The notes under the pieces: generated by a model
The model's input: the letters and a program-made list of their open reading frames with translations, nothing else
Told to the model about the DNA's origin: nothing
Databases searched by the model: none
Position numbers and translations under genes: made by a program
Shown: positions 1 through 64,000 of the stretch, one piece after another
Layout of the letters: each line of letters begins with the position of its first letter
Numbering within the stretch: the first letter of the stretch is position 1
Assembly (NCBI RefSeq): GCF_901686465.1
Contig: NZ_LR594487.1
Location: forward strand, 2,989,773 to 3,053,772
Length of the DNA stretch: 64,000 nt
Origin: Halorubrum sp. DM2
Lineage (GTDB): Archaea; Halobacteriota; Halobacteria; Halobacteriales; Haloferacaceae
Direction: 5' to 3'

Positions 1-385
1 CGTCGCAGTCGTCGACTGCGTCACGCGCCAGCAGGGCGGTGAGACGCGGGAGTCCGACCGGATCAAGTACGCCTCCTCGCCGGTGGACATGACCGGCATC
101 GGGATCAAGCTCTCGGAGTTCCTTCAGGCGTTCGGCGACCGGGGCATCGAGCGGAACCGCGTGATGGTCCACTCGCTGTCGACGCTGCTGATGTACTCGG
201 ACCTCCAGACCGTGTTCCGGTTCCTCCACGTGTTCACGGGACGCGTCCAGAGCGTCGACGGGCTGGGGCTGTTCAGCATCGACTCGACGGCCCACGACGA
301 TCAGGCGATGAACACGCTCAAACAGCTGTTCGACGGGATCATCACCGTCACCGAGGACGGCGAGCCGGACATCCGGCTCGCCTGA
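1..385 (+). CDS. RecA-like (DUF7504-type) haloarchaeal protein, C-terminal part
   Basis: The reading frame is open from base 2, so only the last 127 or so codons are in the window. The visible sequence (VDCVTRQQGG, then RVMVHSLSTLLMYSDLQTVFRFLHVFTGR, and FDGIITVTEDG near the end) matches the C-terminal half of the haloarchaeal RecA-superfamily proteins once called HTR-like (DUF7504). In that family the N-terminal Walker A motif lies upstream, outside this window. The cellular role of the family is not established; members are often found near signalling genes. The N-terminus is unseen. Confidence 0.7.
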   Translation, partial: VAVVDCVTRQQGGETRESDRIKYASSPVDMTGIGIKLSEFLQAFGDRGIERNRVMVHSLSTLLMYSDLQTVFRFLHVFTGRVQSVDGLGLFSIDSTAHDDQAMNTLKQLFDGIITVTEDGEPDIRLA

Positions 386-453
386 CCGGTCGGCCGCGCG
401 CGGCTCTCGCCGCGGGGGATCCGCTTAATCGGATCGCGCTCGAAGCGTCGTCT

Positions 454-882
454 ATGCTCATCACCGACGACGAGGGACTCGACCGCCTGCTCGACGCGGA
501 GACGATCGCCGTCGTCGGCTGCTCGACGACGCCCGGCAAGGCCGCCCACGACGTACCCGCGTACCTCCAAGAGCACGGCTACCGCGTGATCCCGGTGAAC
601 CCCTACGCGGACGAGATACTCGGCGAGCGAGCGTACGACGCGGTCGGCGACGTCGAGGAGACGATCGACCTCGTCGACGTGTTCCGCCCGAGCGAGGAGG
701 TGCCGGAGATACTCGACGCCGTCCGCGAGCGACACGCCTCGCGCGGCGACGCGGGCGCGGCGTGGCTCCAACTCGGGATCAGCCACGACGAGGCGGCCAC
801 GAACGCGGCGGCCGACGGGATCGACGTGGTCCAAGACCGGTGTATCAAGGTCGAACACGGTCGCCTGCGCGGCGAAAAATAA
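454..882 (+). CDS. CoA-binding domain protein (YccU-like)
   Basis: This 142-residue protein is a single Rossmann-type CoA-binding domain. It shows the family pattern TIAVVGCSTTPGKAAHDVP near residues 17-35, then VIPVNPYADEILGERAY, and a C-terminal segment WLQLGISHDEAA...DRCIKVEHGR. Family members are soluble and their ligand is inferred from homology to the CoA-binding domain of succinyl-CoA synthetase. An AT-rich box (cgcttaatcgg, about 422-431) lies about 25 bp before the ATG and fits a TATA element for a leaderless transcript. It faces the convergent cysteine synthase gene. Confidence 0.85.
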   Translation: MLITDDEGLDRLLDAETIAVVGCSTTPGKAAHDVPAYLQEHGYRVIPVNPYADEILGERAYDAVGDVEETIDLVDVFRPSEEVPEILDAVRERHASRGDAGAAWLQLGISHDEAATNAAADGIDVVQDRCIKVEHGRLRGEK

Positions 883-903
883 ACGCTGGCGGCGTCGGCG
901 CGG

Positions 904-1884
904 CTACCCTTCCCACTCCTCGAAGCTCCGGTAGACGCCCTTCGAGAGGTAGCGCTCGGAGGAGTCGCAGAAGACGGTGACGACCGTCTCGTGCGGCGCG
1001 TCGATCTCGCCGTCCCGGATGTCGCGGGCGACGCGCTTTGCGGCGAGCGAGTTCGCGGCCGCCGAGGAGGCGACGAGCTGCCCCTCCTCGGCCGCGAGCC
1101 GTCCCATCTCCTCGTGGACGTCGCGGTCGTCGATCGCTTGGATCTCGTCGACGAGGTCGGGGTCGAACAGCTCGTTCGTGTCGATGTCGTGGGTGCCGAT
1201 CCCCTCCGTCTTGTACTCCCCGTGTTCGACGTCCTCGCCGAAGAACTCGCGGTACGCGGAGCCGGCCGGCTCGACCGCGGTGACGTGGGTGTCCGCGTCT
1301 GCCTCCCGGAAGTAGCGGGCCACGCCCATCAGCGTCCCAGCGGTGCCGCAGCCGGCGACGACCGCGCCCACCTCGCCGTCGAGCGCCTCGTCGATCTCGG
1401 GGGCGGTCGTCTCGTAGTGCGCCTCGGCGTTGAGGGGGTTCGAGAACTGCTGGGGGACGACCGCGTCGTCGAGTTCCTCCGCGATCTCGTGGGCGCGCTC
1501 GATGGCGAGCTCCATCCCGTCCTTGCTCGGGGTGTTCACGACCTCCGCGCCGAGCGCGCGCATGAGCTGCTGTTTCTCCACCGAGAAGCGCTCGGGGACG
1601 ACGAAGATCGCGTTCAGGCCGAGCTGCCCCGCCGCGACCGCGATCCCGATGCCGGTGTTGCCGGCGGTCGGCTCGATCACGGTGCCGCCCTCGCCCACGT
1701 CGCCGCGCTCTAACATTCGTTCGAGCATGTACTTCCCGATGCGGTCCTTGATGCTCGCGCCGGGGTTGAACGACTCCAGCTTGGCGTACACCGGAACGGC
1801 GTCGGGCGAGTCGTGGACGCGGACGAGCGGGGTCTCGCCGATCGTCTCCACCACCGACGAGAGGGGCTCCGCGTGAGTGGTCAT
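904..1884 (-). CDS. cysK: Cysteine synthase A (O-acetylserine sulfhydrylase)
   Basis: A 326-residue PLP enzyme of fold type II that makes cysteine from an O-activated serine and sulfide. The N-terminal sequence SVVETIGETPLVRV is typical. Lys46 in NPGASIKDR is the PLP-binding lysine, TAGNTGIG follows as the substrate loop, and GCGTAG is the phosphate-binding glycine loop. The ATG at 1884 (MTTHAEPLSS) was chosen because upstream in-frame codons give an arginine-rich tail that no family member has. The length is normal. It is convergent with the CoA-binding protein gene and divergent from thrS. Confidence 0.93.
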   Translation of the reverse strand: MTTHAEPLSSVVETIGETPLVRVHDSPDAVPVYAKLESFNPGASIKDRIGKYMLERMLERGDVGEGGTVIEPTAGNTGIGIAVAAGQLGLNAIFVVPERFSVEKQQLMRALGAEVVNTPSKDGMELAIERAHEIAEELDDAVVPQQFSNPLNAEAHYETTAPEIDEALDGEVGAVVAGCGTAGTLMGVARYFREADADTHVTAVEPAGSAYREFFGEDVEHGEYKTEGIGTHDIDTNELFDPDLVDEIQAIDDRDVHEEMGRLAAEEGQLVASSAAANSLAAKRVARDIRDGEIDAPHETVVTVFCDSSERYLSKGVYRSFEEWEG

Positions 1885-2100
1885 GGTCCGGCAAAGGTTG
1901 CCGCGGGATTTGTGTGTTGCCATCGCTTCGTCCGGATCCGCGGCTCCGGGGCGGCGGCGTGACTTGCCGGGAGTCGGTCCCGGAGCGCGCCGCGGCCGAC
2001 CCCGAAACGGGACACGACGGCGCGCCGGCGGTCGCCCGCGCGTGGGAACCCGCGCCGCGGATCGAACACACTTATGACGGTCGTCCGGCTCCGACACTGT

Positions 2101-4050
2101 ATGAGCGAGACCGATGCGGAGGCCGAGGTGACGGTCGTCCTGCCGGACGGATCAGAGCTGACCGTTCCGGCGGGCTCGACAGTCGAGGACGTCGCCTTCG
2201 AGATCGGCCCCGGGCTCGGTCGCGACACCGTCGCGGGGAAGATCGACGGCGAACTCGTCGAAAAGCACGCCGCGGTCCACGACGGCGCGCGGATCGAGAT
2301 CGTCACCGACCAGTCCGACGAGTACCTCACGGTGTTGCGCCACTCCGCGGCCCACGTGTTCGCGCAGGCGCTCCAGCGGCTCCACCCGGAGGCGACGCTG
2401 ACGATCGGCCCGCCGACCGACGACGGGTTCTACTACGACGTGACCGACGTCGACATCGACGAGGACGATCTGGCCGCCATCGAAGACGAGATGGAGTCGA
2501 TTATCGCGGCCGACTACGACATCGAGCGCGAGGTCCGGTCGCGCGAGGAGGCGACGGAGATCTACGCCGACAACGAGTACAAACGCCAGATCTTAGACGA
2601 GGAGGCCGACGGCGAGGAGGTCACCTTCTACGTCCAAGACGACTGGGAGGACCTCTGTCAGGGCCCGCACGTCGAGTCGACCGGCGAGGTCGGCGCGGCG
2701 ACCCTCTTGGAGGTGTCGGCCGCGTACTGGCGCGGCGACGAGGAGAACGACTCGCTGACGCGGGTGTACGGCACCGCGTTCGCGAGCGAGTCGGACCTCG
2801 AAGAGTACCTCGAACTGCGCGAGCAGGCCCAAGAGCGCGACCACCGGAAGATCGGACAGGAGATGAACCTCTTCTCGATCCCCACGGTGACCGGCCCCGG
2901 CCTCCCGCTGTACCACCCGCCGGGCAAGACGGTGCTCCGGGAGCTGTCGAATTTCGCGAACGAGCTCAACCGCGACCACGGCTACGAGGAGGTCGAGACG
3001 CCCCACGTGTTCCGGACGGAGCTGTGGAAGCAGTCGGGCCACTACGAGAACTACAAGGACGACATGTTCCTCCTCGACGTCAACGACGAGGAGTACGGCC
3101 TGAAGCCGATGAACTGCCCGGGCCACGCGACCATCTTCGACCAGCAGTCGTGGTCGTACCGCGACCTCCCGCAGCGCTACTTCGAGAACGGGAAGGTGTA
3201 CCGGAAAGAACAGCGCGGCGAGCTGTCGGGGCTCTCGCGCGTCTGGTCGTTCACTATCGACGACGGCCACCTGTTCGTCCGCCCGGACCAGATCCGACAG
3301 GAGATCGAGTCGGTGATCGAGATGATCTTCGAGGTCGTGGAGACGCTCGATTTAGAGGTCGAGGTCGCGCTCGCCACGCGACCCGACAAGTCGGTCGGAA
3401 GCGACGAGATCTGGGAGTCGGCGGAAGAGCAGCTTCGTGACGTGCTCGACTCGGGCGGCTACGACTACGACGTCGAGCCGGGCGACGGCGCGTTCTACGG
3501 CCCGAAGATCGACTTCGGCTTCGAGGACGCGCTCGGCCGCGTCTGGGACGGCCCGACGGTCCAGCTCGATTTCAACATGCCCGAGCGGTTCGATCTCACC
3601 TACACGGGCGAGGACAACGAGGACCACGAGCCGGTGATGATCCACCGGGCGTTGTACGGCAGCTACGAGCGCTTCTTCATGGTCCTCATCGAGCACTTCG
3701 ACGGGAACTTCCCGCTGTGGCTCGCGCCCGAGCAGGTCCGGATCCTCCCCGTCTCCGACGAGACGCTCGGCTACGCGCACCGCGTGAAAAACGCCTTAGA
3801 AGACGAGCGATTCCGCGTCGAGGTCGAGGACCGCGACTGGACGGTCGGCCGCAAGATCCGCGCGGGCCACGACGACCGGCTTCCGTACATGGTCATCGTC
3901 GGCGACGACGAGCAGGAGGCCGGCACCGTCTCGGTCCGCGACCGCTTCGAGAACCAGCGCGGCGACGTCGACCTCGACGCGTTCGTCGACCACCTCGTGG
4001 ACGAGCGCGACGCGAAGCGGACGGAGCCGGACTTCGTCGACGCCGAGTGA
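2101..4050 (+). CDS. thrS: Threonyl-tRNA synthetase, bacterial-type architecture
   Basis: This 649-residue class II synthetase charges tRNA-Thr. The order is an N-terminal TGS domain (1-65), a second-additional editing domain with HSAAH at residues 81-85 and CQGPH near 186-190, the class II core with CPGHA (zinc cysteine), motif 2 ([11 protein letters not shown]) and motif 3 ([11 protein letters not shown]), and a C-terminal anticodon-binding domain. The full TGS plus HxxxH editing layout is the bacterial form, which haloarchaea use instead of the archaeal editing domain. The ATG at 2101 starts the acidic sequence MSETDAEAE; an in-frame ATG at 2074 overlaps the likely TATA region (acttatga). 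Confidence 0.95.
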
Positions 4051-4089
4051 GTCGCTCTCGGTTCGGACGGCTCGGTCCTCCCCCTCGAC

Positions 4090-5610
4090 TCAGGCCGGCT
4101 TGACGCCGGTGAACTCGAAGCGCGCGCCGCCCTCCTCGGACTCGACGACCCGAACCTCCCAGCCGTGCGCGTTGGCGATCTCCTCGACGATGTTCAGACC
4201 GAATCCCGTGCCGTCGGTCGCCGTCGTGTACCCGGTCTCGAACACTTGATCCCGCTCCGATTCGGGGATCCCCTCGCCGTCGTCGGCCACGTAGAACCCG
4301 CTGCCGCCCGGCATCGACCCGACCGTGATCGTGACCGCCTCGCCGCCGTGGTCGACGCTGTTACGAAACAGGTTCTCCAACAGCTGTCGGAGCCGCGCCT
4401 CGTCGGCCAGAATCCCGAACTCGTCGGCGGCCACGCGGAGCGTCCCGTCCCTGTCGTCGGTCGTCTCCCAGGCGTCGGCGGCGAGGGCGGCGAGGTCGAC
4501 GGGTTCCGGGTCGTCGACGTCGTTCCCCTCGCGCGCCAGCGTGAGCAGATCCTCGATGAGCGTCTCCATCCGCGAGAGAGACCGCTGGACGGCATCGACG
4601 TGGTCGCTGTCGGACTCACCCGCGAGGAGGTCGATCCGGCCGCGCGCGGCCGTGAGAGGGTTCCGGAGGTCGTGGCTCACGACACTCGCGAACTCGTCGA
4701 GCCGGTCGCGCTCGCGTTCGATCCGCGTCGCGGCGCGCTGTCGCTCCAGCTCGTAGCTCACCCATCGCGTCAGCAGTTCGACGAACGTCTGCTGGGTGTC
4801 GGTGAACGGCTCGCCGCGGGGCGTCGTGGCGGCGAAACACAGCGTGCCGTACTGCTCGCCGTCGACTTCGACTCGCCCGCCGATGTACGTCTCCAGCCCG
4901 AACGTCTCGTAGGCGGGGTCGTCGGCCCACCCCTCCTCGGACGCGTTGACGACGGTCAACAGGTGATCGCGCTCGATCGTTCGCTTACAGTACGCCTCGT
5001 CGAGCGGGCAGGCCTCGCCGGGCTGCAACAGCGGGTGGTCGGCGTGGGACACCTCGACGTGTTGCGTCCCGTCCTCGATCCGCGTGAGGAACCCGTTCGG
5101 AACGTCGAGGTACTCGCAGCCGAGCGTCAGTATCGCCTCGACCTTCTCCTCGAAGGAGCGGTCGTGGTCCGACGACACCGCGTAGAGCCGCTGGATCGCG
5201 TGGAGGCTCTCCCGCTGTCGTCGCTCCAGTTCGCGCTGCTCGGTGACGTCGCGCAGGTACACGGAGAGACCGCTCTCGGAGGGGAACACGCGCGCCTCGA
5301 ACCAGGTGTCTAACGGCTCGTAGTACGAGTCGAACGAGACGGGCTCTTGGGTCTCCATGGCGCGGTGGTACTCCTCGTAGAACGCCGTCTCGGTGGACCC
5401 GGGAATCGATTCCCACAGGTTACGGCCCTCGACCGACTCCCCCGGGCCGACCGCATCGTCGCTCATCGCGGACCGGAGGATCCGACGCCCCTGCTCGTTC
5501 GCGTAGGCGACCGCCCAGTCCGCGTCGAGAGCGAAGAACCCGTCCGCCATCCGATCGAGAACGGCTTGGAGATCCTGATCTGACGCCGATCCGCGCGGGT
5601 GGCCGGACAT
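4090..5610 (-). CDS. PAS-GAF sensor histidine kinase
   Basis: A 506-residue cytoplasmic sensor kinase with no membrane segment. A PAS domain fills roughly residues 10-125 (RMADGFFALDADWAVAYAN), a GAF domain roughly 140-290, then a HisKA domain with the phospho-acceptor His near 312 in VVSHDLRNPLTAARG, and a HATPase domain with the N box (NLFRNSVDHGG), G1 (ADDGEGIP) and G2 (GTGFGLNIV). It would autophosphorylate and pass phosphate to an unlinked receiver. No response-regulator gene is adjacent. Its upstream region holds two copies of a 14-bp direct repeat (5626-5658). Confidence 0.92.
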   Translation of the reverse strand: MSGHPRGSASDQDLQAVLDRMADGFFALDADWAVAYANEQGRRILRSAMSDDAVGPGESVEGRNLWESIPGSTETAFYEEYHRAMETQEPVSFDSYYEPLDTWFEARVFPSESGLSVYLRDVTEQRELERRQRESLHAIQRLYAVSSDHDRSFEEKVEAILTLGCEYLDVPNGFLTRIEDGTQHVEVSHADHPLLQPGEACPLDEAYCKRTIERDHLLTVVNASEEGWADDPAYETFGLETYIGGRVEVDGEQYGTLCFAATTPRGEPFTDTQQTFVELLTRWVSYELERQRAATRIERERDRLDEFASVVSHDLRNPLTAARGRIDLLAGESDSDHVDAVQRSLSRMETLIEDLLTLAREGNDVDDPEPVDLAALAADAWETTDDRDGTLRVAADEFGILADEARLRQLLENLFRNSVDHGGEAVTITVGSMPGGSGFYVADDGEGIPESERDQVFETGYTTATDGTGFGLNIVEEIANAHGWEVRVVESEEGGARFEFTGVKPA

Positions 5611-5625
5611 GCGTGCTACTACGCG

Positions 5626-5658
5626 TCGGGACGGTTTAGGCGCATCGGGACGGTTTAG
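5626..5658. repeat. Direct repeat in the sensor-kinase/aminotransferase divergent promoter
   Basis: The 14-bp sequence tcgggacggtttag occurs at 5626-5639 and again at 5645-5658, 19 bp apart, just upstream of the sensor-kinase start (5610, minus) and within the shared region leading to the aminotransferase (5793, plus). The spacing is close to two helical turns. It may be an operator or duplicated promoter element; the sequence alone does not decide. Confidence 0.5.
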
Positions 5659-5792
5659 TTGGCGCGGATCGACTCACGGCCCCGGTGACGGCGGGGACGC
5701 GCCGCGAGGCCGCCGTGCGCCGGTCAGTCTGGCGGCCGCGACGACGCGGGCGGTTCGTCGGGTTTTTGCCGACGCTCGCCGGAACTGGACGC

Positions 5793-6965
5793 ATGTCAAA
5801 CCGGCACGCCGCGCTCGACGCGGACGAGCGACCGCCCGAGGTCGGGGAGCTGACCCCGCCGGACCGCACGCTGATGGGTCCCGGTCCGAGCGACGTCCAC
5901 CCGCGCGTCCTCAAGGCGATGAGCACCCCGCTCGTCGGCCACCTCGACCCCGCGTTCGTCGAGATCATGGACGAGGTCCAAGAGCTGTTGCGGTACACGT
6001 TCCGAACGGACAACAAGTGGACCATCCCCGTCTCCGGCACCGGGTCGGCGTCGATGGAGGCCGCGATCGGCAACCTCGTCGAACCGGGCGACACGATGTT
6101 AGTCCCGACGAACGGCTACTTCGGCGGGCGAATGAAGTCGATGGCCGAGCGCGCGGGCGGCGAGGTCGTCGAGGTCGAGGCCCCGTGGGGCGAGCCCCTC
6201 GACCCCGTCGACGTCGAGCGCGCGTTCGACGAACACCAGCCGGACGTGTTCGGGTTCGTCCACGCGGAGACCTCCACGGGCGTCCGCCAGCCGAACGTCC
6301 CCCAGCTGACCGACATCGCGCACGACCACGACGCGTTCGTGATCGCCGACTGCGTCACGTCGCTGGGCGGCGTCGAGCTGCGCGTCGACGACTGGGACGT
6401 CGACGTCGCCTACTCCGGCCCGCAGAAGTGCCTCTCGTGTCCGCCCGGCGCGAGTCCGCTGACGCTCAACGACCGCGCGATGGACAAGATCCTCGACCGC
6501 GAGGAGCGGTCTCGGTCGTGGTACCTCGACCTCTCGCTGCTTGAGGGGTACTGGGGGGACGACCGCTCGTACCACCACACCGCGCCGATCACGAACGTCT
6601 ACGCGCTGCGCGAGGCGCTCCGCCTCGTCGCCGAGGAGGGGATCGAAGACCGATGGGACCGCCACCGCGAGGTCGCCGGCGATCTGAAGGCCGGACTTCA
6701 GGACCTCGGCCTCGAAATGAACGCCGACGACGAGTACTGGCTCCCGAGCCTGAACGCCGTCCGCGTCCCCGACGGCGTCGACGACGGGGCCGTCATCGAG
6801 TACCTGCTCGACGAGTACGACTTGGAGATCGCGTCCGGCCTCGGCGATCTGGAGGGCGAGATCTGGCGGATCGGCTGTATGGGTCACTCCGCCCGCCCGA
6901 AGAACGTCGAGTACGTCCTCGCCGCCTTGGAGGACGCGCTGGCGCGACAGGGGTACGAGGCGTAG
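5793..6965 (+). CDS. Pyridoxal-phosphate aminotransferase, alanine-glyoxylate/serine-pyruvate type
   Basis: A 390-residue class V aminotransferase. Family features seen are MGPGPSDVHPRVL at the N-terminus, SGTGSASMEAA (phosphate cup), DCVTSLGG (PLP-pyridine Asp), and SGPQKCLSCPPG with the PLP lysine near residue 212. The C-terminal RIGCMGHSA contains the substrate-carboxylate arginine region. It would move an amino group between alanine or serine and glyoxylate or pyruvate; the exact substrate cannot be read. The ATG at 5793 (MSNRHAALDADERPP) is favoured, since the in-frame extension upstream is arginine-rich and non-halophilic. Confidence 0.9.
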   Translation: MSNRHAALDADERPPEVGELTPPDRTLMGPGPSDVHPRVLKAMSTPLVGHLDPAFVEIMDEVQELLRYTFRTDNKWTIPVSGTGSASMEAAIGNLVEPGDTMLVPTNGYFGGRMKSMAERAGGEVVEVEAPWGEPLDPVDVERAFDEHQPDVFGFVHAETSTGVRQPNVPQLTDIAHDHDAFVIADCVTSLGGVELRVDDWDVDVAYSGPQKCLSCPPGASPLTLNDRAMDKILDREERSRSWYLDLSLLEGYWGDDRSYHHTAPITNVYALREALRLVAEEGIEDRWDRHREVAGDLKAGLQDLGLEMNADDEYWLPSLNAVRVPDGVDDGAVIEYLLDEYDLEIASGLGDLEGEIWRIGCMGHSARPKNVEYVLAALEDALARQGYEA

Positions 6966-6989
6966 TCGCGGCCGGTCCTCGCACCGGAT

Positions 6990-7157
6990 TCAGTCTCTCA
7001 CCGCGGGACCTTTTCGGTTCCGTCCGACGAGGTACGAGCCGTACAGCAGGACCGCGATCCCGACGAGGAACCCGCCGCTCACCTCGCCGAAGAGTTCGAG
7101 TATCGCGAGTCCGATAATCGATGTCTGTATCCCGAGGAGTCCGTCTCTGGAGGGCAT
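6990..7157 (-). CDS. Small membrane protein, two helices
   Basis: A 55-residue protein (MPSRDGLLGIQTSIIGLA...) with two hydrophobic stretches separated by FGEVSGG and a basic C-terminus (GRNRKGPAVRD), so probably an inner hairpin membrane protein. It lies just downstream of the MFS transporter on the same strand. An upstream in-frame GTG at 7202 would overlap the transporter stop by 7 bp, but the ATG at 7157 gives the more usual N-terminus. No family was recognised. Confidence 0.6.
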   Translation of the reverse strand: MPSRDGLLGIQTSIIGLAILELFGEVSGGFLVGIAVLLYGSYLVGRNRKGPAVRD

Positions 7158-7195
7158 GTGGCGGCCGTGTGCGCCGCGAGGCGTAAATCGGTCGG

Positions 7196-8479
7196 TCACC
7201 ACGCCGAAAGCGCCGCGCGACCGTGGTCGTGGACGAGGATCGCGAGGAACGCGAGGACGCCGGTGATCGCGAACGCGCCGCCGACGTAGAAGACGGAGCC
7301 CATGCTCACCTCGACCATCAGCCAGCCGGCGATCAGCGGTCCCGCGACGGATCCGGGCCGCCAGACCAGTTCGCGGATGCCGAAGCTGGAGGCGACGCCG
7401 CCGTCGTCGGTCCCCTCGTCCGCGAACAGCGCCATGCTGGCCGGTTCGCGGAAGGAGTCGGCGACGCCGAGCAGTCCAGAGAACGCGACGAGCGGCAGGT
7501 ACGCCGGCGGCAGATCACCGAGGATCGGAAGCGTCACCCCGGCTCCGAGCGCGGTCCCGATCGCCTCCGAGAAGGGGATCCCCATCGCGATCAGTCCGTA
7601 CGCCCCCCCGCCGGCGAAGACGAACAGCGATCGGCCGTAGGCGTCGGAGAGCCGACCGGTGAACAGCTGGCCGACCATGTTGGTCGCCTTCTCGGCGGTG
7701 ACGGTGACGCCAATGGCGATCCCGGTGATACCGAGTCCGCCCGTGGCCATCTCCGTGCTGGCGTAGATCGGGACCCACGTCCGCACCATCGTCACGGCGA
7801 AGGCGTACTGGGCGCGGAAGCTGGTCATCGTGAGGATCCGCCGGTTTACCGCGAGATCGGAGAACGGGAATCCCTCGATACGGGTGTCGTCGTCGTCGAG
7901 GAACAGCCACGTGACGACCCACGCCGCGACCATCAGCAGCGCGATGATCGTGAAGATGGGGCCGAAGCCGACCGCGTCGTATATCCCCCCGGCCGACAGC
8001 GACCCGAGGATCGAGGCCGCGAAGGAGGCGGCGTTCGCCTTACCGATCTTGTCGGCACGCGTCCCGACGTCGGCGATCTGTCCGACCAACGAGAGCGTCA
8101 TCAGCCCCGCGCCGGTGACCACGAGCCCCTGTAGCGCGCGGACGAGGATGAACGAGCCGGACGAGTCGACGAGCGGGAACAGCGCGTACACCCCGGCTCC
8201 GACCGCGAGCACGCCCAACAGGACGGTCCGCTTGTCGAACCGATCGCCGGCCCAGGCGAGGGGGACCACGGCGACGGTCTGCGCGAGCGTGAACCCCGTG
8301 GTGTACATCCCGATGATGAACCCGGCCGAGACGGTGACGCCGAGCACCGTCGTCGCCTGCGGGTCGAGCGTGTTGATGTACGTCCCGAGCAGGGTGATGA
8401 GCGTGATGAAGCCGAATCCCTCGGCGAAGCGCGTGAGATAGAGGGCCCAGAACTGCGTGCGGCGGTCGGCGTTGCTCAC
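7196..8479 (-). CDS. Major facilitator superfamily transporter
   Basis: A 427-residue polytopic protein with about 12 hydrophobic segments. After the first helix comes the loop AWAGDRFDKRTVLLG, the characteristic MFS G-x-x-x-D-R-x-x-R motif A, with a related loop in the second half (GRLSDAYGRSLFV). The substrate cannot be inferred. It starts with GTG (MSNADRRTQ). The intergenic stretch to the divergent zinc micro-protein at 8579 holds the AT-rich box ccttttgaatcg, a likely promoter. Confidence 0.87.
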   Translation of the reverse strand: MSNADRRTQFWALYLTRFAEGFGFITLITLLGTYINTLDPQATTVLGVTVSAGFIIGMYTTGFTLAQTVAVVPLAWAGDRFDKRTVLLGVLAVGAGVYALFPLVDSSGSFILVRALQGLVVTGAGLMTLSLVGQIADVGTRADKIGKANAASFAASILGSLSAGGIYDAVGFGPIFTIIALLMVAAWVVTWLFLDDDDTRIEGFPFSDLAVNRRILTMTSFRAQYAFAVTMVRTWVPIYASTEMATGGLGITGIAIGVTVTAEKATNMVGQLFTGRLSDAYGRSLFVFAGGGAYGLIAMGIPFSEAIGTALGAGVTLPILGDLPPAYLPLVAFSGLLGVADSFREPASMALFADEGTDDGGVASSFGIRELVWRPGSVAGPLIAGWLMVEVSMGSVFYVGGAFAITGVLAFLAILVHDHGRAALSAW

Positions 8480-8578
8480 ACCCGGATGCGGTCGGACGAT
8501 TCAAAAGGAGTTACGATTCGAAGGACGGCCCTCGGGGCCGCCAGAAGCTATTTCCGTCCACCCGGTCCCGTCCGAACC

Positions 8579-8692
8579 ATGGGAGACGACGCCTGCGACC
8601 GGGAGTTCTGCCCGGCGTGTGACCTCGCGGTCGCGTGTACCGACGAGGAGTGTCCCGAGTGCGGAGCGCCGATAGGGCCGCGGGCGAGGTAG
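8579..8692 (+). CDS. CPxCG zinc micro-protein
   Basis: A 37-residue protein, MGDDACDREFCPACDLAVA followed by a second knuckle CPECGA. Four cysteines in two CxxC pairs suggest one bound zinc. This is the haloarchaeal class of zinc-finger micro-proteins with CPxCG motifs. The function is unknown; related proteins have been linked to regulation or adaptation in Haloferax. The ATG is the first in-frame start inside a normal leader; upstream codons are in a promoter region. Confidence 0.7.
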   Translation: MGDDACDREFCPACDLAVACTDEECPECGAPIGPRAR

Positions 8693-8746
8693 CGGGACCG
8701 CTGACGGTCCGACCCCAGCGCACTCGTCGAGGAGGGAATCACCGGA

Positions 8747-8995
8747 TCACTCCGTGAGCGGGAGGACGATTCCGAACACGAACGGGGCGAGGAGCATCAC
8801 GAGGACGCCGAGCAGCTCGGCGTCGACGAGCAGCGTCTGTTCCCACTCCGGGACCGGTGCGCCCGTCGAGCGGAGGTAGAGGTCGCCGACCAGTCCGAAC
8901 GCGAAAAGCACCGCGCCGACCCCGAACGTCCGTTTCGTCGCGCGCGAGTAGTCGATGTCACCGTAGCGTCCCACCATATCGGACGGCTTGGTCAT
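8747..8995 (-). CDS. Two-helix membrane protein
   Basis: An 82-residue protein: a hydrophilic N-terminus (MTKPSDMVGRYGDIDYSRATKR), a first helix (FGVGAVLFAFGLVGDLYL), a short outside loop (RSTGAPVPEWEQ) and a second helix (LLGVLVMLLAPFVFGIVLPL). A GTG three codons upstream (9004) is an alternative start. It resembles uncharacterised membrane proteins common in haloarchaeal genomes; no function can be given. Confidence 0.7.
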   Translation of the reverse strand: MTKPSDMVGRYGDIDYSRATKRTFGVGAVLFAFGLVGDLYLRSTGAPVPEWEQTLLVDAELLGVLVMLLAPFVFGIVLPLTE

Positions 8996-9165
8996 CCCGG
9001 ACACAAATACCTCTCGGAGTCGCGAGTCACGCGGCCGAGCCGGCGGTCTCGGTCAGGGGGTTGTCGTCGAGACGCCAGTCCGCCCGCTTGCCCGTCCCGC
9101 CGGTGAGTCGCACCCGTCCTGCCGGAACCCCTGCGTTTTCAGGCGCGAGCCGCCAGCGTCCGAAC

Positions 9166-10218
9166 GTGACCGCGAACGCGACGTTCGATTTCGACCTGCT
9201 GGCGCGCCTGACTGACGCCCCCGGTCCCGTCGGCTACGAGGATCGGGTGCGCGACGTCGTGCGCGACGAACTCCCGGCCGTCGACGCCGTGCGATCGGAC
9301 GCGATGGGGAACGTCGTCGCGACCGTCGAAGGGAGCGCGGACCCCGACTACGAGGTGCTCGTCGCCGCGCACATGGACGAGATCGGGCTCATCGTGAGCC
9401 ACGTCGACGACGGGTTCCTCTCCGTGGAGCCGCTCGGGGGCTGGAACCCGGACGCGCTCCGCGGGCACCCGGTCACCGTCCACACCCGGGACGGCGACTA
9501 CGACGGGGTGGTGGGAATTAACGCCGCGCACACGGCCGCGGAGGAGGCCCCCGAGGACTGGACGCTCGACGACGCCTACGTGTTCACCGGTCTCGACCCC
9601 GACGAGGCGACCGAGGCGTTCGGCGTCGGCGACGTCGTGACGTTCGACAGCGACCTCCGCGAGATGGGCGAGTGCGTCTCCGGCTCCGCGCTGGACGACC
9701 GGGCGGGCGTGTATGTGATGTTGGAGGCCGCGCGGCTCGCCGACCCGGACGTGACCGTCCACTACGCCGCGACGGTCCAGGAAGAGGTCGGACTGCGGGG
9801 CGCGGCCGCCTTAGGCGTCGACGTCGACCCCGACCTCGTCGTCGCGCTCGACGGGACGCTCGAACAGTCGTACCCCGGCGTCGACCCGTCGAACGCGATC
9901 ACGACGCTCGGTGACGGCGTCGGGATCAAGCGGAAAGACGCGAGCGTCATCCCGACGGCCGAGGTCGTGGAACGGTTCGAATCGGTCGCCGAAACCCGCG
10001 ACATCGCCTTCCAGCGCGAGGTGTCTTGGAACATCGGGACCGACACCGCCGCCCTCCAGAACGCTGGAGGCGCGCGCCCCGTCGGCGCGCTCTCGATCCC
10101 CGTCCGGTACCACCACTCCGCCGTCGAGACGGCCGACGCGCGCGACGTCGAGGCCGCCGTCGACCTGCTCACGGCGTTCCTCGACAGCGAGGACGGTACG
10201 GACTACGCGCCGGACTGA
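9166..10218 (+). CDS. M42-family metalloaminopeptidase
   Basis: A 350-residue dinuclear metallopeptidase of the M42 (glutamyl aminopeptidase / endoglucanase-like) family that trims N-terminal residues from peptides, usually as a large tetrahedral cytosolic complex. The metal ligands and catalytic residues are in place: HMDEIG (His near residue 69), LDDRAG (bridging Asp near 176), QEEVGLRG (catalytic and ligand Glu near 205), a later DGT Asp, and YHHSAVET (His). The start is the GTG at 9166 (VTANATFDFDLLARL); the open frame before it lacks family sequence. Confidence 0.9.
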   Translation: MTANATFDFDLLARLTDAPGPVGYEDRVRDVVRDELPAVDAVRSDAMGNVVATVEGSADPDYEVLVAAHMDEIGLIVSHVDDGFLSVEPLGGWNPDALRGHPVTVHTRDGDYDGVVGINAAHTAAEEAPEDWTLDDAYVFTGLDPDEATEAFGVGDVVTFDSDLREMGECVSGSALDDRAGVYVMLEAARLADPDVTVHYAATVQEEVGLRGAAALGVDVDPDLVVALDGTLEQSYPGVDPSNAITTLGDGVGIKRKDASVIPTAEVVERFESVAETRDIAFQREVSWNIGTDTAALQNAGGARPVGALSIPVRYHHSAVETADARDVEAAVDLLTAFLDSEDGTDYAPD

Positions 10219-10543
10219 CGAGGCGGGATGCGGTCGACATGAGTAGAGCCAGTTTCACTGAAATTCTCAGCAGTTGACGGTGTTAGGATTATGTCACTCG
10301 CGGACGAACAAATATCGGCGTACCACATCGACATGGGGTACCCTGTACTGATCGATTAAGGCCGTGAAAATATCAACACCCAAGTATTTTATCAGATCCA
10401 ACAGATACTATTTTAATTACTTTCTGTGGGATTGTAGCGATAACGCTGATCCGGCACACCGGACCGAAACAGCCGCACACTAGCGTTTGTGTTCGCTGTC
10501 GTCTAGTCAGAGTTTTTAACTAGTCTGTCGTGTTCGCGTCAGT
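10219..10543. other. Intergenic region, 325 bp, decayed element ends and one promoter
   Basis: No gene is seen. GC drops sharply from the peptidase gene onward. It holds a degenerate inverted-repeat element (10251-10399, listed separately). A run tttttaac at 10513-10520, about 24 bp before the ATG at 10544, is the likely TATA element of the lipoprotein gene. Confidence 0.6.
10251..10399. repeat. Degenerate MITE-like element with two inverted ends
   Basis: Bases 10251-10277 match the left end of the element at 22247 at 20 of 27 positions. Bases 10345-10399 on the minus strand match the same end over about 50 bp (ending tcagtaca on that strand). The two face each other, giving a 149-bp element with only end sequence, as in a miniature inverted-repeat element. 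The differences suggest age. No clear target duplication remains. Confidence 0.5.
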
Positions 10544-10969
10544 ATGCAAAAATCTCGACGGGACGTGTTGAAGGGTAGTGCAGGGACGACACTTCTCACT
10601 GGATTGGCGGGATGTTCAGCGAGCGATCGGATTCCGCCCAGTTTGAATCCGCTCGGGGATGCACCGGCGATCAAATTCAGGTTCGACGGCTTTGCTGGGC
10701 AACGCTACGAGATCACCCATACTGGTGGTGATACTGTAGATGCTACCCGTGTCCGTGTACAATATACGGAGGTTGACAGCGGGGAGCAAAAATACATCAA
10801 GTGGAATCTGTTTGGTAAAGTGAACTCAGAGCTGGACATCTCTCCAGACAAGACACTCACAACGCCAACAGGGGTTGAAGGCGGAACCAAGATTCGTGTG
10901 ATCTGGGTACCGCAAAACGGCGACGATAACAGAACGATTGGTGTGTACGAAGTTCAGAAGCTGGATTGA
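10544..10969 (+). CDS. Tat-exported lipoprotein with pilin-like Ig domain
   Basis: A 141-residue protein with a twin-arginine signal (SRRDVLKGSAG) and a lipobox LAGC with Cys24, so it should be exported folded and anchored by a lipid. The mature part contains FDGFAGQRYEITHTGGD, which is like the C-terminal beta domain of archaeal type IV pilins (ITHTGGD is a recurrent motif there). Its GC content is lower than that of the neighbours, and it sits between decayed element ends, so it may have been transferred. A role in surface structure is an inference only. Confidence 0.75.
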   Translation: MQKSRRDVLKGSAGTTLLTGLAGCSASDRIPPSLNPLGDAPAIKFRFDGFAGQRYEITHTGGDTVDATRVRVQYTEVDSGEQKYIKWNLFGKVNSELDISPDKTLTTPTGVEGGTKIRVIWVPQNGDDNRTIGVYEVQKLD

Positions 10970-11008
10970 ACCGATTCACAGATCGAAATCAATGATCCGG
11001 TCTTGGGC

Positions 11009-11062
11009 GAATCTGTTGAAATCCTTCGGGAGCGATAGCGTTGTTCCCCCAATCGCTTAGTA
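11009..11062 (+). repeat. Solo IS6-like left end
   Basis: The segment contains ctgttgaaatcc followed after a short gap by caatcgcttagtatc, matching the end at 22247-22300 (ttgttgaaatcc ... caatcgctcagtac). No partner end in reverse orientation is seen before the repeat at 11096. Confidence 0.45.
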
Positions 11063-11095
11063 TCGGTGACGTAGTGATTGATCTGCTGAATTTGA

Positions 11096-11422
11096 GTGCG
11101 GTGGCGCGTGCCTGCTCGGCCGCGATGCGGCCGAGCAGCATGCGCGAGGGAGTCGACCGGTCGGAGCAACGCGGAGACCGGTCGACGAGGCTGGGGAGGT
11201 GTGAGGTGCGGTGCTGTTGTAAGGTGGGATTCGAAGGGGCAGTTGCGAGGCGGGCGCGGGCGTTCACGAGGGCAAAGCTCTCGTGAGCCAATCAGAACGC
11301 TCCGCGTTCTGATGACGACGCAAGCACCGCAAGGAGAGAGCAGAGCTCTCTCTCGTCATCACGAGATGCCGGAGTCGTCTCAAACGACCCGAGCGTGCGC
11401 CCACCTCGCGGCTGGGGCCTCG
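11096..11422 (+). repeat. Structured repeat R, copy 1 (candidate non-coding RNA)
   Basis: This is a 327-bp GC-rich block starting gtgcggtggcgcgtgcc and ending cgcggctggggc. Hairpins seen are a perfect 12-bp stem at 11112-11123/11127-11138 (loop gat), an 11-bp stem at 11152-11162/11176-11186, and a closing helix 11245-11257/11397-11409 (12 of 13 pairs). Inside the closing helix are short hairpins with three-base loops (cagaacgc/gcgttctg; gagagagc/gctctctc). Two more copies are at 39412-39672 and 40519-40839. Open frames across it are arginine-rich and look non-coding. Confidence 0.6.
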
Positions 11423-11570
11423 GTGGTCGTGTCGATCAGTGATTTACAAGCACGATTAAACGATCAAATAACTCTGTCAAAATGAATGGGGTCGGTCCTC
11501 AATAGAGCCACGGGTCCGCACTTCCTAATCGGCAGACTCGCTGGTAGGCGCTGAGAACGCGTTTGTGAGA

Positions 11571-11588
11571 AGCGGGCCGGGCGCGATT
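11571..11588. other. Left attachment site (attL)
   Basis: The sequence agcgggccgggcgcgatt repeats the tRNA-Lys 3' end found at 30764-30781. The match stops on both sides (a versus g before it; cc versus tg after it), which defines an 18-bp core. It lies between the decayed chromosomal border and the integrase gene. Confidence 0.85.
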
Positions 11589-11662
11589 CCACCAAAGCCG
11601 GTCGCTAACCGTTTCACTGTGCCGTTTTCCGTACATGGGTTGCGTTGTCATAGTCGTGTTGA

Positions 11663-12733
11663 TCATGCCGCGTCAAGTCGTTCAACGTACTCTGTTCGAT
11701 TCTCCATCCGATCGCGGTAGCGTCGCCACCGCTCCTTCTCAGACGCCCAGTCGTAGTGATCCGAGATCGTCTTCACCGACGCGTTGACGCGCTCGGCGAC
11801 GACCTCCGGCGGGATCCCGATGTTCAACTGCCAAGTGATCGAGCCCGTCCGGATCTGATGTGGCGACCGCGACGAGGGACACTTCGCCGCCTCGTGGTAG
11901 TCGACCCAGTCGCAGGTGTCCGGGTCCTTTCCGTGGGGGCAGGTGCCGTGAAGACACGGAATCGTCGCGCGGTAGCTCCACGCTCTGATCGTCGCCTCCC
12001 CGGCCCGACCCCTCGAACTCGCGAGCAACGGCTGTCTGCCGCTGTCGTCGCGGCTGTCGTAGCGATACTGTCCGACGTACTCGCTGAGGATACGCGCGAC
12101 TCGGTCCGGGATTCCGACCGGACGCTCGCCGCGGATCTTGTTCTTCAGCGGCGTCCCCGATTCCGGTCGGTGCCTGAACTCCACCCAACTCTGTTCGTCG
12201 TCATCGTCGAGGCGGATGTAGAGGTCGCGGACGTCGAGCCCGCGGAGCGCGCCCTGGCGGGCACCGGTGTACCACGCGAGTTCGAGGAACGCGTGGCGTC
12301 GACGGGCGCGCTCGGCGTCCGAGTTGCGGTAGTAGTTCAGCAGCGCGAGCGCCGGGTCCCGGTCGAGTGAGACCTCGCTCGACCGCTCGTCGGGATCGAG
12401 ATCGGGGATACGCACCGATTCGTGGAGCCCATCTCCGACGGCGTCGAGCTGTTCGAGGTACTCGACGAACATCCGGAGCGTCCACATCTCGCCTTCGAGC
12501 GTGACCGGCGCGATCTGGCTCGCCCGATGCTCGTAGTAGTCGTCGAAGTCGTAGCCGCGGAGCTCGCCGACCGACTCGATCTGAGCCTCCTCGGCCCACT
12601 CGCGGAAGAGCTTGAGGCGGTACTTCCACGCCTTCACGCTCGACTCCGTCGAGTCGGCGCGCCGGCGACGGAGATACCGGTCGATCGCCTCGCGGACCGA
12701 CAGCGCCGACGGCTCTCGGGAATCCCGGCTCAT
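11663..12733 (-). CDS. Tyrosine recombinase, integrase of the element
   Basis: A 356-residue integrase. An N-terminal SAM-like core-binding domain (about 15-115: SVREAIDRYLRRRRADSTESSVKAWKYRL) precedes a catalytic domain with Arg in TGARQGALRG (near 160), HQIR (His and Arg near 294-297), and a C-terminal DHYDW that should carry the nucleophilic tyrosine. It would integrate and excise the element at tRNA-Lys. It is the last gene of a chain reading from 13642; its ATG overlaps the stop of the 39-residue gene upstream by 4 bp (ATGA). The start at 12733 is fixed by that overlap and by the acidic start MSRDSREPSAL. Confidence 0.9.
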   Translation of the reverse strand: MSRDSREPSALSVREAIDRYLRRRRADSTESSVKAWKYRLKLFREWAEEAQIESVGELRGYDFDDYYEHRASQIAPVTLEGEMWTLRMFVEYLEQLDAVGDGLHESVRIPDLDPDERSSEVSLDRDPALALLNYYRNSDAERARRRHAFLELAWYTGARQGALRGLDVRDLYIRLDDDDEQSWVEFRHRPESGTPLKNKIRGERPVGIPDRVARILSEYVGQYRYDSRDDSGRQPLLASSRGRAGEATIRAWSYRATIPCLHGTCPHGKDPDTCDWVDYHEAAKCPSSRSPHQIRTGSITWQLNIGIPPEVVAERVNASVKTISDHYDWASEKERWRRYRDRMENRTEYVERLDAA

Positions 12734-12849
12734 TCTTCGGGCGGGATCGTCCCGTCGGAGCGCCGGCCGCAGGACGGGCAGGTGTAGCCGTTGACGAAGG
12801 CGTCGACGTGCCGATCGCAGTGGCCGCAGCGCCACAGCAGGTTCGTCAC
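12730..12849 (-). CDS. 39-residue zinc-ribbon protein
   Basis: Starts with GTG and reads MTNLLWRCGHCDRHVDAF..., then TCPSCGRRSDGTIPPEE. Two CxxC knuckles predict one zinc site. The stop overlaps the integrase ATG (ATGA), and its start overlaps the preceding gene's stop (GTGA). These couplings on both sides are the main evidence that such a short frame is translated. It may assist the integrase or bind nucleic acid. Confidence 0.7.
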   Translation of the reverse strand: MTNLLWRCGHCDRHVDAFVNGYTCPSCGRRSDGTIPPEE

Positions 12850-13007
12850 GCGACCACCTCGCCGGAACGGAACAGCGCCGGCGCGATCTCCGCCTTCTGT
12901 CGGGCCATGTCGACGAGCGCGGCGTCGGTCGCGAGCACGCTCGCCTCGACGGCCACCGTGTCGGTCGCGTCGGCCGTCCGGAGCCTGACGGTCGCCCGGC
13001 GGATCAC
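12846..13007 (-). CDS. 53-residue protein, unknown
   Basis: Reads MIRRATVRLRTADATDTVAVEASVLA... and ends RSGEVVA. The frame begins with GTG and overlaps both neighbours by four bases (GTGA on each side). The pattern of alternating Thr, Val and Asp residues suggests beta strands. No family was recognised. Confidence 0.6.
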   Translation of the reverse strand: MIRRATVRLRTADATDTVAVEASVLATDAALVDMARQKAEIAPALFRSGEVVA

Positions 13008-13123
13008 CGCCGGTCCTCCGCGGCCTGCGAGAGCGTCACGTCGTCGAGACGGCCCGCCAGCACGTCACGGGCGTCGAAGCCCCCGCCGTCGCGAGGCGTC
13101 CGAGCGCGGCGCTCGCGGGTCAT
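13004..13123 (-). CDS. 39-residue protein, unknown
   Basis: Reads MTRERRARTPRDGGGFDARD and ends TLSQAAEDRR. The start overlaps the stop of the PadR-like gene by four bases and the stop overlaps the next GTG. The basic N-terminus and the short acidic helix-like tail leave the function open. Support comes from coupling only. Confidence 0.5.
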   Translation of the reverse strand: MTRERRARTPRDGGGFDARDVLAGRLDDVTLSQAAEDRR

Positions 13124-13452
13124 GTGTCGCCCTCCTCGTCGCCGTCGGCCCACGCGTCGTAGTCGGCGAGCGCGTCGCGGGCCGCGTCGGTGAGCGCGTA
13201 GTCGTTCGTTCGGCGGTTGCGCTGGGACTTCGCGACGAAGCCCTTCTCGACGAGCTGGTCGAGGCTGGGGTAGAGGCGGCCGTGGTTCACGTCGACGCCG
13301 TAGTACGTCTCCAGCCCGGACCGGATCGCGGTCCCCTTGCGGTGGTCCTCGCGATCGAGGAATCGAAGAATGTCGCGTTGGAACGCGGTGAGGTCGGCGA
13401 GCCCGCTCGGCTCGCCGGTGTCGCGCCCGTCGCCGTCGACGACGCTACGCAT
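13120..13452 (-). CDS. PadR-like winged-helix regulator
   Basis: A 110-residue protein with a PadR-type DNA-binding domain: LTAFQRDILRFLDREDHRKG, then the recognition-helix region GVDVNHGRLYPSLDQLVEKG and the wing NRRTNDYALTDAARDAL. PadR proteins repress transcription as dimers. It lies upstream of the integrase in the same chain, so it could control excision. The ATG at 13452 (MRSVVDGDG) overlaps the stop of the zinc protein upstream by 8 bp. Confidence 0.85.
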   Translation of the reverse strand: MRSVVDGDGRDTGEPSGLADLTAFQRDILRFLDREDHRKGTAIRSGLETYYGVDVNHGRLYPSLDQLVEKGFVAKSQRNRRTNDYALTDAARDALADYDAWADGDEEGDT

Positions 13453-13642
13453 CGCGCACCCCCGCGGGGTCGCGACGATCGGCGAGCGGCTTCGCCGCGC
13501 ACTCGGCACAGAGACCGCGCCCGGTCTCGGCGTCGAAGCCGTCGGCTCGGTCGCCGCAGATCTCGCAGTCGCCGCCGTTATGTCCGCCCGGTTCGTCTGC
13601 CGTCGTTGGGGGATTCATCCCCCGGAATGCCGTCGTTGGCAT
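13445..13642 (-). CDS. Small zinc-finger protein
   Basis: Up to 65 residues: MPTTAFRGMNPPTTADEPGG..., then CEICGDRADGF and GLCAECAAK. The two CxxC pairs predict zinc binding. The second in-frame ATG at 13618 (MNPPTTADEP, preceded by ggggg) is an alternative start. It is the first gene of the leftward chain 13642 to 11663, reading away from the palindrome at 13768. Confidence 0.7.
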   Translation of the reverse strand: MPTTAFRGMNPPTTADEPGGHNGGDCEICGDRADGFDAETGRGLCAECAAKPLADRRDPAGVRDA

Positions 13643-13767
13643 GGTTCTGTGGTACCATCACAGAACCCGACCCGGCCGGGTGTTGGAGCACCGCGGCCGG
13701 GATTCCTACAGTTTCATCGCGAGCCGAGGCTTCGTCACTCGGGCTCCGTATGTACTCAACATAGGCG

Positions 13768-13787
13768 ACACAACTTATAGGTTGTGT
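13768..13787. promoter_or_regulatory. Operator-like palindrome containing a TATA box
   Basis: ACACAAC and GTTGTGT form a perfect 7-bp inverted repeat around the spacer TTATAG. It lies between the leftward chain (first ATG at 13642 or 13618) and the rightward repressor-like gene (13864). A TATA-like core inside a dyad is what a repressor that blocks TBP would bind, so this may be the element's switch region. Confidence 0.55.
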
Positions 13788-13863
13788 ATGAAATTGATAG
13801 TTCAATAGACTTTCCAAAGTTCTAATCGTGTGTAATAGGTTTCACCGAACCAGTAGTGGAGCC

Positions 13864-14196
13864 ATGAGATATTCTGGGGACTGGATGGCACTCGTGGACG
13901 ACAGGGTGCTCGAATATCTACGCGAGAATGGATCTGGGTCTCCTACAGAGATGAAAGAAGAGGGGCCGATCCGGTATTCGAGTCAATATATCGGTCGTCG
14001 ATGTAAGAAATTGAAAGAAAATGGGCTCGTCCAGCACCTCGGGAACGGAGTCTACATCATCACCGATGATGGCGAAGCCTACCTCGACGGCCGGCTTGAC
14101 ACACAGGAATGGCGCTACATCGACGACGACGCCAGCGAAGTTACTGCCAGTAGCTCCGAAGATATCCCCGGTGAGTCGAACGGGGGCGCGACCTGA
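13864..14196 (+). CDS. phiH1-repressor-like winged-helix protein 1
   Basis: A 110-residue protein: MRYSGDWMALVDDRVLEYL, RENGSGSPTEMKEEG, then IGRRCKKLKENGLVQHLGNG and a wing VYIITDDGEAYLDG. This is the winged-helix pattern of haloarchaeal proteins related to the phage phiH1 repressor. The ATG at 13864 was chosen because the 12 codons before it fall in the promoter area. The next gene begins directly after its stop, so they are co-transcribed. Confidence 0.82.
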   Translation: MRYSGDWMALVDDRVLEYLRENGSGSPTEMKEEGPIRYSSQYIGRRCKKLKENGLVQHLGNGVYIITDDGEAYLDGRLDTQEWRYIDDDASEVTASSSEDIPGESNGGAT

Positions 14197-14532
14197 ATGC
14201 GGTCGTTCGTTCCGTGGATGACGCAGCTCGATGAGCGCATTCTTGAACAGTTAGCCTCCGACGGTGCCGCGACCTCGTGGGAAGTCGGGTTCGAACTCTC
14301 CGGGACCGTGAGTCCTGGTCGAGTGACCGAGCGCTGTAACACGTTGGTCGACGCTGAACTTGTTGAGCGTGAGGACCGCGATATCGGGTTCGATCGCGTC
14401 GAGACCTACTGGTCGATCACGACGTGGGGGCGGCTGTACCTGAGTGAGGAAGTCGATCCCGGACTCGACGTACCTGAGCCGGGTCCTCGACCGCCTCATG
14501 CCACTCGACCGGGTGAGTGGGCCGGGTTCTAG
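14197..14532 (+). CDS. phiH1-repressor-like winged-helix protein 2
   Basis: A 111-residue protein, MRSFVPWMTQLDERILEQLA, GAATSWEVGFELSG, RVTERCNTLVDAELVERED, then a wing SITTWGRLYLSEEVDPG. It belongs to the same winged-helix group as the gene before it, with little identity. Its ATG abuts the TGA of that gene. A second ATG at 14218 (MTQLDERILEQ) fits the family N-terminus equally well. The two probably regulate the element's genes. Confidence 0.8.
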   Translation: MRSFVPWMTQLDERILEQLASDGAATSWEVGFELSGTVSPGRVTERCNTLVDAELVEREDRDIGFDRVETYWSITTWGRLYLSEEVDPGLDVPEPGPRPPHATRPGEWAGF

Positions 14533-14540
14533 TGAACGTA

Positions 14541-15053
14541 ATGTGTCTTGAAGGACTACTCACAGCGATATACGCGGTAGCCACTGATAGTACCACAATT
14601 GGTCTTGTAATTGGGATTGCGACTACGTTCACTTCCGCTATTCTGACATATAATTATCGGCAAAACAAAGAGAAAGAGAAGCTTGTAGGTGCGTTAACCG
14701 CAGAAATTGGGCAAATGAGAGGGATCGAACAGTGCGCTAACTCTATGGAAAAGAGGAATTCAAAACCTTCTGAAGGAGGCCTTGATCCAGATTCTCTTCC
14801 TCCAGGGAAATCAATACCAACAGTGGTGTATGAGTCCAACGCCGGGCGGATTGGTCTACTAGATCAAGAGACTCAAGATAAGTACGTGGAGTTCTACTCA
14901 AAAGTAATCCAATATAAATCAATTATGTCCGCAGCACGCTCTGACGGTGGAGTGCCTGATGCCGATCTAGACGATTTGTACAATTCAATCGAAGAGTTGT
15001 CTGAAACGCGCAAAAGCTTGATTGATGAAGAGCATGGGGATAATCTGGAATGA
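14541..15053 (+). CDS. Unknown membrane-anchored protein, cassette gene A
   Basis: A 170-residue low-GC gene. The N-terminus has one or two hydrophobic segments (LLTAIYAVATDSTTIGLVIG, IATTFTSAILTYNY), then a charged cytoplasmic region with KEKEKLVGALTAEIGQM and a helical C-terminus (DLDDLYNSIEELSETRKSLI). In-frame GTG codons at 14532 and 14517 are alternative starts. It is the first of three consecutive low-GC genes on this strand. No family was recognised. Confidence 0.7.
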   Translation: MCLEGLLTAIYAVATDSTTIGLVIGIATTFTSAILTYNYRQNKEKEKLVGALTAEIGQMRGIEQCANSMEKRNSKPSEGGLDPDSLPPGKSIPTVVYESNAGRIGLLDQETQDKYVEFYSKVIQYKSIMSAARSDGGVPDADLDDLYNSIEELSETRKSLIDEEHGDNLE

Positions 15054-15148
15054 ACACATGGGTTGAGGAGATTATTTATGGAAGGAAGGATCACATCCTA
15101 GCAAGCGATGTTCCATCCCCGATCCACTATGTCTGAGGGGCATATACC

Positions 15149-16240
15149 ATGAGTTCCCCGTATGACTTCTTGGACGCAGTTGATCGTGATTTTTCCTCTG
15201 CTGACGATTTCGTGTCTTATCTTGAGAAGGATTATAATCTCGGGGAAGTTCCAGAGAGTGTCAACTTTATCGGTGCGATAAACGACTGCCGGTCAGAGAA
15301 AGCCTTCATTGACTCGTTGGGTAGTCACTTTGATCGTGTAGATTCAACGGGAGACCTCTATCTTCTTAAGGGAGATACTGGCGAGGAATACGTCCCGTAC
15401 TACGTTTATGTAGATGACGAGTTTCCTGTATTTATCACTACAGCAAATATCACTGACGAGATGCCTCCGACAATCAATTCATATCTTCAACAGAGTAAGG
15501 ATGTCGGGAGGTTCTGGCTTTCAAAAAGACAGATGGAAGCGCTCCGCGAAGAGCTAATTAGTAGATACGACGGAGATATTCTTATTCCGTTTTTCAGTGC
15601 CAAGAGAGGTATGTTCTCGGAAATTGGAGCCAGAAAAAGACCGGGAACTAAAAGACGAATTACTTACTATGCGGATGATGGTCTAGAGACATATCGGGAG
15701 ATGAGAATGGAATACGGTGTTCTCCCAACCATTCTTGAATTTGAACGACCCAATCACTTCAAATTTAGAGTGAAGGATAAAGGAGTGTTTGTCCACGAAA
15801 GTGGAAGTGTTCAGGAACTTTGGCGGACCCTGAAAAAGGAGACTGAGCACAAGTCACGTATAAAGGAGTACATCGACACTGGCGAAGCTACAGAGCCAGA
15901 GAGTACGGTATTCCAAAATAAGACAATCTCTGTCAGCCGTCCTTGGGGAATAAAAGTTGATCCGGGACTACACAGAGATCATCTGGACGGTTTTAAATCT
16001 CACCTCCAAAATGAGGAGTTAGAATTCGGAGTTTCTGAGTACAACTCCTACCCAGAGATACCAAGCTTCGATGCTGAGCTAATTGACCACAGTTCCTACG
16101 AAACTACGAAGCTCATGACAAAAGAGGATACTATACAGGTATATCCTCGTGAGCTAACCGATGTTGATCAGTCCTTTAGAATCTACAATTTCGTTAGCGA
16201 TCACTTCGGACCGAAGTGTGAACCGGTAGCAGTAGAATGA
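15149..16240 (+). CDS. Unknown protein, cassette gene B
   Basis: A 363-residue soluble acidic protein starting MSSPYDFLDAVDRDFSSADDF. It has no membrane segment and no motif I can name. Aromatic-rich beta-like stretches (YVPYYVYVDDEFPVFITTAN) and basic patches (SAKRGMFSEIGARKRPGTKR) stand out. The gene is low-GC and AT-codon-rich compared with the chromosome. Its stop overlaps the next gene's ATG by four bases, so the two products are probably made together and may interact. Its place beside a restriction enzyme suggests, but does not show, a defence role. Confidence 0.75.
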   Translation: MSSPYDFLDAVDRDFSSADDFVSYLEKDYNLGEVPESVNFIGAINDCRSEKAFIDSLGSHFDRVDSTGDLYLLKGDTGEEYVPYYVYVDDEFPVFITTANITDEMPPTINSYLQQSKDVGRFWLSKRQMEALREELISRYDGDILIPFFSAKRGMFSEIGARKRPGTKRRITYYADDGLETYREMRMEYGVLPTILEFERPNHFKFRVKDKGVFVHESGSVQELWRTLKKETEHKSRIKEYIDTGEATEPESTVFQNKTISVSRPWGIKVDPGLHRDHLDGFKSHLQNEELEFGVSEYNSYPEIPSFDAELIDHSSYETTKLMTKEDTIQVYPRELTDVDQSFRIYNFVSDHFGPKCEPVAVE

Positions 16241-17352
16241 TCGGTCCGTCTGAGTTTGATGAAGAGAGTTATCTCGGAACTCTCAGCAAAGGGGATCGCA
16301 AGCGGTTTGACAAACTCTACCGAGAAAAGTGGCATAAGATCGATCCAAGTCGAGCGAAGACTCTATTTCGACGGGATTACAGAGATAAACATCAGGAAGA
16401 ACAGAAGCTCTTTTCTGCTGTAGTGGATGGTTTTCCGCCTGACGAAAGTACCACCAGCACAGAAAGCGGCTATGAAACAACGCTCGTAAACCCCTTATAT
16501 GAGTGTCTTGAGCAAACAGCAGATGTACTCCTAGCGAAGCCAACCTATCACGATGTACACTTGTGCTTTGTTTGCTGTGAGATTGGTGGAGAAAACAGGA
16601 TAGAGTGGGTTGAACGAGTTAACCGGATCAAACAAATCTTTGATCAGGAAGAACATCGCCGTGAACTCATGGAACAAATTGAATGTGATGACCTTGATCT
16701 TGGCAGTATACAATACGCCACTGTATCTCGGCCGCAGGATCTGGTTGAGATTGACTTCGATTTACTTGAAGCGACCTTAGATGTCGATAACTACGTTATT
16801 CTCGAACATGTTGAAGAAGAAAGATTATTGACTCCAAAAAAGGGAGGAATTGCGTCTGAGCTTCTGAGGACTGAATTTGAGGATGGGTTAGACTACTCCC
16901 GAGCAGATGTCACAGAGATAAAATACCGTCTTAATGAACATCCAATCATCCCTCTGAAGCAAACTCTTCTAGAGGTCATCGTTAGTGGTATACAAGATGG
17001 AACGGACCAGCATCCACGGGAGTTTGAGAGAGAGGATTTTCACGAAAAGTATGATGCTAGCCTCGATCTAGGAGTGCGAACTGAAGGTCGGGAAGAAGTA
17101 ATCGGAGATAATGTCGATGAACTCCTAGACGAAGCAAAGACGACAGATCTTGTATTCCAAAACTCAGAAGAGATCAACACAGAACGAGAATTCAGGTTTC
17201 GGACATCAAACGCTGTTCCTGAAGATATCAAAGATACTGTTGAACAGAAGTATACCCAGTTCTATGCGAAGCGTCAACGCGGCCAACTTGCGTTTGAGAG
17301 GGCAGAGCGAGACTTCGAAGAGGAAGATAGCGATTTAGGGGACTTCGAATGA
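16237..17352 (+). CDS. Unknown protein, cassette gene C
   Basis: A 371-residue acidic soluble protein translationally coupled to gene B. The centre reads YHDVHLCFVCCEIGG followed by NRIEWVERVNRIKQIF, a strand-strand-helix arrangement with an acidic residue and a Gly turn that is reminiscent of PD-(D/E)xK nuclease folds, although the usual lysine is not evident. A second recognisable stretch is DDLDLGSIQYATVSRPQDL. The C-terminus is a charged helix (ERAERDFEEEDSDLGDFE). The function is unknown; a nuclease-like role is speculative. Confidence 0.75.
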   Translation: MIGPSEFDEESYLGTLSKGDRKRFDKLYREKWHKIDPSRAKTLFRRDYRDKHQEEQKLFSAVVDGFPPDESTTSTESGYETTLVNPLYECLEQTADVLLAKPTYHDVHLCFVCCEIGGENRIEWVERVNRIKQIFDQEEHRRELMEQIECDDLDLGSIQYATVSRPQDLVEIDFDLLEATLDVDNYVILEHVEEERLLTPKKGGIASELLRTEFEDGLDYSRADVTEIKYRLNEHPIIPLKQTLLEVIVSGIQDGTDQHPREFEREDFHEKYDASLDLGVRTEGREEVIGDNVDELLDEAKTTDLVFQNSEEINTEREFRFRTSNAVPEDIKDTVEQKYTQFYAKRQRGQLAFERAERDFEEEDSDLGDFE

Positions 17353-17442
17353 CTATAGTCATAGCATTCTCGATCTGACGCTCCCCTGTAATCCCTCCAA
17401 TCCTGTTGTCCTTCGTCAGCGAGTTGAGCGATCGATACTACC

Positions 17443-20400
17443 TCACTTTCCTACGGCTTCCTCAACGATCTCGATCTCCTCGTCGGTGAGTCCGTACAAC
17501 TCGTAGACAATCTCGTCGATCAGGGCGTCGGTCTTCGCGATCTTCTGGTCGAGTTCCTCGGCGCGCTCGACCGTATCGAGGTAGTTCGCCAAGTCGTCGG
17601 CCACGTCGTCGACGTCGGGCAACTCGATCGCCTTCAACCGGTCGACCAGCGAGTTCGTCTTCGTCGCTTGTTCGTAGAACCCAGCAATCTCCTCGTCGAC
17701 GGCGACCGGCACGAAGTGCTCGATCAGGTCCGCCTCCGTCTCCGTGAGGTCCGTGATCCGGAACGCAGGCAGGAGGTCCGTCTCGGTGTAGCCCCACCGA
17801 TCCGTTTCGTAGGCATCCTCGTCGTCGGGCTTGTAGCGAGCGGTGGCCTTGATCAAGACTGTGTTAGGGGACTCGCGATCGACGGTGGCAGTGCCAATTC
17901 GGAGGTTCTCGTAAGAGGTCGATGTTTCATGTAACATCGACTCAGGGTTGCTCGCAGGCTGAAAGAGGCCAATATCCGTTATTCCCGTGTTCCCTACGTA
18001 TGGTCGCAGATACTGTAATAAGTTCAGATTCAGCTGCTTCCGATCCGACTTATATTCGCTCAATGCCCTTGCTAGTTCTCCAATAAGCTCAAGCACACCA
18101 GAGGGAGGGTCCTCGACTAACTCAGAAGAACTACTTACAAACTGTTCAGTATCAATCTCAACACCTGTGCTAACTATCGGAAGTTTCCGAAGGTGGACAG
18201 GCTTCACCTCATACTCATCAAATACCCAGTTGAAGTACCTGTCCAGAAGCTCAGAGTTTAATATCCCCAAAAGCGTGTCTAGTCTGTAGTCCTGATCGTC
18301 ATCCAGAACCACATTTGATACACGGTTGAGATTATAATATTCATTCTCATCTAGCGTTGCGACCAATTTCCGATTCAGGCCTCTTCGCGTGCGTTGTAAC
18401 AATATTTTATCATTCGTAAAGATATACTCTGGAGGAAGACTACGTGCTTTGTCACCATACTCTTCGATGAGTTCTGGGTCATACTGGATCCAGCGACCAT
18501 CCCAAGAAAGTTCGTATCTACCGATGTTCCTTCCCGACACCATTTTGTGGGAATTCTTGTTTTCCTTTTCCTCTGAAACCATAACATCCCGAATATATCC
18601 AGTGTTGATTCCGACCGTCGTATAGGTTATATCTCCAAGATTAGTTTGGCATTTATCCATTTTTTCGACAATTTCTCTCCGCTTTGGGGATAAACTAATT
18701 CCAAATACGGAGTCATCTGCTTCCCTGAATTTAGACTGTTCAATGCTATAATCTTCAGAGATATCTATGCGATCCCCGTTTTCACGATTGAATCTGATTC
18801 TGGTATCGCCTTCATCATTAGATGGAATAAGATGTTGGATCACCGATTCTAATGTCACACTCTTGAATACGCTCTGTCCGAGGTAGAATATTTCAGATAT
18901 TTTTGATTTATCCAGTATTACGTTTCTGAAGTTGGAAAACTTGTCTGCTGACAAGTACGTATTAGGGATAAGATATGATATATGGCCTCCTTTCCGACAG
19001 TATTCTATCGCCCTTTCTGTGAAGTATATATAAAATTCGAAGTTATATTGGTGTGACTGGTATTTTGATTCATAGTAAGACTTTTTCGATTTAGATGGGA
19101 TCTTGCGATACCCATATGGCGGGTTCCCTACGACAATGTCAAATCCTGCTTTACTCCTCTTTTCGCCCTCTAAGTCGAAGAATACCTCGGGGAACTCCAG
19201 TTCCCAGTGGAAGAAGTCCTGCTCCGCCGCCGTCGCCTGCGCCGCCGTGAACCAGTCCTCACCCGCGATCTCCGCCCAGTCGTCCTCGTCTTCGATCGCA
19301 CCCGCCATCTGCTCGTACGCGTCGTCGGGTACGTCGCAGCCGAACTCCTCGGCGGTGTGGACGTTCGCCAGCTCGAAGAGGCGCTGATACAACGGATCCT
19401 CGCGGATCTCGTCGTACAACTCCTCCATCGACTTGACGCTCTCTAAGGAGTCGTTGTCGAACGCGAGCAGGTCTGACATCAGCTCCATCACGTGTTCGAG
19501 CGTGTCCTGCCGGACTCTCGCGAACGCTTGCGTGAGCGTGAGCTGGCCGCCGTTCTCCTCGGTGTCGTCGGAGAGAACTTCTGTGATATCGCTGCCGACC
19601 AACGAGTTCCCCGCCTTGAGGTGGTGATCGAGGAAGGCGAGCGGCTGGTCCGCCGCGAGCGTTTCGAGCCACATCGAGAGCTTCGACAGCTCGACCGCCA
19701 TCCCGTTCAGGTCGACGCCGTAGATCACCTCCTTCGAGATATCACGGCGGATGTCCTGCTCGTCGAACGACTGGATCTCCTGTTCGCGAACGACGCTCAT
19801 CACCTGCTCGGTGAGGTATCCCGTCGCCTTCGTCAGGAAGTGGCCTGATCCCATCGCGGGATCGAGGATCGTCAGGTCCAGCATCGCGTCGTAGAACTCG
19901 ACAAAGTACTCCGAGTCACTCGGTTCGAGCCCCTCCTCGCGGAGTTCCTCGTCGATCTCGTCGATCAGCGGGTCAACCGTCTCCTCGACGATGTACGTCA
20001 CGACGTAGTCGGGCGTGTAGTATGCGCCCGTGGCCTTCCGCTCGCCCTCGTCGTTGACGACGTACAGCCCGCCCTCTTCTACGACCTCAACCGCGTCCGC
20101 GACCGACACCTCGTCGCCCGGCTTCCACACCTGCCCGCCGTCCTCCGAGACCGCGGCGACCCCCTCCGGCCCCGCGATTCGGAACTCGTGTTCGAGCAGC
20201 CCCTCGTAGATCGATCCGAGATGGCGCGTGTCGAGGTCGGCGTAGTCCGCCGGGACGTACTCGCCCTCGTCGTTCTCCGTGGTCGACAGCCGGAATATGA
20301 CCTCCGCGATCGCCGGGTCCGAGACCTCGTTCTCCGCGAGGAACTCGTGGTCGTCGTGGTCGAACAGCCCCCCGTTGTACGGCGGGATGTCGAGTTCCTC

Positions 20401-21498
20401 TTCGCCCTCGTCGATCAGTTCGAACAGCCGCGTGAGCCGGTTCCAGATCGTCGTGGAGAACGTGCTGTACTCGTCGCGGAACACGGCACCCGACTCGACG
20501 TCGCCGCCCTCGGCCGTCTCGATGATGTCGCTCCGAACCTCTTCGAGGCTGAAGTTCTCGTGATACTCCGCGTTCGCGCTCGGCTCTTCCGGGTCGATCA
20601 GCCCGCGCGACTCCGCGTAGAGGACGAACATCAACCGGTACAGCAGCACGAGCGACTGCTCTTTCAGTTCGGCCCGCGCCGACTCGTCTTCCGGGTCGAT
20701 CCCGAGGTCGTTGTTCTCGACGAAGCCCTTCCCGAGGACCCGCAGCGCAGTGAACACGTTGTCTTGGAGGTCCTCACCGAGTTCCTGCGCGGCGGTCTCG
20801 GACTCCGACCAGACGGTTTCGAGGAACGAGCTTCCGCCGATCTCGATGAACGCCTCGGGCCGGAAGAAACAGTAGAAGTACTTGAACTGCTGGAGGTCCC
20901 CAGATTCGAGCAGCTCCGGTAGGTCGACCTCGTAGTAGGTCTGTGTCTCGTAGTCTTTGGTCCCGTAGAGCCGCCACTTCTTTCCGTCAGTGAGGATCCC
21001 CCAGTCGAGATCAGTCGGCGTCCGTTCGAGGTAGTACTTTACCTGGTGTGAGGCGTCGCGATAGGGCCGTTCGTCGCTGAATCGCTTCTCGAAGTCGTGG
21101 CCCCACTGTTTGGCTTCGAGCAGCGCGGACGCTCCCGAGAACATCCCCTCTCGGTCGCCCTCGCGCTTCCGGTCAGCAGCCTTGTACCGATCTTCCTTCG
21201 ACTCGTAGAGGAGCCGGTCGACATACCCGCCGCCGCCCGGAAGCGTTCCCTCGGAGATCGTGTCGAACCCGAGGATCTCCAGGACCTCACCGATCCACTG
21301 GTCGATCAGTTCGTCCTCGCCGTGAGAGGCGACGTAGTCGCCCTCCAGTTCCCAGAGTTCGCGGAGATCTTCGAACGCCGCTTCGGCCTCGTCGTCGGAT
21401 TCCCAGTCGTCGAGGTCGGCAACGCGTTCGTCGAGATAGTAGCCAGAGAAGAGACTGGAGTTTCGGTAGGGACCACTCCCGAGCGTCGCTTGGCTCAT
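17443..21498 (-). CDS. Type IIG restriction-modification enzyme (Eco57I-like)
   Basis: A 1351-residue single-chain enzyme. The N-terminal third holds a nuclease-like region with LIDQWIGEVLEILGF and ALLEAKQWGHDF (a PD-(D/E)xK-type ExK near residue 130). The adenine methyltransferase core has motif I DPAMGSGHFL near 545, VYGVDLNGMAVELSKLSMWL, and the catalytic NPPY near 791. The target-recognition region follows, then helical C-terminal DUF-like sequence. It should methylate and cut its own site, so no partner is required. About 17930-19170 (residues 776-1189) is clearly low-GC while both ends are GC-rich, which suggests a swapped recognition module. Its stop is convergent with the unknown cassette. 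Confidence 0.87.
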   Translation of the reverse strand: MSQATLGSGPYRNSSLFSGYYLDERVADLDDWESDDEAEAAFEDLRELWELEGDYVASHGEDELIDQWIGEVLEILGFDTISEGTLPGGGGYVDRLLYESKEDRYKAADRKREGDREGMFSGASALLEAKQWGHDFEKRFSDERPYRDASHQVKYYLERTPTDLDWGILTDGKKWRLYGTKDYETQTYYEVDLPELLESGDLQQFKYFYCFFRPEAFIEIGGSSFLETVWSESETAAQELGEDLQDNVFTALRVLGKGFVENNDLGIDPEDESARAELKEQSLVLLYRLMFVLYAESRGLIDPEEPSANAEYHENFSLEEVRSDIIETAEGGDVESGAVFRDEYSTFSTTIWNRLTRLFELIDEGEEELDIPPYNGGLFDHDDHEFLAENEVSDPAIAEVIFRLSTTENDEGEYVPADYADLDTRHLGSIYEGLLEHEFRIAGPEGVAAVSEDGGQVWKPGDEVSVADAVEVVEEGGLYVVNDEGERKATGAYYTPDYVVTYIVEETVDPLIDEIDEELREEGLEPSDSEYFVEFYDAMLDLTILDPAMGSGHFLTKATGYLTEQVMSVVREQEIQSFDEQDIRRDISKEVIYGVDLNGMAVELSKLSMWLETLAADQPLAFLDHHLKAGNSLVGSDITEVLSDDTEENGGQLTLTQAFARVRQDTLEHVMELMSDLLAFDNDSLESVKSMEELYDEIREDPLYQRLFELANVHTAEEFGCDVPDDAYEQMAGAIEDEDDWAEIAGEDWFTAAQATAAEQDFFHWELEFPEVFFDLEGEKRSKAGFDIVVGNPPYGYRKIPSKSKKSYYESKYQSHQYNFEFYIYFTERAIEYCRKGGHISYLIPNTYLSADKFSNFRNVILDKSKISEIFYLGQSVFKSVTLESVIQHLIPSNDEGDTRIRFNRENGDRIDISEDYSIEQSKFREADDSVFGISLSPKRREIVEKMDKCQTNLGDITYTTVGINTGYIRDVMVSEEKENKNSHKMVSGRNIGRYELSWDGRWIQYDPELIEEYGDKARSLPPEYIFTNDKILLQRTRRGLNRKLVATLDENEYYNLNRVSNVVLDDDQDYRLDTLLGILNSELLDRYFNWVFDEYEVKPVHLRKLPIVSTGVEIDTEQFVSSSSELVEDPPSGVLELIGELARALSEYKSDRKQLNLNLLQYLRPYVGNTGITDIGLFQPASNPESMLHETSTSYENLRIGTATVDRESPNTVLIKATARYKPDDEDAYETDRWGYTETDLLPAFRITDLTETEADLIEHFVPVAVDEEIAGFYEQATKTNSLVDRLKAIELPDVDDVADDLANYLDTVERAEELDQKIAKTDALIDEIVYELYGLTDEEIEIVEEAVGK

Positions 21499-21817
21499 GT
21501 AATATCAAATCCACCCGTCAGCGTGATTAAATAGATGGCGGAGAAAATCACATATTCTGAACTGTCGCGAGCCGGTCCCGAGTCGAAGCCCCCGTACAGC
21601 GATTAGAACCGATCCTGCGGTGCCGCCCCGGACGTAGGGGGGATCTCCCCCTTCGCATCTACTCCGAAGCGCGCGTGTGCGTAGGGTCCGGCGCGAGAGC
21701 GATCGACACTAATTCCGATTCACCCGTTCCACGAATCTGGATATCTGTGACACCAAATACACTAGAAAAACGCATTAATTTCGTGCGTTCAAGTGCTGCC
21801 AGCCTGAGACTGAACCG
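21499..21817. other. Intergenic region, 319 bp, divergent promoters
   Basis: No gene is supported. The box gattaaatag at 21525-21534 lies about 30 bp upstream of the restriction-enzyme ATG (minus strand) and fits its TATA element. The run cgcattaatttc near 21770-21781 could be the TATA element for the AbrB-like gene at 21818. Confidence 0.55.
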
Positions 21818-22075
21818 ATGTCTGGTGAGATTCGGAAGCTACGAGATCTCGGCAACGGAAGCGGCGGGATGGTCATCCCGAAGGAGACGCTCCGGAGCTG
21901 GGGTCTCATTGACGACGACGATGGCGTAGTCGACGCACACCTCATGATCTCTCAGTCTGACGAGGCGATCAGCGTCAGACCGATCGGCATGAACGTCGGC
22001 GGTTCCGACGAGGAACCCTCGAAACCGAAGCGCGCCGGCGGTCGATCTATTCCCGGTTCGAAAGCCGATCTGTAG
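21818..22075 (+). CDS. AbrB/SpoVT-like DNA-binding protein
   Basis: An 85-residue protein: MSGEIRKLRDLGNGSGGMVI, PKETLRSWGLIDDDDGVVDA, then a beta strand and a basic tail (KPKRAGGRSIPGSKADL). The first 50 residues form a swapped-hairpin AbrB fold, which binds DNA as a dimer and is common in antitoxins and element regulators. No toxin-like partner follows directly. Confidence 0.75.
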   Translation: MSGEIRKLRDLGNGSGGMVIPKETLRSWGLIDDDDGVVDAHLMISQSDEAISVRPIGMNVGGSDEEPSKPKRAGGRSIPGSKADL

Positions 22076-22086
22076 CGGTCCTCGGC

Positions 22087-22168
22087 CCCTCCCCCTCCCG
22101 TCACTTTAGGTACGCGCGCGCAGGGGTCAGTCTGTGCGTCCTCGCGAGGAATCCGCTACCGGCCGATC
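22087..22168. repeat. Diverged direct repeat, left copy
   Basis: The block begins cccctccccctcccgt and ends accggccgatc. It aligns end to end with 23951-24033 with many substitutions. The two copies bracket the nested insertion elements. A duplication by the insertion events, or a shared promoter of small transcripts, would both explain it. Bases 22169-22246 after it show nothing recognisable except the target copy agtgattt at 22239. Confidence 0.5.
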
Positions 22169-22246
22169 CTGAGCGATCGATATGTCGGCGATCACGGGAT
22201 CTGTGACCAACTCGGTCAGCTGTTCCCGGCTCGTAACGAGTGATTT

Positions 22247-22735
22247 GGCTTTGTTGAAATCCTCAGAAGTTGATAGTTTTGTGTCTCCAATCGCTCAGTA
22301 CAGTTATTCGGTTGCTCGATACGCCTGACCGCCACGAACGATTCCCAGTACTGCGAGGAGGGCATACAGAACAGGCATATTTACGAAACCGAGATTCAGA
22401 TAGCCGAAAACGGCGAACGCAAGTGAGAGAACTCCAACAACGATCATAATGATTGAGTACACTTTCTGAAACTTCAAGAGCAGGAACACACCAGCGACGG
22501 CGATTAACGAGAAGAGGGCGCTGAGGAAATACGAATCGAGGTAGACAGAAACAAAAACTGCTCCGAAGAAAGCAATAACGATGAGCCCCACCCTATAGAG
22601 ATTCCTCCGTAATTCCTGATCGATCACGTTGAGAGAGCTATATTCCAAGGAGAAACAGTTTATCCTTTTCGCAATTCTCATCGACCGGCTGTTTCAGGCG
22701 AGAATGTGTCTGAAGAAGAGGATTTCAACAAGGCC
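22247..22735. mobile_element. IS6-like non-autonomous element 1 (489 bp)
   Basis: The left end is ggctttgttgaaatcctc and the right end, read on the other strand, is ggccttgttgaaatcctc. The element is flanked by the 8-bp direct repeat agtgattt at 22239-22246 and 22736-22743. Eight-base duplications and ends of the form GGC-T-TGTTG are known for the IS6/IS26 family. There is no transposase gene; the interior carries one membrane-protein gene (22304-22681). It must have been moved by a transposase elsewhere. Confidence 0.7.
22304..22681 (-). CDS. Four-helix membrane protein carried by element 1
   Basis: A 125-residue protein with about four hydrophobic segments (GLIVIAFFGAVFVSVYLD, ALFSLIAVAGVFLLLKF, SIIMIVVGVLSLAFAVFGYL, MPVLYALLAVLGIV). 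It resembles small uncharacterised haloarchaeal membrane proteins. The ATG lies exactly where the element's right terminal region ends (22682), so that end may supply the promoter. The related end at 23061 also leads into an ATG, but that copy stops after five codons (MRVAC). Confidence 0.7.
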   Translation of the reverse strand: MRIAKRINCFSLEYSSLNVIDQELRRNLYRVGLIVIAFFGAVFVSVYLDSYFLSALFSLIAVAGVFLLLKFQKVYSIIMIVVGVLSLAFAVFGYLNLGFVNMPVLYALLAVLGIVRGGQAYRATE

Positions 22736-22811
22736 AGTGATTTGGCTCTGTTGAAATCCTCTTCTTCAGATATATTCTTACCTGATACAGCCGGTAGAAT
22801 GAACCTGCGTA

Positions 22812-22973
22812 TCAGTCGACAATTCGTCTCAATAGCAACAGCACTACGCAGAATGAAAGGAGTACTAGGCTTTCGCTGAAGGAAAGAAAGGACGTAAGAT
22901 TGAGATATCCGATAACAGTGAGAAATAGAGTCAGTACCAGATAAGCCGTCTCGAATTTCGTTAAATCAAGCAT
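22812..22973 (-). CDS. 53-residue membrane protein
   Basis: Reads MLDLTKFETAYLVLTLFLTV, IGYLNLTSFLSFSESL, then VLLSFCVVLLLLRRIVD. It has two hydrophobic helices and a basic C-terminus. An AT-rich box aattatatg lies about 20-30 bp upstream of the ATG on its strand. No relative was recognised. Its sequence IGYLNL resembles FGYLNL in the membrane protein of element 1, hinting at shared origin. Confidence 0.6.
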   Translation of the reverse strand: MLDLTKFETAYLVLTLFLTVIGYLNLTSFLSFSESLVLLSFCVVLLLLRRIVD

Positions 22974-23060
22974 GTATAACATGGCAGTTGACCCCTACAT
23001 ATAATTTCAGTTCTTCGCTGAATGTATCCAGCTAGTGGATCTCGGCATGAGGTCCATTTC

Positions 23061-23115
23061 GGCTCTGTTGGAATCCCATTCTTCAAATAAATTATTGACT
23101 GAAATAGCCGGTTGA
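23061..23115 (+). repeat. Solo right-type IS6-like end with truncated gene start
   Basis: ggctctgttggaatccc starts a region matching the right ends at 22735 (minus strand), 22744 and 23729. Directly inside it, ATGAGAGTTGCG parallels the start ATGAGAATTGCG of the membrane gene at 22681 but runs into a stop after five codons. This is the remnant of another copy of element 1. Confidence 0.55.
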
Positions 23116-23234
23116 TGAGAGTTGCGTGCTGACCGCACGTCCATCTGGTAGATTTGTATGCTAATCTGCGAGCGTACTAGATACGGGGATTAATTTAGTA
23201 TCTGCCACTCATGATTCTAGAATAGCGATACAAA

Positions 23235-23729
23235 ATGGGCAAAGATAACGAAAACAGTCGTGAAAATCTGAGGCAGCAGGTGGTTGGGCAGAAACGAGAT
23301 ATGCTCTTGGAGAGAGTCTACGACACCACAAAGTTCGCAGATCTCGACAAAAAGATACGCGAACGAGGATACGAAGGGACAGAACCCATCGTTCAGCGTG
23401 GCATACGTTCGGAGGATCCATTTGACTTCTATCAAGTTATCCGCCACTATACTAACGAGGACAACCGAGCGATAGCCACGTGGATCGGCCTAGACCCTAA
23501 AAAAGTCGACAGCGGTGAGGTATCGTATGATATGATAGAGGAGTTGGACGAGATTCAGGACCTAGAAATGGATACACATGAACTATACCCGCTCATTGTT
23601 GCTTTTCTAAATGATGAGGGAATCGGGTTTCGAGTAACCAGTACTGGTATTGAAGAAAATGAGTTAGATAACAGTATTCTTCGAAACGCACTCAAAGAAT
23701 CGTTCCAGACATCCAAAGAAGAAGAATAG
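23235..23729 (+). CDS. Unknown 164-residue protein
   Basis: Starts MGKDNENSRENLRQQVVGQK and is hydrophilic and helical throughout; a segment DPFDFYQVIRHYTNEDNRAI is followed by IATWIGLDPKKVDSGEVSYD, which looks like a helix-turn-helix-like or small all-alpha domain. Its TAG stop overlaps the first base of the insertion end at 23729. The gene is AT-rich like the other cargo here. No function can be assigned. Confidence 0.6.
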   Translation: MGKDNENSRENLRQQVVGQKRDMLLERVYDTTKFADLDKKIRERGYEGTEPIVQRGIRSEDPFDFYQVIRHYTNEDNRAIATWIGLDPKKVDSGEVSYDMIEELDEIQDLEMDTHELYPLIVAFLNDEGIGFRVTSTGIEENELDNSILRNALKESFQTSKEEE

Positions 23730-24093
23730 GCTCTGTTGAAATCCCTTCTTTAGACAGATTCTCGCCTGAAGCAGCCGATCACTGAGGAGTGTATTTTGAG
23801 CGATTCGTGAGTTCCCTGTATTGACCGATTGAAAGCGTGAAAACTATCAACTACTGAGGATTTTGGCAGAGCCAGTGAGTTCCTAGAGAGATGTTCCGCT
23901 CGATGGGGCAAAACGGGACGGCTGTCGATCGCTAGATACGCCCCGATCTCCCCCTCCCCCTCCCGTTACCTTATATACGCGCGGGCGTGGCTCAGTCTGA
24001 GAGTCGCGGCGAGAAATTCTGTACCGGCCGATCACAGGGAGGGGGTAATCCGGCCGATCAAGAGATATCGAAGAGTGATCCCGGCGAGAGTTG
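23730..24093. other. Non-coding stretch, 364 bp, element ends and repeat
   Basis: It contains the right-type end 23729-23783, the left-type end 23820-23873 in reverse orientation, the target copy agtgagtt (23874-23881) and the diverged direct repeat 23951-24033, which includes a strong TATA-like ttatata at 23971. No gene is supported. Confidence 0.55.
23951..24033. repeat. Diverged direct repeat, right copy
   Basis: It begins cccctccccctcccgt and ends accggccgatc, as does 22087-22168. Here the centre reads accttatatacgcgcg, a good archaeal TATA element that is changed in the left copy (actttaggtacgcgcg). It lies just downstream of the short recombinase gene. Confidence 0.5.
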
Positions 24094-24705
24094 CTACACC
24101 CGGTCGATGTGGTCGTAGACGCGTTCGGTCGTCTGGATACTCGCGTGTCTGAGCCGGTTCCGCACGTCGTAGAACGTGTTCCCCTCCTCGACGTTCAGCA
24201 TTCGATACGCGACGCTGTGGCGTAGTGTGTGCGGCGTCACGTCTTCCGGCTCGCCGCGCCCGGTGAGCGTCATCGGACGCACGTCCGCGGCGACTGCGGC
24301 GGCTCGAACCACGTTTCGCACCGACTCGGTCGACATCCGTTCCGCCTGTCGCGAGGGCCACAGCGCCGGCGACTCCTTCCACCGCCCGCCGAGGTACATC
24401 CGGAGCGTCCGCACGGTCTCGTCGGCGAGCCCGATCTCGGTGTAGCTCGGCGATCGGTCGGTCGGGTAGTCTTTCTGGAGCCCGGCCGGAAGCGCGATCA
24501 CGCCGTCGTCGAGGTCGACGTGGTCCTCGACGTCGAGCGCGATCGCCTCGCTCACCCGGAGCCCCGTGTCGTACAGCGTCGCGATCAGCGCGTCGTTGCG
24601 CGTAGCAAGGTACGTCGCGCTCGCTTCGACGGTTGCGCTCCGCATCGCGTCGACTTGGTCCGGCTTCAGCCAGACGGTCGCTTTCTCTTCAGTTTGGGTT
24701 TCCAT
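24094..24705 (-). CDS. Short XerD-like tyrosine recombinase
   Basis: A 203-residue protein that is essentially a catalytic domain. All active-site residues are present: Arg50 (TGLRVSEA), Lys78 (LQKDYPTDR), His159 and Arg162 (TPHTLRHS), His187 (LRHAS) and Tyr197 (ERVYDHI). The N-terminal core-binding domain of XerD or the integrase at 11663 is missing, with only about 20 residues before the first helix. It may resolve dimers, invert DNA or work on cassette insertions, rather than integrate the element. The ATG at 24705 (METQTEEKATV) follows an AT-rich promoter stretch with gtttataag near 24731. Confidence 0.87.
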   Translation of the reverse strand: METQTEEKATVWLKPDQVDAMRSATVEASATYLATRNDALIATLYDTGLRVSEAIALDVEDHVDLDDGVIALPAGLQKDYPTDRSPSYTEIGLADETVRTLRMYLGGRWKESPALWPSRQAERMSTESVRNVVRAAAVAADVRPMTLTGRGEPEDVTPHTLRHSVAYRMLNVEEGNTFYDVRNRLRHASIQTTERVYDHIDRV

Positions 24706-24763
24706 AATTCGGTGTGTTTCACAGGATGTCGTTTATAAGTGGTACAGCGGAGGGAACGGCTCA

Positions 24764-24793
24764 GTTTGGGATTCTGTAACAAGAATCCCAAAC
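24764..24793. terminator. Perfect 12-bp hairpin between operon end and recombinase promoter
   Basis: gtttgggattct (24764-24775) and agaatcccaaac (24782-24793) pair perfectly around the 6-base loop gtaaca. It lies about 50 bp after the last stop of the 30692-24842 operon, so a terminator or 3'-end stabiliser is the simplest reading. A recombination or protein-binding site for the adjacent recombinase is the alternative. Confidence 0.5.
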
Positions 24794-24841
24794 TCGTCTT
24801 AGGCGTTGACACACCTCCGATCAACTCTCTCGGTCTGTTGC

Positions 24842-25432
24842 TCACTCATGCTGTCCTCCGTCGGTCGCGACCGGCACCGTCCGCCCGCCGAACCGGTCGA
24901 GCCCTGTCTGTTGCTCCGTCTCGCCACCGTCCGGCTGCCGGAGGTCTTTGTCAATCGCGCGCCGGAGCCACCCCATCTGCTCGCCGATACCGCCGAGGTC
25001 CGCTTCGGCGAACACGTCGACCACGTTGAGCTGCGGCCCGAGCGGCTCGAAGGCGATCTCGTCCTCGTGGGCGATCGCGTCCTGATAGATACTGGCGTAG
25101 TCGCGGCCGGCGAGTAGGAGCACCTCGTCTGCGTGCGAGTGGTCGGTAAACGGCGACCGGAGTGACCTGCTTACTTCTTCGACCAGCACTTGCCGGTCGC
25201 AGTCGTCGAGCGTGGTGTCGTACGGCTCGATCGTCCGCTTCGACCAAACGAGTCCGTGTTCGGCGCTCAGAATGACGACGCGGTCGGCGAAGTGTTCTGC
25301 GTACTCCAGCTTGAGCGCGAAGTAGTTGCTCGTGTAGAGTTCCCTCGCCTGCGAAGCCTCGTCGCGCTTCGCGTTTCCACAGCCGATGACGGCGATCGTC
25401 TGCGTGGTCTCGTCGGTGGATCGATCGCTCAT
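24842..25432 (-). CDS. DUF6884-like protein
   Basis: A 196-residue protein with TIAVIGCGNAKRDE near the N-terminus, then ARELYTSNYFALKLEYAEHF and VVILSAEHGLVWSKRTIEPY. That is the pattern of the DUF6884 group (related to YaaA-like and queuosine-type DNA-modification-associated proteins) found on phages and plasmids. The Cys and the SAEHGL segment are probably functional. It is the last gene of the long minus-strand operon; its ATG overlaps the stop of the C2H2 gene by four bases. Confidence 0.72.
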   Translation of the reverse strand: MSDRSTDETTQTIAVIGCGNAKRDEASQARELYTSNYFALKLEYAEHFADRVVILSAEHGLVWSKRTIEPYDTTLDDCDRQVLVEEVSRSLRSPFTDHSHADEVLLLAGRDYASIYQDAIAHEDEIAFEPLGPQLNVVDVFAEADLGGIGEQMGWLRRAIDKDLRQPDGGETEQQTGLDRFGGRTVPVATDGGQHE

Positions 25433-25908
25433 GCCGAACCACCTGCCCACTTCGCGAGCGTGTGCTGTTCTTCGGGTTCTGGCACCGCGTAGTCCATCTT
25501 GTCCTCCGTATCGATCTCGTGGACATCGGCGAGATGCCATCCGAACGCGTTCCCCGAGGGGAACCGCTCGTCACACACCTTACAGCGGAACGGCTCGGAG
25601 ATCCCGATGACTACCGGCTTCGGTTCCCCGAGCTTGTCTCGGCGGACGTAGTGCCACCCACTCCACTGTGGGTGTCCTACGATCGAATCGACGAGTTTCG
25701 ACCGCAGAACACCGTCTATCTGATAGAGCCCCCGTTTCCAGTGGTCGAGGTTTTCGGAGTAGTGGAGGTGTTCGAGACGGCCGTGTGGCCCGCGGAACAG
25801 GTACGTATCGCTCGACGTCCACTCGTCGATGACTCGCACACCGACGCTACTGGTGAGGGTGTCGAGGATCGTATCTGCGAGACGATTGTCTCCGGATCGA
25901 TCAGTCAT
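25429..25908 (-). CDS. C2H2 zinc-finger protein
   Basis: A 159-residue protein. The N-terminal 100 residues have a beta-rich fold of unknown type (VRVIDEWTSSDTYLFRGPHG, GLYQIDGVLRSKL). The C-terminal part has a classical C2H2 finger, CKVCDERFPSGNAFGWHLADVH. Such fingers are common in haloarchaeal viruses and plasmids and usually bind DNA. The ATG at 25908 overlaps the stop of the gene upstream by 8 bp. Confidence 0.75.
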   Translation of the reverse strand: MTDRSGDNRLADTILDTLTSSVGVRVIDEWTSSDTYLFRGPHGRLEHLHYSENLDHWKRGLYQIDGVLRSKLVDSIVGHPQWSGWHYVRRDKLGEPKPVVIGISEPFRCKVCDERFPSGNAFGWHLADVHEIDTEDKMDYAVPEPEEQHTLAKWAGGSA

Positions 25909-26062
25909 CGCTACCACCCGGCTGCGGCATGAACCAGCGAACCTCCTCCCGCTCGAAGAACGACGCCCCGCAGTTTGGGCATTTTCGCCGGTAAGGGTTG
26001 AACGAGTCCTCGGAGACGGTCTCTTGCCAGCCACAATCACAAATATTCACGTCAGTCGCCAT
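25901..26062 (-). CDS. 53-residue zinc-ribbon protein
   Basis: Reads MATDVNICDCGWQETVSEDS, then RRKCPNCGASFFERE. CxC and CPxCG knuckles predict one zinc site. Its ATG lies inside the 3' end of the gene upstream (11-bp overlap) and its stop overlaps the C2H2 gene start. Such overlaps on both sides support translation. Confidence 0.7.
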   Translation of the reverse strand: MATDVNICDCGWQETVSEDSFNPYRRKCPNCGASFFEREEVRWFMPQPGGSDD

Positions 26063-26216
26063 CAGCCACCTCCTCGGTTGCGAACAGCCCCCCGCACCAA
26101 TGGCAGAAGTAATCGACATCCGGATCGTCGTCGACGGTGTCAAGATTCTCGTTGCCGCACCGCTCGTGTGGACACGAGATCTGATTGATCTCCCTGTCAA
26201 ACTGCTCACTCGCCAT
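26052..26216 (-). CDS. 54-residue zinc-ribbon protein
   Basis: Reads MASEQFDREINQISCPHERC, a polar linker, then YFCHWCGGLFATEEVADGD. Four cysteines plus His residues form a CPHxxC...CHWC zinc ribbon. It overlaps both neighbours by 11 bp. It may act as a small nucleic-acid-binding or adaptor protein. Confidence 0.7.
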   Translation of the reverse strand: MASEQFDREINQISCPHERCGNENLDTVDDDPDVDYFCHWCGGLFATEEVADGD

Positions 26217-26487
26217 CGTAGACCTCCGGTTCGAGACGCGCTCGTGCGTCGCACAGTCGATCCCAGCCGGCCACCGCGATCTCCGATCCCCGAAAGAGCC
26301 CGTACATCAGGCTCGCCGCGACGAGGTAGAACGTCGTGATGAACGGATAGATCACAAGTAGCGGAGCGAGTCGAGCCCGGCCGTAAGTCGTTCGCTCTCG
26401 CCACTCAGCCCGTAGGTGCGCGACATCGAGCCGCACGCCCTCAACGATGCCGACAAACGCGTCCGCGAGTTCCTCATTTCCCGACAT
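26206..26487 (-). CDS. Single-pass or hairpin membrane protein
   Basis: A 93-residue protein: an amphipathic acidic N-terminus (MSGNEELADAFVGIVEGV), a basic stretch (RAEWRERTTYGRARLA), one long hydrophobic segment (PLLVIYPFITTFYLVAASLMYGLF) and an acidic tail. A three-base gap separates it from the gene upstream. No family was recognised. Confidence 0.65.
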   Translation of the reverse strand: MSGNEELADAFVGIVEGVRLDVAHLRAEWRERTTYGRARLAPLLVIYPFITTFYLVAASLMYGLFRGSEIAVAGWDRLCDARARLEPEVYDGE

Positions 26488-26490
26488 CGG

Positions 26491-26700
26491 TCACCTCCAT
26501 AGGAGTTCGCGCTCCGTCGACTGCGACATCGTTCGGAGGACTCCGATACTCAGCGCGTACCCGACGAAGAGCGCCGCCAGCGCTCCGGCTAACGCGACGT
26601 ACCGGCCCGTTCCGATCGCGGTGATGTACCCGGCAACGACACCGCCGAGCGCCGCGAGTATCGGCCCCTGGTGAAGCACCTCCTCTTCGATCACTCTCAC
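26491..26700 (-). CDS. Two-helix membrane protein
   Basis: A 69-residue protein, MRVIEEEVLHQGPILAALGG followed by VVAGYITAIGTGRYVALAGA and LAALFVGYALSIGVL. The second half is strongly hydrophobic with small residues. The ATG overlaps the stop of the acidic protein upstream by four bases. With the neighbour at 26206 it could form a small membrane module of the element. Confidence 0.65.
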   Translation of the reverse strand: MRVIEEEVLHQGPILAALGGVVAGYITAIGTGRYVALAGALAALFVGYALSIGVLRTMSQSTERELLWR

Positions 26701-27035
26701 GCCCCATCACCTCCGGTGGCGCTCTCGTTTGTCTCGGTCGCCTCGTCGTCAAGACACCCCGGTGCCGCGAAGCGCTCGGTCGTCTTCGCGATGCTCTCCG
26801 GTACGCCGCTGAGCGTCTCCTCCAGCTCTTCGGCGGAGATCCCCGCAGGCGCTTCCACGACGATCGAGACATCACCCCTCTCGACGGTCGCCAGCGCTCG
26901 ATCGCCGACCACGTCGACGTCGAGGACCGTAGGGTGTTCGGTCGCCGCCGTCTCCGGAGTCTGCCTCGTGGCGGTTCCGCCGTCCGTCGCGACCGACTCG
27001 CGGTTCTCCGCCGCGGTGCGATCTCGCTCAGTCAT
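26697..27035 (-). CDS. Acidic protein, unknown
   Basis: A 112-residue protein with a disordered acidic N-terminus (MTERDRTAAENRESVATDGG), a small folded beta-alpha core (VLDVDVVGDRALATVERGDV, then GISAEELEETLSGVP) and an acidic tail. No motif was recognised. The start overlaps the AbrB gene's stop by 8 bp. Confidence 0.6.
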   Translation of the reverse strand: MTERDRTAAENRESVATDGGTATRQTPETAATEHPTVLDVDVVGDRALATVERGDVSIVVEAPAGISAEELEETLSGVPESIAKTTERFAAPGCLDDEATETNESATGGDGA

Positions 27036-27264
27036 CGTTGGCCCTCACTGAGAACCCGCCTTCGCTCCCGGGCTCGTGGATCGTCGCCTCAGTCGAGCCC
27101 TCCTGAGCGGTGAACAGCAACTCGTCTCCGTCTTCGAGCCCCCACTCCATCGCGAGCGCCTTCGGAATCGTCACCGTGTAGCTTCCCTTCCCGTGCTGAA
27201 CTCGCCGTCCTTCCGCGAGGAAGTGCGTGATACCCCCGTCCTTGTAGCCGTCTGTCTTACTCAT
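27028..27264 (-). CDS. AbrB/SpoVT-domain regulator
   Basis: A 78-residue protein. RRVQHGKGSYTVTIPKALAM and EWGLEDGDELLFTAQEG form a clear AbrB swapped-hairpin domain, which binds DNA as a dimer. Within a replication-type operon it is probably the autoregulator. The ATG at 27264 overlaps the stop of the zinc-finger gene upstream (ATGAGTAA). A longer frame upstream is antisense-like and rejected. Confidence 0.82.
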   Translation of the reverse strand: MSKTDGYKDGGITHFLAEGRRVQHGKGSYTVTIPKALAMEWGLEDGDELLFTAQEGSTEATIHEPGSEGGFSVRANDD

Positions 27265-27469
27265 TGGTAGTTTCTCCACAGAGCGCTTTCCCAGCGGTAC
27301 ACCCGTTGTAGCGGCACTTCGAACAGAATCGTAGACCTCCGTTCCCCCCGTCGCACGCGGGGCACTCGCACTCGCGCGAGGAATGCCGCTCTCGCTGTTC
27401 CTGTCCGCGGTCGTCGGTCCTTCCGGGAGCAGTCCCCACGGCCGCACGAGCCGATTCTGCCCGGCTCAT
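27257..27469 (-). CDS. Small cysteine-rich zinc protein
   Basis: A 70-residue protein, MSRAESARAAVGTAPGRTDD, then ECECPACDGG, RFCSKCRYNGC and KALCGETTNE. Seven or more cysteines suggest two zinc sites or one zinc site plus a disulfide. The ATG at 27469 overlaps the stop of the gene upstream by four bases. Confidence 0.65.
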   Translation of the reverse strand: MSRAESARAAVGTAPGRTDDRGQEQRERHSSRECECPACDGGNGGLRFCSKCRYNGCTAGKALCGETTNE

Positions 27470-27720
27470 GCTTCCCTCCAGTAGTCGATCATGTGGCTCG
27501 GGTGCTGCTCGTCGTGTTCCCATGGCGAGTCCTCACCGACCTCCAGGAACAGCGTCGTCTCTTCCCCGCACGTACAGCAGTACGCCGAGACGACACGCCG
27601 CTCGTCAATGTCGACCTCGTAGGGCTCCGGCGAGTCGTCACGCGACTTCTCGACATCCTCGATCGCCGGCGGCTCCGAATCCTGCTTCCAGCCGTACGGT
27701 GCCGAGACGGGGGGACTCAT
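27466..27720 (-). CDS. Small zinc-binding protein
   Basis: An 84-residue acidic protein, MSPPVSAPYGWKQDSEPPAI, then VVSAYCCTCGEETTLFLEVG and HDEQHPSHMIDYWREA. CCxxC plus clustered histidines (HDEQHPSH) could make one zinc site. Four-base overlaps with both neighbours place it in the operon. No family was recognised. Confidence 0.65.
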   Translation of the reverse strand: MSPPVSAPYGWKQDSEPPAIEDVEKSRDDSPEPYEVDIDERRVVSAYCCTCGEETTLFLEVGEDSPWEHDEQHPSHMIDYWREA

Positions 27721-28244
27721 CGTTCCACCTCCCCGTTCGCCAGCTCGTCGAGTCGCTCGCTTACTGCTCCGCCGTCCGTCGCCGCTTCCGGCGACGACGA
27801 GGCCGTCTCCGACGCATTCGGCTCTCCTTCGGCCGTGTTCAGTGCCTCACCGTCTCGCCGTCCAACGACGAGCCACACGTCCTCGTAGCCCCAGTCTCTC
27901 CAGAGCAGACCCTCGTTCACCAACGGCTTGATCACTCGGGACTGAACGCCCGCCTTCGGGACGTTCAGCTTGTTCGCCAGCACCGACTCTGCGGTCCCGA
28001 TCTCGATGCGTCCGCTGACCCCGGTCCAGTCGACGAGTTCCCAGTAGCCTTCCAGCGCCTTCGTGGGAACGTCGACCGCATCAGGGTCGGTCTCCGCTTC
28101 CGTCTCGCTGGCGTCGGCGAGCCTGTCGAGCGCGTATCGGACCGCGTCCGCCATCGAGCCGTGTTCCTGTTCAGCCTCTTGGAGTACTTGGAGCCGCTTC
28201 TCGTCGCGGATCGGCGCTTTCGCAACGCGTTCCTCCTCAGTCAT
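27717..28244 (-). CDS. Winged-helix-like operon protein
   Basis: A 175-residue protein. The N-terminal part is helical (RLQVLQEAEQEHGSMADAVR). Residues about 70-125 (IEIGTAESVLANKLNVPKAG, RVIKPLVNEGLLWRD) look like a winged-helix DNA-binding domain. The C-terminus is low-complexity and acidic. It could be a replication initiator or regulator, but no diagnostic motif is visible. Confidence 0.6.
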   Translation of the reverse strand: MTEEERVAKAPIRDEKRLQVLQEAEQEHGSMADAVRYALDRLADASETEAETDPDAVDVPTKALEGYWELVDWTGVSGRIEIGTAESVLANKLNVPKAGVQSRVIKPLVNEGLLWRDWGYEDVWLVVGRRDGEALNTAEGEPNASETASSSPEAATDGGAVSERLDELANGEVER

Positions 28245-28827
28245 CGAGCATCACCTCCTCAGCCTCAACGACGCGCTGGAACTCCTCGCGGTCGCCACCG
28301 TTGTCCGGGTGCGTCTCCGCCTTCCGCGCCCGTGCGGCCGACTCGACGACGGTCTCCGGCGCGTCCGGCGCGACGCCGAGAACCTCGTGCGCCGGTTGGC
28401 TCGTGGCAGTTCCCGCGACTACGTCGCCGTCGTCTCCCGGCGGCAGCCGGGCCGCGGCGAACTCCGAGTCACCCGTCTGTACCGGGCGCTGGCTCCGCAT
28501 CCGCGTTTCGTGGACCCACTTCAGGACGTACCGGACGTTATCACGGAGCCGCGGCGACGCGTCGCACGCCACGGCGAACTGCTCGCTATCGGCAGTCCAC
28601 CGAAGGACGAACCCGGGATCGTCCGGGTTGGCATTGTGGAGCGGGAGCCCGTTCGACTTCGTGTGAGCGTTCGAGATCTCGCCGCGCCACTCGTCGGCGT
28701 TCATCCGGCCCATCTCCGTCGCGAGCTCCTTCGTCGTCGCGCCGAGCGTCGCCTCGAAGCTCCGGTTCCGCTCGCGCTCTGACTCCGGCGTCCGCTTGAA
28801 TCCCGCGGGCCAGTCGAGACGGCTCAC
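28237..28827 (-). CDS. J-domain protein
   Basis: A 196-residue protein whose last 50 residues form a minimal J domain: EVLGVAPDAPETVVESAARA, then HPDNGGDREEFQRVVEAEEV with the invariant HPD at about 173-175. J domains stimulate Hsp70 ATPase; in archaeal elements this is thought to recruit host DnaK for replication or assembly. The N-terminal 110 residues are of unknown fold. It overlaps the clamp-like gene upstream by four bases. Confidence 0.8.
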   Translation of the reverse strand: MSRLDWPAGFKRTPESERERNRSFEATLGATTKELATEMGRMNADEWRGEISNAHTKSNGLPLHNANPDDPGFVLRWTADSEQFAVACDASPRLRDNVRYVLKWVHETRMRSQRPVQTGDSEFAAARLPPGDDGDVVAGTATSQPAHEVLGVAPDAPETVVESAARARKAETHPDNGGDREEFQRVVEAEEVMLDD

Positions 28828-29627
28828 GCGGCGTCACCTCCGTTCTCCTCGTCGTCGGGAGTGATTCGCGGTGCGACCGCGTACTCGACGCGGTCCTCGA
28901 TCTGAACGACGATCGGCTTCTCCTTGCCGAAGCGGACCTCAACGTCGTTCTCCGTCTGAACCCGCTCGGTGATCTTCGGCCAGAACCACGAGCCGAAGCG
29001 CGCCGTGTCGAACCCCGTCTCGGTGACCACGCCTTCGATCGTCGTCGCCCACGGCGTGCCGCAGCTCGCGACGTTCAGATCGTTCAGGTCGGCCTCGACC
29101 ACGAACCCGAGGTCGGTCGCTCCACACGCGCCGTCGACGGCACCCGCGAACTCCCATCCCTTCATCCGGGCGGTCGTTCCGAGTTCGACGTTGATCCACT
29201 CCTGCGACCGCGTCGCCGACACAGGGTTGATCTCCAGCGTCTCTGCGAGCGGCGGTTCCTTCAGCGTCAGTTCCTCGTCGGCTCGGTCGATCTCGACCTT
29301 AACATCCTGCCCGCTCGCCAGAAACATGGCGTCAAACTCGTCGATCGCGCCGACGTTCACGCCGACTTCGCAGTGCGCGCCGGCCGTCTCGATCTTCTGT
29401 TTGGGGATGACAGTCCGACCCATCGAGACGTGCGACTTGTCGAGCGCTCGCCCAACGATCCCCGTCGGGTGGAACTCGATGAGCGCCCACTCGGAGAGCG
29501 CTTCGAGGTCCTTCAGCAGCATCCAGAGGTCTTCAGCCGGGACCTCGTAGGTCGTGTGCCAATCCTCGTCGGCGAACGTCATCGCCTCGGAAGCGGCGGA
29601 GCGCCCGGACTCGTCGACGAGTCTCAT
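28824..29627 (-). CDS. Divergent PCNA-like sliding clamp
   Basis: A 267-residue protein that aligns by eye with archaeal PCNA over most of its length. EFHPTGIVGRALDKSHVSMG (51-70) corresponds to the LNEEGLAIRAVDPANVGM region, VGVNVGAIDEFDAMFLASGQ to IGVNLSRLEDIVGMA, and the C-terminal VEYAVAPRI (247-255) to the conserved APRI end. PCNA is a ring-shaped processivity factor for DNA polymerase. Length and two-domain layout fit. An in-frame ATG at 29582 is an alternative start. Because the host has its own clamp gene, this is probably an element-specific replication factor or a decoy; that is inference. Confidence 0.7.
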   Translation of the reverse strand: MRLVDESGRSAASEAMTFADEDWHTTYEVPAEDLWMLLKDLEALSEWALIEFHPTGIVGRALDKSHVSMGRTVIPKQKIETAGAHCEVGVNVGAIDEFDAMFLASGQDVKVEIDRADEELTLKEPPLAETLEINPVSATRSQEWINVELGTTARMKGWEFAGAVDGACGATDLGFVVEADLNDLNVASCGTPWATTIEGVVTETGFDTARFGSWFWPKITERVQTENDVEVRFGKEKPIVVQIEDRVEYAVAPRITPDDEENGGDAA

Positions 29628-29899
29628 GCCGCCACCCCGCTACGCCTGCGAGCACCCGGACGGCCGCATAATGCGCGCCGTCGCGCGCGCCGCGCTAAGT
29701 TCGCGGACACACACTCGGGTGCGTCACGTGGGCACCGATTCGAACGTCCCCCCGTACGTCCGTACGGTTCCGTAGATTCAGCGGTAGAGGCATTGTGAGT
29801 GCTAATATCCACCGAACCACCGCCGTACGGCCGGGGAGCCCGACCGTACGGTTCGTACGTTCCAATTGCTCCACCCGAAACAGTCGAAACGGAGGTCAT
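29624..29899 (-). CDS. Possible 91-residue protein or leader region
   Basis: The frame starts with ATG overlapping the SWIM gene's stop (29896-29899) and ends overlapping the clamp-like start (29624-29627), as true operon members do. However, the product (MTSVSTVSGGAIGTYEPYGR..., ending in ARRARRRALCGRPGARRR) is basic and cysteine- and arginine-rich, unlike the other acidic proteins here, and it runs through a cluster of CGTACG palindromes. It may instead be a 270-bp regulatory gap. Confidence 0.3.
   Translation of the reverse strand: MTSVSTVSGGAIGTYEPYGRAPRPYGGGSVDISTHNASTAESTEPYGRTGGRSNRCPRDAPECVSANLARRARRRALCGRPGARRRSGVAA
29753..29859. repeat. Cluster of five CGTACG palindromes
   Basis: CGTACG occurs at 29753, 29761, 29824, 29845 and 29854, usually as ccgtacgg. 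Five 6-bp palindromes in 107 bp is far above expectation. They lie upstream of the clamp-like gene within the operon, next to an AT-rich spot (gctaatatcc). Possible roles are operator sites or replication-origin iterons. Confidence 0.5.
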
Positions 29900-30354
29900 C
29901 GGTCAACACCTCCGTCGGCCACGGCCGGCGGGCTCGCGTCAGCCTCGGCGCGATCGGCTTCGGCGTCGTCGACGCTGAACCACCACGGCGGCGAGAGGTA
30001 CGTCTCGCCGGTGTCGAGGTCGGTGACGCCGAGGTCCTCGCGACTCCACCGCCACCAGAGCAGCGCGACGTGAGCGCACCAGTCACGGAAGTGGTGACCG
30101 TCACAGTCGCACTCGGCGACGAGGTCACCCTCGTAGACCGCGAACAGCACGCGGTGTCGCGAGAGCGCCGTCTCGTCGTCTCTGTCGCCGAGCAGAACAT
30201 CGAACTCGGCGGGGTTCACGGGTCCGACCGCCGACGGCACGGCTTGTGCGCGCTGCCAGCTTGTCGAGAGCTTCCATCCGCTCGGGAACTGGAGTCGGTC
30301 CGGCTCACCGAGTCGGTTTGCGATCCGCTCGCGGAGCACGTCGACGCGGCTCAT
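29896..30354 (-). CDS. SWIM zinc-finger protein
   Basis: A 152-residue protein. The centre VAECDCDGHHFRDWCAHVALL has the SWIM pattern CxC-x(n)-CxH at Cys82, Cys84, Cys93 and His95. SWIM domains bind nucleic acid or partner proteins and are frequent in haloarchaeal elements. The flanking sequence has strands before and an acidic tail after. Its ATG overlaps the stop of the first operon gene by four bases. Confidence 0.82.
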   Translation of the reverse strand: MSRVDVLRERIANRLGEPDRLQFPSGWKLSTSWQRAQAVPSAVGPVNPAEFDVLLGDRDDETALSRHRVLFAVYEGDLVAECDCDGHHFRDWCAHVALLWWRWSREDLGVTDLDTGETYLSPPWWFSVDDAEADRAEADASPPAVADGGVDR

Positions 30355-30692
30355 GGCGGCGAACACCTCTTCACGAAGTTGCCGACGCCACCCGCATGCC
30401 TGTCCTCGATGTGCTGACGGATCGCGTCGTGAACGGCTTGCTCTCCGCAACGGATCTTCGAGATCCACTCGTCTTCGTCGAACCGCGTGTTCACCGCGAA
30501 GTACGCCGCTTCGCCGTCGACCTCTTCGCGCTTGTAGCCGGACCACCCGGCGCTGTCCTGCCAGAGCCGAAGCTCTCCGTTCTCGTTGAAGAGTTCCGAA
30601 ACGGTCAGCTCACGCCGCTCTTCGACGACGGCACTCGCCGCGTTTTCGTCAGCATCGAGATCGACATCGATCTGTCTCTCGACGCTGCTCAT
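30351..30692 (-). CDS. First gene of the long operon, unknown
   Basis: A 113-residue acidic protein (MSSVERQIDVDLDADENAAS) with a folded-looking middle (LRLWQDSAGWSGYKREEVDG) and two cysteines near the end (KIRCGEQAV, VKRCSPP). A clear ribosome-binding site ggaggtg precedes the ATG, and an AT-rich promoter (gttaataaaag, ctatttacattttt on the minus strand, 30720-30760) lies just inside the tRNA-side attachment site. It heads about 16 overlapping genes. Confidence 0.7.
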   Translation of the reverse strand: MSSVERQIDVDLDADENAASAVVEERRELTVSELFNENGELRLWQDSAGWSGYKREEVDGEAAYFAVNTRFDEDEWISKIRCGEQAVHDAIRQHIEDRHAGGVGNFVKRCSPP

Positions 30693-30724
30693 AGCACCAC
30701 CTCCGAGCTACCAGCTAATCGGCC

Positions 30725-30763
30725 GAAAAATGTAAATAGAAGGTCTCTATCTTTTATTAACGG
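30725..30763 (-). promoter_or_regulatory. Promoter of the element's long operon
   Basis: This 39-bp AT-rich stretch on the minus strand contains gttaataaaag and ctatttacattttt, both TATA-like, followed by a leader of about 30 bp with the ribosome-binding site ggaggtg before the ATG at 30692. It abuts attR, so integration leaves it intact. Confidence 0.55.
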
Positions 30764-30781
30764 AGCGGGCCGGGCGCGATT
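30764..30781. other. Right attachment site (attR) within tRNA-Lys
   Basis: agcgggccgggcgcgatt, identical to attL at 11571-11588. It covers two bases beyond the tRNA, the discriminator, the 3' acceptor strand, the 3' T-stem strand and three T-loop bases, so integration regenerates an intact tRNA gene. Confidence 0.85.
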
Positions 30782-30839
30782 TGAACACGCGACCGACGGA
30801 TTAAGAGTCCGTCGCTCTCCCTAACTGAGCTACCGGCCC
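30766..30839 (-). tRNA. tRNA-Lys (anticodon CTT)
   Basis: A 74-nt gene. The acceptor strands GGGCCGG and CCGGCCC pair fully, with discriminator G. The D arm is GCTC..GAGC, the anticodon stem ACGGA/TCCGT encloses CTCTTAA (anticodon CTT), and the T arm GCGTG-TTCAAAT-CGCGC has one G-T pair. CCA is not encoded. No intron is present. The 3' end is the integration site of the element. Confidence 0.95.
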
Positions 30840-31005
30840 TCACGAGTTCGTACCGTGGTCACGGTAAAAGGCCTTTTCATTCGACCCCGACATCGGCGGA
30901 CGTCGTCCGGTCGAATCGCACGGACGCGACCCGACGAGGGCGGTGATCGAGTCCCGCCGGGCGTTGGGGGAACGGTTATCTACTCACGGGGGGTATAGTT
31001 GAGGT

Positions 31006-31989
31006 ATGTCTGATAACCCAATCAGCGATCGAATCGACCGCCGGACACTCCTCCGCGGAGCGGCGGCGGCAGGAATCGTCGGCGTCGCGGGCTGTTCCGG
31101 AAACGGTGGCGACGGCGACGACGGCAGCAGCGACGTCATCCGGTGGCACGCCGGCGGGACCGGTGGGACGTACTTCCCGCTGTCCGGCGAGTTCGAGGGC
31201 ATCATCGAAGACGCCACCGACTACTCGGTCGAAGTCTCCTCGACGGGCGCGTCCGTCGAGAACGTCGGCAGCCTCGGCAACGGCGACGCCGACTTCGCGC
31301 TGATCCAGAACGACGTCGCCTACTTCGCCCGCAACGGCGAGGGGCTCGACGCGTTCGACGGCTCACCGGTCGAGAATCTCCGCGGCGTCGCGACGCTGTA
31401 CCCGGAGACGATCCACGTACTGACCAACCCCGACTCCGACATCGGCTCGCTGTCGGACCTCGAAGGCATGCGCGTCAACACCGGCGACCTCGGCAGCGGG
31501 ACGCAGGTGAACGCGCTCCAGATCCTCGAGTCGGCCGCGGGGCTCACGACCGACGACTTCGACGAGCAGAACACCGACTTCACGCAGGCGGCCAACCAGC
31601 TCCGCGACGGGGACGTCGACGCCGCGTTCGTCGTCGGCGGCTGGCCGGTCGGCGCGGTCGAGGAGCTCGCGACGAGCACCGATGTGGGCATTCTGAACCT
31701 CTCCGACGAGGAGCGACAGGCGGCCCGCGACGACGCCTCTTGGTTCGCGGACGACACCATTCCCGGCGGCACCTACGGCGGGATCGACGAGGACATCAAC
31801 ACCGTCTCGGTCCAGGCGATGATCGCGACCCGGGCGGAGTACTCGGCGGACATCGTCGAGGGCGTCACCGCGGCCATCTTCGACAACCTCGGGGAGCTAT
31901 CGATCAAGACGGACTTCATCACGGTCGACTCCGCGCAGGACGGGATGTCCATCGAACTCCACGAGGGCGCGGCGCGCTACTTCGAGTAG
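31006..31989 (+). CDS. TAXI-family TRAP transporter substrate-binding lipoprotein
   Basis: A 327-residue protein with a Tat signal (DRRTLLRGAAAAG) and a lipobox VAGC (Cys30), so it is anchored outside the membrane. The mature domain shows TAXI-type motifs: GGTGGTYFPLSGEFEG near 50, SVENVGSLGNGDADFALIQN, and PGGTYGGIDEDINTVSVQAM. It captures a small organic acid or amino acid and delivers it to the TRAP permease at 32521. It is the first gene of a three-gene operon; a TATA-like ggttatctac lies about 27 bp before the ATG. Confidence 0.92.
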   Translation: MSDNPISDRIDRRTLLRGAAAAGIVGVAGCSGNGGDGDDGSSDVIRWHAGGTGGTYFPLSGEFEGIIEDATDYSVEVSSTGASVENVGSLGNGDADFALIQNDVAYFARNGEGLDAFDGSPVENLRGVATLYPETIHVLTNPDSDIGSLSDLEGMRVNTGDLGSGTQVNALQILESAAGLTTDDFDEQNTDFTQAANQLRDGDVDAAFVVGGWPVGAVEELATSTDVGILNLSDEERQAARDDASWFADDTIPGGTYGGIDEDINTVSVQAMIATRAEYSADIVEGVTAAIFDNLGELSIKTDFITVDSAQDGMSIELHEGAARYFE

Positions 31990-31993
31990 ACGC

Positions 31994-32524
31994 GTGATTC
32001 CCGGGTTCCGAGGTGCGCTGCGCGCGACCGCCGGTCGGCGGCGTATCGCCGCCGCCGCCCTCGTGGGCCTCCTCGTCGTCGCAGTCGTCGCCGCGACCGT
32101 CGGCGGTGTCCCCGGCGGCGACAGCGGTGCGGACCGCACGCTTGTCGTGACCTACGAGAACGGCACGGAACTCGCTGTCGCGCCGGTCGACGACGACACG
32201 GAAATCGTGATCGAGTACACCCACAGCGTCGAGAAGACGCTGGTCAGAGACGTGTACGTGGCCACCAACGACGGACTCCGGATGACGCGAATGGAGTTCA
32301 GCTCGTTCGGCGCGGGCCTGCCGTCGCGCGCCGACGTCACCGAGCGCGACGGCCGATACGTATATTACCCCCCACCGACAGAGTATCGCACGCTTCACCT
32401 GAAAACGGGGCTCGTCGCCGATCACGACCTGATCGTCGGCGACCGGCGCTACGACATCGCGGGACTGAGCGAGGGCGGCGCGGTCGAGCTCACCGTCGAG
32501 CGCCGCGGGCTGTTCGGGCTGTGA
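31994..32524 (+). CDS. DUF1850 domain protein
   Basis: A 176-residue protein with one N-terminal membrane helix (AAAALVGLLVVAVVAATVGG) and an extracytoplasmic domain containing IEYTHSVEKTLVRDVYVATN and DGRYVYYPPPTEYRTLHLKT, the pattern of DUF1850. Such proteins occur between the receptor and fused permease genes of TAXI-TRAP systems and may be an accessory subunit. The start is GTG; the stop overlaps the permease GTG by four bases. Confidence 0.85.
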   Translation: MIPGFRGALRATAGRRRIAAAALVGLLVVAVVAATVGGVPGGDSGADRTLVVTYENGTELAVAPVDDDTEIVIEYTHSVEKTLVRDVYVATNDGLRMTRMEFSSFGAGLPSRADVTERDGRYVYYPPPTEYRTLHLKTGLVADHDLIVGDRRYDIAGLSEGGAVELTVERRGLFGL

Positions 32525-35271
32525 CGCGGTCGCCAGTGACGCCGGAGGATGATACACCTGTGACGTCGAACACATCTACCGACATCGAACCGGAGGAGGA
32601 CCCGAGCGAGGTAGCCGAAGAGGTCTTCGAGGAGATAGACAACCGACGATCGCTGTCGGGAGCCGCCGTCGTCGCGGTCGCCGCCGTCGGGATAACCTTC
32701 TCGGCGTTCCAGCTCTGGCTCGGCGCCCGCGGGTTCGTCTTCGACTTCGGGATCCCCGGGTACGGGACGATCGACTTGGGCTCGCTCTCCTCGCTTCAGA
32801 TCCGCGCGATCCACGTCAACTTCGCGCTCGTGCTGGCGTTCCTGCTGTTTCCGGGGTCGAACGGCAGCGGCCTCCTGACCGGTCTCGTCGACCGCGCGGC
32901 TCGTGCGGTTTCCGACCGCGCGGGCGACTCGCCCGTTTCGACCGTGGTCTCGGGCGTCCGAGACGCGCTCTGGTGGGTCTTCGTCGACGAGGAGAGCAGT
33001 CGAATCACGCCCTCGGACCTTGTCTTGATCCTCTTTTCGACGTTCCCGACGCTCTACTACGTCACGCGGTACAGCGAGATCACGGACGTCATCCGGGTTC
33101 GCGGGCTGGGCGGGGCGGGCGGCCTCTCCGAGGTGTACCCGTGGCTCGCCCCGCTGGAGGTCGGACCGCTCGCGGAGTACACGCTCGCGTACCTGATGGG
33201 CGTACTCGCGATCCTCCTCGTGCTGGAGGCGACTCGACGGGCGCTCGGACTCCTCCTGACGCTGCTCGTGAGCCTCTTCCTGCTGTACGCGAAGTACGGC
33301 TACCTCCTCCCCCGAGACCTCCCCGTCGCCCGGACGTTCGCCACCTCGCAGCTCCGCTGGAACCAGATTGTCCAGAACCTCTGGTACACCGTCGAAGGTA
33401 TCCTCGGCGTCCCGGTGGGCGTGTCGGTGCGGTTCATCTACATCTTCATCCTCTTCGGGGCGTTTCTGGAGATGTCCGGAGCCGGCAAGTGGTTCATCGA
33501 CCTAGCGTACTCTATCACGGGCACGCGGAAGGGCGGCCCAGCGAAGGCGAGCGTCGTCGCGTCCGGGTTCATGGGGATGCTCTCCGGCTCCTCGGTCGCG
33601 AACACGGTGACGACCGGAGCGCTGACGATCCCGCTGATGAAACGCTCCGGCTACTCGCCGGAGTTCTCCGGCGCGGTCGAGTCGTCCGTCTCCTCCGGCG
33701 GCCAGATCCTCCCGCCGGTGATGGGCGCGGCGGCGTTCCTCATCGTCGAGTACACCGGCACGCCGTTCCGCGAGGTCGTGATCGCCGCGACGCTGCCCGC
33801 CATCGCCTTCTTCTTCGGGATGTGGGTGATGGTCCACTTCGAGGCGGCCAAACACGACATCGGCGGGCTCGCTCGCTCCGAACTGCTCGACCTCGGTCCG
33901 CACATGCGCCGCGGGTGGTTCTACCTCGTTCCGCTGGGGCTGCTCCTGTACTACCTCGTGATCGCCCGGCTGTCGGTCGGTCGCGCGGGCTGGCTCACGA
34001 TCGCCGCGACGATCGGGCTGATCGCCTTGGTCGCCGCGTACAACAGACGGCTCGGTCCCTACCTCGTGGGCACGTTCGCCGCCGTCTACGCGCTGTTCGC
34101 GGGCTCGCTGTTCGCGCTCGGTACCACGCCGGTCGGGCTGTTGTACGGCGCTGAGACCGCCGATTTCGGGCTCGTCGCCGCGTTCGGTGAGGCCGCGTCG
34201 TCGCTGCCGACGATCGCGACCGTCGTGGGCGTCGCGTTCCTGCTGGCGGACCCGAGCGGCGACGCCCCTCTGCTGGAGTTGGACGACTCGGTCGAGAACT
34301 CGATCGACTGGGTCGACGAGCGACTCGGCACCGGGATCGGCGGTACCCGGGTCGGACGGTTCGGGTCGTTCGTGGTGAAGGCGATGGACTCGGGGGCGCG
34401 GACCGCGACCCTCGTCGTCGTCGCCGTCGCGGCCGCCGGGATCATCCCCGGCGTCATCGGGATCACCGGGCTCGGGGGGAGCCTGCGCGCGCTCATCTTG
34501 GAGGTCAGCGGCGGGTCGCTCGTCCTCCTGTTGATCCTCGCCGGGATCGCGGCCGTGATCGTCGGGATGGGGATGCCGACGACGGTGATGTACATCATCA
34601 TCGTCGTGCTGCTCGGTCCCGTTCTCCCGGACTTCGGGATCGCCATCCTCGCGGTCCACCTGTTCGTGCTGTACCTCGGATTGATGGCCGACGTGACGCC
34701 GCCGGTGATGGTCGCCGCGTACGCCGCCGCCGGTATCGCGAAATCGGATCCCTTCGAGACCGGCAAGCAGGCGTTCCTGCTGTCGCTCAACAAGATCCTC
34801 GTCCCGTTTGCGTTCGTGTTCTCGCCGGGGATCCTCCTGCTCCGGACGCGGGACGGCGAGGGATCGATCCTGACCGGCACCGACGTCGCCGACCTCGGCT
34901 TCTTCGTCCCCGAGGTCGCGGTTCCGATCGTCGCGACGTTCGCCGGCGTGTACGGGCTCGGCGTCGCCATCATCGGCTACTACCACACCGACGTCCGGCG
35001 GGGCTCTCGCGCCGCGCTCGTCGCCGCCGCCGTCCTGCTATCGATCCCCGGAATGGTGCTGCTACCGGCGTCGGCGGCGCTCGGTCTCGTCGGCGTCGAC
35101 GCGTCGCTGTACACGGTGTCGAACGACGTGATCGCCCGCGGCGCCGGTGCCGTGATGCTCGCCGTCGGGCTGATTCGGAACCGCCGCCGCGCCGGAGAGA
35201 GGGGCACCTCGACCGGGACCGCTTCGGGCGTCACCGCGACCGACGCCGGCGATGCCGCGGTCGAGTCGTAA
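32521..35271 (+). CDS. TRAP transporter fused permease
   Basis: A 916-residue membrane protein in which the small (DctQ-like) and large (DctM-like) subunits are joined. The N-terminal 60 residues are acidic and cytoplasmic. The large-subunit signature GMLSGSSVANTVTTGALTIP, SGGQILPPVMGAAAFLI and GMGMPTTVMYIIIVVLLGP are present. It would couple Na+ (or H+) entry to uptake of the receptor's ligand. Starts with GTG overlapping the upstream TGA. Confidence 0.93.
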   Translation: MTRSPVTPEDDTPVTSNTSTDIEPEEDPSEVAEEVFEEIDNRRSLSGAAVVAVAAVGITFSAFQLWLGARGFVFDFGIPGYGTIDLGSLSSLQIRAIHVNFALVLAFLLFPGSNGSGLLTGLVDRAARAVSDRAGDSPVSTVVSGVRDALWWVFVDEESSRITPSDLVLILFSTFPTLYYVTRYSEITDVIRVRGLGGAGGLSEVYPWLAPLEVGPLAEYTLAYLMGVLAILLVLEATRRALGLLLTLLVSLFLLYAKYGYLLPRDLPVARTFATSQLRWNQIVQNLWYTVEGILGVPVGVSVRFIYIFILFGAFLEMSGAGKWFIDLAYSITGTRKGGPAKASVVASGFMGMLSGSSVANTVTTGALTIPLMKRSGYSPEFSGAVESSVSSGGQILPPVMGAAAFLIVEYTGTPFREVVIAATLPAIAFFFGMWVMVHFEAAKHDIGGLARSELLDLGPHMRRGWFYLVPLGLLLYYLVIARLSVGRAGWLTIAATIGLIALVAAYNRRLGPYLVGTFAAVYALFAGSLFALGTTPVGLLYGAETADFGLVAAFGEAASSLPTIATVVGVAFLLADPSGDAPLLELDDSVENSIDWVDERLGTGIGGTRVGRFGSFVVKAMDSGARTATLVVVAVAAAGIIPGVIGITGLGGSLRALILEVSGGSLVLLLILAGIAAVIVGMGMPTTVMYIIIVVLLGPVLPDFGIAILAVHLFVLYLGLMADVTPPVMVAAYAAAGIAKSDPFETGKQAFLLSLNKILVPFAFVFSPGILLLRTRDGEGSILTGTDVADLGFFVPEVAVPIVATFAGVYGLGVAIIGYYHTDVRRGSRAALVAAAVLLSIPGMVLLPASAALGLVGVDASLYTVSNDVIARGAGAVMLAVGLIRNRRRAGERGTSTGTASGVTATDAGDAAVES

Positions 35272-35392
35272 CGAGCAGAAGTAACTGCGCGTCGCGGCCG
35301 GGGGCGGGTCGTTACCGTCGCGTGTCGCGGGCGCTATTGCGGGGGACAGAGAGAGCGCACTCGTTAAGTGTCGTGCCGCGGAATTCCCTCTA

Positions 35393-36859
35393 ATGAGTAG
35401 TGGGGCATCCGGATCCGCGCGGACCCGGTACGCCATCCTCGGCTGTGGGAGCGTCGGTCACGCCGTCGCGGAGGAACTGACCGAGCGCGGGAAGGACGTC
35501 CTCATCCTCGACCGCGACGAGAGCCGGGTCGAAGCGCTCCGCGATCAGGATCTCAACGCGCGCGTCCAGGACATCGCCGACGCCGACGTCGTCGACGAGA
35601 TCGGGGACCGCGACATCGTATTGATCCTCGCGAGCGACGTGGAGGCGAACAAGGCGGCCGTCTCGGCGGTCAGGGAGACCGGCGGGGACCACTACGTCGT
35701 CGTCCGCGCCTCCGACCCCGTCAGCGAGGACGAACTGCGCGAGCGCGGCGCGGACGTCGTCATCAATCCCTCGACGGTGATCGCGGACAGCGCGCTCCAG
35801 TCGCTGGAGACGGGCGAGCTGGAGTACATGGCCCGTCAGCTCGCGGAGATCATCGAGGAGGGCGGCGATCGGATGGCGATCCTCACGCACGACAACCCGG
35901 AACCCGACTCGATCGCGTCCGCGACCGCGCTTCAGGCGATCGCCGAGGCGTTCGGCGTCGACGCCGACATCGTCTACTCCGGCGACGTCGGCCACCAGGA
36001 GAACCGGGCGTTCGTCAACCTGCTCGGGATCGACCTGCTGGCGCGGGCCGACGCCCCGGACCTGTCGGAGTACGGGACGGTCGCGGCCGTCGACCTCGCG
36101 AAGTCGGCCGACGACGGCTTCGACTTCGATGCCGAGATCGACATCTACCTCGACCACTTGGAGGCGGAGGTGCCGTTCGACGCCCGGTTCGTCGACGTGC
36201 GGACCAACGTCTCCTCGACGTCGACGATCCTCACGAAGTACCTCCAAGAGTTCGACCAGTCGCCCTCGGAGGCGGTCGCGACCGCGCTGCTGTACGGGAT
36301 TCGCGCCGAGACGCTCGACTTCAAGCGGGACACGACGCCCGCGGACCTGACGGCGGCCGCCTACCTCCACCCGTTCGCGAACCACGACACGCTCGAGCAG
36401 GTGGAGTCTCCGTCGATGAGCCCGGAGACGCTGGACGTGCTCGCGGAGGCGATCCAGAACCGCGAGGTTCAGGGGAGCCACCTCTTTTCGACGGCGGGGT
36501 TCATCCGCGACCGCGAGGCGCTCGCGCAGGCCGCCCAACACCTCCTCAACTTGGAGGGGATCACGACCACCGCGGTGCTGGGCATCGCCGACGACAACAT
36601 CTATCTCGCCGCGCGCTCGAAGGACATCCGGCTGAACATCGGCAACGTTCTCGACGAGGCGTTCTCCGAGATGGGCGACGCCGCCGGCCACTCGACGCAG
36701 GGGTCGCTCGAAATCCCGCTCGGCATCTTCACCGGTATCGAGGCGAGCGGCGAGAACCGCGACACGCTCCTCCACCTCACCGAGGAGGCGGTCCGCCGGA
36801 AGCTGTTCGACGCGCTCGGCGTCGAGGGCGGGAGCGGCGACGGGTCGAACGGGTCCTGA
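35393..36859 (+). CDS. RCK-N plus DHH phosphoesterase-like protein
   Basis: A 488-residue two-domain protein. Residues 10-135 are a TrkA/RCK N-terminal Rossmann domain (YAILGCGSVGHAVAEELTER). Residues 155-470 are a DHH/DHHA1 module: motif I in DNPEPDSIASA, then VAAVDLAKS. At the expected DHH triad the sequence reads LDHL, so the second His is replaced by Leu. Active relatives hydrolyse cyclic dinucleotides or short oligonucleotides. The TATA-like gttaagtg lies upstream. Either activity is altered or the protein is a sensor. Confidence 0.85.
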   Translation: MSSGASGSARTRYAILGCGSVGHAVAEELTERGKDVLILDRDESRVEALRDQDLNARVQDIADADVVDEIGDRDIVLILASDVEANKAAVSAVRETGGDHYVVVRASDPVSEDELRERGADVVINPSTVIADSALQSLETGELEYMARQLAEIIEEGGDRMAILTHDNPEPDSIASATALQAIAEAFGVDADIVYSGDVGHQENRAFVNLLGIDLLARADAPDLSEYGTVAAVDLAKSADDGFDFDAEIDIYLDHLEAEVPFDARFVDVRTNVSSTSTILTKYLQEFDQSPSEAVATALLYGIRAETLDFKRDTTPADLTAAAYLHPFANHDTLEQVESPSMSPETLDVLAEAIQNREVQGSHLFSTAGFIRDREALAQAAQHLLNLEGITTTAVLGIADDNIYLAARSKDIRLNIGNVLDEAFSEMGDAAGHSTQGSLEIPLGIFTGIEASGENRDTLLHLTEEAVRRKLFDALGVEGGSGDGSNGS

Positions 36860-36930
36860 AGCCCGTCGACCGCGGCGTCTCGGCGGGGTCGTTTTCCGGC
36901 TCGGGAGCGTAGGACCGTTCGCGACGCCAC

Positions 36931-37134
36931 ATGTACGTCCCCGACGATCCGCCGGCGAACTGTCCCGCGTGCGGCGATCCGTACGACTCCGTCTCGCGCC
37001 ACGCGGACGGGTTCGTGGCAAACCTCTTGGACAACGACCGCTACCAGCGGGTGTGTTTCACGCCCGTGAGCGACGCGGGCGGCCCCGCGCTAGACTGTTA
37101 CCACCACACACACGAACAGGCGGGTACCGACTGA
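36931..37134 (+). CDS. Small cysteine-histidine protein
   Basis: A 67-residue protein, MYVPDDPPANCPACGDPYDS, then RVCFTPVSDAGGPALDCYHH. It has a CPACG knuckle and a later CxxxC/HH, consistent with zinc binding. Similar small proteins occur widely in haloarchaea. No function is known. Confidence 0.7.
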   Translation: MYVPDDPPANCPACGDPYDSVSRHADGFVANLLDNDRYQRVCFTPVSDAGGPALDCYHHTHEQAGTD

Positions 37135-37182
37135 GAGGACGCCGACGGGCCGCAGGGGGACCACTCGGGGGGACCGTCCCGC

Positions 37183-38157
37183 TCAGAAGCCGTCGCTCTC
37201 GGTGATCGAGGTGTACGACCCGATCAGCGCGCCGGAGAGGTCGACGCCTTCGAGCGTGGCCCCCGTGTCGATCACGGAGTTACGGATCTCGGAGTCGGTG
37301 ATCGTCGCGTCCTCGAAGACGATGGTGCGGTCGAGCGTCGAGTCGGTCACCGTCGCGCCCGACATGACGTGGACGACGTCGCCGAGGTCGCTGCCCTCGA
37401 CGGTCGCGTCGTCGGCGACGAGCGTCCCGCCGTCGAGCGCGTACTCGACCGCGTCGAGGTAGCTCTCCGCGGTGCCGATGTCGAACCACGCGCCGTCGAA
37501 GGTGTACGCGTGGACCGCGCCGCGCTGCTGGAGCCACTGGAGGAACCAGCCCGGCTCGTCCGGGTTGTTGTCGTCTTCGAGGTACGTCGTGAGCTTCGGC
37601 AGCGTCTCGGCCGGGAAGGCGTAGCAGGCGATGGAGACGAGCGTCGACTGCGGGTCGTCGGGCTTCTCTTGGAAGTCGATCACCTCGTCGCCCTCCAGTT
37701 GGACGAGGCCGTACGACTTCGCGCGCTCGCGGTCGCCCACGTCGTAGGCGGCCAGCGTCGGCGTACCCTTGTCTTCGAAGAAGTCGGCGAAATCGCCCAG
37801 ATCGAAGCTGATCATGTTGTCGCCGGCGACGACGATCAGGTCGTCCTCGACGTTCTCGCGCTCGACGAGCTGTTCGAGCGCGCCCACGACGCCGAACTTC
37901 TCGTCTTCCTCGACGGTCTCCTCGACAGAGAGCGTCGGCTTCTCGAAGGGACTGTCGTCGAGGTACTCCGCGAACGTGTCGGCGAAGCGCTCGTTCGTCG
38001 ACACGAACACCTCGTCGATCCGATCGTCGGCCTCCAAGTCCTCGAATATCTCGTCGATGACGGTGTTTTCTCCGACGGGGAGGAACATCTTCGGCCGGTG
38101 TTCGGTGATCGGCCAGAGCCTGGTCGCGTAGCCACCCGCGAGTACGACTGCCTTCAT
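37183..38157 (-). CDS. Sugar-1-phosphate nucleotidyltransferase
   Basis: A 324-residue enzyme that activates a sugar 1-phosphate with NTP to give an NDP-sugar. The N-terminus MKAVVLAGGYATRLWPITEH holds the nucleotide-binding loop and signature Arg; RPKMFLPVGENTVID is the next conserved block, and VVAGDNMISF the metal Asp. After residue 240 there are hexapeptide-like repeats (ATVEGSDLGDVVHVMSGATV) of a left-handed beta helix. It probably supplies UDP- or dTDP-glucose for glycosylation. Confidence 0.88.
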   Translation of the reverse strand: MKAVVLAGGYATRLWPITEHRPKMFLPVGENTVIDEIFEDLEADDRIDEVFVSTNERFADTFAEYLDDSPFEKPTLSVEETVEEDEKFGVVGALEQLVERENVEDDLIVVAGDNMISFDLGDFADFFEDKGTPTLAAYDVGDRERAKSYGLVQLEGDEVIDFQEKPDDPQSTLVSIACYAFPAETLPKLTTYLEDDNNPDEPGWFLQWLQQRGAVHAYTFDGAWFDIGTAESYLDAVEYALDGGTLVADDATVEGSDLGDVVHVMSGATVTDSTLDRTIVFEDATITDSEIRNSVIDTGATLEGVDLSGALIGSYTSITESDGF

Positions 38158-38321
38158 ACTCGCTCCCTCTCACCCCGGTGACATACCTCTTGCGCCCGAC
38201 GGTCGGTCGAGCGTGCGCGACCGTCGGACGGAGCGACGATCGGACGGAGCGACGACCGGTGCGACTGCGACCGACGGCGGACCCCGGACGGTTTTACTCG
38301 CCGCGCTGCGAACGCTCACTC

Positions 38322-38612
38322 ATGGAGACGACACGCCAGCGCATCGCCGACGCGCTCCGCGAGGAGCCGCGGACCGCGAGCGACCTCGCGGCGACGCTGT
38401 CGCTACCGACGCCGACCGTGTACGAACACCTCGAACACGTCTCGCGGTCGATCACGGAGGCCGACGGGGACGGCGGCGAAGAGTTCCTCGTCGCCCCGCC
38501 GACCTGCCGCGAGTGCGGGTTCGACGGGTTCGACGACCCCGTCAACGAGCCGTCGCGGTGTCCCGAGTGTAAGTGCGAGCGGATCGAAGAGCCGACGTTC
38601 GTGATCCGCTGA
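38322..38612 (+). CDS. Winged-helix regulator with zinc ribbon
   Basis: A 96-residue protein: METTRQRIADALREEPRTAS, DLAATLSLPTPTVYEHLEHV (helix-turn-helix), then CRECGFDGFDD and CPECKCERIEEPTFVIR (zinc ribbon). This layout matches an archaeal family of predicted transcriptional regulators. The ATG at 38322 lies just after an AT-containing promoter (gttttactc). Targets are unknown. Confidence 0.82.
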   Translation: METTRQRIADALREEPRTASDLAATLSLPTPTVYEHLEHVSRSITEADGDGGEEFLVAPPTCRECGFDGFDDPVNEPSRCPECKCERIEEPTFVIR

Positions 38613-38642
38613 CCCGCGGACCGCGTCTGCCGATCGTCGAGT

Positions 38643-39320
38643 CTACAGTTCGTCGAGCAGGGTCGCGGCCGCGTCGGCCGACGAGCCCGGGCCGCGCGCG
38701 GTGATCAGGTCGCCGTCGACCGTGACGCTCGTGTCGGCGTCGAGTTCGGCGTCGAACGCCGCGCCGGCGAGGACGACCTCGTCTTCGACCCAGTACGGAA
38801 GCTTCCGCCCGTCCGGCATCACGTCGCGGTCGTCGACGATGTCCTCTTCCCACTCGTTCGGGAACCCGGTGATCGAGCGCCCCTCGACGAGCGGTGTCCC
38901 GTCGGCTTCGCGCGTGAACGCGAGGATGCCGACCGCGTGACAGACGACGAGCGCCACGCTCTCCTCGCCCGCGACCGCGTCCAGCAGCAGCTGACGGGCG
39001 TGTCGGTCCTGGTTCACGTCCCAGACGGTGCCGTGGCCGCCGGGGAAGACGACGGCGTCGTGGCCGTCGGCCTCGACCGCGGCGATCGGTTCCGGATCGT
39101 TGAGTCCCGGGTGCTCCTCGTCGACCTCGCGGAGTTCGGCGACCCGCTCCTCACCGCCCGCGGCCTCCGGGTCGAGCGAGCGCTCGTCGACGACCGGCGG
39201 CGACCCGGACGGCGTCGCGACGGTCACGTCGACGCCCTCCGATTCGAGGGTCGTCAGCGGCTCGATACACTCCTCGGCCCAGTAGCCTTCCTCGCTTACC
39301 ACGAACAGCGCACTTGTCAT
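38643..39320 (-). CDS. DJ-1/PfpI family protein (Hsp31-like)
   Basis: A 225-residue protein with the nucleophile elbow ALVVCHAVGIL (Cys127), preceded by VFPGGHGTVWD, and an Hsp31-type N-terminus (ALFVVSEEGYWAEECIEPL). Members act as glyoxalase-III/deglycase-type enzymes or chaperones for carbonyl stress. The ATG at 39320 fits; the open frame before it is part of a promoter region shared with the repeat at 39412. Confidence 0.85.
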   Translation of the reverse strand: MTSALFVVSEEGYWAEECIEPLTTLESEGVDVTVATPSGSPPVVDERSLDPEAAGGEERVAELREVDEEHPGLNDPEPIAAVEADGHDAVVFPGGHGTVWDVNQDRHARQLLLDAVAGEESVALVVCHAVGILAFTREADGTPLVEGRSITGFPNEWEEDIVDDRDVMPDGRKLPYWVEDEVVLAGAAFDAELDADTSVTVDGDLITARGPGSSADAAATLLDEL

Positions 39321-39391
39321 GTGTACCTCGCAATTCGCGACCTCCACGGAAAAGACGCCCGTGGCCGGCAGCGACGCGGGGCGGACGTGTG

Positions 39392-39400
39392 GTTTATAAA
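39392..39400. promoter_or_regulatory. TATA box between DJ-1 gene and repeat R copy 2
   Basis: tttataaat is a near-ideal archaeal TATA element. It lies about 20 bp before the first base of repeat R copy 2, placing a start site at the repeat's beginning, and 72 bp before the DJ-1 gene start on the other strand. It may drive either or both. Confidence 0.55.
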
Positions 39401-39411
39401 TAGGAACGGTA

Positions 39412-39672
39412 GTGCGGTGGCGCGTGCCTGCGAGCGGTCGCCACCGGCGACCGCGAAGCAGCACCGCGCGAGGGAGTCGACCGGTCGGAGCAACGCGGAG
39501 ACCGGTCGACGAGGCTGGGGAGGCGTGAGGTGCTGTGCGGTCGCGGTGTGGGGTGGGGCTCGAAGGGGCAGCCGCGAGGCGGGCGCAGGCGACGTAAGGA
39601 CCGCAAGGAACGAGCGAAGCGAGTGACTGAGGACCGCCCCGAGCGTGCGGCGTCCTCGCGGCTGGGGCTTCG
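39412..39672 (+). repeat. Structured repeat R, copy 2 (candidate non-coding RNA)
   Basis: This 261-bp copy starts gtgcggtggcgcgtgcc and ends cgcggctggggc like copy 1. Hairpin 1 is at 39434-39442/39446-39454 with a different stem sequence (gcggtcgcc/ggcgaccgc). Hairpin 2 at 39476-39486/39500-39510 is identical to copy 1. The conserved lines gaggctggggagg and ctcgaaggggcag are kept. The TATA box directly upstream suggests transcription as a discrete RNA. Confidence 0.6.
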
Positions 39673-39740
39673 ATAATCCTGATCCTGGTGCGATCAGTTC
39701 CGTCGTATCGATCCGAAAAAATATCGGAGACGCTCGTGTC

Positions 39741-40310
39741 TTACTCGTCGCCCTGGGCGTCGACGATCACGACCTCGCCGTCCTCGACGGTGACGTTGAT
39801 CAGCGTCTTCACGTTGTAATCGGTGTCGTCCAGCTCGTTCGGGCCGGCCTTCTTGATCACGGCGACGACGTCGACGACCTCCGCGCCGACCTCGTCGGTG
39901 AGCGCGTCGAGGATGGCCTTCATCGTGCCGCCCGTCGAGAGCACGTCGTCTAAGACGAGCACGCGGTCGCCCTCCTCGACGTCGTTGATGTACATCTCCG
40001 ACTCGGAGTAGCCCGTCTCTTGGAACAGCGGGACCTCTCCCTCCAGTCCGTACTGGCGCTTGCGGATGACCACGAGCGGAATGTCGGTCATCAGAGAGAG
40101 CGCGGTGGAGATGTGGATCCCCATCGCGGCGGGCGTGACGATCTTGTCGACGTTCTCTAGCTCCGCCTTCCGGATGATCCGGATGACGATCTCCCGAAGC
40201 AGCTCCGGTTCGAGCATGGGAACGCCGTCGCTGATCGGGTGGACGAAGTACTGGTACTCGCCTTTCTCGATGATCGGCGCGTCGAGGAGCGACTGCCGCA
40301 ACTGGTCCAT
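39741..40310 (-). CDS. hpt: Hypoxanthine/guanine phosphoribosyltransferase
   Basis: A 189-residue purine-salvage enzyme that joins hypoxanthine or guanine to PRPP. The PRPP loop [14 protein letters not shown] is clear, and the archaeal HGPRTase pattern [34 protein letters not shown] and [10 protein letters not shown] precedes it. The TATA box (tttattaatcc on the minus strand, 40330-40339) lies about 24 bp before the ATG, so the mRNA is leaderless. Confidence 0.9.
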
Positions 40311-40412
40311 GTCGCGGGTACTCGGGCGGATTAATAAAGCGTGGCGGTTGCGGGATCGAGGTGAGAGTCGATACCACGACGATACTGTGTGACTGGTCGC
40401 CCCACGGCCGAG

Positions 40413-40529
40413 ACCCCCGAAGCCCCGGTCAGTCGCTACGATGAAGCCAACCCTGTGACCGACACCCCCGAAGCCCCGGTCAGTCGCTACGATGAAGCCA
40501 ACCCTGTGACCGACACCCCCGAAGCCCCA
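40413..40529. repeat. 51-bp tandem repeat at the 3' end of repeat R copy 3
   Basis: Two exact 51-bp units start at 40413 and 40464, with a partial third at 40515. Each contains cccccgaagcccc, the complement of the cgcggctggggcttcg end of repeat R, so the tail of copy 3 has been duplicated. The unit length is a multiple of three, but the frame through it has no other coding sign. Confidence 0.75.
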
Positions 40530-40839
40530 GCCGCGAAGCCGTCAGACGCTCGCTGTCGTTCGAGACGCCGAAGGCGTCTCGTGATGACGAAACGGCTTCG
40601 CCGTTTCGAACCACGCGCCTCACTCGGTCGCTATCGCTCCCTCGTTCGGTGCTTACGTCGCCTCTGACGGCTTCGCGACTGCCCCTTCGAGTCCCGCCCC
40701 GCACCGCACAGCACCGCACCTCACGCCTCCCCAGCCTCGTCGCTCGCTCCGGGCTCCCTCCGGTCGCCCGTCCGCTCGCGACTCCCTCGCGCGGCGCTGC
40801 TCGGCCGCGAGGCGGCCTCGCAGGCGCGCGCCACCGCAC
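40519..40839 (-). repeat. Structured repeat R, copy 3 (candidate non-coding RNA)
   Basis: This minus-strand 321-bp copy has the same beginning and end as copies 1 and 2. The closing helix 40532-40546/40663-40677 is a perfect 15-bp pair with a sequence unlike the equivalent helix in copy 1. Internal hairpins are 40561-40569/40573-40581 (loop gaa) and 40588-40596/40600-40608. Hairpin 1 is 40803-40808/40812-40817. It lies 3' of the enoyl-CoA hydratase gene on the same strand. Confidence 0.6.
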
Positions 40840-40858
40840 AAGGTGTGAAGGTGCGATC

Positions 40859-41635
40859 CTACTCGAACTCCGGCTCGCGCTTCTCCAAGAACGCCTCCAT
40901 TCCCTCGCGCTGGTCGTGCGTCCCGAACAGTCCGGCCCACGCCCGTCGTTCGAGGGCGAGCCCGGTCGCCGCCGAGCCGTCGCCGGCCGCGTTCAGCGCC
41001 TCCTTCGCGGCCCGCAGCGCGGTCGTCGGCTTCGCGGCCAGCTCGCCCGCCAGCTCGTCGATCCGGTCGTCGAACGCGTCGTCGGCGACGACCTCGCCGA
41101 CGAAGCCGACCTCGGCCGCCTCGGCGGCGTCGATCCGCTCGCCGAGGAAGATCAGCCGGCGCGCGACCTCGTCGCCGACGAGCGCCGGGAGCCGCTGCGT
41201 GCCGCCCCAGCCGGGGATGATCCCCAGATCGATCTCCGTCTGGCCGAGGACCGCGCTCTCGGCGGCGACCCGGAGGTCGCAGGCGAGCGCGAGTTCACAG
41301 CCGCCGCCGAAGGCGTAGCCGTCGACGGCGGCTATCGTCGGCGCGGGGAACGTCTCGATGGCGTCCGTGACCCGGTGGCCGAGTTCGGCGTACGCCTGCG
41401 CCTCGGGGGTCGACAGGTCGACCATGTGGCTGATGTCCGCGCCCGCGACGAACGCCTCGTCGCCCGCGCCGGCGACGACGAGAGCGCGCGCCTCGCGCTC
41501 GGCCGCCTCGTCGAGCGCGCTCTCGATCGCTTCGAGCGTCTCGGCGGTGAGCGCGTTGAGCTGTTCGGGTCGGTCGACGGTGATCGTCGCGACGCCGCGG
41601 TCGTCGACATCGAACGCGATGGGCTCGCTGCTCAT
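40859..41635 (-). CDS. Enoyl-CoA hydratase/isomerase family protein
   Basis: A 258-residue crotonase-fold enzyme. DRPEQLNALTAETLEAIESA and VAGAGDEAFVAGADI give the first oxyanion-hole segment; DGYAFGGGCELALACDLRVA gives the second, and AVLGQTEIDLGIIPGWGGTQ holds the catalytic glutamates. It hydrates enoyl-CoA in beta-oxidation or a related pathway. The ATG at 41635 (MSSEPIAFDVDD) was chosen on sequence. Confidence 0.9.
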   Translation of the reverse strand: MSSEPIAFDVDDRGVATITVDRPEQLNALTAETLEAIESALDEAAEREARALVVAGAGDEAFVAGADISHMVDLSTPEAQAYAELGHRVTDAIETFPAPTIAAVDGYAFGGGCELALACDLRVAAESAVLGQTEIDLGIIPGWGGTQRLPALVGDEVARRLIFLGERIDAAEAAEVGFVGEVVADDAFDDRIDELAGELAAKPTTALRAAKEALNAAGDGSAATGLALERRAWAGLFGTHDQREGMEAFLEKREPEFE

Positions 41636-41715
41636 ACGTTTCTCGTCGCGGGGCGGGATGAAAACGATTCGGCAGGCGGATCCGGCGTTCGGCGGACGGA
41701 TCCTCGTCTCGGTCG

Positions 41716-41937
41716 TTAGACCTCTTCGCGGCTGTCGATCCCGGTGTAGATGAACCACGCCGTCGTGTACACGCCGACGAACAGCAGGTACCCGACGACC
41801 AGACCCCCGAGCTGTCGGCTCGCGAGGCCACCGGGAAGCGTCCGCGAGAGGATCCCGAGGGCGATCGCGAAGACGACGAGCGAGAACAGTCCGGAGAGGG
41901 CGTACACGCCGAGGTCGGATGTGAGGCGGTCGCGCAC
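41716..41937 (-). CDS. Two-helix membrane protein
   Basis: A 73-residue protein starting with GTG (MRDRLTSDLGVYALSG), with two hydrophobic segments (LFSLVVFAIALGILS and GGLVVGYLLFVGVYTTAWFIY) joined by a basic loop (RTLPGGLASRQL). No family was recognised. Confidence 0.6.
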   Translation of the reverse strand: MRDRLTSDLGVYALSGLFSLVVFAIALGILSRTLPGGLASRQLGGLVVGYLLFVGVYTTAWFIYTGIDSREEV

Positions 41938-42046
41938 GCCCTCACCAACGAGTTCCCGTTACATACCCCCATCGGTCGCCGGCGCGCCCGCGCCGCGAGA
42001 CCGACGACGGCCGCGCTCGGCTCGACCCGTTGCGCGGATTGCAACC

Positions 42047-42054
42047 CATATATG
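42047..42054 (+). promoter_or_regulatory. TATA box of aroC
   Basis: catatatg, about 25 bp upstream of the ATG at 42076. The spacing fits a leaderless transcript. A T-free GC-rich stretch surrounds it, so it stands out clearly. Confidence 0.65.
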
Positions 42055-42075
42055 CCCCCGGCTACACGTGACGGT

Positions 42076-43263
42076 ATGAACGGGAACCGGTTCGGCCGAC
42101 TCTTCCAGCTGACGACCTACGGCGAGAGCCACGGCGACGCGATGGGCGTCACCGTCTCCGGCGTCCCCGCCGGCGTCGAGCTCGACGAGGAGGCGATCCA
42201 AGCGCAGCTCGACCGGCGCAAGCCGGGCCAGTCGATGATCACTACCTCGCGAGGCGAGCCGGACGAGGTCGTCGTGAACTCCGGCGTTCAGGACGGGTAC
42301 ACCACCGGCACGCCGATCGGGATGGTGATCCAGAACAAGGACGCTCGCTCGGGGAAGTACGAGCCGTACGTCACCGCGCCGCGCCCCTCGCACGGCGACT
42401 ACACCTACTCCGCGAAGTTCGGCACGCGCAACTGGGGCGGCGGCGGGCGCTCCTCGGCGCGCGAGACGGTGAACTGGGTCGCGGCCGGCGCGGTCGCCGA
42501 GCAGGTGCTCGACGCCTCCGACCACGACGTCGAGATCAAAGCGCACGTCAACCGCATCGGCGACGTGGAGGCCGACGCGGTGAGCTTCGAACAGCTCCTC
42601 GAACGCTCGGAGGAGAACGACGTGCGCTGTGCCGACCCCGAGGCCGCCACCGAGATGCAGGAGCTGATCGAGGAGTACCAAGAGCGGGGCGACTCCATCG
42701 GCGGCTCGGTCTACTTCGAGTGCCGCGGCGTCCCCCGCGGGCTCGGCTCGCCGCGGTTCGACAGCTTCCCCGCCCGGCTCGGACAGGCATTGTTCGCGAT
42801 CCCGGCCACGACGGGCGTCGAATACGGGCTCGGCAGGGACGCGACGGATGTGACCGGCAGCGAGCGCAACGAGGACTGGACGTTCGACGACGGCGAGTCG
42901 TTCGACCACGTCGAGAGCGACGAGGGCGACCCCGTCCCGGTCGGCAACGACCACGGCGGGCTTCAGGGCGGGATCACCACCGGCGAGCCGATCTACGGCG
43001 AGGCGACGTGGCACGCGCCCACCTCGATCCCGAAACAGCAGCGTTCGGCCGACTGGGAGACCGGCGAGGAGAAGGAGATACAGGTCGTCGGCCGCCACGA
43101 CCCCGTCCTCCCGCCGCGGGCCGTCCCCGTCGTCGAGGCAATGTTGTACTGTACGGTCCTCGATTTCATGCTGCTGGCCGGTCGGATCAACCCCGACCGC
43201 GTCGACGGCAACCCCGGACAGTACGACACCGACTACCACCCGAGCAGTCCGGACAACGAGTAG
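42076..43263 (+). CDS. aroC: Chorismate synthase
   Basis: A 395-residue enzyme of the shikimate pathway that converts 5-enolpyruvylshikimate 3-phosphate to chorismate using reduced FMN. Signatures present are GESHGDAMGVTVSGVPAGVE, RRKPGQSMITTSRGE, RPSHGDYTYSAKFG, GGRSSARETVNWVAAGAVAE and NDHGGLQGGITTGEP. The ATG at 42076 is 25 bp after the TATA box at 42047. The length is normal. Confidence 0.96.
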   Translation: MNGNRFGRLFQLTTYGESHGDAMGVTVSGVPAGVELDEEAIQAQLDRRKPGQSMITTSRGEPDEVVVNSGVQDGYTTGTPIGMVIQNKDARSGKYEPYVTAPRPSHGDYTYSAKFGTRNWGGGGRSSARETVNWVAAGAVAEQVLDASDHDVEIKAHVNRIGDVEADAVSFEQLLERSEENDVRCADPEAATEMQELIEEYQERGDSIGGSVYFECRGVPRGLGSPRFDSFPARLGQALFAIPATTGVEYGLGRDATDVTGSERNEDWTFDDGESFDHVESDEGDPVPVGNDHGGLQGGITTGEPIYGEATWHAPTSIPKQQRSADWETGEEKEIQVVGRHDPVLPPRAVPVVEAMLYCTVLDFMLLAGRINPDRVDGNPGQYDTDYHPSSPDNE

Positions 43264-43296
43264 CTCGCACCGGCTGGGCGGTATCGAGCCTCTCCG

Positions 43297-44202
43297 TCAC
43301 ACCGTGACGACCGCGTCGACGACGACCAACAGCACGAACCCGACGAGGAACGCCGTGGTCGCGGCGTCGGCGTGCCCGTGGCCGTGCGAGGAGGGGATCA
43401 GCTCGCGGAAGACGACCGCGAGCATCGCGCCGGCGGCGAAGCCGGACGCGATCGGAAAGAGCCCGGTTCCGAGCCCGACCAGCAGGTAGCCGAACACCGA
43501 CGCGACGACCTGCGGGACGACCCCCGAGAGCGCGGTGTACCAGAACACCCGCAGGTTCGACATCCCGGTTTCTGCCATCGGCACCGCGAAGGCGAACCCG
43601 TCCGGCACGTTCTGGAGACCGATCACGACCGCGAGCACGAGCGCGACCTCGTTCAGCCCGGACGCGAACGCGACGCCGATCGCCAGCCCCTCCGGCGCGT
43701 TGTGGAGGGTGATCGCGCCGCCGATCAGTAGCGCCTTCCGGAGGGTCGCGTCGCGGTCGCCGACGACTCCCGCGTCCTCGTCGCTCGCCCTCGACGACTC
43801 GACATCGGTCCCGCGGTCCCCCGACGTCCCGTCTCCCTCGGGGTCAGCGACCGGGTCACCGGTCGGCAGCCCGGCCTCGACGGCGTCGTCGGCCGTGGCA
43901 CCCCCCTCCGGGAACCACTCGCGGTACTCGGCGTGGAGGTGCGGGATCAGGTAGTTGCCGCCGAGCAGTGCGAAGCCACCGACGAGCAGCCCGGCCATCA
44001 CTTCCGTCAGCGTCCCCTCCTCCAGCCCGGGAATCACGAGGCCGAACACGCTGGCGGCGACCATCAGCCCGGCCGCCAGCCCGAGCGCGGCGTCGTAGGT
44101 CCGGTGGGTCACGCGGGCGCGAAAGAAGATCGGAACCGCGCCGAGGGCGGTCGCGAGCCCCGCCACGGTGGTCACGCCGAGTACGGTCGTGAGCGTCGTC
44201 AT
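43297..44202 (-). CDS. ZIP-family metal transporter
   Basis: A 301-residue membrane protein with about eight helices. The fourth helix carries LHNAPEGLAIGVAFASG, and the fifth GLQNVPDGFAFAVPMAETG, the paired metal-binding helices of ZIP proteins. A long acidic loop (about 115-155) lies between helices 3 and 4, where regulatory metal binding is usual. It probably moves zinc or another divalent cation inward. Confidence 0.9.
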   Translation of the reverse strand: MTTLTTVLGVTTVAGLATALGAVPIFFRARVTHRTYDAALGLAAGLMVAASVFGLVIPGLEEGTLTEVMAGLLVGGFALLGGNYLIPHLHAEYREWFPEGGATADDAVEAGLPTGDPVADPEGDGTSGDRGTDVESSRASDEDAGVVGDRDATLRKALLIGGAITLHNAPEGLAIGVAFASGLNEVALVLAVVIGLQNVPDGFAFAVPMAETGMSNLRVFWYTALSGVVPQVVASVFGYLLVGLGTGLFPIASGFAAGAMLAVVFRELIPSSHGHGHADAATTAFLVGFVLLVVVDAVVTV

Positions 44203-44280
44203 ACGATCCGCATCCGGACACGGGGTAATAAATTGGATCGAACGACCGCGGTGGGACGGGGCCGCGCCCCGGACCGCCGG

Positions 44281-44880
44281 TCAGCGCGGGGGTCCCGCCG
44301 CGATCCCGTAGAGGTCGCGCCCGTACCCCGCGAGCGCGACGACGAGCGTCACGACCGCACCCGCCGGGAGCACGGCGAGCCAGCCGACGGTCGCACCGAC
44401 GCCGAACCGCACGCCGAGTCCGACGGCGACCCACAGGGACGCGGCCGCCGCGAGGGCCAGCAGCCCGCCCGTCACCCGTCGGTCCTCGCGCCCGAGCGCG
44501 ACGCCGGCCGTGGCGCTGGCGGCCGCGATCAGGTGGAAACCGACCGCGAGCGGCCACGCCCGGATCGACGGCGGCAGTGTCGCGAACGGGCGCGGCTGGT
44601 CGAGGAAGTACGCCCACACCGGGTACCCACCGACGCCGACCACTCCGTCGCCGCCGAGCGTCGCGAATCCCCAGAGGCTCACCAGCGTCGGGTCGCCGCT
44701 CCCGCCGGGAACGACCGCCATCGGGACCGCGAGCAGTCCGACGACGAGGAGCCACTCGACGCGGCCGCTGGTCGACGGCGAGCGCGACTCCGCGAATGAG
44801 TCCGATTCTCGCTCCGGCAGCGTTCGGGAGTCGGCGTCGGCCTCACGTTCCGACTCTCTGACGCCGTCCGGTCGCTCCAT
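44281..44880 (-). CDS. Five-helix membrane protein (TIGR04206-like)
   Basis: A 199-residue protein: a hydrophilic Arg/Glu/Ser-rich N-terminus (first 40 residues), then about five hydrophobic segments including EWLLVVGLLAVPMAVVPG and WPLAVGFHLIAAASATAGVA. The pattern, with GYPVWAYFLDQPRPFATLPP, matches a haloarchaeal membrane family I recall as TIGR04206, but this is from memory. The function is unknown. Confidence 0.6.
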   Translation of the reverse strand: MERPDGVRESEREADADSRTLPERESDSFAESRSPSTSGRVEWLLVVGLLAVPMAVVPGGSGDPTLVSLWGFATLGGDGVVGVGGYPVWAYFLDQPRPFATLPPSIRAWPLAVGFHLIAAASATAGVALGREDRRVTGGLLALAAAASLWVAVGLGVRFGVGATVGWLAVLPAGAVVTLVVALAGYGRDLYGIAAGPPR

Positions 44881-44959
44881 ACGAGCGGTTCGACGCCCGG
44901 AAGTAAGTATGGTCGGGCCGTCGGGAGGATTTTAGCCGCCGCCGAGAGAACGACCGCTC

Positions 44960-45817
44960 ATGCCTGCCCTCCGTTCGATCCGTCCCGCGCTCGTTGCCGT
45001 CGCGAGGAGCCCCGTCCTCGTCGGCGTCGCGGCGCTGTTCGCGCTCGCACAGCTTCCGGACCTCATCGTCGGACCGACGGCCAGCCCGGGGCTTTCGGCG
45101 GCGGTGTCCGCGGTGACGTTCGGGGCGCTCGTCCTCGTCGCCCCCTTCTTCCAAGGCGGACTGCTCGCGATGGCGGACGAGGCGCTCGACGGGGAGGCCC
45201 GTCTCGGGACGCTCGCCTCGGCGGGACGCGACCACTACCTCCCGCTGCTGGTCGCGTATCTCGCGGCGCTCGGCGTGAGCCTCGCGTTCGGCTTCCTCGT
45301 CGCCGTCGGTGCGTTCATCGGGGTCGCCGGCAGCCTCCTCAGCGAGCCGACCGGGTTCGTCGCCGTTCCCGCCGACGACCTCGGGCTCGTCGCGGTCCTC
45401 GCGATCATCGCCGTCGGACTGGTCGGTGCGTATCTGATCGTCACGTTCCTGATCCAGTTTTACGCGCACGCGGTCGTCGTCGACGACGCGGAACTCGTCG
45501 CCGCGTTCCGCCGCAGCGTCCGCCTCGTGCGGGCGAACGCCGCCGTCACGTTCGTGTACACCGTCCTCCTGACCGCCGGCAGCGCGGCGTTCGGGCTCCT
45601 CGTCGCCGCCGCGTCGCTGTCGCTCGCGCCGCCGGCGTCGATCGAGAGCGCGCCGGCGTGGATGCCGATATTCGAGGTCGGAGTCGTCGGAGCCGTCGGG
45701 ATCGGCGTCGGGGTGGTGGTTGCCACCGGCGTCCTCGGCGCGCTGTACGCGACCTACTCCGTGGCGTTCTACCGCGCCCTCTCGGACCGGACGCCCGAGG
45801 TCGGGCGTCAGGCGTAA
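44960..45817 (+). CDS. Multi-helix membrane protein (DUF4013/DUF7847-like)
   Basis: A 285-residue protein with about six hydrophobic segments. VTFGALVLVAPFFQGGLLAM, then YLAALGVSLAFGFLVAVGAF and FLIQFYAHAVVVDDAELVAA followed by FRRSVRLVRANAAVTFVYT are typical of the glycerophosphoryl-diester-type membrane domain group. The function is unknown. It is followed closely by the gene at 45842. Confidence 0.7.
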   Translation: MPALRSIRPALVAVARSPVLVGVAALFALAQLPDLIVGPTASPGLSAAVSAVTFGALVLVAPFFQGGLLAMADEALDGEARLGTLASAGRDHYLPLLVAYLAALGVSLAFGFLVAVGAFIGVAGSLLSEPTGFVAVPADDLGLVAVLAIIAVGLVGAYLIVTFLIQFYAHAVVVDDAELVAAFRRSVRLVRANAAVTFVYTVLLTAGSAAFGLLVAAASLSLAPPASIESAPAWMPIFEVGVVGAVGIGVGVVVATGVLGALYATYSVAFYRALSDRTPEVGRQA

Positions 45818-45841
45818 CCCGTCGCCGCCCGTACCGCGCGT

Positions 45842-46609
45842 GTGAACACCGACGACGGCGGCCACTACGACGCGGCGGTCGACGCGCTGGCGGTCCGGGA
45901 GTACGAGCGCGCGGGGAACCGCTACACCCGCGGCGGGCGGCGCGTCCTCGCCGATCCGCGGCCCGAGATCGACCCCTTCGAACCGGACGAGAAGGGCTGG
46001 GTCGGGCAGGGGCTCCAGCAGCTGCTCGCGGCCGCGGTCGCGTACCGGGTCACCGGCGCGGACGGGCGGGCGACCCAGCGCGCGGTCGAGGGGATCGCCG
46101 CGAGCCGGGACTTCGAGACGGTTCTGGAGGGACCGGGACAGGCGGCCTGCCTCGCGGAGTTCGTCGCCGACTTCCGGGTCGCCGGCGGCCTCGACGGTGC
46201 CGCGGGAGCGTACGACGCGGCCACCGAGCGCTACGAGGCCGCCGGCGAGGAGATCGACTCGCCGCAGGCGCTCGCGACGACGCCGCTGTTCGAGGCGGCG
46301 GCCGCGACGATCAAACAGGTCGCCCGCGGGCAGGCGGACGGCGAGATCGCGATCAAGTGGGAGGACCTCCACGGGGCGGACCCGAGCCGTCCGGGCGAGT
46401 TCCTCGCGCACCGGGCTCGGTTCAAACGTCAGCGGTTCCCGGAGCTACTGGAGCGCGCGGTCGACGACAGGCACCTCGCCGCGCCTCGAGGGACGACGGA
46501 GTACAACAACGAGACGCACGAGTGCCCGAACTGCGGGTCGAACCACGTGAACTGGGCCGGTACCGGAATCGTCTGTCTGCGGTGTTCGACGCCGACCGAG
46601 AGCATTTAA
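45842..46609 (+). CDS. TPR-like protein with C-terminal zinc ribbon
   Basis: A 255-residue protein starting with GTG (MNTDDGGHYDAAVDALAVRE). The first 200 residues are helical repeats of the TPR kind (YERAGNRYTRGGRR, AAGAYDAATERYEAAGEE). The last 35 residues form a zinc ribbon, HECPNCGSNHVNWAG then VCLRCSTPT. It may be a scaffold protein. It lies 25 bp after the membrane protein gene and 32 bp before the HtpX-like gene, so they may form an operon. Confidence 0.75.
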   Translation: MNTDDGGHYDAAVDALAVREYERAGNRYTRGGRRVLADPRPEIDPFEPDEKGWVGQGLQQLLAAAVAYRVTGADGRATQRAVEGIAASRDFETVLEGPGQAACLAEFVADFRVAGGLDGAAGAYDAATERYEAAGEEIDSPQALATTPLFEAAAATIKQVARGQADGEIAIKWEDLHGADPSRPGEFLAHRARFKRQRFPELLERAVDDRHLAAPRGTTEYNNETHECPNCGSNHVNWAGTGIVCLRCSTPTESI

Positions 46610-46641
46610 CCGCCGGGGTCGAACCGGTCGACCGAACCCCG

Positions 46642-47736
46642 ATGTCGCCCTCCATTCCCTCGTTCGAGAGCGCCGACCGGTCCGCCGGTCCCGGCGAGTC
46701 GGACGGATCCGGCGCGCTCGGTGCCGACCGCGGGCTCCGGATCCGGATGCTCGTCGCGACCGCGCTGGTCGTCGCGCTCCCGTTCGCGTTCGTGTACGCG
46801 TTCGTCTTCCTGATCAACGCGGTCGGACTCCCGCTCCTCGAGTGGGCGAACGAGCGCCCCTACACCGGCGAGGTGTACGTCGACCCCGTCTTCCTCGCGG
46901 TCGTCGTCCTCGTCGGCCTCGCGGTCCAGTACCGGTACGGGCCGCGGACCGTGCTCCGGTCGGTCGGCGCGCGACGCGTCTCCCCCGACGAGTACCCCGA
47001 ACTCCACGCCGCGGTGACGCGGCTGGCCGCGCAGGCCGACGTGCCCGACCCCGACGTGGCGGTCGCGCGCACGGAGCTCCCGAACGCGTTCGCGGTCGGG
47101 ACGCCGGGCGACGGCACCGTCGTCGTCACGACCGGACTCCTCGACCGGCTCGACGACGCGGAGCTCGACGCCGTCCTCGCCCACGAGCTGTCGCACCTCG
47201 CGAACCGCGACGCGAGCCTGATGACGGTCGCGTGGGTGCTGCCGACGGTCACCTACTACGTCGCCATGCTCGCCTTCTACGTCCTCTACGGTCTGGTCAA
47301 GTTCCTCCGGTTCGGCGGTGGCGGAGGCGGCGGCGACCGCGACGGCCGAGCGCTCGCGGTCGGCCTCGTCGTGATCACCGTCAGCGCGCTCCTGACGCTC
47401 ACCGTCTCCGCGATGTTCTGGTTCGGGAGCGTCCTAATCTACCGCGTGCTCTCGCGGTACCGCGAGTACGCGGCCGACCGCGGGGCCGCGGAGATCACCG
47501 GCTCGCCCGCCGCGCTGGCGAGCGCGCTCCGGACCGTCGACGAGGCCATGCCCGAGGTGCCGGACCGGGACCTCCGCGAGCTCGACGGCGGCGCGGAGGC
47601 GCTGTACCTCGCGCCGCTGGAGGCCCGGGCGTTCGGTGACGAGGAGCTCGTGAGCACGGACGTGTTCCCGGAGACGCATCCGCCGACCCGGGAGCGGATC
47701 GCGCGGCTCCGCGAGCTGGCGGGTGAGTCGGCGTGA
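46642..47736 (+). CDS. M48 metalloprotease, HtpX-like
   Basis: A 364-residue membrane protease. Two N-terminal helices, then a peptidase domain with the zinc motif HELSH at about 180-184 in AVLAHELSHLANRD and the third ligand Glu in REYAADRGAAEI. A glycine-rich loop (RFGGGGGGGDRDGR) lies between the third and fourth helices. Such proteases degrade misfolded membrane proteins. The stop overlaps the GTG of the next gene (GTGA). Confidence 0.92.
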   Translation: MSPSIPSFESADRSAGPGESDGSGALGADRGLRIRMLVATALVVALPFAFVYAFVFLINAVGLPLLEWANERPYTGEVYVDPVFLAVVVLVGLAVQYRYGPRTVLRSVGARRVSPDEYPELHAAVTRLAAQADVPDPDVAVARTELPNAFAVGTPGDGTVVVTTGLLDRLDDAELDAVLAHELSHLANRDASLMTVAWVLPTVTYYVAMLAFYVLYGLVKFLRFGGGGGGGDRDGRALAVGLVVITVSALLTLTVSAMFWFGSVLIYRVLSRYREYAADRGAAEITGSPAALASALRTVDEAMPEVPDRDLRELDGGAEALYLAPLEARAFGDEELVSTDVFPETHPPTRERIARLRELAGESA

Positions 47737-49040
47737 CGGGCGACGGCGACCCCTCGGCGACGCCGACCCGCCGGCGGTTCCTCGCGGGCGCGGCGACCGC
47801 GCTCGCGGCGACGACCGCCGGCTGCGGCTACGTTCCGGGCGGCGGCGACCTCGCGTGGGAGGAGTCGCTCCGGACCGGCGGGCTGGCGTTCGGGTCCGAC
47901 AGACGGCACTGCGCGACGGCCGACCGGCTGATCACCGTCGAGAACCAGTCGGGACGCACATACGACTTCGAGGACGAGGAGTGGCGCGACGTCGAGAACG
48001 CGGCCGTCTCGGTCCTCGAACCCGACGGGACGGTCCGGAGCGTCGGCGAGACCGAGCGGCAGGCCGTCGGCCCGCCCGCGGTCGGCGGCGAGGTCGCCTT
48101 CCTCCCCGTCGAGCGCGGGTCCGTGACGGCGGTCGACCTGTCGCGCGACGAGTCGGGCGACGGAACACCGGTGGGTGAGGGTGCGACGGACGAGTCGGAC
48201 GACTCGGTCCGGTGGCGGGTCGACATCGCGTCGGTGTCCGGGGACGAGGAGGGAGAGACGAGCGAGCCGGTCCTCCGCGGCGTCCGGGCGAGCCACGCGC
48301 TCGCCGTCGCGATCGGGCCGCGGGGCATCGCGGCCGTCGACGCGGAGACGGGCGAGCGCGCGTTCGCGATCCCTGACCTGTGGACCGACGGGAGCGGCCG
48401 GGGACCCGCCGACCTGACGCCGCGCGTCGCGGTCGACGGCGAGACCGTATGGGCGCTCGTTCCCGAAGCCGCCGCGACGACCGGAACCGGCGACGCCGCG
48501 ATCGTCGGCTACGACCGGGCGGGCGGTCGCCGCGCCGATCGCGCCGTCGCCGCCGACCACGAGTGGATCGCGGTCGTCGACGGGACCGTCGTGGTCGGGG
48601 CTCCGGGCGTGTCGATGAGCGGGTACGGTCGGGACCTCGATCGCCGGTTCGGACTCGACGTGCGCGCTCCGAACGCCCGACCGGCGGCCGTTCAGGCCGA
48701 TCAGGGAGCAATCTACTACTCGCGCGGACGGGCGGTCACCGCGGTCGACGTCGCGCGGGGCGAGGTCGCGTTCGAGCGGTCAAACCTGCCGCAAGGAAAC
48801 CTTGCCGTCGACGAGCACGGGGCGTACGTCACGGGAATCGAAAGAGCGCGCGACGCCGGGACGGAGCCCCGGATGGTCGCAGTCGGTACCGACGGGTCGG
48901 TGCGGTGGGAGGCACCGTTCCCGGACGGGGTCGATCCGAGGGACCTGTACGCGTTCGGCGGGCGATTGGTCGCCCTCGCGGACGACGCGGCGTACGGGTT
49001 CCGCGCGGCCCCGGGCGAGCGGTGGTCGCCGTTCGGGTAG
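47733..49040 (+). CDS. Tat lipoprotein with PQQ-like beta-propeller repeats
   Basis: A 435-residue protein. The Tat signal (PTRRRFLAGAATALAATTAG) ends in a lipobox TAGC with Cys31. The mature part contains repeated strands with a WD/PQQ flavour (GGEVAFLPVERGSVTAVDLS, RGIAAVDAETGERAF, YSRGRAVTAVDVARGEVAFE, DGSVRWEAPF). It may be a surface scaffold partnering the coupled HtpX-like protease. The start is GTG overlapping that gene's stop. Confidence 0.78.
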   Translation: MTGDGDPSATPTRRRFLAGAATALAATTAGCGYVPGGGDLAWEESLRTGGLAFGSDRRHCATADRLITVENQSGRTYDFEDEEWRDVENAAVSVLEPDGTVRSVGETERQAVGPPAVGGEVAFLPVERGSVTAVDLSRDESGDGTPVGEGATDESDDSVRWRVDIASVSGDEEGETSEPVLRGVRASHALAVAIGPRGIAAVDAETGERAFAIPDLWTDGSGRGPADLTPRVAVDGETVWALVPEAAATTGTGDAAIVGYDRAGGRRADRAVAADHEWIAVVDGTVVVGAPGVSMSGYGRDLDRRFGLDVRAPNARPAAVQADQGAIYYSRGRAVTAVDVARGEVAFERSNLPQGNLAVDEHGAYVTGIERARDAGTEPRMVAVGTDGSVRWEAPFPDGVDPRDLYAFGGRLVALADDAAYGFRAAPGERWSPFG

Positions 49041-49073
49041 GAAGCGATGGGTCGCGGATTCGACCGGGACGCG

Positions 49074-50417
49074 TCAGCCCAGCAGGCTCTCGCCGTCGAA
49101 CTCGGCGTCGGCGTCGACGTCCATGAGATCGAGGACCGTCGGCGTTACGTCGAAGAGGTTCGCGTCGGTCAGGTCGATGTCGGGCTCGGTCGAGTACAGA
49201 AGCGAGTTCTCGAACTTGTGCATCCCGTTTCGGGGACCCTGCGTGAACACGGCCTCCTTGCCCCCGAAGCCGGACTTGAGGTCGAAACCGTCGGCGGGGA
49301 TGACGACCAGATCGGGCGCGATCTCGTCGTGGTCGCCGTCGAAGACGGTCTCGCCTTTGACGATCCGCTTGCACACCTGCCGGCCGTCGGGACCGGTGAG
49401 CGATTCGAGGTCGGCGATGAGCTCCTCGCGCGTCTCCTCGTACTCCGATTCGGAGACGACGCCGTTCGGCTCGCGGCCCTCGACGTTGAGGTAGAAGCGA
49501 CCGGGGATGAGCGAGTAGGCGCGGGCCTCGTCGTCGATGTCGGCCAGCGAGTCGTGGTCGTCGTCCTCGTAGGAGAGCCACCCCTCGTCGGCGAGGAACT
49601 GGTTGCAGTTCACCTCGTGGGTCAGCTCCGTGAAGCCGTGGTCGGAGGCGACGATCAGCGTCGTGTCGTCGTCGAGCGCGTCGCGGATCTCGCCGAGATA
49701 GTCGTCGAGGGTGCGGTAGAACTCGAGGAACTCCGCTTTGTACTCGCCGTCGTTCGCGTAGTCGCCGAACAGGAAGTGGTTCACGCGGTCGGTACTCATG
49801 AAGACGCCGAAGAAGAGGTCCCAGTCGTCCTCGGCGAGGTAGTGAGAGAACGCCTCGTATCGGGCGTCGAGCGTCGCGTGGGCATTCTCGATGAACTCCG
49901 TCTTGTCGTCGTCGTGTCCGAGTTTGGCGTTGACGTCGATCCGGTAGTCGAAGCCGTCGAGCGTCTCCCGGACCGACTCGTCGCTCGCGGCCGCGTCGAG
50001 GTCGGGCGAGAGGAAGCCGGAGACCATCCGCTGGACCCGCGTCGACGGCGGGAACGTGACGGGGACGTTCAGGACGGTCGCGTCGCGGCCGGCGTCGGTG
50101 ACGCGGTCCCACAGCCGGGTCGCCCGGACGTGTTTTCCGAGCGGGACGTACGTCTCGTAGGAGTCGACCTCGCGGTCTTGGAAGCCGTACACGCCCGTCT
50201 CGCCGGGGTTCACGCCGGTCGTGAGGCTCGGCCAGCACGCGCTCGACTCGGGCGGCACGATGCTCTCCAACCGCCCGCCGGAGCCGGTCTCGGCGATGTC
50301 GGTCAGGTTCTCGAAGACGTCGGGGTGGTCCTCGACGAGGTCGAGCGGTACGCCGTCGATCCCGAGGAAGACGACACGCCCGTCGTCGTCGCCGCGGAGC
50401 CGATCGAACAGACCCAT
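49074..50417 (-). CDS. Alkaline-phosphatase-superfamily phosphodiesterase/nucleotide pyrophosphatase
   Basis: A 447-residue enzyme. LGIDGVPLDLVEDHPDVFEN at the start gives the first metal Asp; SSACWPSLTTGVNPG contains the nucleophile Ser/Thr; STDRVNHFLFGDY and DHGFTELTHEVN give the other metal ligands. The family hydrolyses phosphodiesters or phosphate esters. No signal peptide is present, so it is cytoplasmic. The ATG at 50417 (MGLFDRLRGDDDG) was chosen since the in-frame extension crosses the promoter. Confidence 0.85.
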   Translation of the reverse strand: MGLFDRLRGDDDGRVVFLGIDGVPLDLVEDHPDVFENLTDIAETGSGGRLESIVPPESSACWPSLTTGVNPGETGVYGFQDREVDSYETYVPLGKHVRATRLWDRVTDAGRDATVLNVPVTFPPSTRVQRMVSGFLSPDLDAAASDESVRETLDGFDYRIDVNAKLGHDDDKTEFIENAHATLDARYEAFSHYLAEDDWDLFFGVFMSTDRVNHFLFGDYANDGEYKAEFLEFYRTLDDYLGEIRDALDDDTTLIVASDHGFTELTHEVNCNQFLADEGWLSYEDDDHDSLADIDDEARAYSLIPGRFYLNVEGREPNGVVSESEYEETREELIADLESLTGPDGRQVCKRIVKGETVFDGDHDEIAPDLVVIPADGFDLKSGFGGKEAVFTQGPRNGMHKFENSLLYSTEPDIDLTDANLFDVTPTVLDLMDVDADAEFDGESLLG

Positions 50418-50543
50418 AGGCGGTCGTTCCGTGGCGGCGGCCATATCCCTTGTGTTCCGGCGAATTCCGCCGCCTATTCGGTGTGCCGGCGAGTGAGGCG
50501 GATTCAGAAGGCCTATTGACCCCGACGGCGACACCTCTGGCGT

Positions 50544-51515
50544 ATGAGCGAGGACTTCCCGGCGAGCGTCGACGTCGATTACGCCGACGGCGAGGGCGAG
50601 GACCCCGAGGACTACCCGTCGATCCAGCACAAAATCGAGAAGGCGGTCGAGGTCACCCGCCGCGGACTCGAACAGTACGACAATCCGGCGGTGATGTGGA
50701 CCGGCGGCAAAGACTCCACGCTAACGCTGTACTTCATCAATCAGGTCGCCGAGGAGTACGGCTACGAGAAGCCGACCGCCGTCTTCATCGACCACTTCCA
50801 GCACTTCGATTCGATCACCGACTTCGTCGAACACTGGGCCGACGAGTGGAACATCGACCTGGTGTACGCCCGCAACGACGACGTGGGCGCGTACGTCGAC
50901 GAACACGGCTTAGAGCCGGGCGACGACATTCCTGTTTCGGAACTCTCCGAGCACAACCAGCATCACATCCGCGACATCTTAGAGTTCGAGGAGGACACGT
51001 TCCCGTTCCTGTTGGACACGTACGTGGGCAACCACCTGCTGAAGACGGTCGCGCTCAACGACGCGTTAGAAGAGTACGACATCGACGGCGTCATCTCGGG
51101 GGTCCGCTGGGACGAACAGGAGGCTCGCGCCGACGAGACGTTCTTCTCGCCGCGTCACGACCCCGACCTGTTCCCGCCGCACGACCGCATCCAGCCCATC
51201 CTCCAGTTCGCCGAGGCCGACGTGTGGGACGCGTTCTGGAACTTCGTGGTACCCGACACGGTCGAGGCGTTCCCCGACGAGGGCTACGTCCCGCAGGCCG
51301 ACGACGACCTCCCCGAGGGCGTCACCCAAGAAGACGTGCCCATCTCGCCGAAGTACTTCGCCGGCTTCCGCTCGCTCGGCAGCGAAGTGAGTACTGATAA
51401 GACGACCGAAGAGCCTGCGTGGCTCCAAGACCTCGAAGGAACGACCGAACGCGCCGGCCGCGCCCAGGACAAAGAAGACCTGATGGAGCGCCTGCGCGAC
51501 CTCGGCTACATGTGA
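50544..51515 (+). CDS. Phosphoadenosine-phosphosulfate-reductase-family protein
   Basis: A 323-residue protein of the adenine nucleotide alpha-hydrolase superfamily. The PP-loop is TGGKDSTLTLYF (near residue 54), followed by FIDHFQHFDSITDFVEH, then GVISGVRWDEQEARADETFF and FPPHDRIQPILQFAEADVWD. This is the CysH/CysD-like family; the archaeal members' exact substrate (PAPS or sulfate/AMP) is unclear. The ATG follows a plausible promoter gap. Confidence 0.87.
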   Translation: MSEDFPASVDVDYADGEGEDPEDYPSIQHKIEKAVEVTRRGLEQYDNPAVMWTGGKDSTLTLYFINQVAEEYGYEKPTAVFIDHFQHFDSITDFVEHWADEWNIDLVYARNDDVGAYVDEHGLEPGDDIPVSELSEHNQHHIRDILEFEEDTFPFLLDTYVGNHLLKTVALNDALEEYDIDGVISGVRWDEQEARADETFFSPRHDPDLFPPHDRIQPILQFAEADVWDAFWNFVVPDTVEAFPDEGYVPQADDDLPEGVTQEDVPISPKYFAGFRSLGSEVSTDKTTEEPAWLQDLEGTTERAGRAQDKEDLMERLRDLGYM

Positions 51516-51541
51516 TCGCCACCGGGAACTGAACTCCACCG

Positions 51542-51553
51542 ACCGTTTTTTCG
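51542..51553 (+). terminator. T-run terminator
   Basis: Six consecutive T residues (51546-51551) after the stop at 51515 and before the convergent gene end at 51582. Oligo-T runs are the known signal for archaeal termination. There is no strong hairpin before it. Confidence 0.45.
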
Positions 51554-51581
51554 CGACTCGCTTCCGATCCGTGTCCAACCC

Positions 51582-52850
51582 TCAGCGTCCGCTCTCGGCT
51601 GCCTCGCCGACCGACGCGGTGAAGCCGACCTCACGGAGTCGCTCCGCGAGCGGGAGCCCGATGCCCGACGCCGGCGTCAACACGCCGCCGTCGAACGGGG
51701 AGTCGACGTCGCCGCGCGCCAGACACGTCGCCGACTCGCCGAGCATGCGCGCGGTCGCGCCGTAGCCGGGGTCCCGGTCGGCACCGAACTCGGCCGCGAC
51801 GGTGAAGGGACCGTCCGCGGCCGTGCCGCGTCCGAGGACCCGTATCTCGAAGCTCCCGGCCTCGGCCTCCTCCCTCGTCGGTCCCTCGCCGGGGTCGGGG
51901 AAGACGTACCGGCGGAGCGCCGAGCGCATCGGGCCGACGGACATGGCGGCGGTGAACGCGCCGAGACCGCCGGCGACGAGTCCGGCGACCGCCGCGCCCC
52001 GAACCCCCTTCCCGGTCGGAACGACCTCGGTACACCGGAACTCGCGACCCCACGGGTAACCGAGCAGCGCGTTGCTGCGCCGCACCACGCGCTCGTTCAC
52101 CGCGGCCATCGGCGACGGGGCCGTCCACCCGCCGCCCAGCGGGTCCCTCCTGGGCCACCGCTGTGCGCCCGGATCGACGCCGCTCCGCTCGCCGGCCGGT
52201 GCCAGCGAGTAGGGGTTCCGAAGCGTCTCCCGGGCGAGCGGATCGGTCGCGGCCGCCTCGAACAGCTCGCCGAAGCTCGCCAGCGTACCGCCGCTCACGC
52301 TCCCGCTGCCCCCGTTGAGATAGATCCGGACCGTCTCGCAGGGCGCGCCGAACGTCTCCGCCGCGAACGACTGGACGAGCAGGGTTCCGATGTCGGCGGG
52401 CACGGAGTCGAATCCGCAGCCGTTGACGATCCGGGCACCGGAGTCGACCGCCGCCTCGTGGAACCGGTCGATGGTCTCGCGGGTCCAGTTCACCTCGCCG
52501 GTGAGATCGCAGTAGTCCGTCCCGGACTCGACGCACGCCTCGACCAGCGGCGAGCCGTACGTCGTGTACGGCCCGACCGTCGTACAGACGACTCGCGCGT
52601 CGCGAGCCATCGCGCGCAGGCTCTCCGGGTCCGTCGCGTCGCCCACGACGACGGGCACGTCGTCCCACGCGTCGCTGCGACGGGTGAGGTCGCCGACGAG
52701 CGCGTCGAGCTTCTCTCGGTTCCGTCCGCCGACGGCTATAGAGAGGTCCTCCGGCGCGTACCGCTCGGTGAGGTACTCGGCCGTGAACCGCCCGGCGACT
52801 CCGGTCGCTCCCCACACCACGACGTCGTATGTCGGATCGGCGTCGGTCAT
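51582..52850 (-). CDS. Saccharopine-dehydrogenase-family oxidoreductase
   Basis: A 422-residue protein with an N-terminal NAD(P)-binding Rossmann fold (YDVVVWGATGVAGRFTAEYL), the block VVCTTVGPYTTYGSPLVEAC, and DYCDLTGEVNWTRETIDRFH. This is the trans-acting enoyl-reductase/saccharopine-dehydrogenase-like group. Substrate is unclear; lipid or polyketide reductions are known in the family. Confidence 0.85.
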   Translation of the reverse strand: MTDADPTYDVVVWGATGVAGRFTAEYLTERYAPEDLSIAVGGRNREKLDALVGDLTRRSDAWDDVPVVVGDATDPESLRAMARDARVVCTTVGPYTTYGSPLVEACVESGTDYCDLTGEVNWTRETIDRFHEAAVDSGARIVNGCGFDSVPADIGTLLVQSFAAETFGAPCETVRIYLNGGSGSVSGGTLASFGELFEAAATDPLARETLRNPYSLAPAGERSGVDPGAQRWPRRDPLGGGWTAPSPMAAVNERVVRRSNALLGYPWGREFRCTEVVPTGKGVRGAAVAGLVAGGLGAFTAAMSVGPMRSALRRYVFPDPGEGPTREEAEAGSFEIRVLGRGTAADGPFTVAAEFGADRDPGYGATARMLGESATCLARGDVDSPFDGGVLTPASGIGLPLAERLREVGFTASVGEAAESGR

Positions 52851-53000
52851 CCGGCGTTCGTACGCGGCGGCGGCCGGTAAACTTCCGGGGTGGCGGGCCC
52901 CTTCGGTCGGACGACCGGGCGCGACGCGGCGGCGGTCACGCGGCGTCGCGGAAACCGCGTGACGCGCTACCTCTTTACATCACCGGCCGCTATGAGGGGT

Positions 53001-53264
53001 ATGGCCGTTGGCACTCGGTTGTCACTACAGCTCGCCGACTTCGGAACCCGATCGCTCGTGACCCACAGCCTCATGGCGGTGGGGTTCGTCGGCGCGGTCG
53101 TCTCGGGGATCTTCGTCGAGGGACAGCTCGGTACCATCTCGATGGCGGCGTTCATCAACTTCACCGCCGGCCTGTGGATCTCGCAGTCGATCCACTCGCT
53201 CGGTAACGCCGCCACCGACGACGAGTACGAAGGCGTCCTCAAGGAGATCTTAAACCGTGTCTAG
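53001..53264 (+). CDS. Two-helix membrane protein
   Basis: An 87-residue protein, MAVGTRLSLQLADFGTRSLV, then HSLMAVGFVGAVVSGIFVEG and ISMAAFINFTAGLWISQSIH. Two hydrophobic helices and an acidic C-terminal tail (DDEYEGVLKEILNRV). The ATG at 52992 three codons upstream is an alternative. It is translationally coupled to the next gene by an 8-bp overlap. Confidence 0.7.
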   Translation: MAVGTRLSLQLADFGTRSLVTHSLMAVGFVGAVVSGIFVEGQLGTISMAAFINFTAGLWISQSIHSLGNAATDDEYEGVLKEILNRV

Positions 53265-53466
53265 TGAGCCCGGAATCGACGTCGGCCGGCTCGGGCGGAC
53301 GCTCGTCCTGATCGGGTTCGTGACGACGGTGTTCCTGTTCCTCATCGCGAACCGGCTGTCCGGTGACACCTTCCGGATCGGTGCCGTGGCGATCGGGACC
53401 GTCGCGCTGATCACCGCCATCATCGGCTTCATCATCGCGGCCGGCAGCGCGGTTGAGGGGCACTGA
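53257..53466 (+). CDS. Two-helix membrane protein, coupled
   Basis: A 69-residue protein starting with GTG, MSSEPGIDVGRLGRTLVLIG, with a pair of hydrophobic segments (VTTVFLFLIANRL and AIGTVALITAIIGFIIAAGS). The 8-bp overlap suggests a two-protein membrane unit with the gene before it. No function is known. Confidence 0.7.
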   Translation: MSSEPGIDVGRLGRTLVLIGFVTTVFLFLIANRLSGDTFRIGAVAIGTVALITAIIGFIIAAGSAVEGH

Positions 53467-53484
53467 GCGGTACGTTCTGTACCG

Positions 53485-54471
53485 TCAGGAGGTGCGCACC
53501 AACGGTTCGTACCATTCTCGGTTCGCGTCGTACCAATCGATGAACTCGTTGACGCCCGCCTCGATCGACCGCGAGGGCTCGTACCCGATCCGTTCGGCCG
53601 CCTTCTCGACGGACGCGTGGGTGTGCTCGGCGTCCGCCTCGCGGGCGGGTTCGTACCGGATCGGCAGCTCCGGCGCGATCTCGTCGCGGACGACCTCGGC
53701 CAGCTCCCGGATCGAGATGTTGTCCGAGCTGCCGACGTTCAACACCTCGCCGTCGGCCGACCCGTCGGTCAACAGCGTCCGGTTCGCGTCCACCACGTCG
53801 GAGACGTAGGTGAAGTCCCGCGTCTGCTCGCCGTCCCCGTAGATCACCGGCGACTCGCCGTTGTAACACCGCGAGACGAAGTTGGATATCGCCATGTTCG
53901 GTCGCATTCGCGGGCCGTACACGGTGAAGTACCGCAGCGCTACGGTCGGCAGTCCGTGGAGCTCCGTGTAGACCCGGGCCACGTGTTCCTGCGCGAGCTT
54001 CGTCACGCCGTAGGGACTCACCGGCTCGGTCGGGTGGTCTTCGGTGTACGGCAGCGACTCCGGCTTCCCGTACACCGACGAGGAACTCGCGAGGATCACG
54101 CGGTCCACGTCGGCCGCCGTGGCGGCCTCCAGCAGCGTCACCGTCCCGCCGACGTTGACGTCTGTCACCTTCCGCGGCTCGGCGACGCTGGTGCGCACGC
54201 CCGCCTGCGCCGCCTGGTGGACGACGGCGTCCGCGTCGGCGACGACCTCGCGGACCGCCTCCGCGTCGCGGACGTCGCCGTCGCGGAACGCGTAGGTGCC
54301 GTCGGTCTCGCTCGCGACCTCGCGGTGGATGTCGAGAGTGTGCTCTTTGAGACGCGGGTCGTAGAACGACGCGAGGTTGTCGAAGACGGTGACGTCGTGG
54401 CCGTCGCGGAGGAACGCCGTCGCGAGGTGGCCGCCGATGAACCCGGCACCGCCCGTCACGACGACGTGCAT
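53485..54471 (-). CDS. NAD-dependent sugar-nucleotide epimerase
   Basis: A 328-residue extended short-chain dehydrogenase. The NAD loop is VVTGGAGFIGGHLATAFLRD; the catalytic SSSVYG...YGVTKLAQE block has Ser/Tyr/Lys (YGVTK). It would epimerise UDP-glucose, UDP-GlcNAc or a related sugar at C4. It is the distal gene of the glycan cluster. The ATG at 54471 opens the family start MHVVVTGG. Confidence 0.9.
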   Translation of the reverse strand: MHVVVTGGAGFIGGHLATAFLRDGHDVTVFDNLASFYDPRLKEHTLDIHREVASETDGTYAFRDGDVRDAEAVREVVADADAVVHQAAQAGVRTSVAEPRKVTDVNVGGTVTLLEAATAADVDRVILASSSSVYGKPESLPYTEDHPTEPVSPYGVTKLAQEHVARVYTELHGLPTVALRYFTVYGPRMRPNMAISNFVSRCYNGESPVIYGDGEQTRDFTYVSDVVDANRTLLTDGSADGEVLNVGSSDNISIRELAEVVRDEIAPELPIRYEPAREADAEHTHASVEKAAERIGYEPSRSIEAGVNEFIDWYDANREWYEPLVRTS

Positions 54472-54565
54472 CGGGTGACCCTCCGTGTCGGGGACAGCGG
54501 AGTCGCTTCCGTGAGCGCGGGGATCGCGACGTGACGAGGGGGCGAGGACGCGTTCATGAGGGGGG

Positions 54566-55570
54566 TCACGTCGGTGGGTCCGGCCCGTCCATCTCGATCT
54601 CGATCGCTCGTCCGGTGTCGGCCGACCGTTGCGCCGCCTCAAGGATCTCGACGGCGGCGACGCCCACGCGACCGGACGCGCGCGGAGTCGCGCCGGTCCG
54701 ACAGGCTTCGAGGAACGATTCGACCTCCAGACGGAGCGGTTCGGCGGCGGGCGCTTCGTACCGCCGAACCGACTCCTCGCGGGTCGGGATCTCGGCGTCC
54801 GCCGCCACCGTGTTCTCGTACAGTTCCACGACGGTGTCCTCGAGGTAATCGACGTACCCGGTCGCCTCCGAGCCGGCGACGACGAGGTCTCTGCGCTTGC
54901 CGAACGCCGGGACTCGCCACGAGACGTCGATCGTCGCCGTCGTCGATCCGTACGTCAGGGTGAGCGTGGCCGTCTCGTCGACGGCCGCCGTCTCCGCCTC
55001 GTTCACCGCACAGAACACGCTGTCCGGCCACTCCCCGAGCAGGTACGTGTAGATGTCGACGTCGTGGACGGCGAGCGAGAAGAGGGTCCCCGCCGTCTCG
55101 CGCGGCTGCCGGAACGAGTACCGACTGGTCGAGAGGTACTCCGCTCGCCCGAGTTCCCCCCGTCTGAGGCGGTCCCTGAGCTCGTTCAGTCCGGGATGAT
55201 ATCGGAAGATGTGCCCGGTCGCGAGCGTCCGCCCCTCCTCGTCGGCGGCCGCGACGATCGCGCGGGCGTCCGCGCCGGTGAGCGCGAGCGGTTTCTCGAC
55301 GAGGAGATCGACGCCGGCTCGCAGGAGGTCGACCGCGATACCCCGGTGCGTCGGTGACGGCGTCGCGACCACCGCCGCGTCGACGCGTCCGCTCAGGTCC
55401 GCGTGATCGGTGACGTACTCGAGGTCGTACGTCCCGGCGAGGTCGGCGACTCGCTCCTCGTCGAGGTCACACAGGACGACGTCGTCGACGACGCCGGCGT
55501 CTCGCAGTTCGGCCCCGACGCGGGCGTGATTGCTCCCCCAGTACCCGGTCCCGACGACGCCGAGGTTCAC
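54566..55570 (-). CDS. Gfo/Idh/MocA oxidoreductase (WbpB-like)
   Basis: A 334-residue NAD-dependent oxidoreductase. LGVVGTGYWGSNHARVGAEL is the Rossmann loop, DLLVEKPLALTGADARAIVA the EKP motif with catalytic Lys, and LFSLAVHDVDIYTYLLG the His/Asp ligand region. Beside a DegT aminotransferase it probably oxidises C3 of a UDP-N-acetylhexosaminuronic acid. GTG start at 55570 overlaps the aminotransferase stop (GTGA). Confidence 0.87.
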   Translation of the reverse strand: MNLGVVGTGYWGSNHARVGAELRDAGVVDDVVLCDLDEERVADLAGTYDLEYVTDHADLSGRVDAAVVATPSPTHRGIAVDLLRAGVDLLVEKPLALTGADARAIVAAADEEGRTLATGHIFRYHPGLNELRDRLRRGELGRAEYLSTSRYSFRQPRETAGTLFSLAVHDVDIYTYLLGEWPDSVFCAVNEAETAAVDETATLTLTYGSTTATIDVSWRVPAFGKRRDLVVAGSEATGYVDYLEDTVVELYENTVAADAEIPTREESVRRYEAPAAEPLRLEVESFLEACRTGATPRASGRVGVAAVEILEAAQRSADTGRAIEIEMDGPDPPT

Positions 55571-56682
55571 GCTGCCGCCCCCTCGAAGTAGCGTTCGACC
55601 GCCGTACAGACTCGGTCGACCTCCTCGTCGGTGATCCGCGGGTGTATCGGCAGCGAGACGATGCGTCGACAGACGGACTCGGTGGCCGGCAGCGAGCGCT
55701 CGCCGAGCCGTTCGACGACCGGGTCGTGGTCGTAGGCGGGGGTCGGGTAGTGGATGCCGGTCTCGATCCCGGCGTCGCCGAGGTGTTCGCGGAGCGGGTC
55801 GCGGTCCGCGGCCGGCACTCGGATCACGTAGAGGTGATACACGTGTTCCGCGCCGGGCGGTTCGGTCGGCGTCTCCACTCGGTCGAGGTCCGCGAGACGC
55901 GCCGAGTACCGTCGCGCGGCGGTCGCCCGTCCCTCGTTCCAGTCGTCGATGCGGTCGAGCTGTTCGAGGCCCACCGCGGCGTGGACCTCGCTCATCCGGT
56001 GGTTCAGCCCGAGCACGCGGTGGCGGCCGTCCGCGTCGCGGCCGTGGTTCCTGTGACGGCGCGCGCGACGCGCCACGTCGGGGTCGTCGGTGACGAGCAT
56101 CCCGCCGTCGCCCGCGACGGTCATGTTCTTGGTCGGGTAGAAGCTGAACGCGCCGGCGGTCCCGGCCGTTCCGGCAGTGAACCCGTCGCGGGTCGCGAAG
56201 TGGGCCTGGCAGGCGTCCTCGATGACGGCCGCGTCGTGTTCGGCCGCGAGTTCTCGGATCCGACGCACGTCGGCCATACACCCGTAGAGGTGGACCGGCA
56301 GGATCGCCGCCGGATCGGACGCGGCGTCCAGCGCTTCGGAAAGGGCCGCGACGTCCATCCCGTAGGTCTCCGGGTCGACGTCGACGAAGACCGGCGTCGC
56401 GCCCACGGAGAGGACCGGGCTCACCGTGGCGAAGAAGGTGTGCCCGGGGACGAACACCTCGTCGCCCGCACCGATACCGGCCCCCTTCAGCGCGAGCAGG
56501 ATCGCGGCGGTGCCGCTGTCGACCGCGACGGCGTGGTCGACCCCGCAGGCCGCCGCGAACCGGTCCTCGAACCGCTCGACGACCGGCCCCTTCACGTACC
56601 GACCGCTGTGGAGGACCTCCGCGACTCGGTCGACGATCGCCTCGTCCATCTGGATGTCGGTGAACGGGACCGGCTCTGGCAT
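55567..56682 (-). CDS. DegT/DnrJ/EryC1/StrS aminotransferase (WbpE-like)
   Basis: A 371-residue PLP enzyme. DSGTAAILLALKGAGIGAGD is the cofactor cup, VIEDACQAH holds the PLP Asp, and FYPTKNMTVAGDGGML the PLP Lys. It transfers an amino group to a 3-keto or 4-keto NDP-sugar. Paired and translationally coupled with the Gfo/Idh gene, as in WbpB/WbpE, it would make a 3-amino sugar. The ATG at 56682 (MPEPVPFTDIQMDE) fits family N-termini. Confidence 0.88.
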   Translation of the reverse strand: MPEPVPFTDIQMDEAIVDRVAEVLHSGRYVKGPVVERFEDRFAAACGVDHAVAVDSGTAAILLALKGAGIGAGDEVFVPGHTFFATVSPVLSVGATPVFVDVDPETYGMDVAALSEALDAASDPAAILPVHLYGCMADVRRIRELAAEHDAAVIEDACQAHFATRDGFTAGTAGTAGAFSFYPTKNMTVAGDGGMLVTDDPDVARRARRHRNHGRDADGRHRVLGLNHRMSEVHAAVGLEQLDRIDDWNEGRATAARRYSARLADLDRVETPTEPPGAEHVYHLYVIRVPAADRDPLREHLGDAGIETGIHYPTPAYDHDPVVERLGERSLPATESVCRRIVSLPIHPRITDEEVDRVCTAVERYFEGAAA

Positions 56683-56802
56683 GTGATCGGATCCCTCGGG
56701 AGATCGGGCATTGTAATGCGTCGTGTACCGGTCCGGTCGGACGCGTGTCGCCGTCGATACCACGTCGAACCGCGGGTAAGCACCGCATAAGACGCGCTCG
56801 CG

Positions 56803-58104
56803 TCAGATCCGTCTGACCGTGAATCCGGCCGCTTCCCAGTCCGGCACGGACAACACCGCCCGGGTGTCGACGACGGACGACCCGGCCATCGCGTCGCGGA
56901 CGCGCTCGGGGTCGAGATCGGTGAACGCCTCGTGACCGGTGACGACGACCGCCGCGTCGGCGTCCGCCACCGCCCGGTCGAAGTCGACCAGCCCCAACGA
57001 CTCGTCGTCGACGTGCGGGTCGTGGAGTCGCACGTCGATACCGCCTCCCGACGACCCCGCGCCGCCGTCCGTCGGGGCGGCCCGCTCCTCCTCGACCGCG
57101 TCCCGCAGGGCGGCGGCCACGGCGAGCGCGGGGCTCCGACGGGTGTCACCGACGCCGCGCTTGTACGCGACGCCGAGCAGCGCGATCCGTCGGCCCGCGA
57201 GCGACCCGAGTTCGGCTTCGAGGAGCTCGACGACGTGGTCGGACATGCCGTCGTTGACCGCCCGCGCCACCGGCACGAGACGCAACGAGTCCGAGTCGTA
57301 GCCCAGGAACCACGGGTCGACCGGAAGGCAGTGGCCGCCGACGCCCGGGCCGGGGTGGTGGACGTCGACCCGCGGGTGAACGTTCGCCAACTCCCTGACG
57401 CGCCGCGAGTCGACCCCGTAGTCCCGGCTGACGAGCGCCAACTCGTTCGCTAGGGCGATGTTCACGTCGCGGAACGTGTTCTGTGTCAGCTTCACGACCT
57501 CGGCCGTGGTCGCGTCGGCCGCGGTGTAGATCTCGCCCTCAACGAACGACTCGTAGAGCCGGACGGCGGCCTCCGTCGAGACGCCGTTGACGCCGCCCAC
57601 GATGCGGTCGTTCCGCTTGAGCTCCGTGATGATGTTTCCGGGGAGCACCGTCTCGGGGCAGTACACGAGCGCGAAGTCCGTGCCCGCGGACAGCCCCGAT
57701 CGCTCCAGAACGGGACGGAGCACGTCGACGGTCGTCGTCGGGGGGACGGTCGACTCGAGAACGACGGTGTCGCCGGTCCTGAGGTGGGGAGCGATCGCGT
57801 CGGCGGCGGCTCGAACGTACTGGAGGTCCGGCACGCCGGCCCCTCGGTCGTAGGGCGTCGGGACCGCGATGACGTGGTACTTCGCCTCGTCGACCTCGTG
57901 GGCGACCGTCAGCTTGCCCGACTCCAGCGCCTGCGTGACGAAGGCTCGGAGGCCGGGCTCCTCGATGTGGAGACCGCCGCCCCGGAGACACTCGACGACC
58001 GCGTCGTCGGTGTCGTACCCCGTCACGTCGTGCCCGTAGTTGGCGAACATCGCCGCCGTCGGCAGTCCGACGTAGCCCAAGCCGTGGACGAACACCGTGC
58101 TCAT
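56803..58104 (-). CDS. wecC: UDP-N-acetylmannosamine-type dehydrogenase
   Basis: A 433-residue NAD-dependent UDP-sugar dehydrogenase. FVHGLGYVGLPTAAMFANYG is the NAD loop, VIAVPTPYDRG and VLESTVPPTTT are family blocks, and GVGGHCLPVDPWF holds the catalytic Cys (near 260). It oxidises UDP-ManNAc (or UDP-GlcNAc) to the uronic acid. Overlaps the 2-epimerase stop by four bases. Confidence 0.88.
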   Translation of the reverse strand: MSTVFVHGLGYVGLPTAAMFANYGHDVTGYDTDDAVVECLRGGGLHIEEPGLRAFVTQALESGKLTVAHEVDEAKYHVIAVPTPYDRGAGVPDLQYVRAAADAIAPHLRTGDTVVLESTVPPTTTVDVLRPVLERSGLSAGTDFALVYCPETVLPGNIITELKRNDRIVGGVNGVSTEAAVRLYESFVEGEIYTAADATTAEVVKLTQNTFRDVNIALANELALVSRDYGVDSRRVRELANVHPRVDVHHPGPGVGGHCLPVDPWFLGYDSDSLRLVPVARAVNDGMSDHVVELLEAELGSLAGRRIALLGVAYKRGVGDTRRSPALAVAAALRDAVEEERAAPTDGGAGSSGGGIDVRLHDPHVDDESLGLVDFDRAVADADAAVVVTGHEAFTDLDPERVRDAMAGSSVVDTRAVLSVPDWEAAGFTVRRI

Positions 58105-59213
58105 CGCGACGCCTCCGGCTCCGCGGTCGGTCGGCCACACAGGGCGTCGAGAACGCGCTCGGCCGCCGAGCCGTCGCCGAACGGGTTCGGCCACTCGGCG
58201 GTGTCCGCTTTCAGTGCCCGGACCCCGTTGCGTATAGCCCTCGGGTCGGTGCCGACCAGCGTGTTCGCGCCGACCTCGACGGTCTCGGGGCGCTCGGTGT
58301 TCTCGCGCAGCGTCAGGCAGGGGACGCCGAGGACGCAGGCCTCCTCTTGGACCCCGCCCGAATCGGTCATGACGAACCGCGCCGCGTCTTCGAGCCTGAG
58401 GAAATCGAGGTACTCCTGCGGCTCGACCGTCCGGACGCGCTCGGGCAACGAGTCGAGATCGGCGATCTGCCGTTCGGCGCGCGGATGGACGGGGTACACG
58501 ACGTCGAGGTCCGACTCGGCCGCGGCGGCGGCGACGCCGTCGAGCAGGCGCGCGAACCGGTCGGGGTCGTCGACGTTCCGCGGCCGGTGGGCCGTCAGGA
58601 GCGCGAACTCGCCGGCGGCGAGCCCGAGGTCGTCGAGGACACGGCTCCGGGTCCGGGCGATGTCCAGATGCCGTCTGAGGGCGTCGACGACGGTGTTCCC
58701 CGTGATGAACACCCGGTCCGCGTCGGTCCCCTCCCTGCGGAGGTGCGTCGCCGCGGTCGCCGTCGGGGCGAACAGGTAGTCCGCGACGCGGTCGGCGACC
58801 ACGCGGTTCGTCTCTTCGGGCATCTCGCGGTCGAAGCTGCGCAGTCCGGCCTCGACGTGACCGAGTTCGACCGGTAGCTTGGCGGCGGCGAGCGCCCCGG
58901 CCAGCGCCGAGTTCGTGTCTCCTTGGACCAAGACGACGTCCGGGTCGACGGTCCGGAGCACGCCGTCGAGTCCGGCGAGCATCTCGCCGGTCTGCTCGCC
59001 GTGCGTCCCCGATCCCACGCCGAGATGGTGGTCCGGGGCCGGCAGTCCCAGCTGGTCGAAGAAGGTGCCGTCCAGTCGCTCCGAGTAGTGTTGCCCGGTG
59101 TGTACGAGGGTGTACGGGTGACCGCTTCGCTCACAGGCCCGGACGACCGGGGCGAGTTTGACGATCTCGGGGCGGGTGCCGAGTACGATCGCGAGGTGCG
59201 GTGTCGTCGTCAT
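58101..59213 (-). CDS. wecB: UDP-N-acetylglucosamine 2-epimerase (non-hydrolysing)
   Basis: A 370-residue enzyme that interconverts UDP-GlcNAc and UDP-ManNAc. VLGTRPEIVKLAPVVRACER and VHTGQHYSERLDGTFFDQLG are the N-terminal signatures; VQGDTNSALAGALAAAKLPV and GHVEAGLRSFDREMPEETNR are the central block, and DSGGVQEEA the C-terminal UDP-binding motif. It feeds the dehydrogenase at 56803; the pair yields UDP-ManNAcA. Confidence 0.93.
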   Translation of the reverse strand: MTTTPHLAIVLGTRPEIVKLAPVVRACERSGHPYTLVHTGQHYSERLDGTFFDQLGLPAPDHHLGVGSGTHGEQTGEMLAGLDGVLRTVDPDVVLVQGDTNSALAGALAAAKLPVELGHVEAGLRSFDREMPEETNRVVADRVADYLFAPTATAATHLRREGTDADRVFITGNTVVDALRRHLDIARTRSRVLDDLGLAAGEFALLTAHRPRNVDDPDRFARLLDGVAAAAAESDLDVVYPVHPRAERQIADLDSLPERVRTVEPQEYLDFLRLEDAARFVMTDSGGVQEEACVLGVPCLTLRENTERPETVEVGANTLVGTDPRAIRNGVRALKADTAEWPNPFGDGSAAERVLDALCGRPTAEPEASR

Positions 59214-59404
59214 CGGTTCACCCGAACGACGCGGCCGTCTTCACCGACCGGCCGGCGTCCAGGGGGGCCGATCGGCTGCCGTCCGGAGGAGCCGACCGGC
59301 TGCCGTCCGGAGGAGCCGACCGGCTGCCGTCCGGAGAGATCGGTCGGGAGGCGCTGGCGGTCGTCGGTTTCCGGCGAGCCACCGGACGTGTCTGTGTCGC
59401 TCAT
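59210..59404 (-). CDS. Small repeat protein ahead of wecB
   Basis: A 64-residue protein, MSDTDTSGGSPETDDRQRLP, then three copies of an 8-residue unit (SGRQPVGS) encoded by a 24-bp tandem repeat at 59267-59338, ending GEDGRVVRVNR. The ATGA overlap with wecB and the acidic haloarchaeal start support translation. The repeat part looks disordered. The function is unknown; the copy number may vary between strains. Confidence 0.5.
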   Translation of the reverse strand: MSDTDTSGGSPETDDRQRLPTDLSGRQPVGSSGRQPVGSSGRQPIGPPGRRPVGEDGRVVRVNR

Positions 59405-59411
59405 CGGTGGT

Positions 59412-59427
59412 CGGATCACGTGATCCG
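59412..59427. promoter_or_regulatory. 16-bp palindrome before the wecB-led operon
   Basis: cggatcacgtgatccg is a perfect palindrome lying 8 bp upstream of the ATG at 59404, downstream of an AT-containing stretch (gctaactatgcg). It could be an operator for the operon 59404 to 53485. Confidence 0.45.
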
Positions 59428-59447
59428 GTCTCCACAGCTACGCATAG

Positions 59448-61277
59448 TTAGCCGGCGTCTACTCGGACGCGGCCGGGTGTCTCCGTGGCCGGGTCGAGCG
59501 GTCCGTCCAGCAGGGCGACGAGTGCCATCACCAGTGCGCCGACCTCGTATGCGCCCTTGAACTGCTGTTCGGGCACGTCCGTGCGACCGTCGAACGTCAC
59601 GAACCGCATCGGAACCCCGAGTCCGCTGTGGGCGGTGAGATCGACTCCCAAGTCGTTCGCGTCGTAGATCCAGTCCATCGCCCGCCGGACGGCCGTCGCG
59701 TACGACCGGTCGCCGCCGGCCGCGCGGTAGTGAGCGACGGCGGTGACGAAGAAGGACTGGTGACACGAGAACAGCAGCCGCCACTGGGGCGGGCTCGCCC
59801 CCCCGTCGCCGACGCGGTCGCGTGCCGCGAACGCGGCGCGCTCGCGCGCCGAGGGCCCCATCCAGCGGAACGCGCCGTCGTCGCGCATCCGCTCGTCGAC
59901 GGCGTCCGTCAGCACCCGCTCCGCGTTCTCGAGGTAGCTCGTCCGGCCGGTCACTTCGACGGCGCGACAGAGCCCCCACAGCGCGTACATCTGGTTCTGA
60001 TGGCGTCGAGTCGTTGGGTTGTCGAACGAGAAGCGACCGCTCGCGGTCTGCCGGTCGACGACCGCCCACATCGCGTCGTCGATGGCCTCGCGCACGCGGT
60101 CGGTCGGGAAGTGCTCGTACAGCCGTGCCCAGCCGTAGAGCAGGAGGCAGTCCTCGGCGTGGTCGAAGTCGGCGTCGCGGGCGGTCTCAAATAGTCGCTC
60201 GGCGGCCGGTCGATAGGTGTGCTCGTCGAACATGGTCCCCGCGAGCGCGAACGCGTCGGTCAGCGGGCCGACGCCGTAGCTCGGCATCGCCGACTCGATC
60301 GTTCCGTCCTCCAGACGGGCGAGGAAGTACGAGAGCGCGCGTTCGATCCGCGAGTCGTGGGCGGTCGTGCCGAGCGCCGAGGCCCGCCACTGCATCGCGC
60401 CCATCAGGGCGAACGGGGCGTACCGCCACTCCACGTCGTCTTCCGGCGTCCACCGGAAGCCGGCACCGACGCCGTCCTCGTCGAACTCGTAGCGGAGCGC
60501 CCGCTGAAACGTGCCCTCCCGCTCGTTCCAGAAGCCGTTCTCGTCGGTCGGGCGGAACAGGCAGTCGAGCGCGGCGTCGAGCGAGTCGGCGAACGGCATC
60601 GGCCGGAGTCCGAAGACCAGATACGACGCGGCGTCGAGCCAGTCCGTCGCCCCGAGCGCGGTCGTGGCCGTCCGGGCCGCGTCGACGAACTGGTCCTGAT
60701 AGCGGTCCGGAAGCTCGTTGATCAGACCGTGAAGCCGGTAGGGGTACTGGAAGATCGGCTCGCGGTCGGCGACGCGCCACGTCGGCGACACCAGCTCAGT
60801 CGCCTCCTCGGGCGTGAAATACCGGAGTTTCGGCCAGTTGTGCCGCTCGTACGGCGACCGCTCGGTCGGCACCGAGACGACGGCCAGCCCGTCCCGGGAG
60901 ACGACGCGACCGAGCTCGGCGGACAGCGCCGCCGTGTCGAGGAACTTCCAGTCGAACGGACCGATCGACACGGCCCCGTCGAAGGCGTCGTCGGGGAAGG
61001 GCAGCCGCGGCGACTCCGGGTCGGTGTGTTCGTACCGTTCCACGTCGTCGTCGAGGACCGAGCGCGCCCGGTCGCTCGCGGCCGGCGAAAAGTCCAGTCG
61101 CGTCACCTCGGCCGCGTCGACACCGGCGGTCACGTTCGCCTCGGAGGCGACGTCGAGCACGCGCTCGCGCCGTCCGAGGAGGTCCCACGCCGCCAGTCGC
61201 TCGGCGTCCCGGAGGTACTGGACGTTGGGAGGTGCCGACGGTTGGACGACCCACTTCGCTAAGAGCTCCTCGCGCAT
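59448..61277 (-). CDS. SAM methyltransferase fused to an alpha/alpha-toroid domain
   Basis: A 609-residue fusion. Residues 1-200 form a methyltransferase-like domain (ERVLDVASEANVTAGVDAAE, LPFPDDAFDGAVSIGPFDW, TPEEATELVSPTWRV). Residues 210-600 are a helical toroid like six-hairpin glycosidases (ENGFWNEREGTFQRALRYEF, ALMGAMQWRASALG, DAMWAVVDRQTASGRFSFDN, MYALWGLCRAVEVTG). The motif I glycines are reduced, so activity is uncertain. It may modify a glycan or lipid carrier. Placement in the glycan cluster supports that. Confidence 0.75.
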   Translation of the reverse strand: MREELLAKWVVQPSAPPNVQYLRDAERLAAWDLLGRRERVLDVASEANVTAGVDAAEVTRLDFSPAASDRARSVLDDDVERYEHTDPESPRLPFPDDAFDGAVSIGPFDWKFLDTAALSAELGRVVSRDGLAVVSVPTERSPYERHNWPKLRYFTPEEATELVSPTWRVADREPIFQYPYRLHGLINELPDRYQDQFVDAARTATTALGATDWLDAASYLVFGLRPMPFADSLDAALDCLFRPTDENGFWNEREGTFQRALRYEFDEDGVGAGFRWTPEDDVEWRYAPFALMGAMQWRASALGTTAHDSRIERALSYFLARLEDGTIESAMPSYGVGPLTDAFALAGTMFDEHTYRPAAERLFETARDADFDHAEDCLLLYGWARLYEHFPTDRVREAIDDAMWAVVDRQTASGRFSFDNPTTRRHQNQMYALWGLCRAVEVTGRTSYLENAERVLTDAVDERMRDDGAFRWMGPSARERAAFAARDRVGDGGASPPQWRLLFSCHQSFFVTAVAHYRAAGGDRSYATAVRRAMDWIYDANDLGVDLTAHSGLGVPMRFVTFDGRTDVPEQQFKGAYEVGALVMALVALLDGPLDPATETPGRVRVDAG

Positions 61278-61390
61278 GCCCTGCGTTCCCGACAGTCGGA
61301 TGGTAAGTATGTGTCCCCTTCCGACGGCGGTCGCCTCCGAGACCGGCGAAGGACGGGGATAACAATAGTCGGCCCGGCCGCGGAACGCCC

Positions 61391-62182
61391 ATGGTATCGG
61401 TCGCGTTCTTCGGGAGTCATCCCCTCGGAATCGAGTGTCTCGACCGGCTCCACGCACACTCCGACATCGACGTCGAACTCGTCGTCACCTACCCGCCGGA
61501 CGAGACGCACTGGTGGGACGGCTCCGTCCGCGACAGGGCCGCGGCGCTCGGCTACCGGACGCTTCCCCTCGCGGACGAGCGGGACGTGCTGAACGTCCCC
61601 GTCGACTACCTGCTCAGCGTCTACTACCCGAACATTTTGGACGCGGAACTCCTCGATCACCCCCGCGAGGCCGCGCTCAACCTCCACCAGGCGGAGCTCC
61701 CGCGCTACCGGGGATCGAACGTCTTCACGCACTCGATCCTGAACGCGCGGCGAGACGACCACTGGCGACACGGGACGACGCTCCACGTCATGGTCGAGGC
61801 GGTCGACGAGGGGCCGATCGTCGAGCGCCGGTTCGTCGACATCACCGAAGCGGACACGGCCCGGTCGCTGTACGAGAAGACCCGCGCGGCGTCCGTCGCG
61901 CTCTTCGAGGAGGTGCTCCCGGCGATCGTTTCGGGGGACGTTCACGAGCGCGCGACGCCTCAGCGAGAGTTCGACGGGGCGCGCTACTTCCATGCGAAGT
62001 CGAGTCTCGACGGGCGCAAGGAGATCCCGGTCGATCGACTCGCCGATCCGGACGCGGCGACCGAAGTATACGACTTGGTTCGCGCCCTCGAATTCCCGCC
62101 GTTCGAGCCGGCCTACACGACGATCGGGGACGAACGGGTACACCTGACGACGGGGGAGTACGAACGGTTTCGAACGGAGTGA
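61391..62182 (+). CDS. Formyltransferase, sugar-type
   Basis: A 263-residue protein with the formyltransferase fold. VAFFGSHPLGIECLDRL opens the domain; NLHQAELPRYRGSNVF holds the catalytic Asn and His; AVDEGPIVERRFVDI holds the Asp. It uses formyl-tetrahydrofolate. The short length and the glycan context argue for an N-formyl amino sugar rather than Met-tRNA. The ATG at 61391 is 114 bp from the divergent methyltransferase fusion start. Confidence 0.83.
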   Translation: MVSVAFFGSHPLGIECLDRLHAHSDIDVELVVTYPPDETHWWDGSVRDRAAALGYRTLPLADERDVLNVPVDYLLSVYYPNILDAELLDHPREAALNLHQAELPRYRGSNVFTHSILNARRDDHWRHGTTLHVMVEAVDEGPIVERRFVDITEADTARSLYEKTRAASVALFEEVLPAIVSGDVHERATPQREFDGARYFHAKSSLDGRKEIPVDRLADPDAATEVYDLVRALEFPPFEPAYTTIGDERVHLTTGEYERFRTE

Positions 62183-62241
62183 CGGGCTCGGAAAGGGCGT
62201 AGTCGGCCGCTACTTTTGCGTGTCCCCACGGACGCCGTCGT

Positions 62242-63045
62242 ATGGACTACCGCCGGCTCTCTCGGTTCGCACGGACGGCGAGCGACGCCGGGCGGGCCGG
62301 CCTGTCGGAGCTCGGAACGCGACTCCGGGTCCGGACCCGCCACGCGGCGTTGCGGGCCCGATACGGCCCCGGAGCGCCAGAGCCGTACGCCACCGTTTCG
62401 GTCGATCCGGCGGCCGTCGAGTACCTCCTCACGCCGCGGTTCTACGACGAGTGGCTCGGTCGGCGCGGGACGTACGTCGTCGGCGGCGACTGGGACCGGC
62501 GGTATCGGTCGCCGTCGTCGACGTATCCGAGCACGACCGCCCTCGGGTTCGAAGCGCCGACGCTCGCGCGGTTCGAGAACTACACGCTCTTCCGCTCGAT
62601 CCGGGCGCACTTCACCGAGGGGACGCCGTGGAGGGAGACGGACATCTATCGGTACCGCGCCGGGCGTCCGCGGTACGGCACCGGAGCGGAGGTGTTGGAG
62701 GACCTGCGGGCGACGGACGACCTGTACGAGGCCGTCGAACGCGACGGGTACCGGCGGCAGTCGGCGCTCGGCGAGGACGGCCCGGGCGACGCGCCGCCGG
62801 CGTTCGACGAGGTCAGGGTCGACATCGGTCGGGACGGGGCGGTGATCTTCGACGACGGTCGCCACCGGCTCTCGGTGGCAAAACTGCTCGATCTCCCGCA
62901 GATTCCGGTCAGGGTCGTCGCGCGTCACCCGCGCTGGCAGCGTCTCCGGACCGAGGTGGCGAGGGCCGCCGACCCGTCGGCGCTGAGCGACGCCGCGCGT
63001 CGGCACCTCGATCACCCGGACCTCGCCGAGTTCCGTCCGCTCTGA
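62242..63045 (+). CDS. Unknown protein with ParB-like segment
   Basis: A 267-residue protein. Residues about 185-235 read VRVDIGRDGAVIFDDGRHRL, then SVAKLLDLPQIPVRVVARH, similar to the GxHR/IP-V region of ParB/Srx-type nuclease-like domains. The first half is Arg/Tyr-rich with no motif. Proteins like this occur in haloarchaeal glycosylation loci. The function is unknown. Confidence 0.7.
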   Translation: MDYRRLSRFARTASDAGRAGLSELGTRLRVRTRHAALRARYGPGAPEPYATVSVDPAAVEYLLTPRFYDEWLGRRGTYVVGGDWDRRYRSPSSTYPSTTALGFEAPTLARFENYTLFRSIRAHFTEGTPWRETDIYRYRAGRPRYGTGAEVLEDLRATDDLYEAVERDGYRRQSALGEDGPGDAPPAFDEVRVDIGRDGAVIFDDGRHRLSVAKLLDLPQIPVRVVARHPRWQRLRTEVARAADPSALSDAARRHLDHPDLAEFRPL

Positions 63046-63094
63046 CCGGCCCGACGGCTCGGCAGCGCTGATCGACTCGACGAGTGGGTCGGCG

Positions 63095-64000
63095 TCACTC
63101 CGCCGACAGCACCTGCTCGTACGCGTCTCGCAGCCGGGCGGCGTCGCGCTCCCAGTTGTGCTCCACCTCGACGGCCCGGCGGCCGTTGGCACCGAGTCGC
63201 CCCCGCTCGTCCGGGTCGGCGCGGAGCGCCCGGTACGCCGCCGCGAACGCGCTCGGATCCCCGGCGGCGACGACGCGTCCGGCCTCGGTCTCGTCGACGA
63301 CCCGCTTCAGCGGAGCGACGTCCGAGACCACGACCGGTCTCGCCATCGCCATGTACTGGTAGAGCTTGTGCGGCAGGGTCGTCTCGGTGTGGGGCGTCCG
63401 GTCGTGCGGAACGAGACAGACGTCGCACGCGGCCATGTAAGCCGGCACGTCGTCGAAGGGAACGCGACCGGCGAAGGTCACGCGGTCCTCGACGCCGAGG
63501 TCCGCGGCGAGTTCGCGGAGCCGCCTCCCGACGGGACAGTCATGGTCGCCGACGAGGAGGAGACGCACTTCGGGGGGTCCCGACTCGACGGCCGCGATCC
63601 CCCGGAGCGCCGTTTCGAGGCCGCGGTGCGGGCCGAACGACCCGACGTAGCCGACGACGAACGAGTCCCCGTCGACGGCGGGTGCCGGGGGCGTCGCGGG
63701 GTCGAACGCCTCGACGGAGACCGTGTTGCCGACGACCGTCACGTCGGTCGGGGGGACGGCGCAGTCGCGGACGTAGTGCCGCTCGGCCTCGGCCGCCACG
63801 GTGAGCAGTCGGTCGGCCCCCTTCGTCCAGTGGCGTTCGAACCGCTTGTACCGCCACACCGGGAACGCGAGGCGTTCGAGGAAGTCGGGCGGCGACCGCC
63901 ACCACGCCGGGTCGGAACGTCGCCACTGACGGACCGCTTCCGGGTAGTTCTCGTGGCAGTCGACGACGACGGGAGCGTCGAGGTGGTCACCGACGCGGAG
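63095..64000 (-). CDS. Glycosyltransferase family 4 (GT-B), 5' end cut off
   Basis: The frame is open to base 64000 and gives at least 301 residues. YVGSFGPHRGLETALRGIAA is the GT-B linker region, VRLLLVGDHDCPVGRRLREL follows, and VPHDRTPHTETTLPHKLYQY holds the donor-binding Glu/His area (family-4 E(x7)E-like segment shifted to TETTLPHKL). It transfers a sugar during glycan assembly on a lipid carrier. The N-terminus is outside the window. Confidence 0.87.
   Translation of the reverse strand, partial: LRVGDHLDAPVVVDCHENYPEAVRQWRRSDPAWWRSPPDFLERLAFPVWRYKRFERHWTKGADRLLTVAAEAERHYVRDCAVPPTDVTVVGNTVSVEAFDPATPPAPAVDGDSFVVGYVGSFGPHRGLETALRGIAAVESGPPEVRLLLVGDHDCPVGRRLRELAADLGVEDRVTFAGRVPFDDVPAYMAACDVCLVPHDRTPHTETTLPHKLYQYMAMARPVVVSDVAPLKRVVDETEAGRVVAAGDPSAFAAAYRALRADPDERGRLGANGRRAVEVEHNWERDAARLRDAYEQVLSAE

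Follow-up and report, generated by a model that had tools for sequence, protein, structure and literature searches.

The genome of Halorubrum sp. DM2 contains a large family of dispersed intergenic repeats that share a common architecture: two hairpins (H1 and H2) and the block GAGGCUGGGGAGG form a 5' domain, and a core of ~125 nt lies 3' of it. The helices of this element are kept while their letters change, which argues that its shape is almost certainly under selection, and the same intergenic site is found in occupied and empty versions among Halorubrum species, which suggests past mobility. We give about an even chance to the explanation that the repeat is an ancient, dispensable, non-autonomous and formerly mobile dispersed element, with a putative transcript that is a structured RNA. 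The family was previously uncatalogued.

Three copies lie in the window, by which we mean the whole 64-kb stretch of DNA that was analysed. The original prediction described them as a repeat with shared linear blocks, three different stem sequences in hairpin 1, and a closing helix pairing at 12 of 13 positions in copy 1 and 15 of 15 in copy 3. The repeat is real, with refined ends; the blocks (GGTGGCGCG, GAGGGAGTCG, GAGGCTGGGGAGG, GAAGGGGCAG and GGCTGGGGC) and the three different H1 stems are present, and the closing-helix counts are about right. The three copies are, however, only three members of a family of ~137 in the genome, and the original prediction is corrected in that copy 2 represents the typical form, whereas copies 1 and 3 are atypical, with extra hairpins inserted. 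In the following list, A1 is an alignment of 40 copies, on which the covariance model R1 was built, and R2 is a model of the core, the part common to other families of the class Halobacteria.

11096-11426, plus strand: copy 1, 331 nt, atypical, with extra 3'-domain hairpins (linear blocks, folding, covariance model match G000:C1:3000868)
11104-11145, plus strand: hairpin 1 (H1) of copy 1, from folding, with its own stem TGCTCGGCCGCG/CGGCCGAGCA
11152-11186, plus strand: hairpin 2 (H2) of copy 1, GTCGACCGGTC/GACCGGTCGAC, 9 of 9 arm pairs
11187-11199, plus strand: invariant block GAGGCTGGGGAGG of copy 1 (A1 alignment columns, three-copy comparison)
11222-11425, plus strand: core (3' domain) of copy 1 with inserted hairpins (R2 match, 46.8 bits)
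39392-39399, plus strand: TTTATAAA, directly 5' of copy 2; two element-free related species have TTTAT here
39412-39675, plus strand: copy 2, typical full-length element (BLAST, A1 alignment, covariance model)
39420-39469, plus strand: H1 of copy 2, UGC-GA-GCGG.../...CCGC-GA-(A)GCA
39476-39510, plus strand: H2 of copy 2, 9 of 9 arm pairs
39511-39523, plus strand: invariant block GAGGCTGGGGAGG of copy 2 (A1 alignment columns)
39551-39675, plus strand: core of copy 2 (R2 match, 122.6 bits)
40515-40839, minus strand: copy 3, 325 nt, with extra hairpins (linear blocks, covariance model)
40739-40782, minus strand: H2 of copy 3, 7 of 9 outer arm pairs
40726-40738, minus strand: invariant block GAGGCTGGGGAGG of copy 3 (three-copy comparison)
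40517-40699, minus strand: core of copy 3 with inserted hairpins (R2 match, 75.6 bits)
40408-40528, minus strand: tail of copy 3, ~2.4 tandem 51-bp units, each with the element 3' end GGGGCTTCGG

The core helix forms 15 of 16 pairs in copy 1, 13 of 16 in copy 2 and 16 of 16 in copy 3, with different bases. The core of copy 2 consists of a G-rich leader, the closing helix, a GGG/GGG loop, a long covarying helix and three tandem GA/GA steps. The tandem units of the copy 3 tail match one another at 98% and are derived from the element 3' end; one to three such extra tail units follow ~40% of the copies of the family. According to Pfam, copy 2 has a DJ-1/PfpI gene on one side and a phosphoribosyltransferase (apt-like) gene on the other, and copy 3 lies ~20 nt past the stop of an enoyl-CoA hydratase gene in the same orientation.

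Inserted core hairpin modules, such as TTCACGAG...CTCGTGA and GTTCGA...TCGTCATCACGA, recur across different copies and species (loci L097, L147 and L164, and copies 1 and 3 of the window). Within copy 1, ARAGORN predicts a tRNA-Ser (11324-11418, minus strand), which lacks Rfam support and is most likely a false positive produced by the repeat hairpins. The 390-aa ORF adjoining copy 1 (11663-12835, minus strand) matches no Pfam family at E 0.001; from visual inspection, it may encode an integrase-like protein bordering a variable region.

A BLAST search with copy 2 retrieved 41 matches in this genome. The R1 covariance model yielded at least 143 matches, corresponding to at least 137 distinct places in the 3.45 Mb once overlapping opposite-strand and short partial matches were removed; the E-values of the covariance searches rest on shortened calibrations. 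The strands are balanced (68/69 among the 137 places) and the median element length is 256 nt. A single structured, uncatalogued element makes up ~1% of the chromosome in a common haloarchaeal genus. For each copy, identity to its best match among the other copies has a median of 87.7% and never exceeds 93%, save for one pair (97.5% over 203 nt), and there is thus no sign of recent spread. Roughly one position in three does not vary among the 40 paralogues of A1, which requires either continuing constraint or homogenisation after insertion.

A covariance model search of haloarchaeal genomes, proposed as a check in the original prediction, detected the core (R2) in 312 of the 391 Halobacteria genomes examined, representing 74 of 86 genera. 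Among 247 genomes sampled across the phylum, all 33 positives belonged to the order of the source organism, and R2 found no core in the non-haloarchaea of that sample. The consensus of the core begins 5'-GGGYGGGA[C/A/T]U-helix 1-GGG-C-variable helix-GA-CG[C/U]AA-G[C/G]ACC-... and continues ...-GG[A/C][G/C]C-...-GA-variable helix-GGG-helix 1'. Outside Halorubrum, the 5' domain occurs as well, bearing GAGGCUGGGGAGG or a near variant, at locus L127 and in the left-hand copies at L126 and L299.

The repeat is patchily distributed among the genera of Halobacteria, some genomes having none and their relatives many. Matches number at least 136 in Hrr. distributum, 100 in Hrr. tebenquichense, 58 in Haloparvum sedimenti, 39 in Hrr. 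alkaliphilum, 37 in Hrr. saccharovorum, 26 in Halobacterium sp. KA-4, 17 in Halosimplex pelagicum, 14 in Halonotius aquaticus, 10 in Halogranum amylolyticum and one in Hrr. vacuolatum (all lower bounds), and there are none in the genomes of Halopenitus persicus, Haloplanus ruber and Halospeciosus flavus. The repeat has no match in phages, two exact repeat patterns had none in 2.9 million viral contigs, and plasmid records hold only a few copies, unannotated there; we therefore rejected a viral or plasmid-borne origin.

Covariation was assessed in A3, a MAFFT alignment of 30 cross-genus sequences that was not fitted to a structure and from which the structure was read off. In this alignment, 92.7% of the cells pair, compared with 67.0% in shuffles, 28 of the 37 pairs have changes on both sides, and double changes occupy 279 cells versus 94.5 expected. 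None of 500 shuffles matched the observed pairing or covariation score, and pairing was 44% or less when partners were slid by 1-3 columns. Two larger sequence sets agree with A3; being aligned to the model, they lean towards it. The arms of H2 are 95.2% Watson-Crick within a copy, versus 68.8% when left and right arms are taken from different copies. The compensatory change noticed in three copies in the original prediction is thus borne out at a far larger scale, and covariation held up once more copies were added. A functional RNA, as the repeat was called there, is what we would still infer rather than assert, because there are ~137 copies, some related genera have none, and single-stranded DNA could keep the same covariation.

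Several interruptions are conserved inside the covarying helices across genera, namely, three GA/GA steps, an A-A mismatch and the GGG/GGG loop. The three opposed GA/GA steps are present in 30, 30 and 27 of the 30 sequences, a count free of the bias of one hairpin set that was picked partly by pairing and is illustrative; the base pairs flanking these steps vary with compensation. An L7Ae kink-turn was considered and set aside: tandem GA is present, and a 3-nt bulge with a matching C-stem was not established by eye. All four GGG tracts (two in the leader and one on either strand of the GGG/GGG loop) are present in 94 of 110 and 83 of 100 copies. We predict that these tracts could close into a G-quadruplex adjoining the closing helix, given the KCl-rich cytoplasm of haloarchaea, and the formation of an RNA G-quadruplex at such high potassium is directly testable. 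Among mismatches, G-U outnumbers A-C (44:22 and 36:17, each with p about 0.01), which lends modest support to the plus strand as the folded one. Folding energy carries no information on the strand, because copy 2 lies 3.0 standard deviations below shuffles and the opposite strand reaches -3.8.

All 128 placeable copies are intergenic, as judged with a simple home-made codon-bias gene finder, and none is overlapped by a coding-like ORF, which rejects a protein-coding repeat. The surrounding genes are convergent for 47 copies, tandem for 62 and divergent for 19. Convergent regions are over-represented (37% of sites versus 24% of element-free intergenic DNA, p = 0.0018) and divergent regions under-represented (15% versus 30%, p = 0.0001), a pattern consistent with either promoter avoidance or a role at gene ends.

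Under the second option, the repeat would serve the host as a non-coding RNA or 3'-UTR module, kept for a cis role at gene ends (termination, mRNA stability or insulating convergent genes from each other) or as a redundant RNP that acts in trans. We regard this as possible, if on the doubtful side. The convergent enrichment, the median distance of 31-47 nt after the stop codon where the upstream gene has the same orientation, the conservation of positions over species, and the conserved non-Watson-Crick motifs and G tracts would all be expected of such a module; a copy number that varies between 0 and about 136 from genome to genome, the opposite orientation of the upstream gene at 57 of 128 copies, and internal deletions in some orthologous copies of relatives, which imply that not all copies are constrained, would not.

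At two sites beside the apt-like gene, the protein of which is 99% identical to those of Hrr. tebenquichense and Hrr. trapanicum, the element occupies the same place and orientation in several Halorubrum species and is absent in others. Occupied sites are retained vertically: at the apt locus, many related species have kept the element in place, which resembles maintenance more than parasitism. Orthologous copies may have H2 in common while H1 and the core stems are wholly different yet still paired, and H2 of L097 differs from that of this genome by a double change from A-U to G-C.

In about a quarter of the copies, TTATAA is present 9-17 nt upstream of the 5' end. A 3' TTATAA accompanies 17 of the 29 copies with the 5' motif versus 20 of 101 others (odds ratio 5.7, p = 0.0001), and TTTATAA-like sequences flank a subset of copies on both sides. 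At the apt site of two related species lacking the element (L161 and L165), a single TTTAT is found. The paired flanks and the lone motif at the empty site are suggestive, though not proof, of a target-site duplication. We prefer this reading to a TATA box serving as the promoter of the element, because the spacing would put the transcription start inside H1 and because TTTAT occurs in the element-free relatives. Terminal inverted repeats, as expected of a MITE, are absent: in A1, the 5' end GTGCGGTGGCGCG and the 3' end GGGGCTTCGG are not mutually inverted.

PATEs, palindrome-bearing elements of Haloquadratum walsbyi (PMC3119063), resemble the repeat in being non-coding, multicopy, haloarchaeal and palindromic. 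A PATE relative in the form of a single-stranded DNA hairpin element mobilised by an HUH (IS200/IS605 TnpA-like) enzyme is a serious rival, although we consider it unlikely. The hairpins near both ends would suit such an element, and covariation is equally possible in single-stranded DNA, where it would be kept because the folded strand is the substrate. However, PATEs have near-terminal palindromes and terminal oligonucleotides in common with IS605-type transposons (PMC3119063), a link not seen here: unlike the similar PATE palindromes, the stems near the two ends of the repeat differ and vary freely in sequence, as judged from the A1 alignment and the published description of PATEs. The TTTATAA on both sides resembles a duplication, whereas target duplications are said to be absent from IS605-type elements, and none of the nine TnpB (PF07282) loci of the genome contains an R2 core match.

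The haloarchaeal IS200/IS605-associated omega RNAs (sotRNAs; RF02656, RF02657) are likewise structured non-coding RNAs tied to mobile elements, but they overlap the tnpB 3' end (PMC12558985), whereas the repeat lies several kb or more from the tnpB genes here, the nearest element being ~5 kb away, and has no Rfam match; this identity was rejected. The repeat was not recognised as a named RNA in the original prediction, and it is absent from Rfam 15, which in the window finds only a tRNA and with copy 2 gives one chance match of 17.8 bits, whereas the gathering score is 55. A literature search, light on subscription journals, returned no description of the repeat and no occurrence of its conserved strings in a haloarchaeal context.

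Among bacterial repeats, bcr1-bcr18 of the Bacillus cereus group (PMC3446304 and references therein) are interspersed, multicopy and intergenic, with a similar copy number; some have conserved secondary structure, they are often parts of UTRs, and some are MITE-like (PMC3446304). The repeat is also multicopy, intergenic and of conserved secondary structure; we claim no homology to bcr elements, from which it differs in belonging to another domain and in its larger folded core, class-wide range, strong inter-copy covariation and unlinked hairpin types. REP/BIME elements of bacteria are similarly numerous, intergenic and foldable, but they are palindromes of 20-40 bp (PMC3733652), far from the ~260 nt, the several helices and the tandem GA and G-tract motifs of the repeat.

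A further reading, which we hold to be improbable, is that of a class-wide archaeal RNA family with a G-quadruplex between two covarying helices and with stacked tandem GA steps, forming an RNP and spreading in an RNA-dependent (SINE-like) manner, with hairpins continually recombined among more than 100 loci.

In 97 parsed copies, identity in one hairpin has no predictive value for another; only 3 of 304 H2-identical pairs are also identical in the core stem (1.0% versus a background of 1.4%). Hairpins must therefore be exchanged between loci or arise repeatedly, and gene-conversion-like exchange of whole hairpins partly explains why both arms change at once. That DNA-level quasi-palindrome correction or gene conversion, and not structural selection, produced the double changes is hardly credible, despite the unlinked hairpin types and the great rarity of one-sided intermediates in A3, because correction has no reason to spare the GA/GA steps, A-A mismatch and GGG/GGG loop that survive inside otherwise perfect helices, and conversion cannot create different paired stems.

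If the repeat is a formerly mobile element, as we favour, the plus strand of each copy would encode a compact structured RNA, with the 5' domain preceding the core. Copies may have been spread by a putative enzyme supplied in trans that recognised the folded molecule, with TTTATAA-like sequence as the suggested target, and shape rather than sequence would be kept because it is read by the spreading machinery or a bound protein. Once inserted, copies would persist, swap hairpins with other copies by recombination, and tend to survive where promoters are uninterrupted, as between convergent genes or downstream of stop codons.

Among archaeal multicopy structured families, the repeat would be one of the largest. 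With well over 100 paralogues per genome that have one shape and different stems, it offers a natural experiment, and its copies are concrete candidates for tests of transcripts, protein partners and mobility.

Neighbouring copies in minus-then-plus order are numerous in two genomes (G053 and G064). At L126 and L299 of G053, a full-length and a core-only element form divergent pairs, back to back, with the 3' ends outward and ~170-180 bp between them.

Follow-up and report, generated by a model that had tools for sequence, protein, structure and literature searches.

A coupled gene pair of haloarchaeal mobile elements with an eroded PD-(D/E)xK motif as a candidate virus-defence module

The cassette and the element that carries it

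What is the function of three low-GC genes, here called A, B and C, that face a restriction enzyme gene in Halorubrum sp. DM2? We analysed these genes in the window, by which we mean the whole stretch of 64,000 nucleotides under study, and searched for their relatives in haloarchaeal genomes, in the rest of the phylum and in phage records. An earlier note on this DNA had described a low-GC set at 14541-17352, and the frames, the order and the composition were confirmed, with a GC content of 0.44, 0.44 and 0.45 for A, B and C (GC3 0.39, 0.44 and 0.40) as against 0.657 for the window. The coupling of the second and third genes by an ATGA, which the note had also reported, is an overlap at 16237-16240. 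Its description of the first gene as membrane-anchored agrees with a hydrophobic segment at the N-terminus of A and of all 19 relatives scored, two of which score weakly. An upstream GTG at 14517 is a possible alternative start for A. Most loci that carry A (A+ loci) have an A-B gap of 72-134 bp, often with a TATA-like box inside, and the TTATTTAT in the gap of the window is possibly a separate promoter for B and C.

As the earlier note had found no motif that it could name, so searches of Pfam, NCBIfam and PADLOC gave no match above cut-off for A, B or C, and PHROGs yielded one clear family for each (Table 1). Judged by their sequence relatives, the three frames are real genes and more than chance ORFs, since they have homologues in many genomes and the order of B and C is kept at every locus. 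The B alignment contains many invariant residues (R164, R169, Y173, D177, G178, Y189, G190 and P193), and despite these the protein fell into no recognisable family in Pfam, PADLOC or NCBIfam. An AlphaFold model of B made from four input sequences was poor (pLDDT 37).

The cassette sits within an integrated element of about 19.2 kb (11588-30764) that has its own integrase and is inserted at a tRNA-Lys gene; a tRNA-Ser was ruled out as the insertion site by the location of the att repeat. The element also holds a second integrase gene of 203 aa (24094-24705) and several genes of plasmid or virus type, and no virion genes were recognised in it. The stretches 11095-11198 and 39411-39522, about 28 kb apart and one on each side of the element, share two identical blocks, of about 20 and 57 bp. 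Within it, a direct repeat, GGCTCTGTTGAAATC, at 22744-22758 and 23729-23743 flanks about 1 kb and looks like an insertion-sequence end. Winged-helix gene pairs homologous to the one upstream of the cassette lie directly upstream of B at two other loci (L062 and L074). The restriction gene is on the minus strand and thus converges with the cassette, as the earlier note had it, and is separated from C by 90 bp. We rejected it as a functional partner, as type IIG models match one of 103 neighbours of A+ loci, the window's own. On a reading of the sequences, a second IIG-like gene adjoins B-C at one other locus among those sampled (L061). The IIG gene of the window is apparently no more than a bystander.

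Table 1. Features of the cassette and the integrated element (positions in the window)
Feature	Position	Strand	Description
Distal att repeat	11571-11588		AGCGGGCCGGGCGCGATT; identical 18 bp recurs at 30764-30781; adjoins the integrase
Tyrosine recombinase (integrase) of the element	11663-12835	-	phrog_1 integrase, 1.9e-21; XerC/D-like
Winged-helix regulator 1	13828-14196	+	Weak wHTH matches; upstream of the cassette
Winged-helix regulator 2	14197-14532	+	Stops 8 bp before gene A
Gene A	14541-15053	+	170 aa from ATG; predicted membrane-anchored protein; phrog_33818, 4.7e-13
A-B gap	15054-15148	+	TATA-like TTATTTAT at about 15072-15079
Gene B	15149-16240	+	363 aa; conserved partner protein; phrog_24372, 1.9e-99
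Gene C	16237-17352	+	371 aa; PD-(D/E)xK-family protein by homology, degenerate E-x-K; phrog_35712, 6.9e-61
Type IIG restriction-modification enzyme	17443-21498	-	Eco57I 3.6e-35, TaqI_C 2.1e-16; PADLOC REase_MTase_IIG
Proximal att repeat	30764-30781		Within tRNA-Lys (30765-30839, - strand), at its 3' end

The B-C pair and the state of its nuclease motif

Whole-genome searches detected B in 55 of 391 genomes of the class and C in 51 of 381. C directly follows B in all 66 B-containing loci, and the spacing is mostly -4 to +3 bp. Near-duplicates are present among the 66, in that the Harhisp1 virus is counted along with its host genome and one plasmid along with the genome it belongs to, and genome G304 contributes four copies. 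At some loci C is split, and at L072 B is broken. A phylum-wide search added eight pairs, again with C beside B in 8/8; seven of these lie outside the class (L134-L140) and one is haloarchaeal (L141). At L142 (5650-7882) the remotest B-like gene (1e-7) precedes a gene for a 331-aa protein whose HPDFLLYDGEICLLVEVKQ again shows a canonical pattern, D..E-V-K, though the C profile missed it. Another weak B-like match, at L143, lacks a follower of this kind and may be due to chance. Scanning viral contigs with B alignments yielded no relatives, and of the scans of genome contigs the first yielded none and the second three.

The earlier note had treated the three genes as one set. The triplet does recur, at 23 places in 20 of about 390 sampled haloarchaeal genomes and in the Harhisp1 virus record, and the possibility it had raised that the genes never co-occur elsewhere did not materialise. 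However, the triplet was ruled out as the conserved unit, since A is missing from most B-C loci. The unit is the B-C pair, with A confined to one clade: strict A homologues (E < 1e-50) occupy exactly the 23 B-C loci that were scored as carrying A in the whole-genome search, and every one lies directly upstream of B. The idea that A is unique to the B-C system was discarded as well, since membrane-anchored A-like proteins with the motif T-x-VYE-x-N...LGLL...FYS form a large family whose members stand alone. Counting A proper, such proteins turned up in 98 of the 381 haloarchaeal genomes sampled, two of them in the genome of the window (G000:C1:991708-992085 and 1181646-1181774). The weaker ones stand alone, with no fixed partner in the 14 loci examined (L120-L133). 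Overall, B-C is a real and widespread pair that appears in the searched libraries only as uncharacterised PHROGs, and in the open-access literature we found no paper on it beyond the hypothetical genes of Harhisp1.

The core LCFVCCEIGG of C had been likened in the earlier note to PD-(D/E)xK nucleases. The likeness held in that this stretch corresponds by homology to the PD-(D/E)xK core, since it aligns with the canonical D..E-(A/C)-K of sister clades; it failed in that the E and the K are lost here. The C proteins of these clades read NFDFLLWNLDGSVIFGEAKSS or NADAIFCNPDRNLALIVECKTS at this site, and the D, the E and the K are invariant in both alignments, as D...E-A-K in clade A9 (n=11 sequences) and as D...E-C-K in clade A8 (n=9). 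About 13 residues separate the D from the E-(A/C)-K, and an acidic E stands upstream in a PLxE motif. A profile of the window clade, built from four sequences, aligned over nearly its full length with the ECK clade A8 at an hhalign probability of 99.7%. Six of the seven pairs from outside the class also have the D..E-x-K, and L136 is the exception. By these sequence relations C belongs to a PD-(D/E)xK nuclease family. The window protein reads ADVLLAKPTYHDVHLCFVCCEIGGE at the motif site, where D96 is kept and E-x-K has become C113-C114-E115. Across the A+ clade the D position is D or E, the E-x-K is replaced by C/S/V/I/F/A-C-E/N/R/I/C/K, and the middle cysteine (C114) alone is invariant within the E-x-K motif. 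The C protein of the window is probably catalytically dead, or its site has moved beyond what the alignment shows, and as it is in just this A+ clade that the site has degenerated, C is probably not the cutting effector in the window.

As a test for the alpha-beta-beta-beta-alpha-beta core of the superfamily, the AlphaFold model of C, again from four sequences, was poor (pLDDT 47), and its best Foldseek hit was not significant (E 0.42); Cap4, AspBHI and Kpn2I stood among unrelated names at the top, and we give them no weight. Profile searches of the PDB gave no usable match to a solved nuclease or other solved relative, and canonical C matched the PADLOC model HEC-02B weakly (E 0.007).

Is the erosion of the motif linked to the rest of the locus? 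We classed loci according to the state of E-x-K and tallied the counts by hand. Among those with degenerate C, 25 have A or a pentapeptide-repeat protein as a partner and 5 have neither, versus 0 with and 37 without among those with intact C (about 37 loci); a Fisher test on these counts gives a p of 9e-14, too strong a figure given the kinship among the loci. Degenerate C is found in the A+ clade, at seven pentapeptide loci (L002, L068, L071, L072, L095, L096 and L141) and at L070, L074-L076 and L136. The pentapeptide-repeat protein, of about 490-510 aa, is encoded beside B and divergently transcribed in these 7 loci, with the two starts roughly 80-100 bp apart where both genes are intact. 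Pfam confirmed the repeats in the four proteins scanned (L002, L072, L095 and L068). Hydropathy counts and inspection revealed C-terminal hydrophobic segments, which on our reading may resemble a two-span channel; the Pfam scan of these proteins returned no channel domain. Neither partner was seen at L074-L076 or L136, nor at L070, where no gene is called 5' of B near the contig end.

Concatenated B+C sequences from 57 pairs gave a tree that unites the A+ loci in a single clade (support 0.95) and puts the pentapeptide loci on a different branch, where relatives with intact C are found as well. The link between partner and motif loss thus amounts to two lineages. A tree of B alone does not set the A+ clade apart from L059-L061, where C is intact. 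Both kinds of third gene pair exclusively with degenerate C, and the association is strong by locus count but comes from no more than two independent lineages.

Genomic neighbourhoods and what they argue for

We compared the surroundings of the loci with PADLOC families, where the matches at 1e-10 or better serve as a contrast and not as a count of systems, since the families are redundant. There were 100 matched families for 103 neighbours of 19 A+ loci and 312 for 107 neighbours of 19 EAK-clade loci, versus 14 for 100 control proteins from 20 random stretches of the same genome set, drawn from large contigs only. Adenine methylase genes, counted by eye, lie within 20 kb of B-C in at least seven cases versus about 2 expected (p about 0.004). 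The earlier note had proposed looking for relatives in defence islands, and several loci do lie in defence neighbourhoods or proviruses, but the A+ loci L048 and L049 are among ordinary chromosomal genes; other loci are in proviruses or beside integrases. A Pycsar cyclase and PycTM lie beside L037, on the opposite strand and with another gene between. The outcome which that note had said would count against it, homologues solely as virion or replication genes, is not what these neighbourhoods contain.

The main rival to a defence function is a toxin-antitoxin or addiction module, in which C (or A) would be the toxin and B its neutraliser, stabilising the plasmid, provirus or other element that carries them. 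An obligate, tightly coupled pair on mobile elements would suit such a module, as would the occurrence of the cassette in proviruses and plasmids and the RelE/CopG pair that forms the next operon in Harhisp1. However, B and C, at about 360-370 aa, are large for a classical pair, the nuclease residues have been lost in whole clades while the pair was kept, which would be unexpected of a toxin, and the neighbours are rich in PADLOC families. We consider an addiction module rather unlikely.

The same neighbours raise a second alternative, namely that B-C is an accessory nuclease or sensor of adjoining restriction or BREX-related systems and no independent system. An HKD+Snf2 helicase and a DUF499 gene lie beside A+ loci, with the former cited here for one such locus; DUF499 is noted beside L058 and DUF499/DUF1156 genes beside L036. 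On sequence reading, genes for type I R-M-like subunits adjoin L134 and L135, two of the seven loci outside the class, and McrC-like and DUF1156-like genes adjoin L064. There is also published precedent in standalone PD-(D/E)xK nucleases reported as auxiliary effectors in restriction and BREX-related systems (PMC12839542). Against an accessory role, the neighbour is hardly ever the same from one locus to the next, and no such system lies near many of the loci (Harhisp1, L048 and L049 among them), which makes it an unlikely explanation.

Harhisp1 (MW344767) is the sole homologue of A, B and C in 50,697 phage records. This pleolipovirus provirus of Haloarcula hispanica is induced and circularises (Dyall-Smith et al. 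2021, PMC7911831). Its genes HarHp1_110, HarHp1_105 and HarHp1_100 have the order of A, B and C, are 37, 43 and 32% identical to them and, unlike the cassette as read here, are annotated as hypothetical proteins only. They are adjoined by an Orc1-type Rep, by the RelE/CopG pair and by a pentapeptide-repeat gene. In genome G304 the cassette occurs four times (L043-L046), with pleolipovirus-like genes around it: twice on the main contig and once each on two further contigs of 17-20 kb. One of the four C genes is broken. The single viral record and the four G304 copies would fit a viral accessory set that aids infection, through counter-defence or through regulation of pleolipovirus or provirus genes, and spreads by integration. 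The record is, however, one of 50,697, not what a pleolipovirus core gene would give, and the triplet lies outside the Harhisp1 block annotated as similar to HHPV3. Moreover, no virion gene was noticed near most loci, and relatives in other classes of the phylum lie beside type I R-M-like genes. A viral accessory role is on this evidence quite improbable. A helper in replication, partition or transposition of integrative elements is scarcely credible: integrases are frequent and an Orc1-type Rep adjoins C in Harhisp1 and L068, but no replication or integrase partner is constant, the canonical nuclease clades have defence-rich surroundings, and Pfam and PHROGs give no replication family.

Proposed function and comparison with known systems

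Taken together, the data suggest that the cassette is a new kind of virus defence, in partial agreement with the earlier note, which had inferred an anti-phage or anti-plasmid system from a sensor/effector set with a membrane part. The obligate B-C pair would be the core of a mobile module against viruses or plasmids, or for superinfection exclusion. The ancestral form, with D..E-x-K intact, would recognise or bind the invader through B and cut DNA through C. In the form found in the window C, having lost the E and the K, would most likely partner B in regulation or binding. The effector would then be the membrane-anchored A, gained by the window clade, which would cause damage or send a signal at the membrane once B-C is triggered. 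That B-C senses and a membrane protein has replaced the dead nuclease in such a module is the reading we favour, and we hold it to be evenly poised between right and wrong. We infer the defence function, B as sensor and A as effector, and A need not be the effector, since A-like proteins occur alone elsewhere with no fixed partner.

More tentatively, and leaning towards doubt, B-C may be a hitherto undescribed immune core of archaea in which the nuclease fell silent in two or more lineages. In each case the loss would have gone along with the gain of an unrelated partner whose hydrophobic segments probably span the membrane (A with its single span, or the pentapeptide-repeat protein). Such a core would have changed from a DNA-cutting system into one that attacks the membrane, and would retain the dead nuclease for sensing or as a scaffold; inactive restriction-enzyme folds have been proposed as sensors in BREX (PMC12839542). 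If the proposal is right, about one in seven sampled haloarchaeal genomes has an unnamed immune module that is absent from PADLOC-DB 2.0.0 and Pfam. The loci would also offer natural comparisons for a change of effector, between a live nuclease, a dead nuclease with A and a dead nuclease with the pentapeptide protein, and Harhisp1 in Haloarcula hispanica is a laboratory virus and host for an immediate test.

How does B-C compare with systems already described? The sister clades of C share the D..E-(A/C)-K and the PLxE acidic residue with the PD-(D/E)xK superfamily, whereas the window protein has neither the E nor the K and no sequence match to a solved nuclease. As nuclease cargo of a haloarchaeal pleolipovirus there is a precedent in HHPV4I, a restriction enzyme carried by HHPV4 and proposed to exclude rival viruses (PMC10101028). 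It differs from C in being a single SRA-wH-HNH protein, m6A-dependent and of another nuclease type. Hachiman, in the part of its published description drawn on here, consists of a HamA nuclease and a HamB helicase (PMC12278908), and to that extent it resembles the two-gene layout of nuclease plus sensor proposed for B-C. However, no library identified B as a helicase, neither B nor C matched Hachiman in Pfam or PADLOC, and with no helicase in the pair and no match to a HamA or HamB model we do not assign B-C to that system as so described. The cassette operon also encodes no nucleotide cyclase, by Pfam and PADLOC searches of A, B and C, and B has no cyclase match, which sets it apart from CBASS and Pycsar. 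These two systems combine one sensing core with interchangeable nuclease or membrane effectors, and it is this arrangement, a single core with effectors that can be swapped, that B-C may share with them as an idea.
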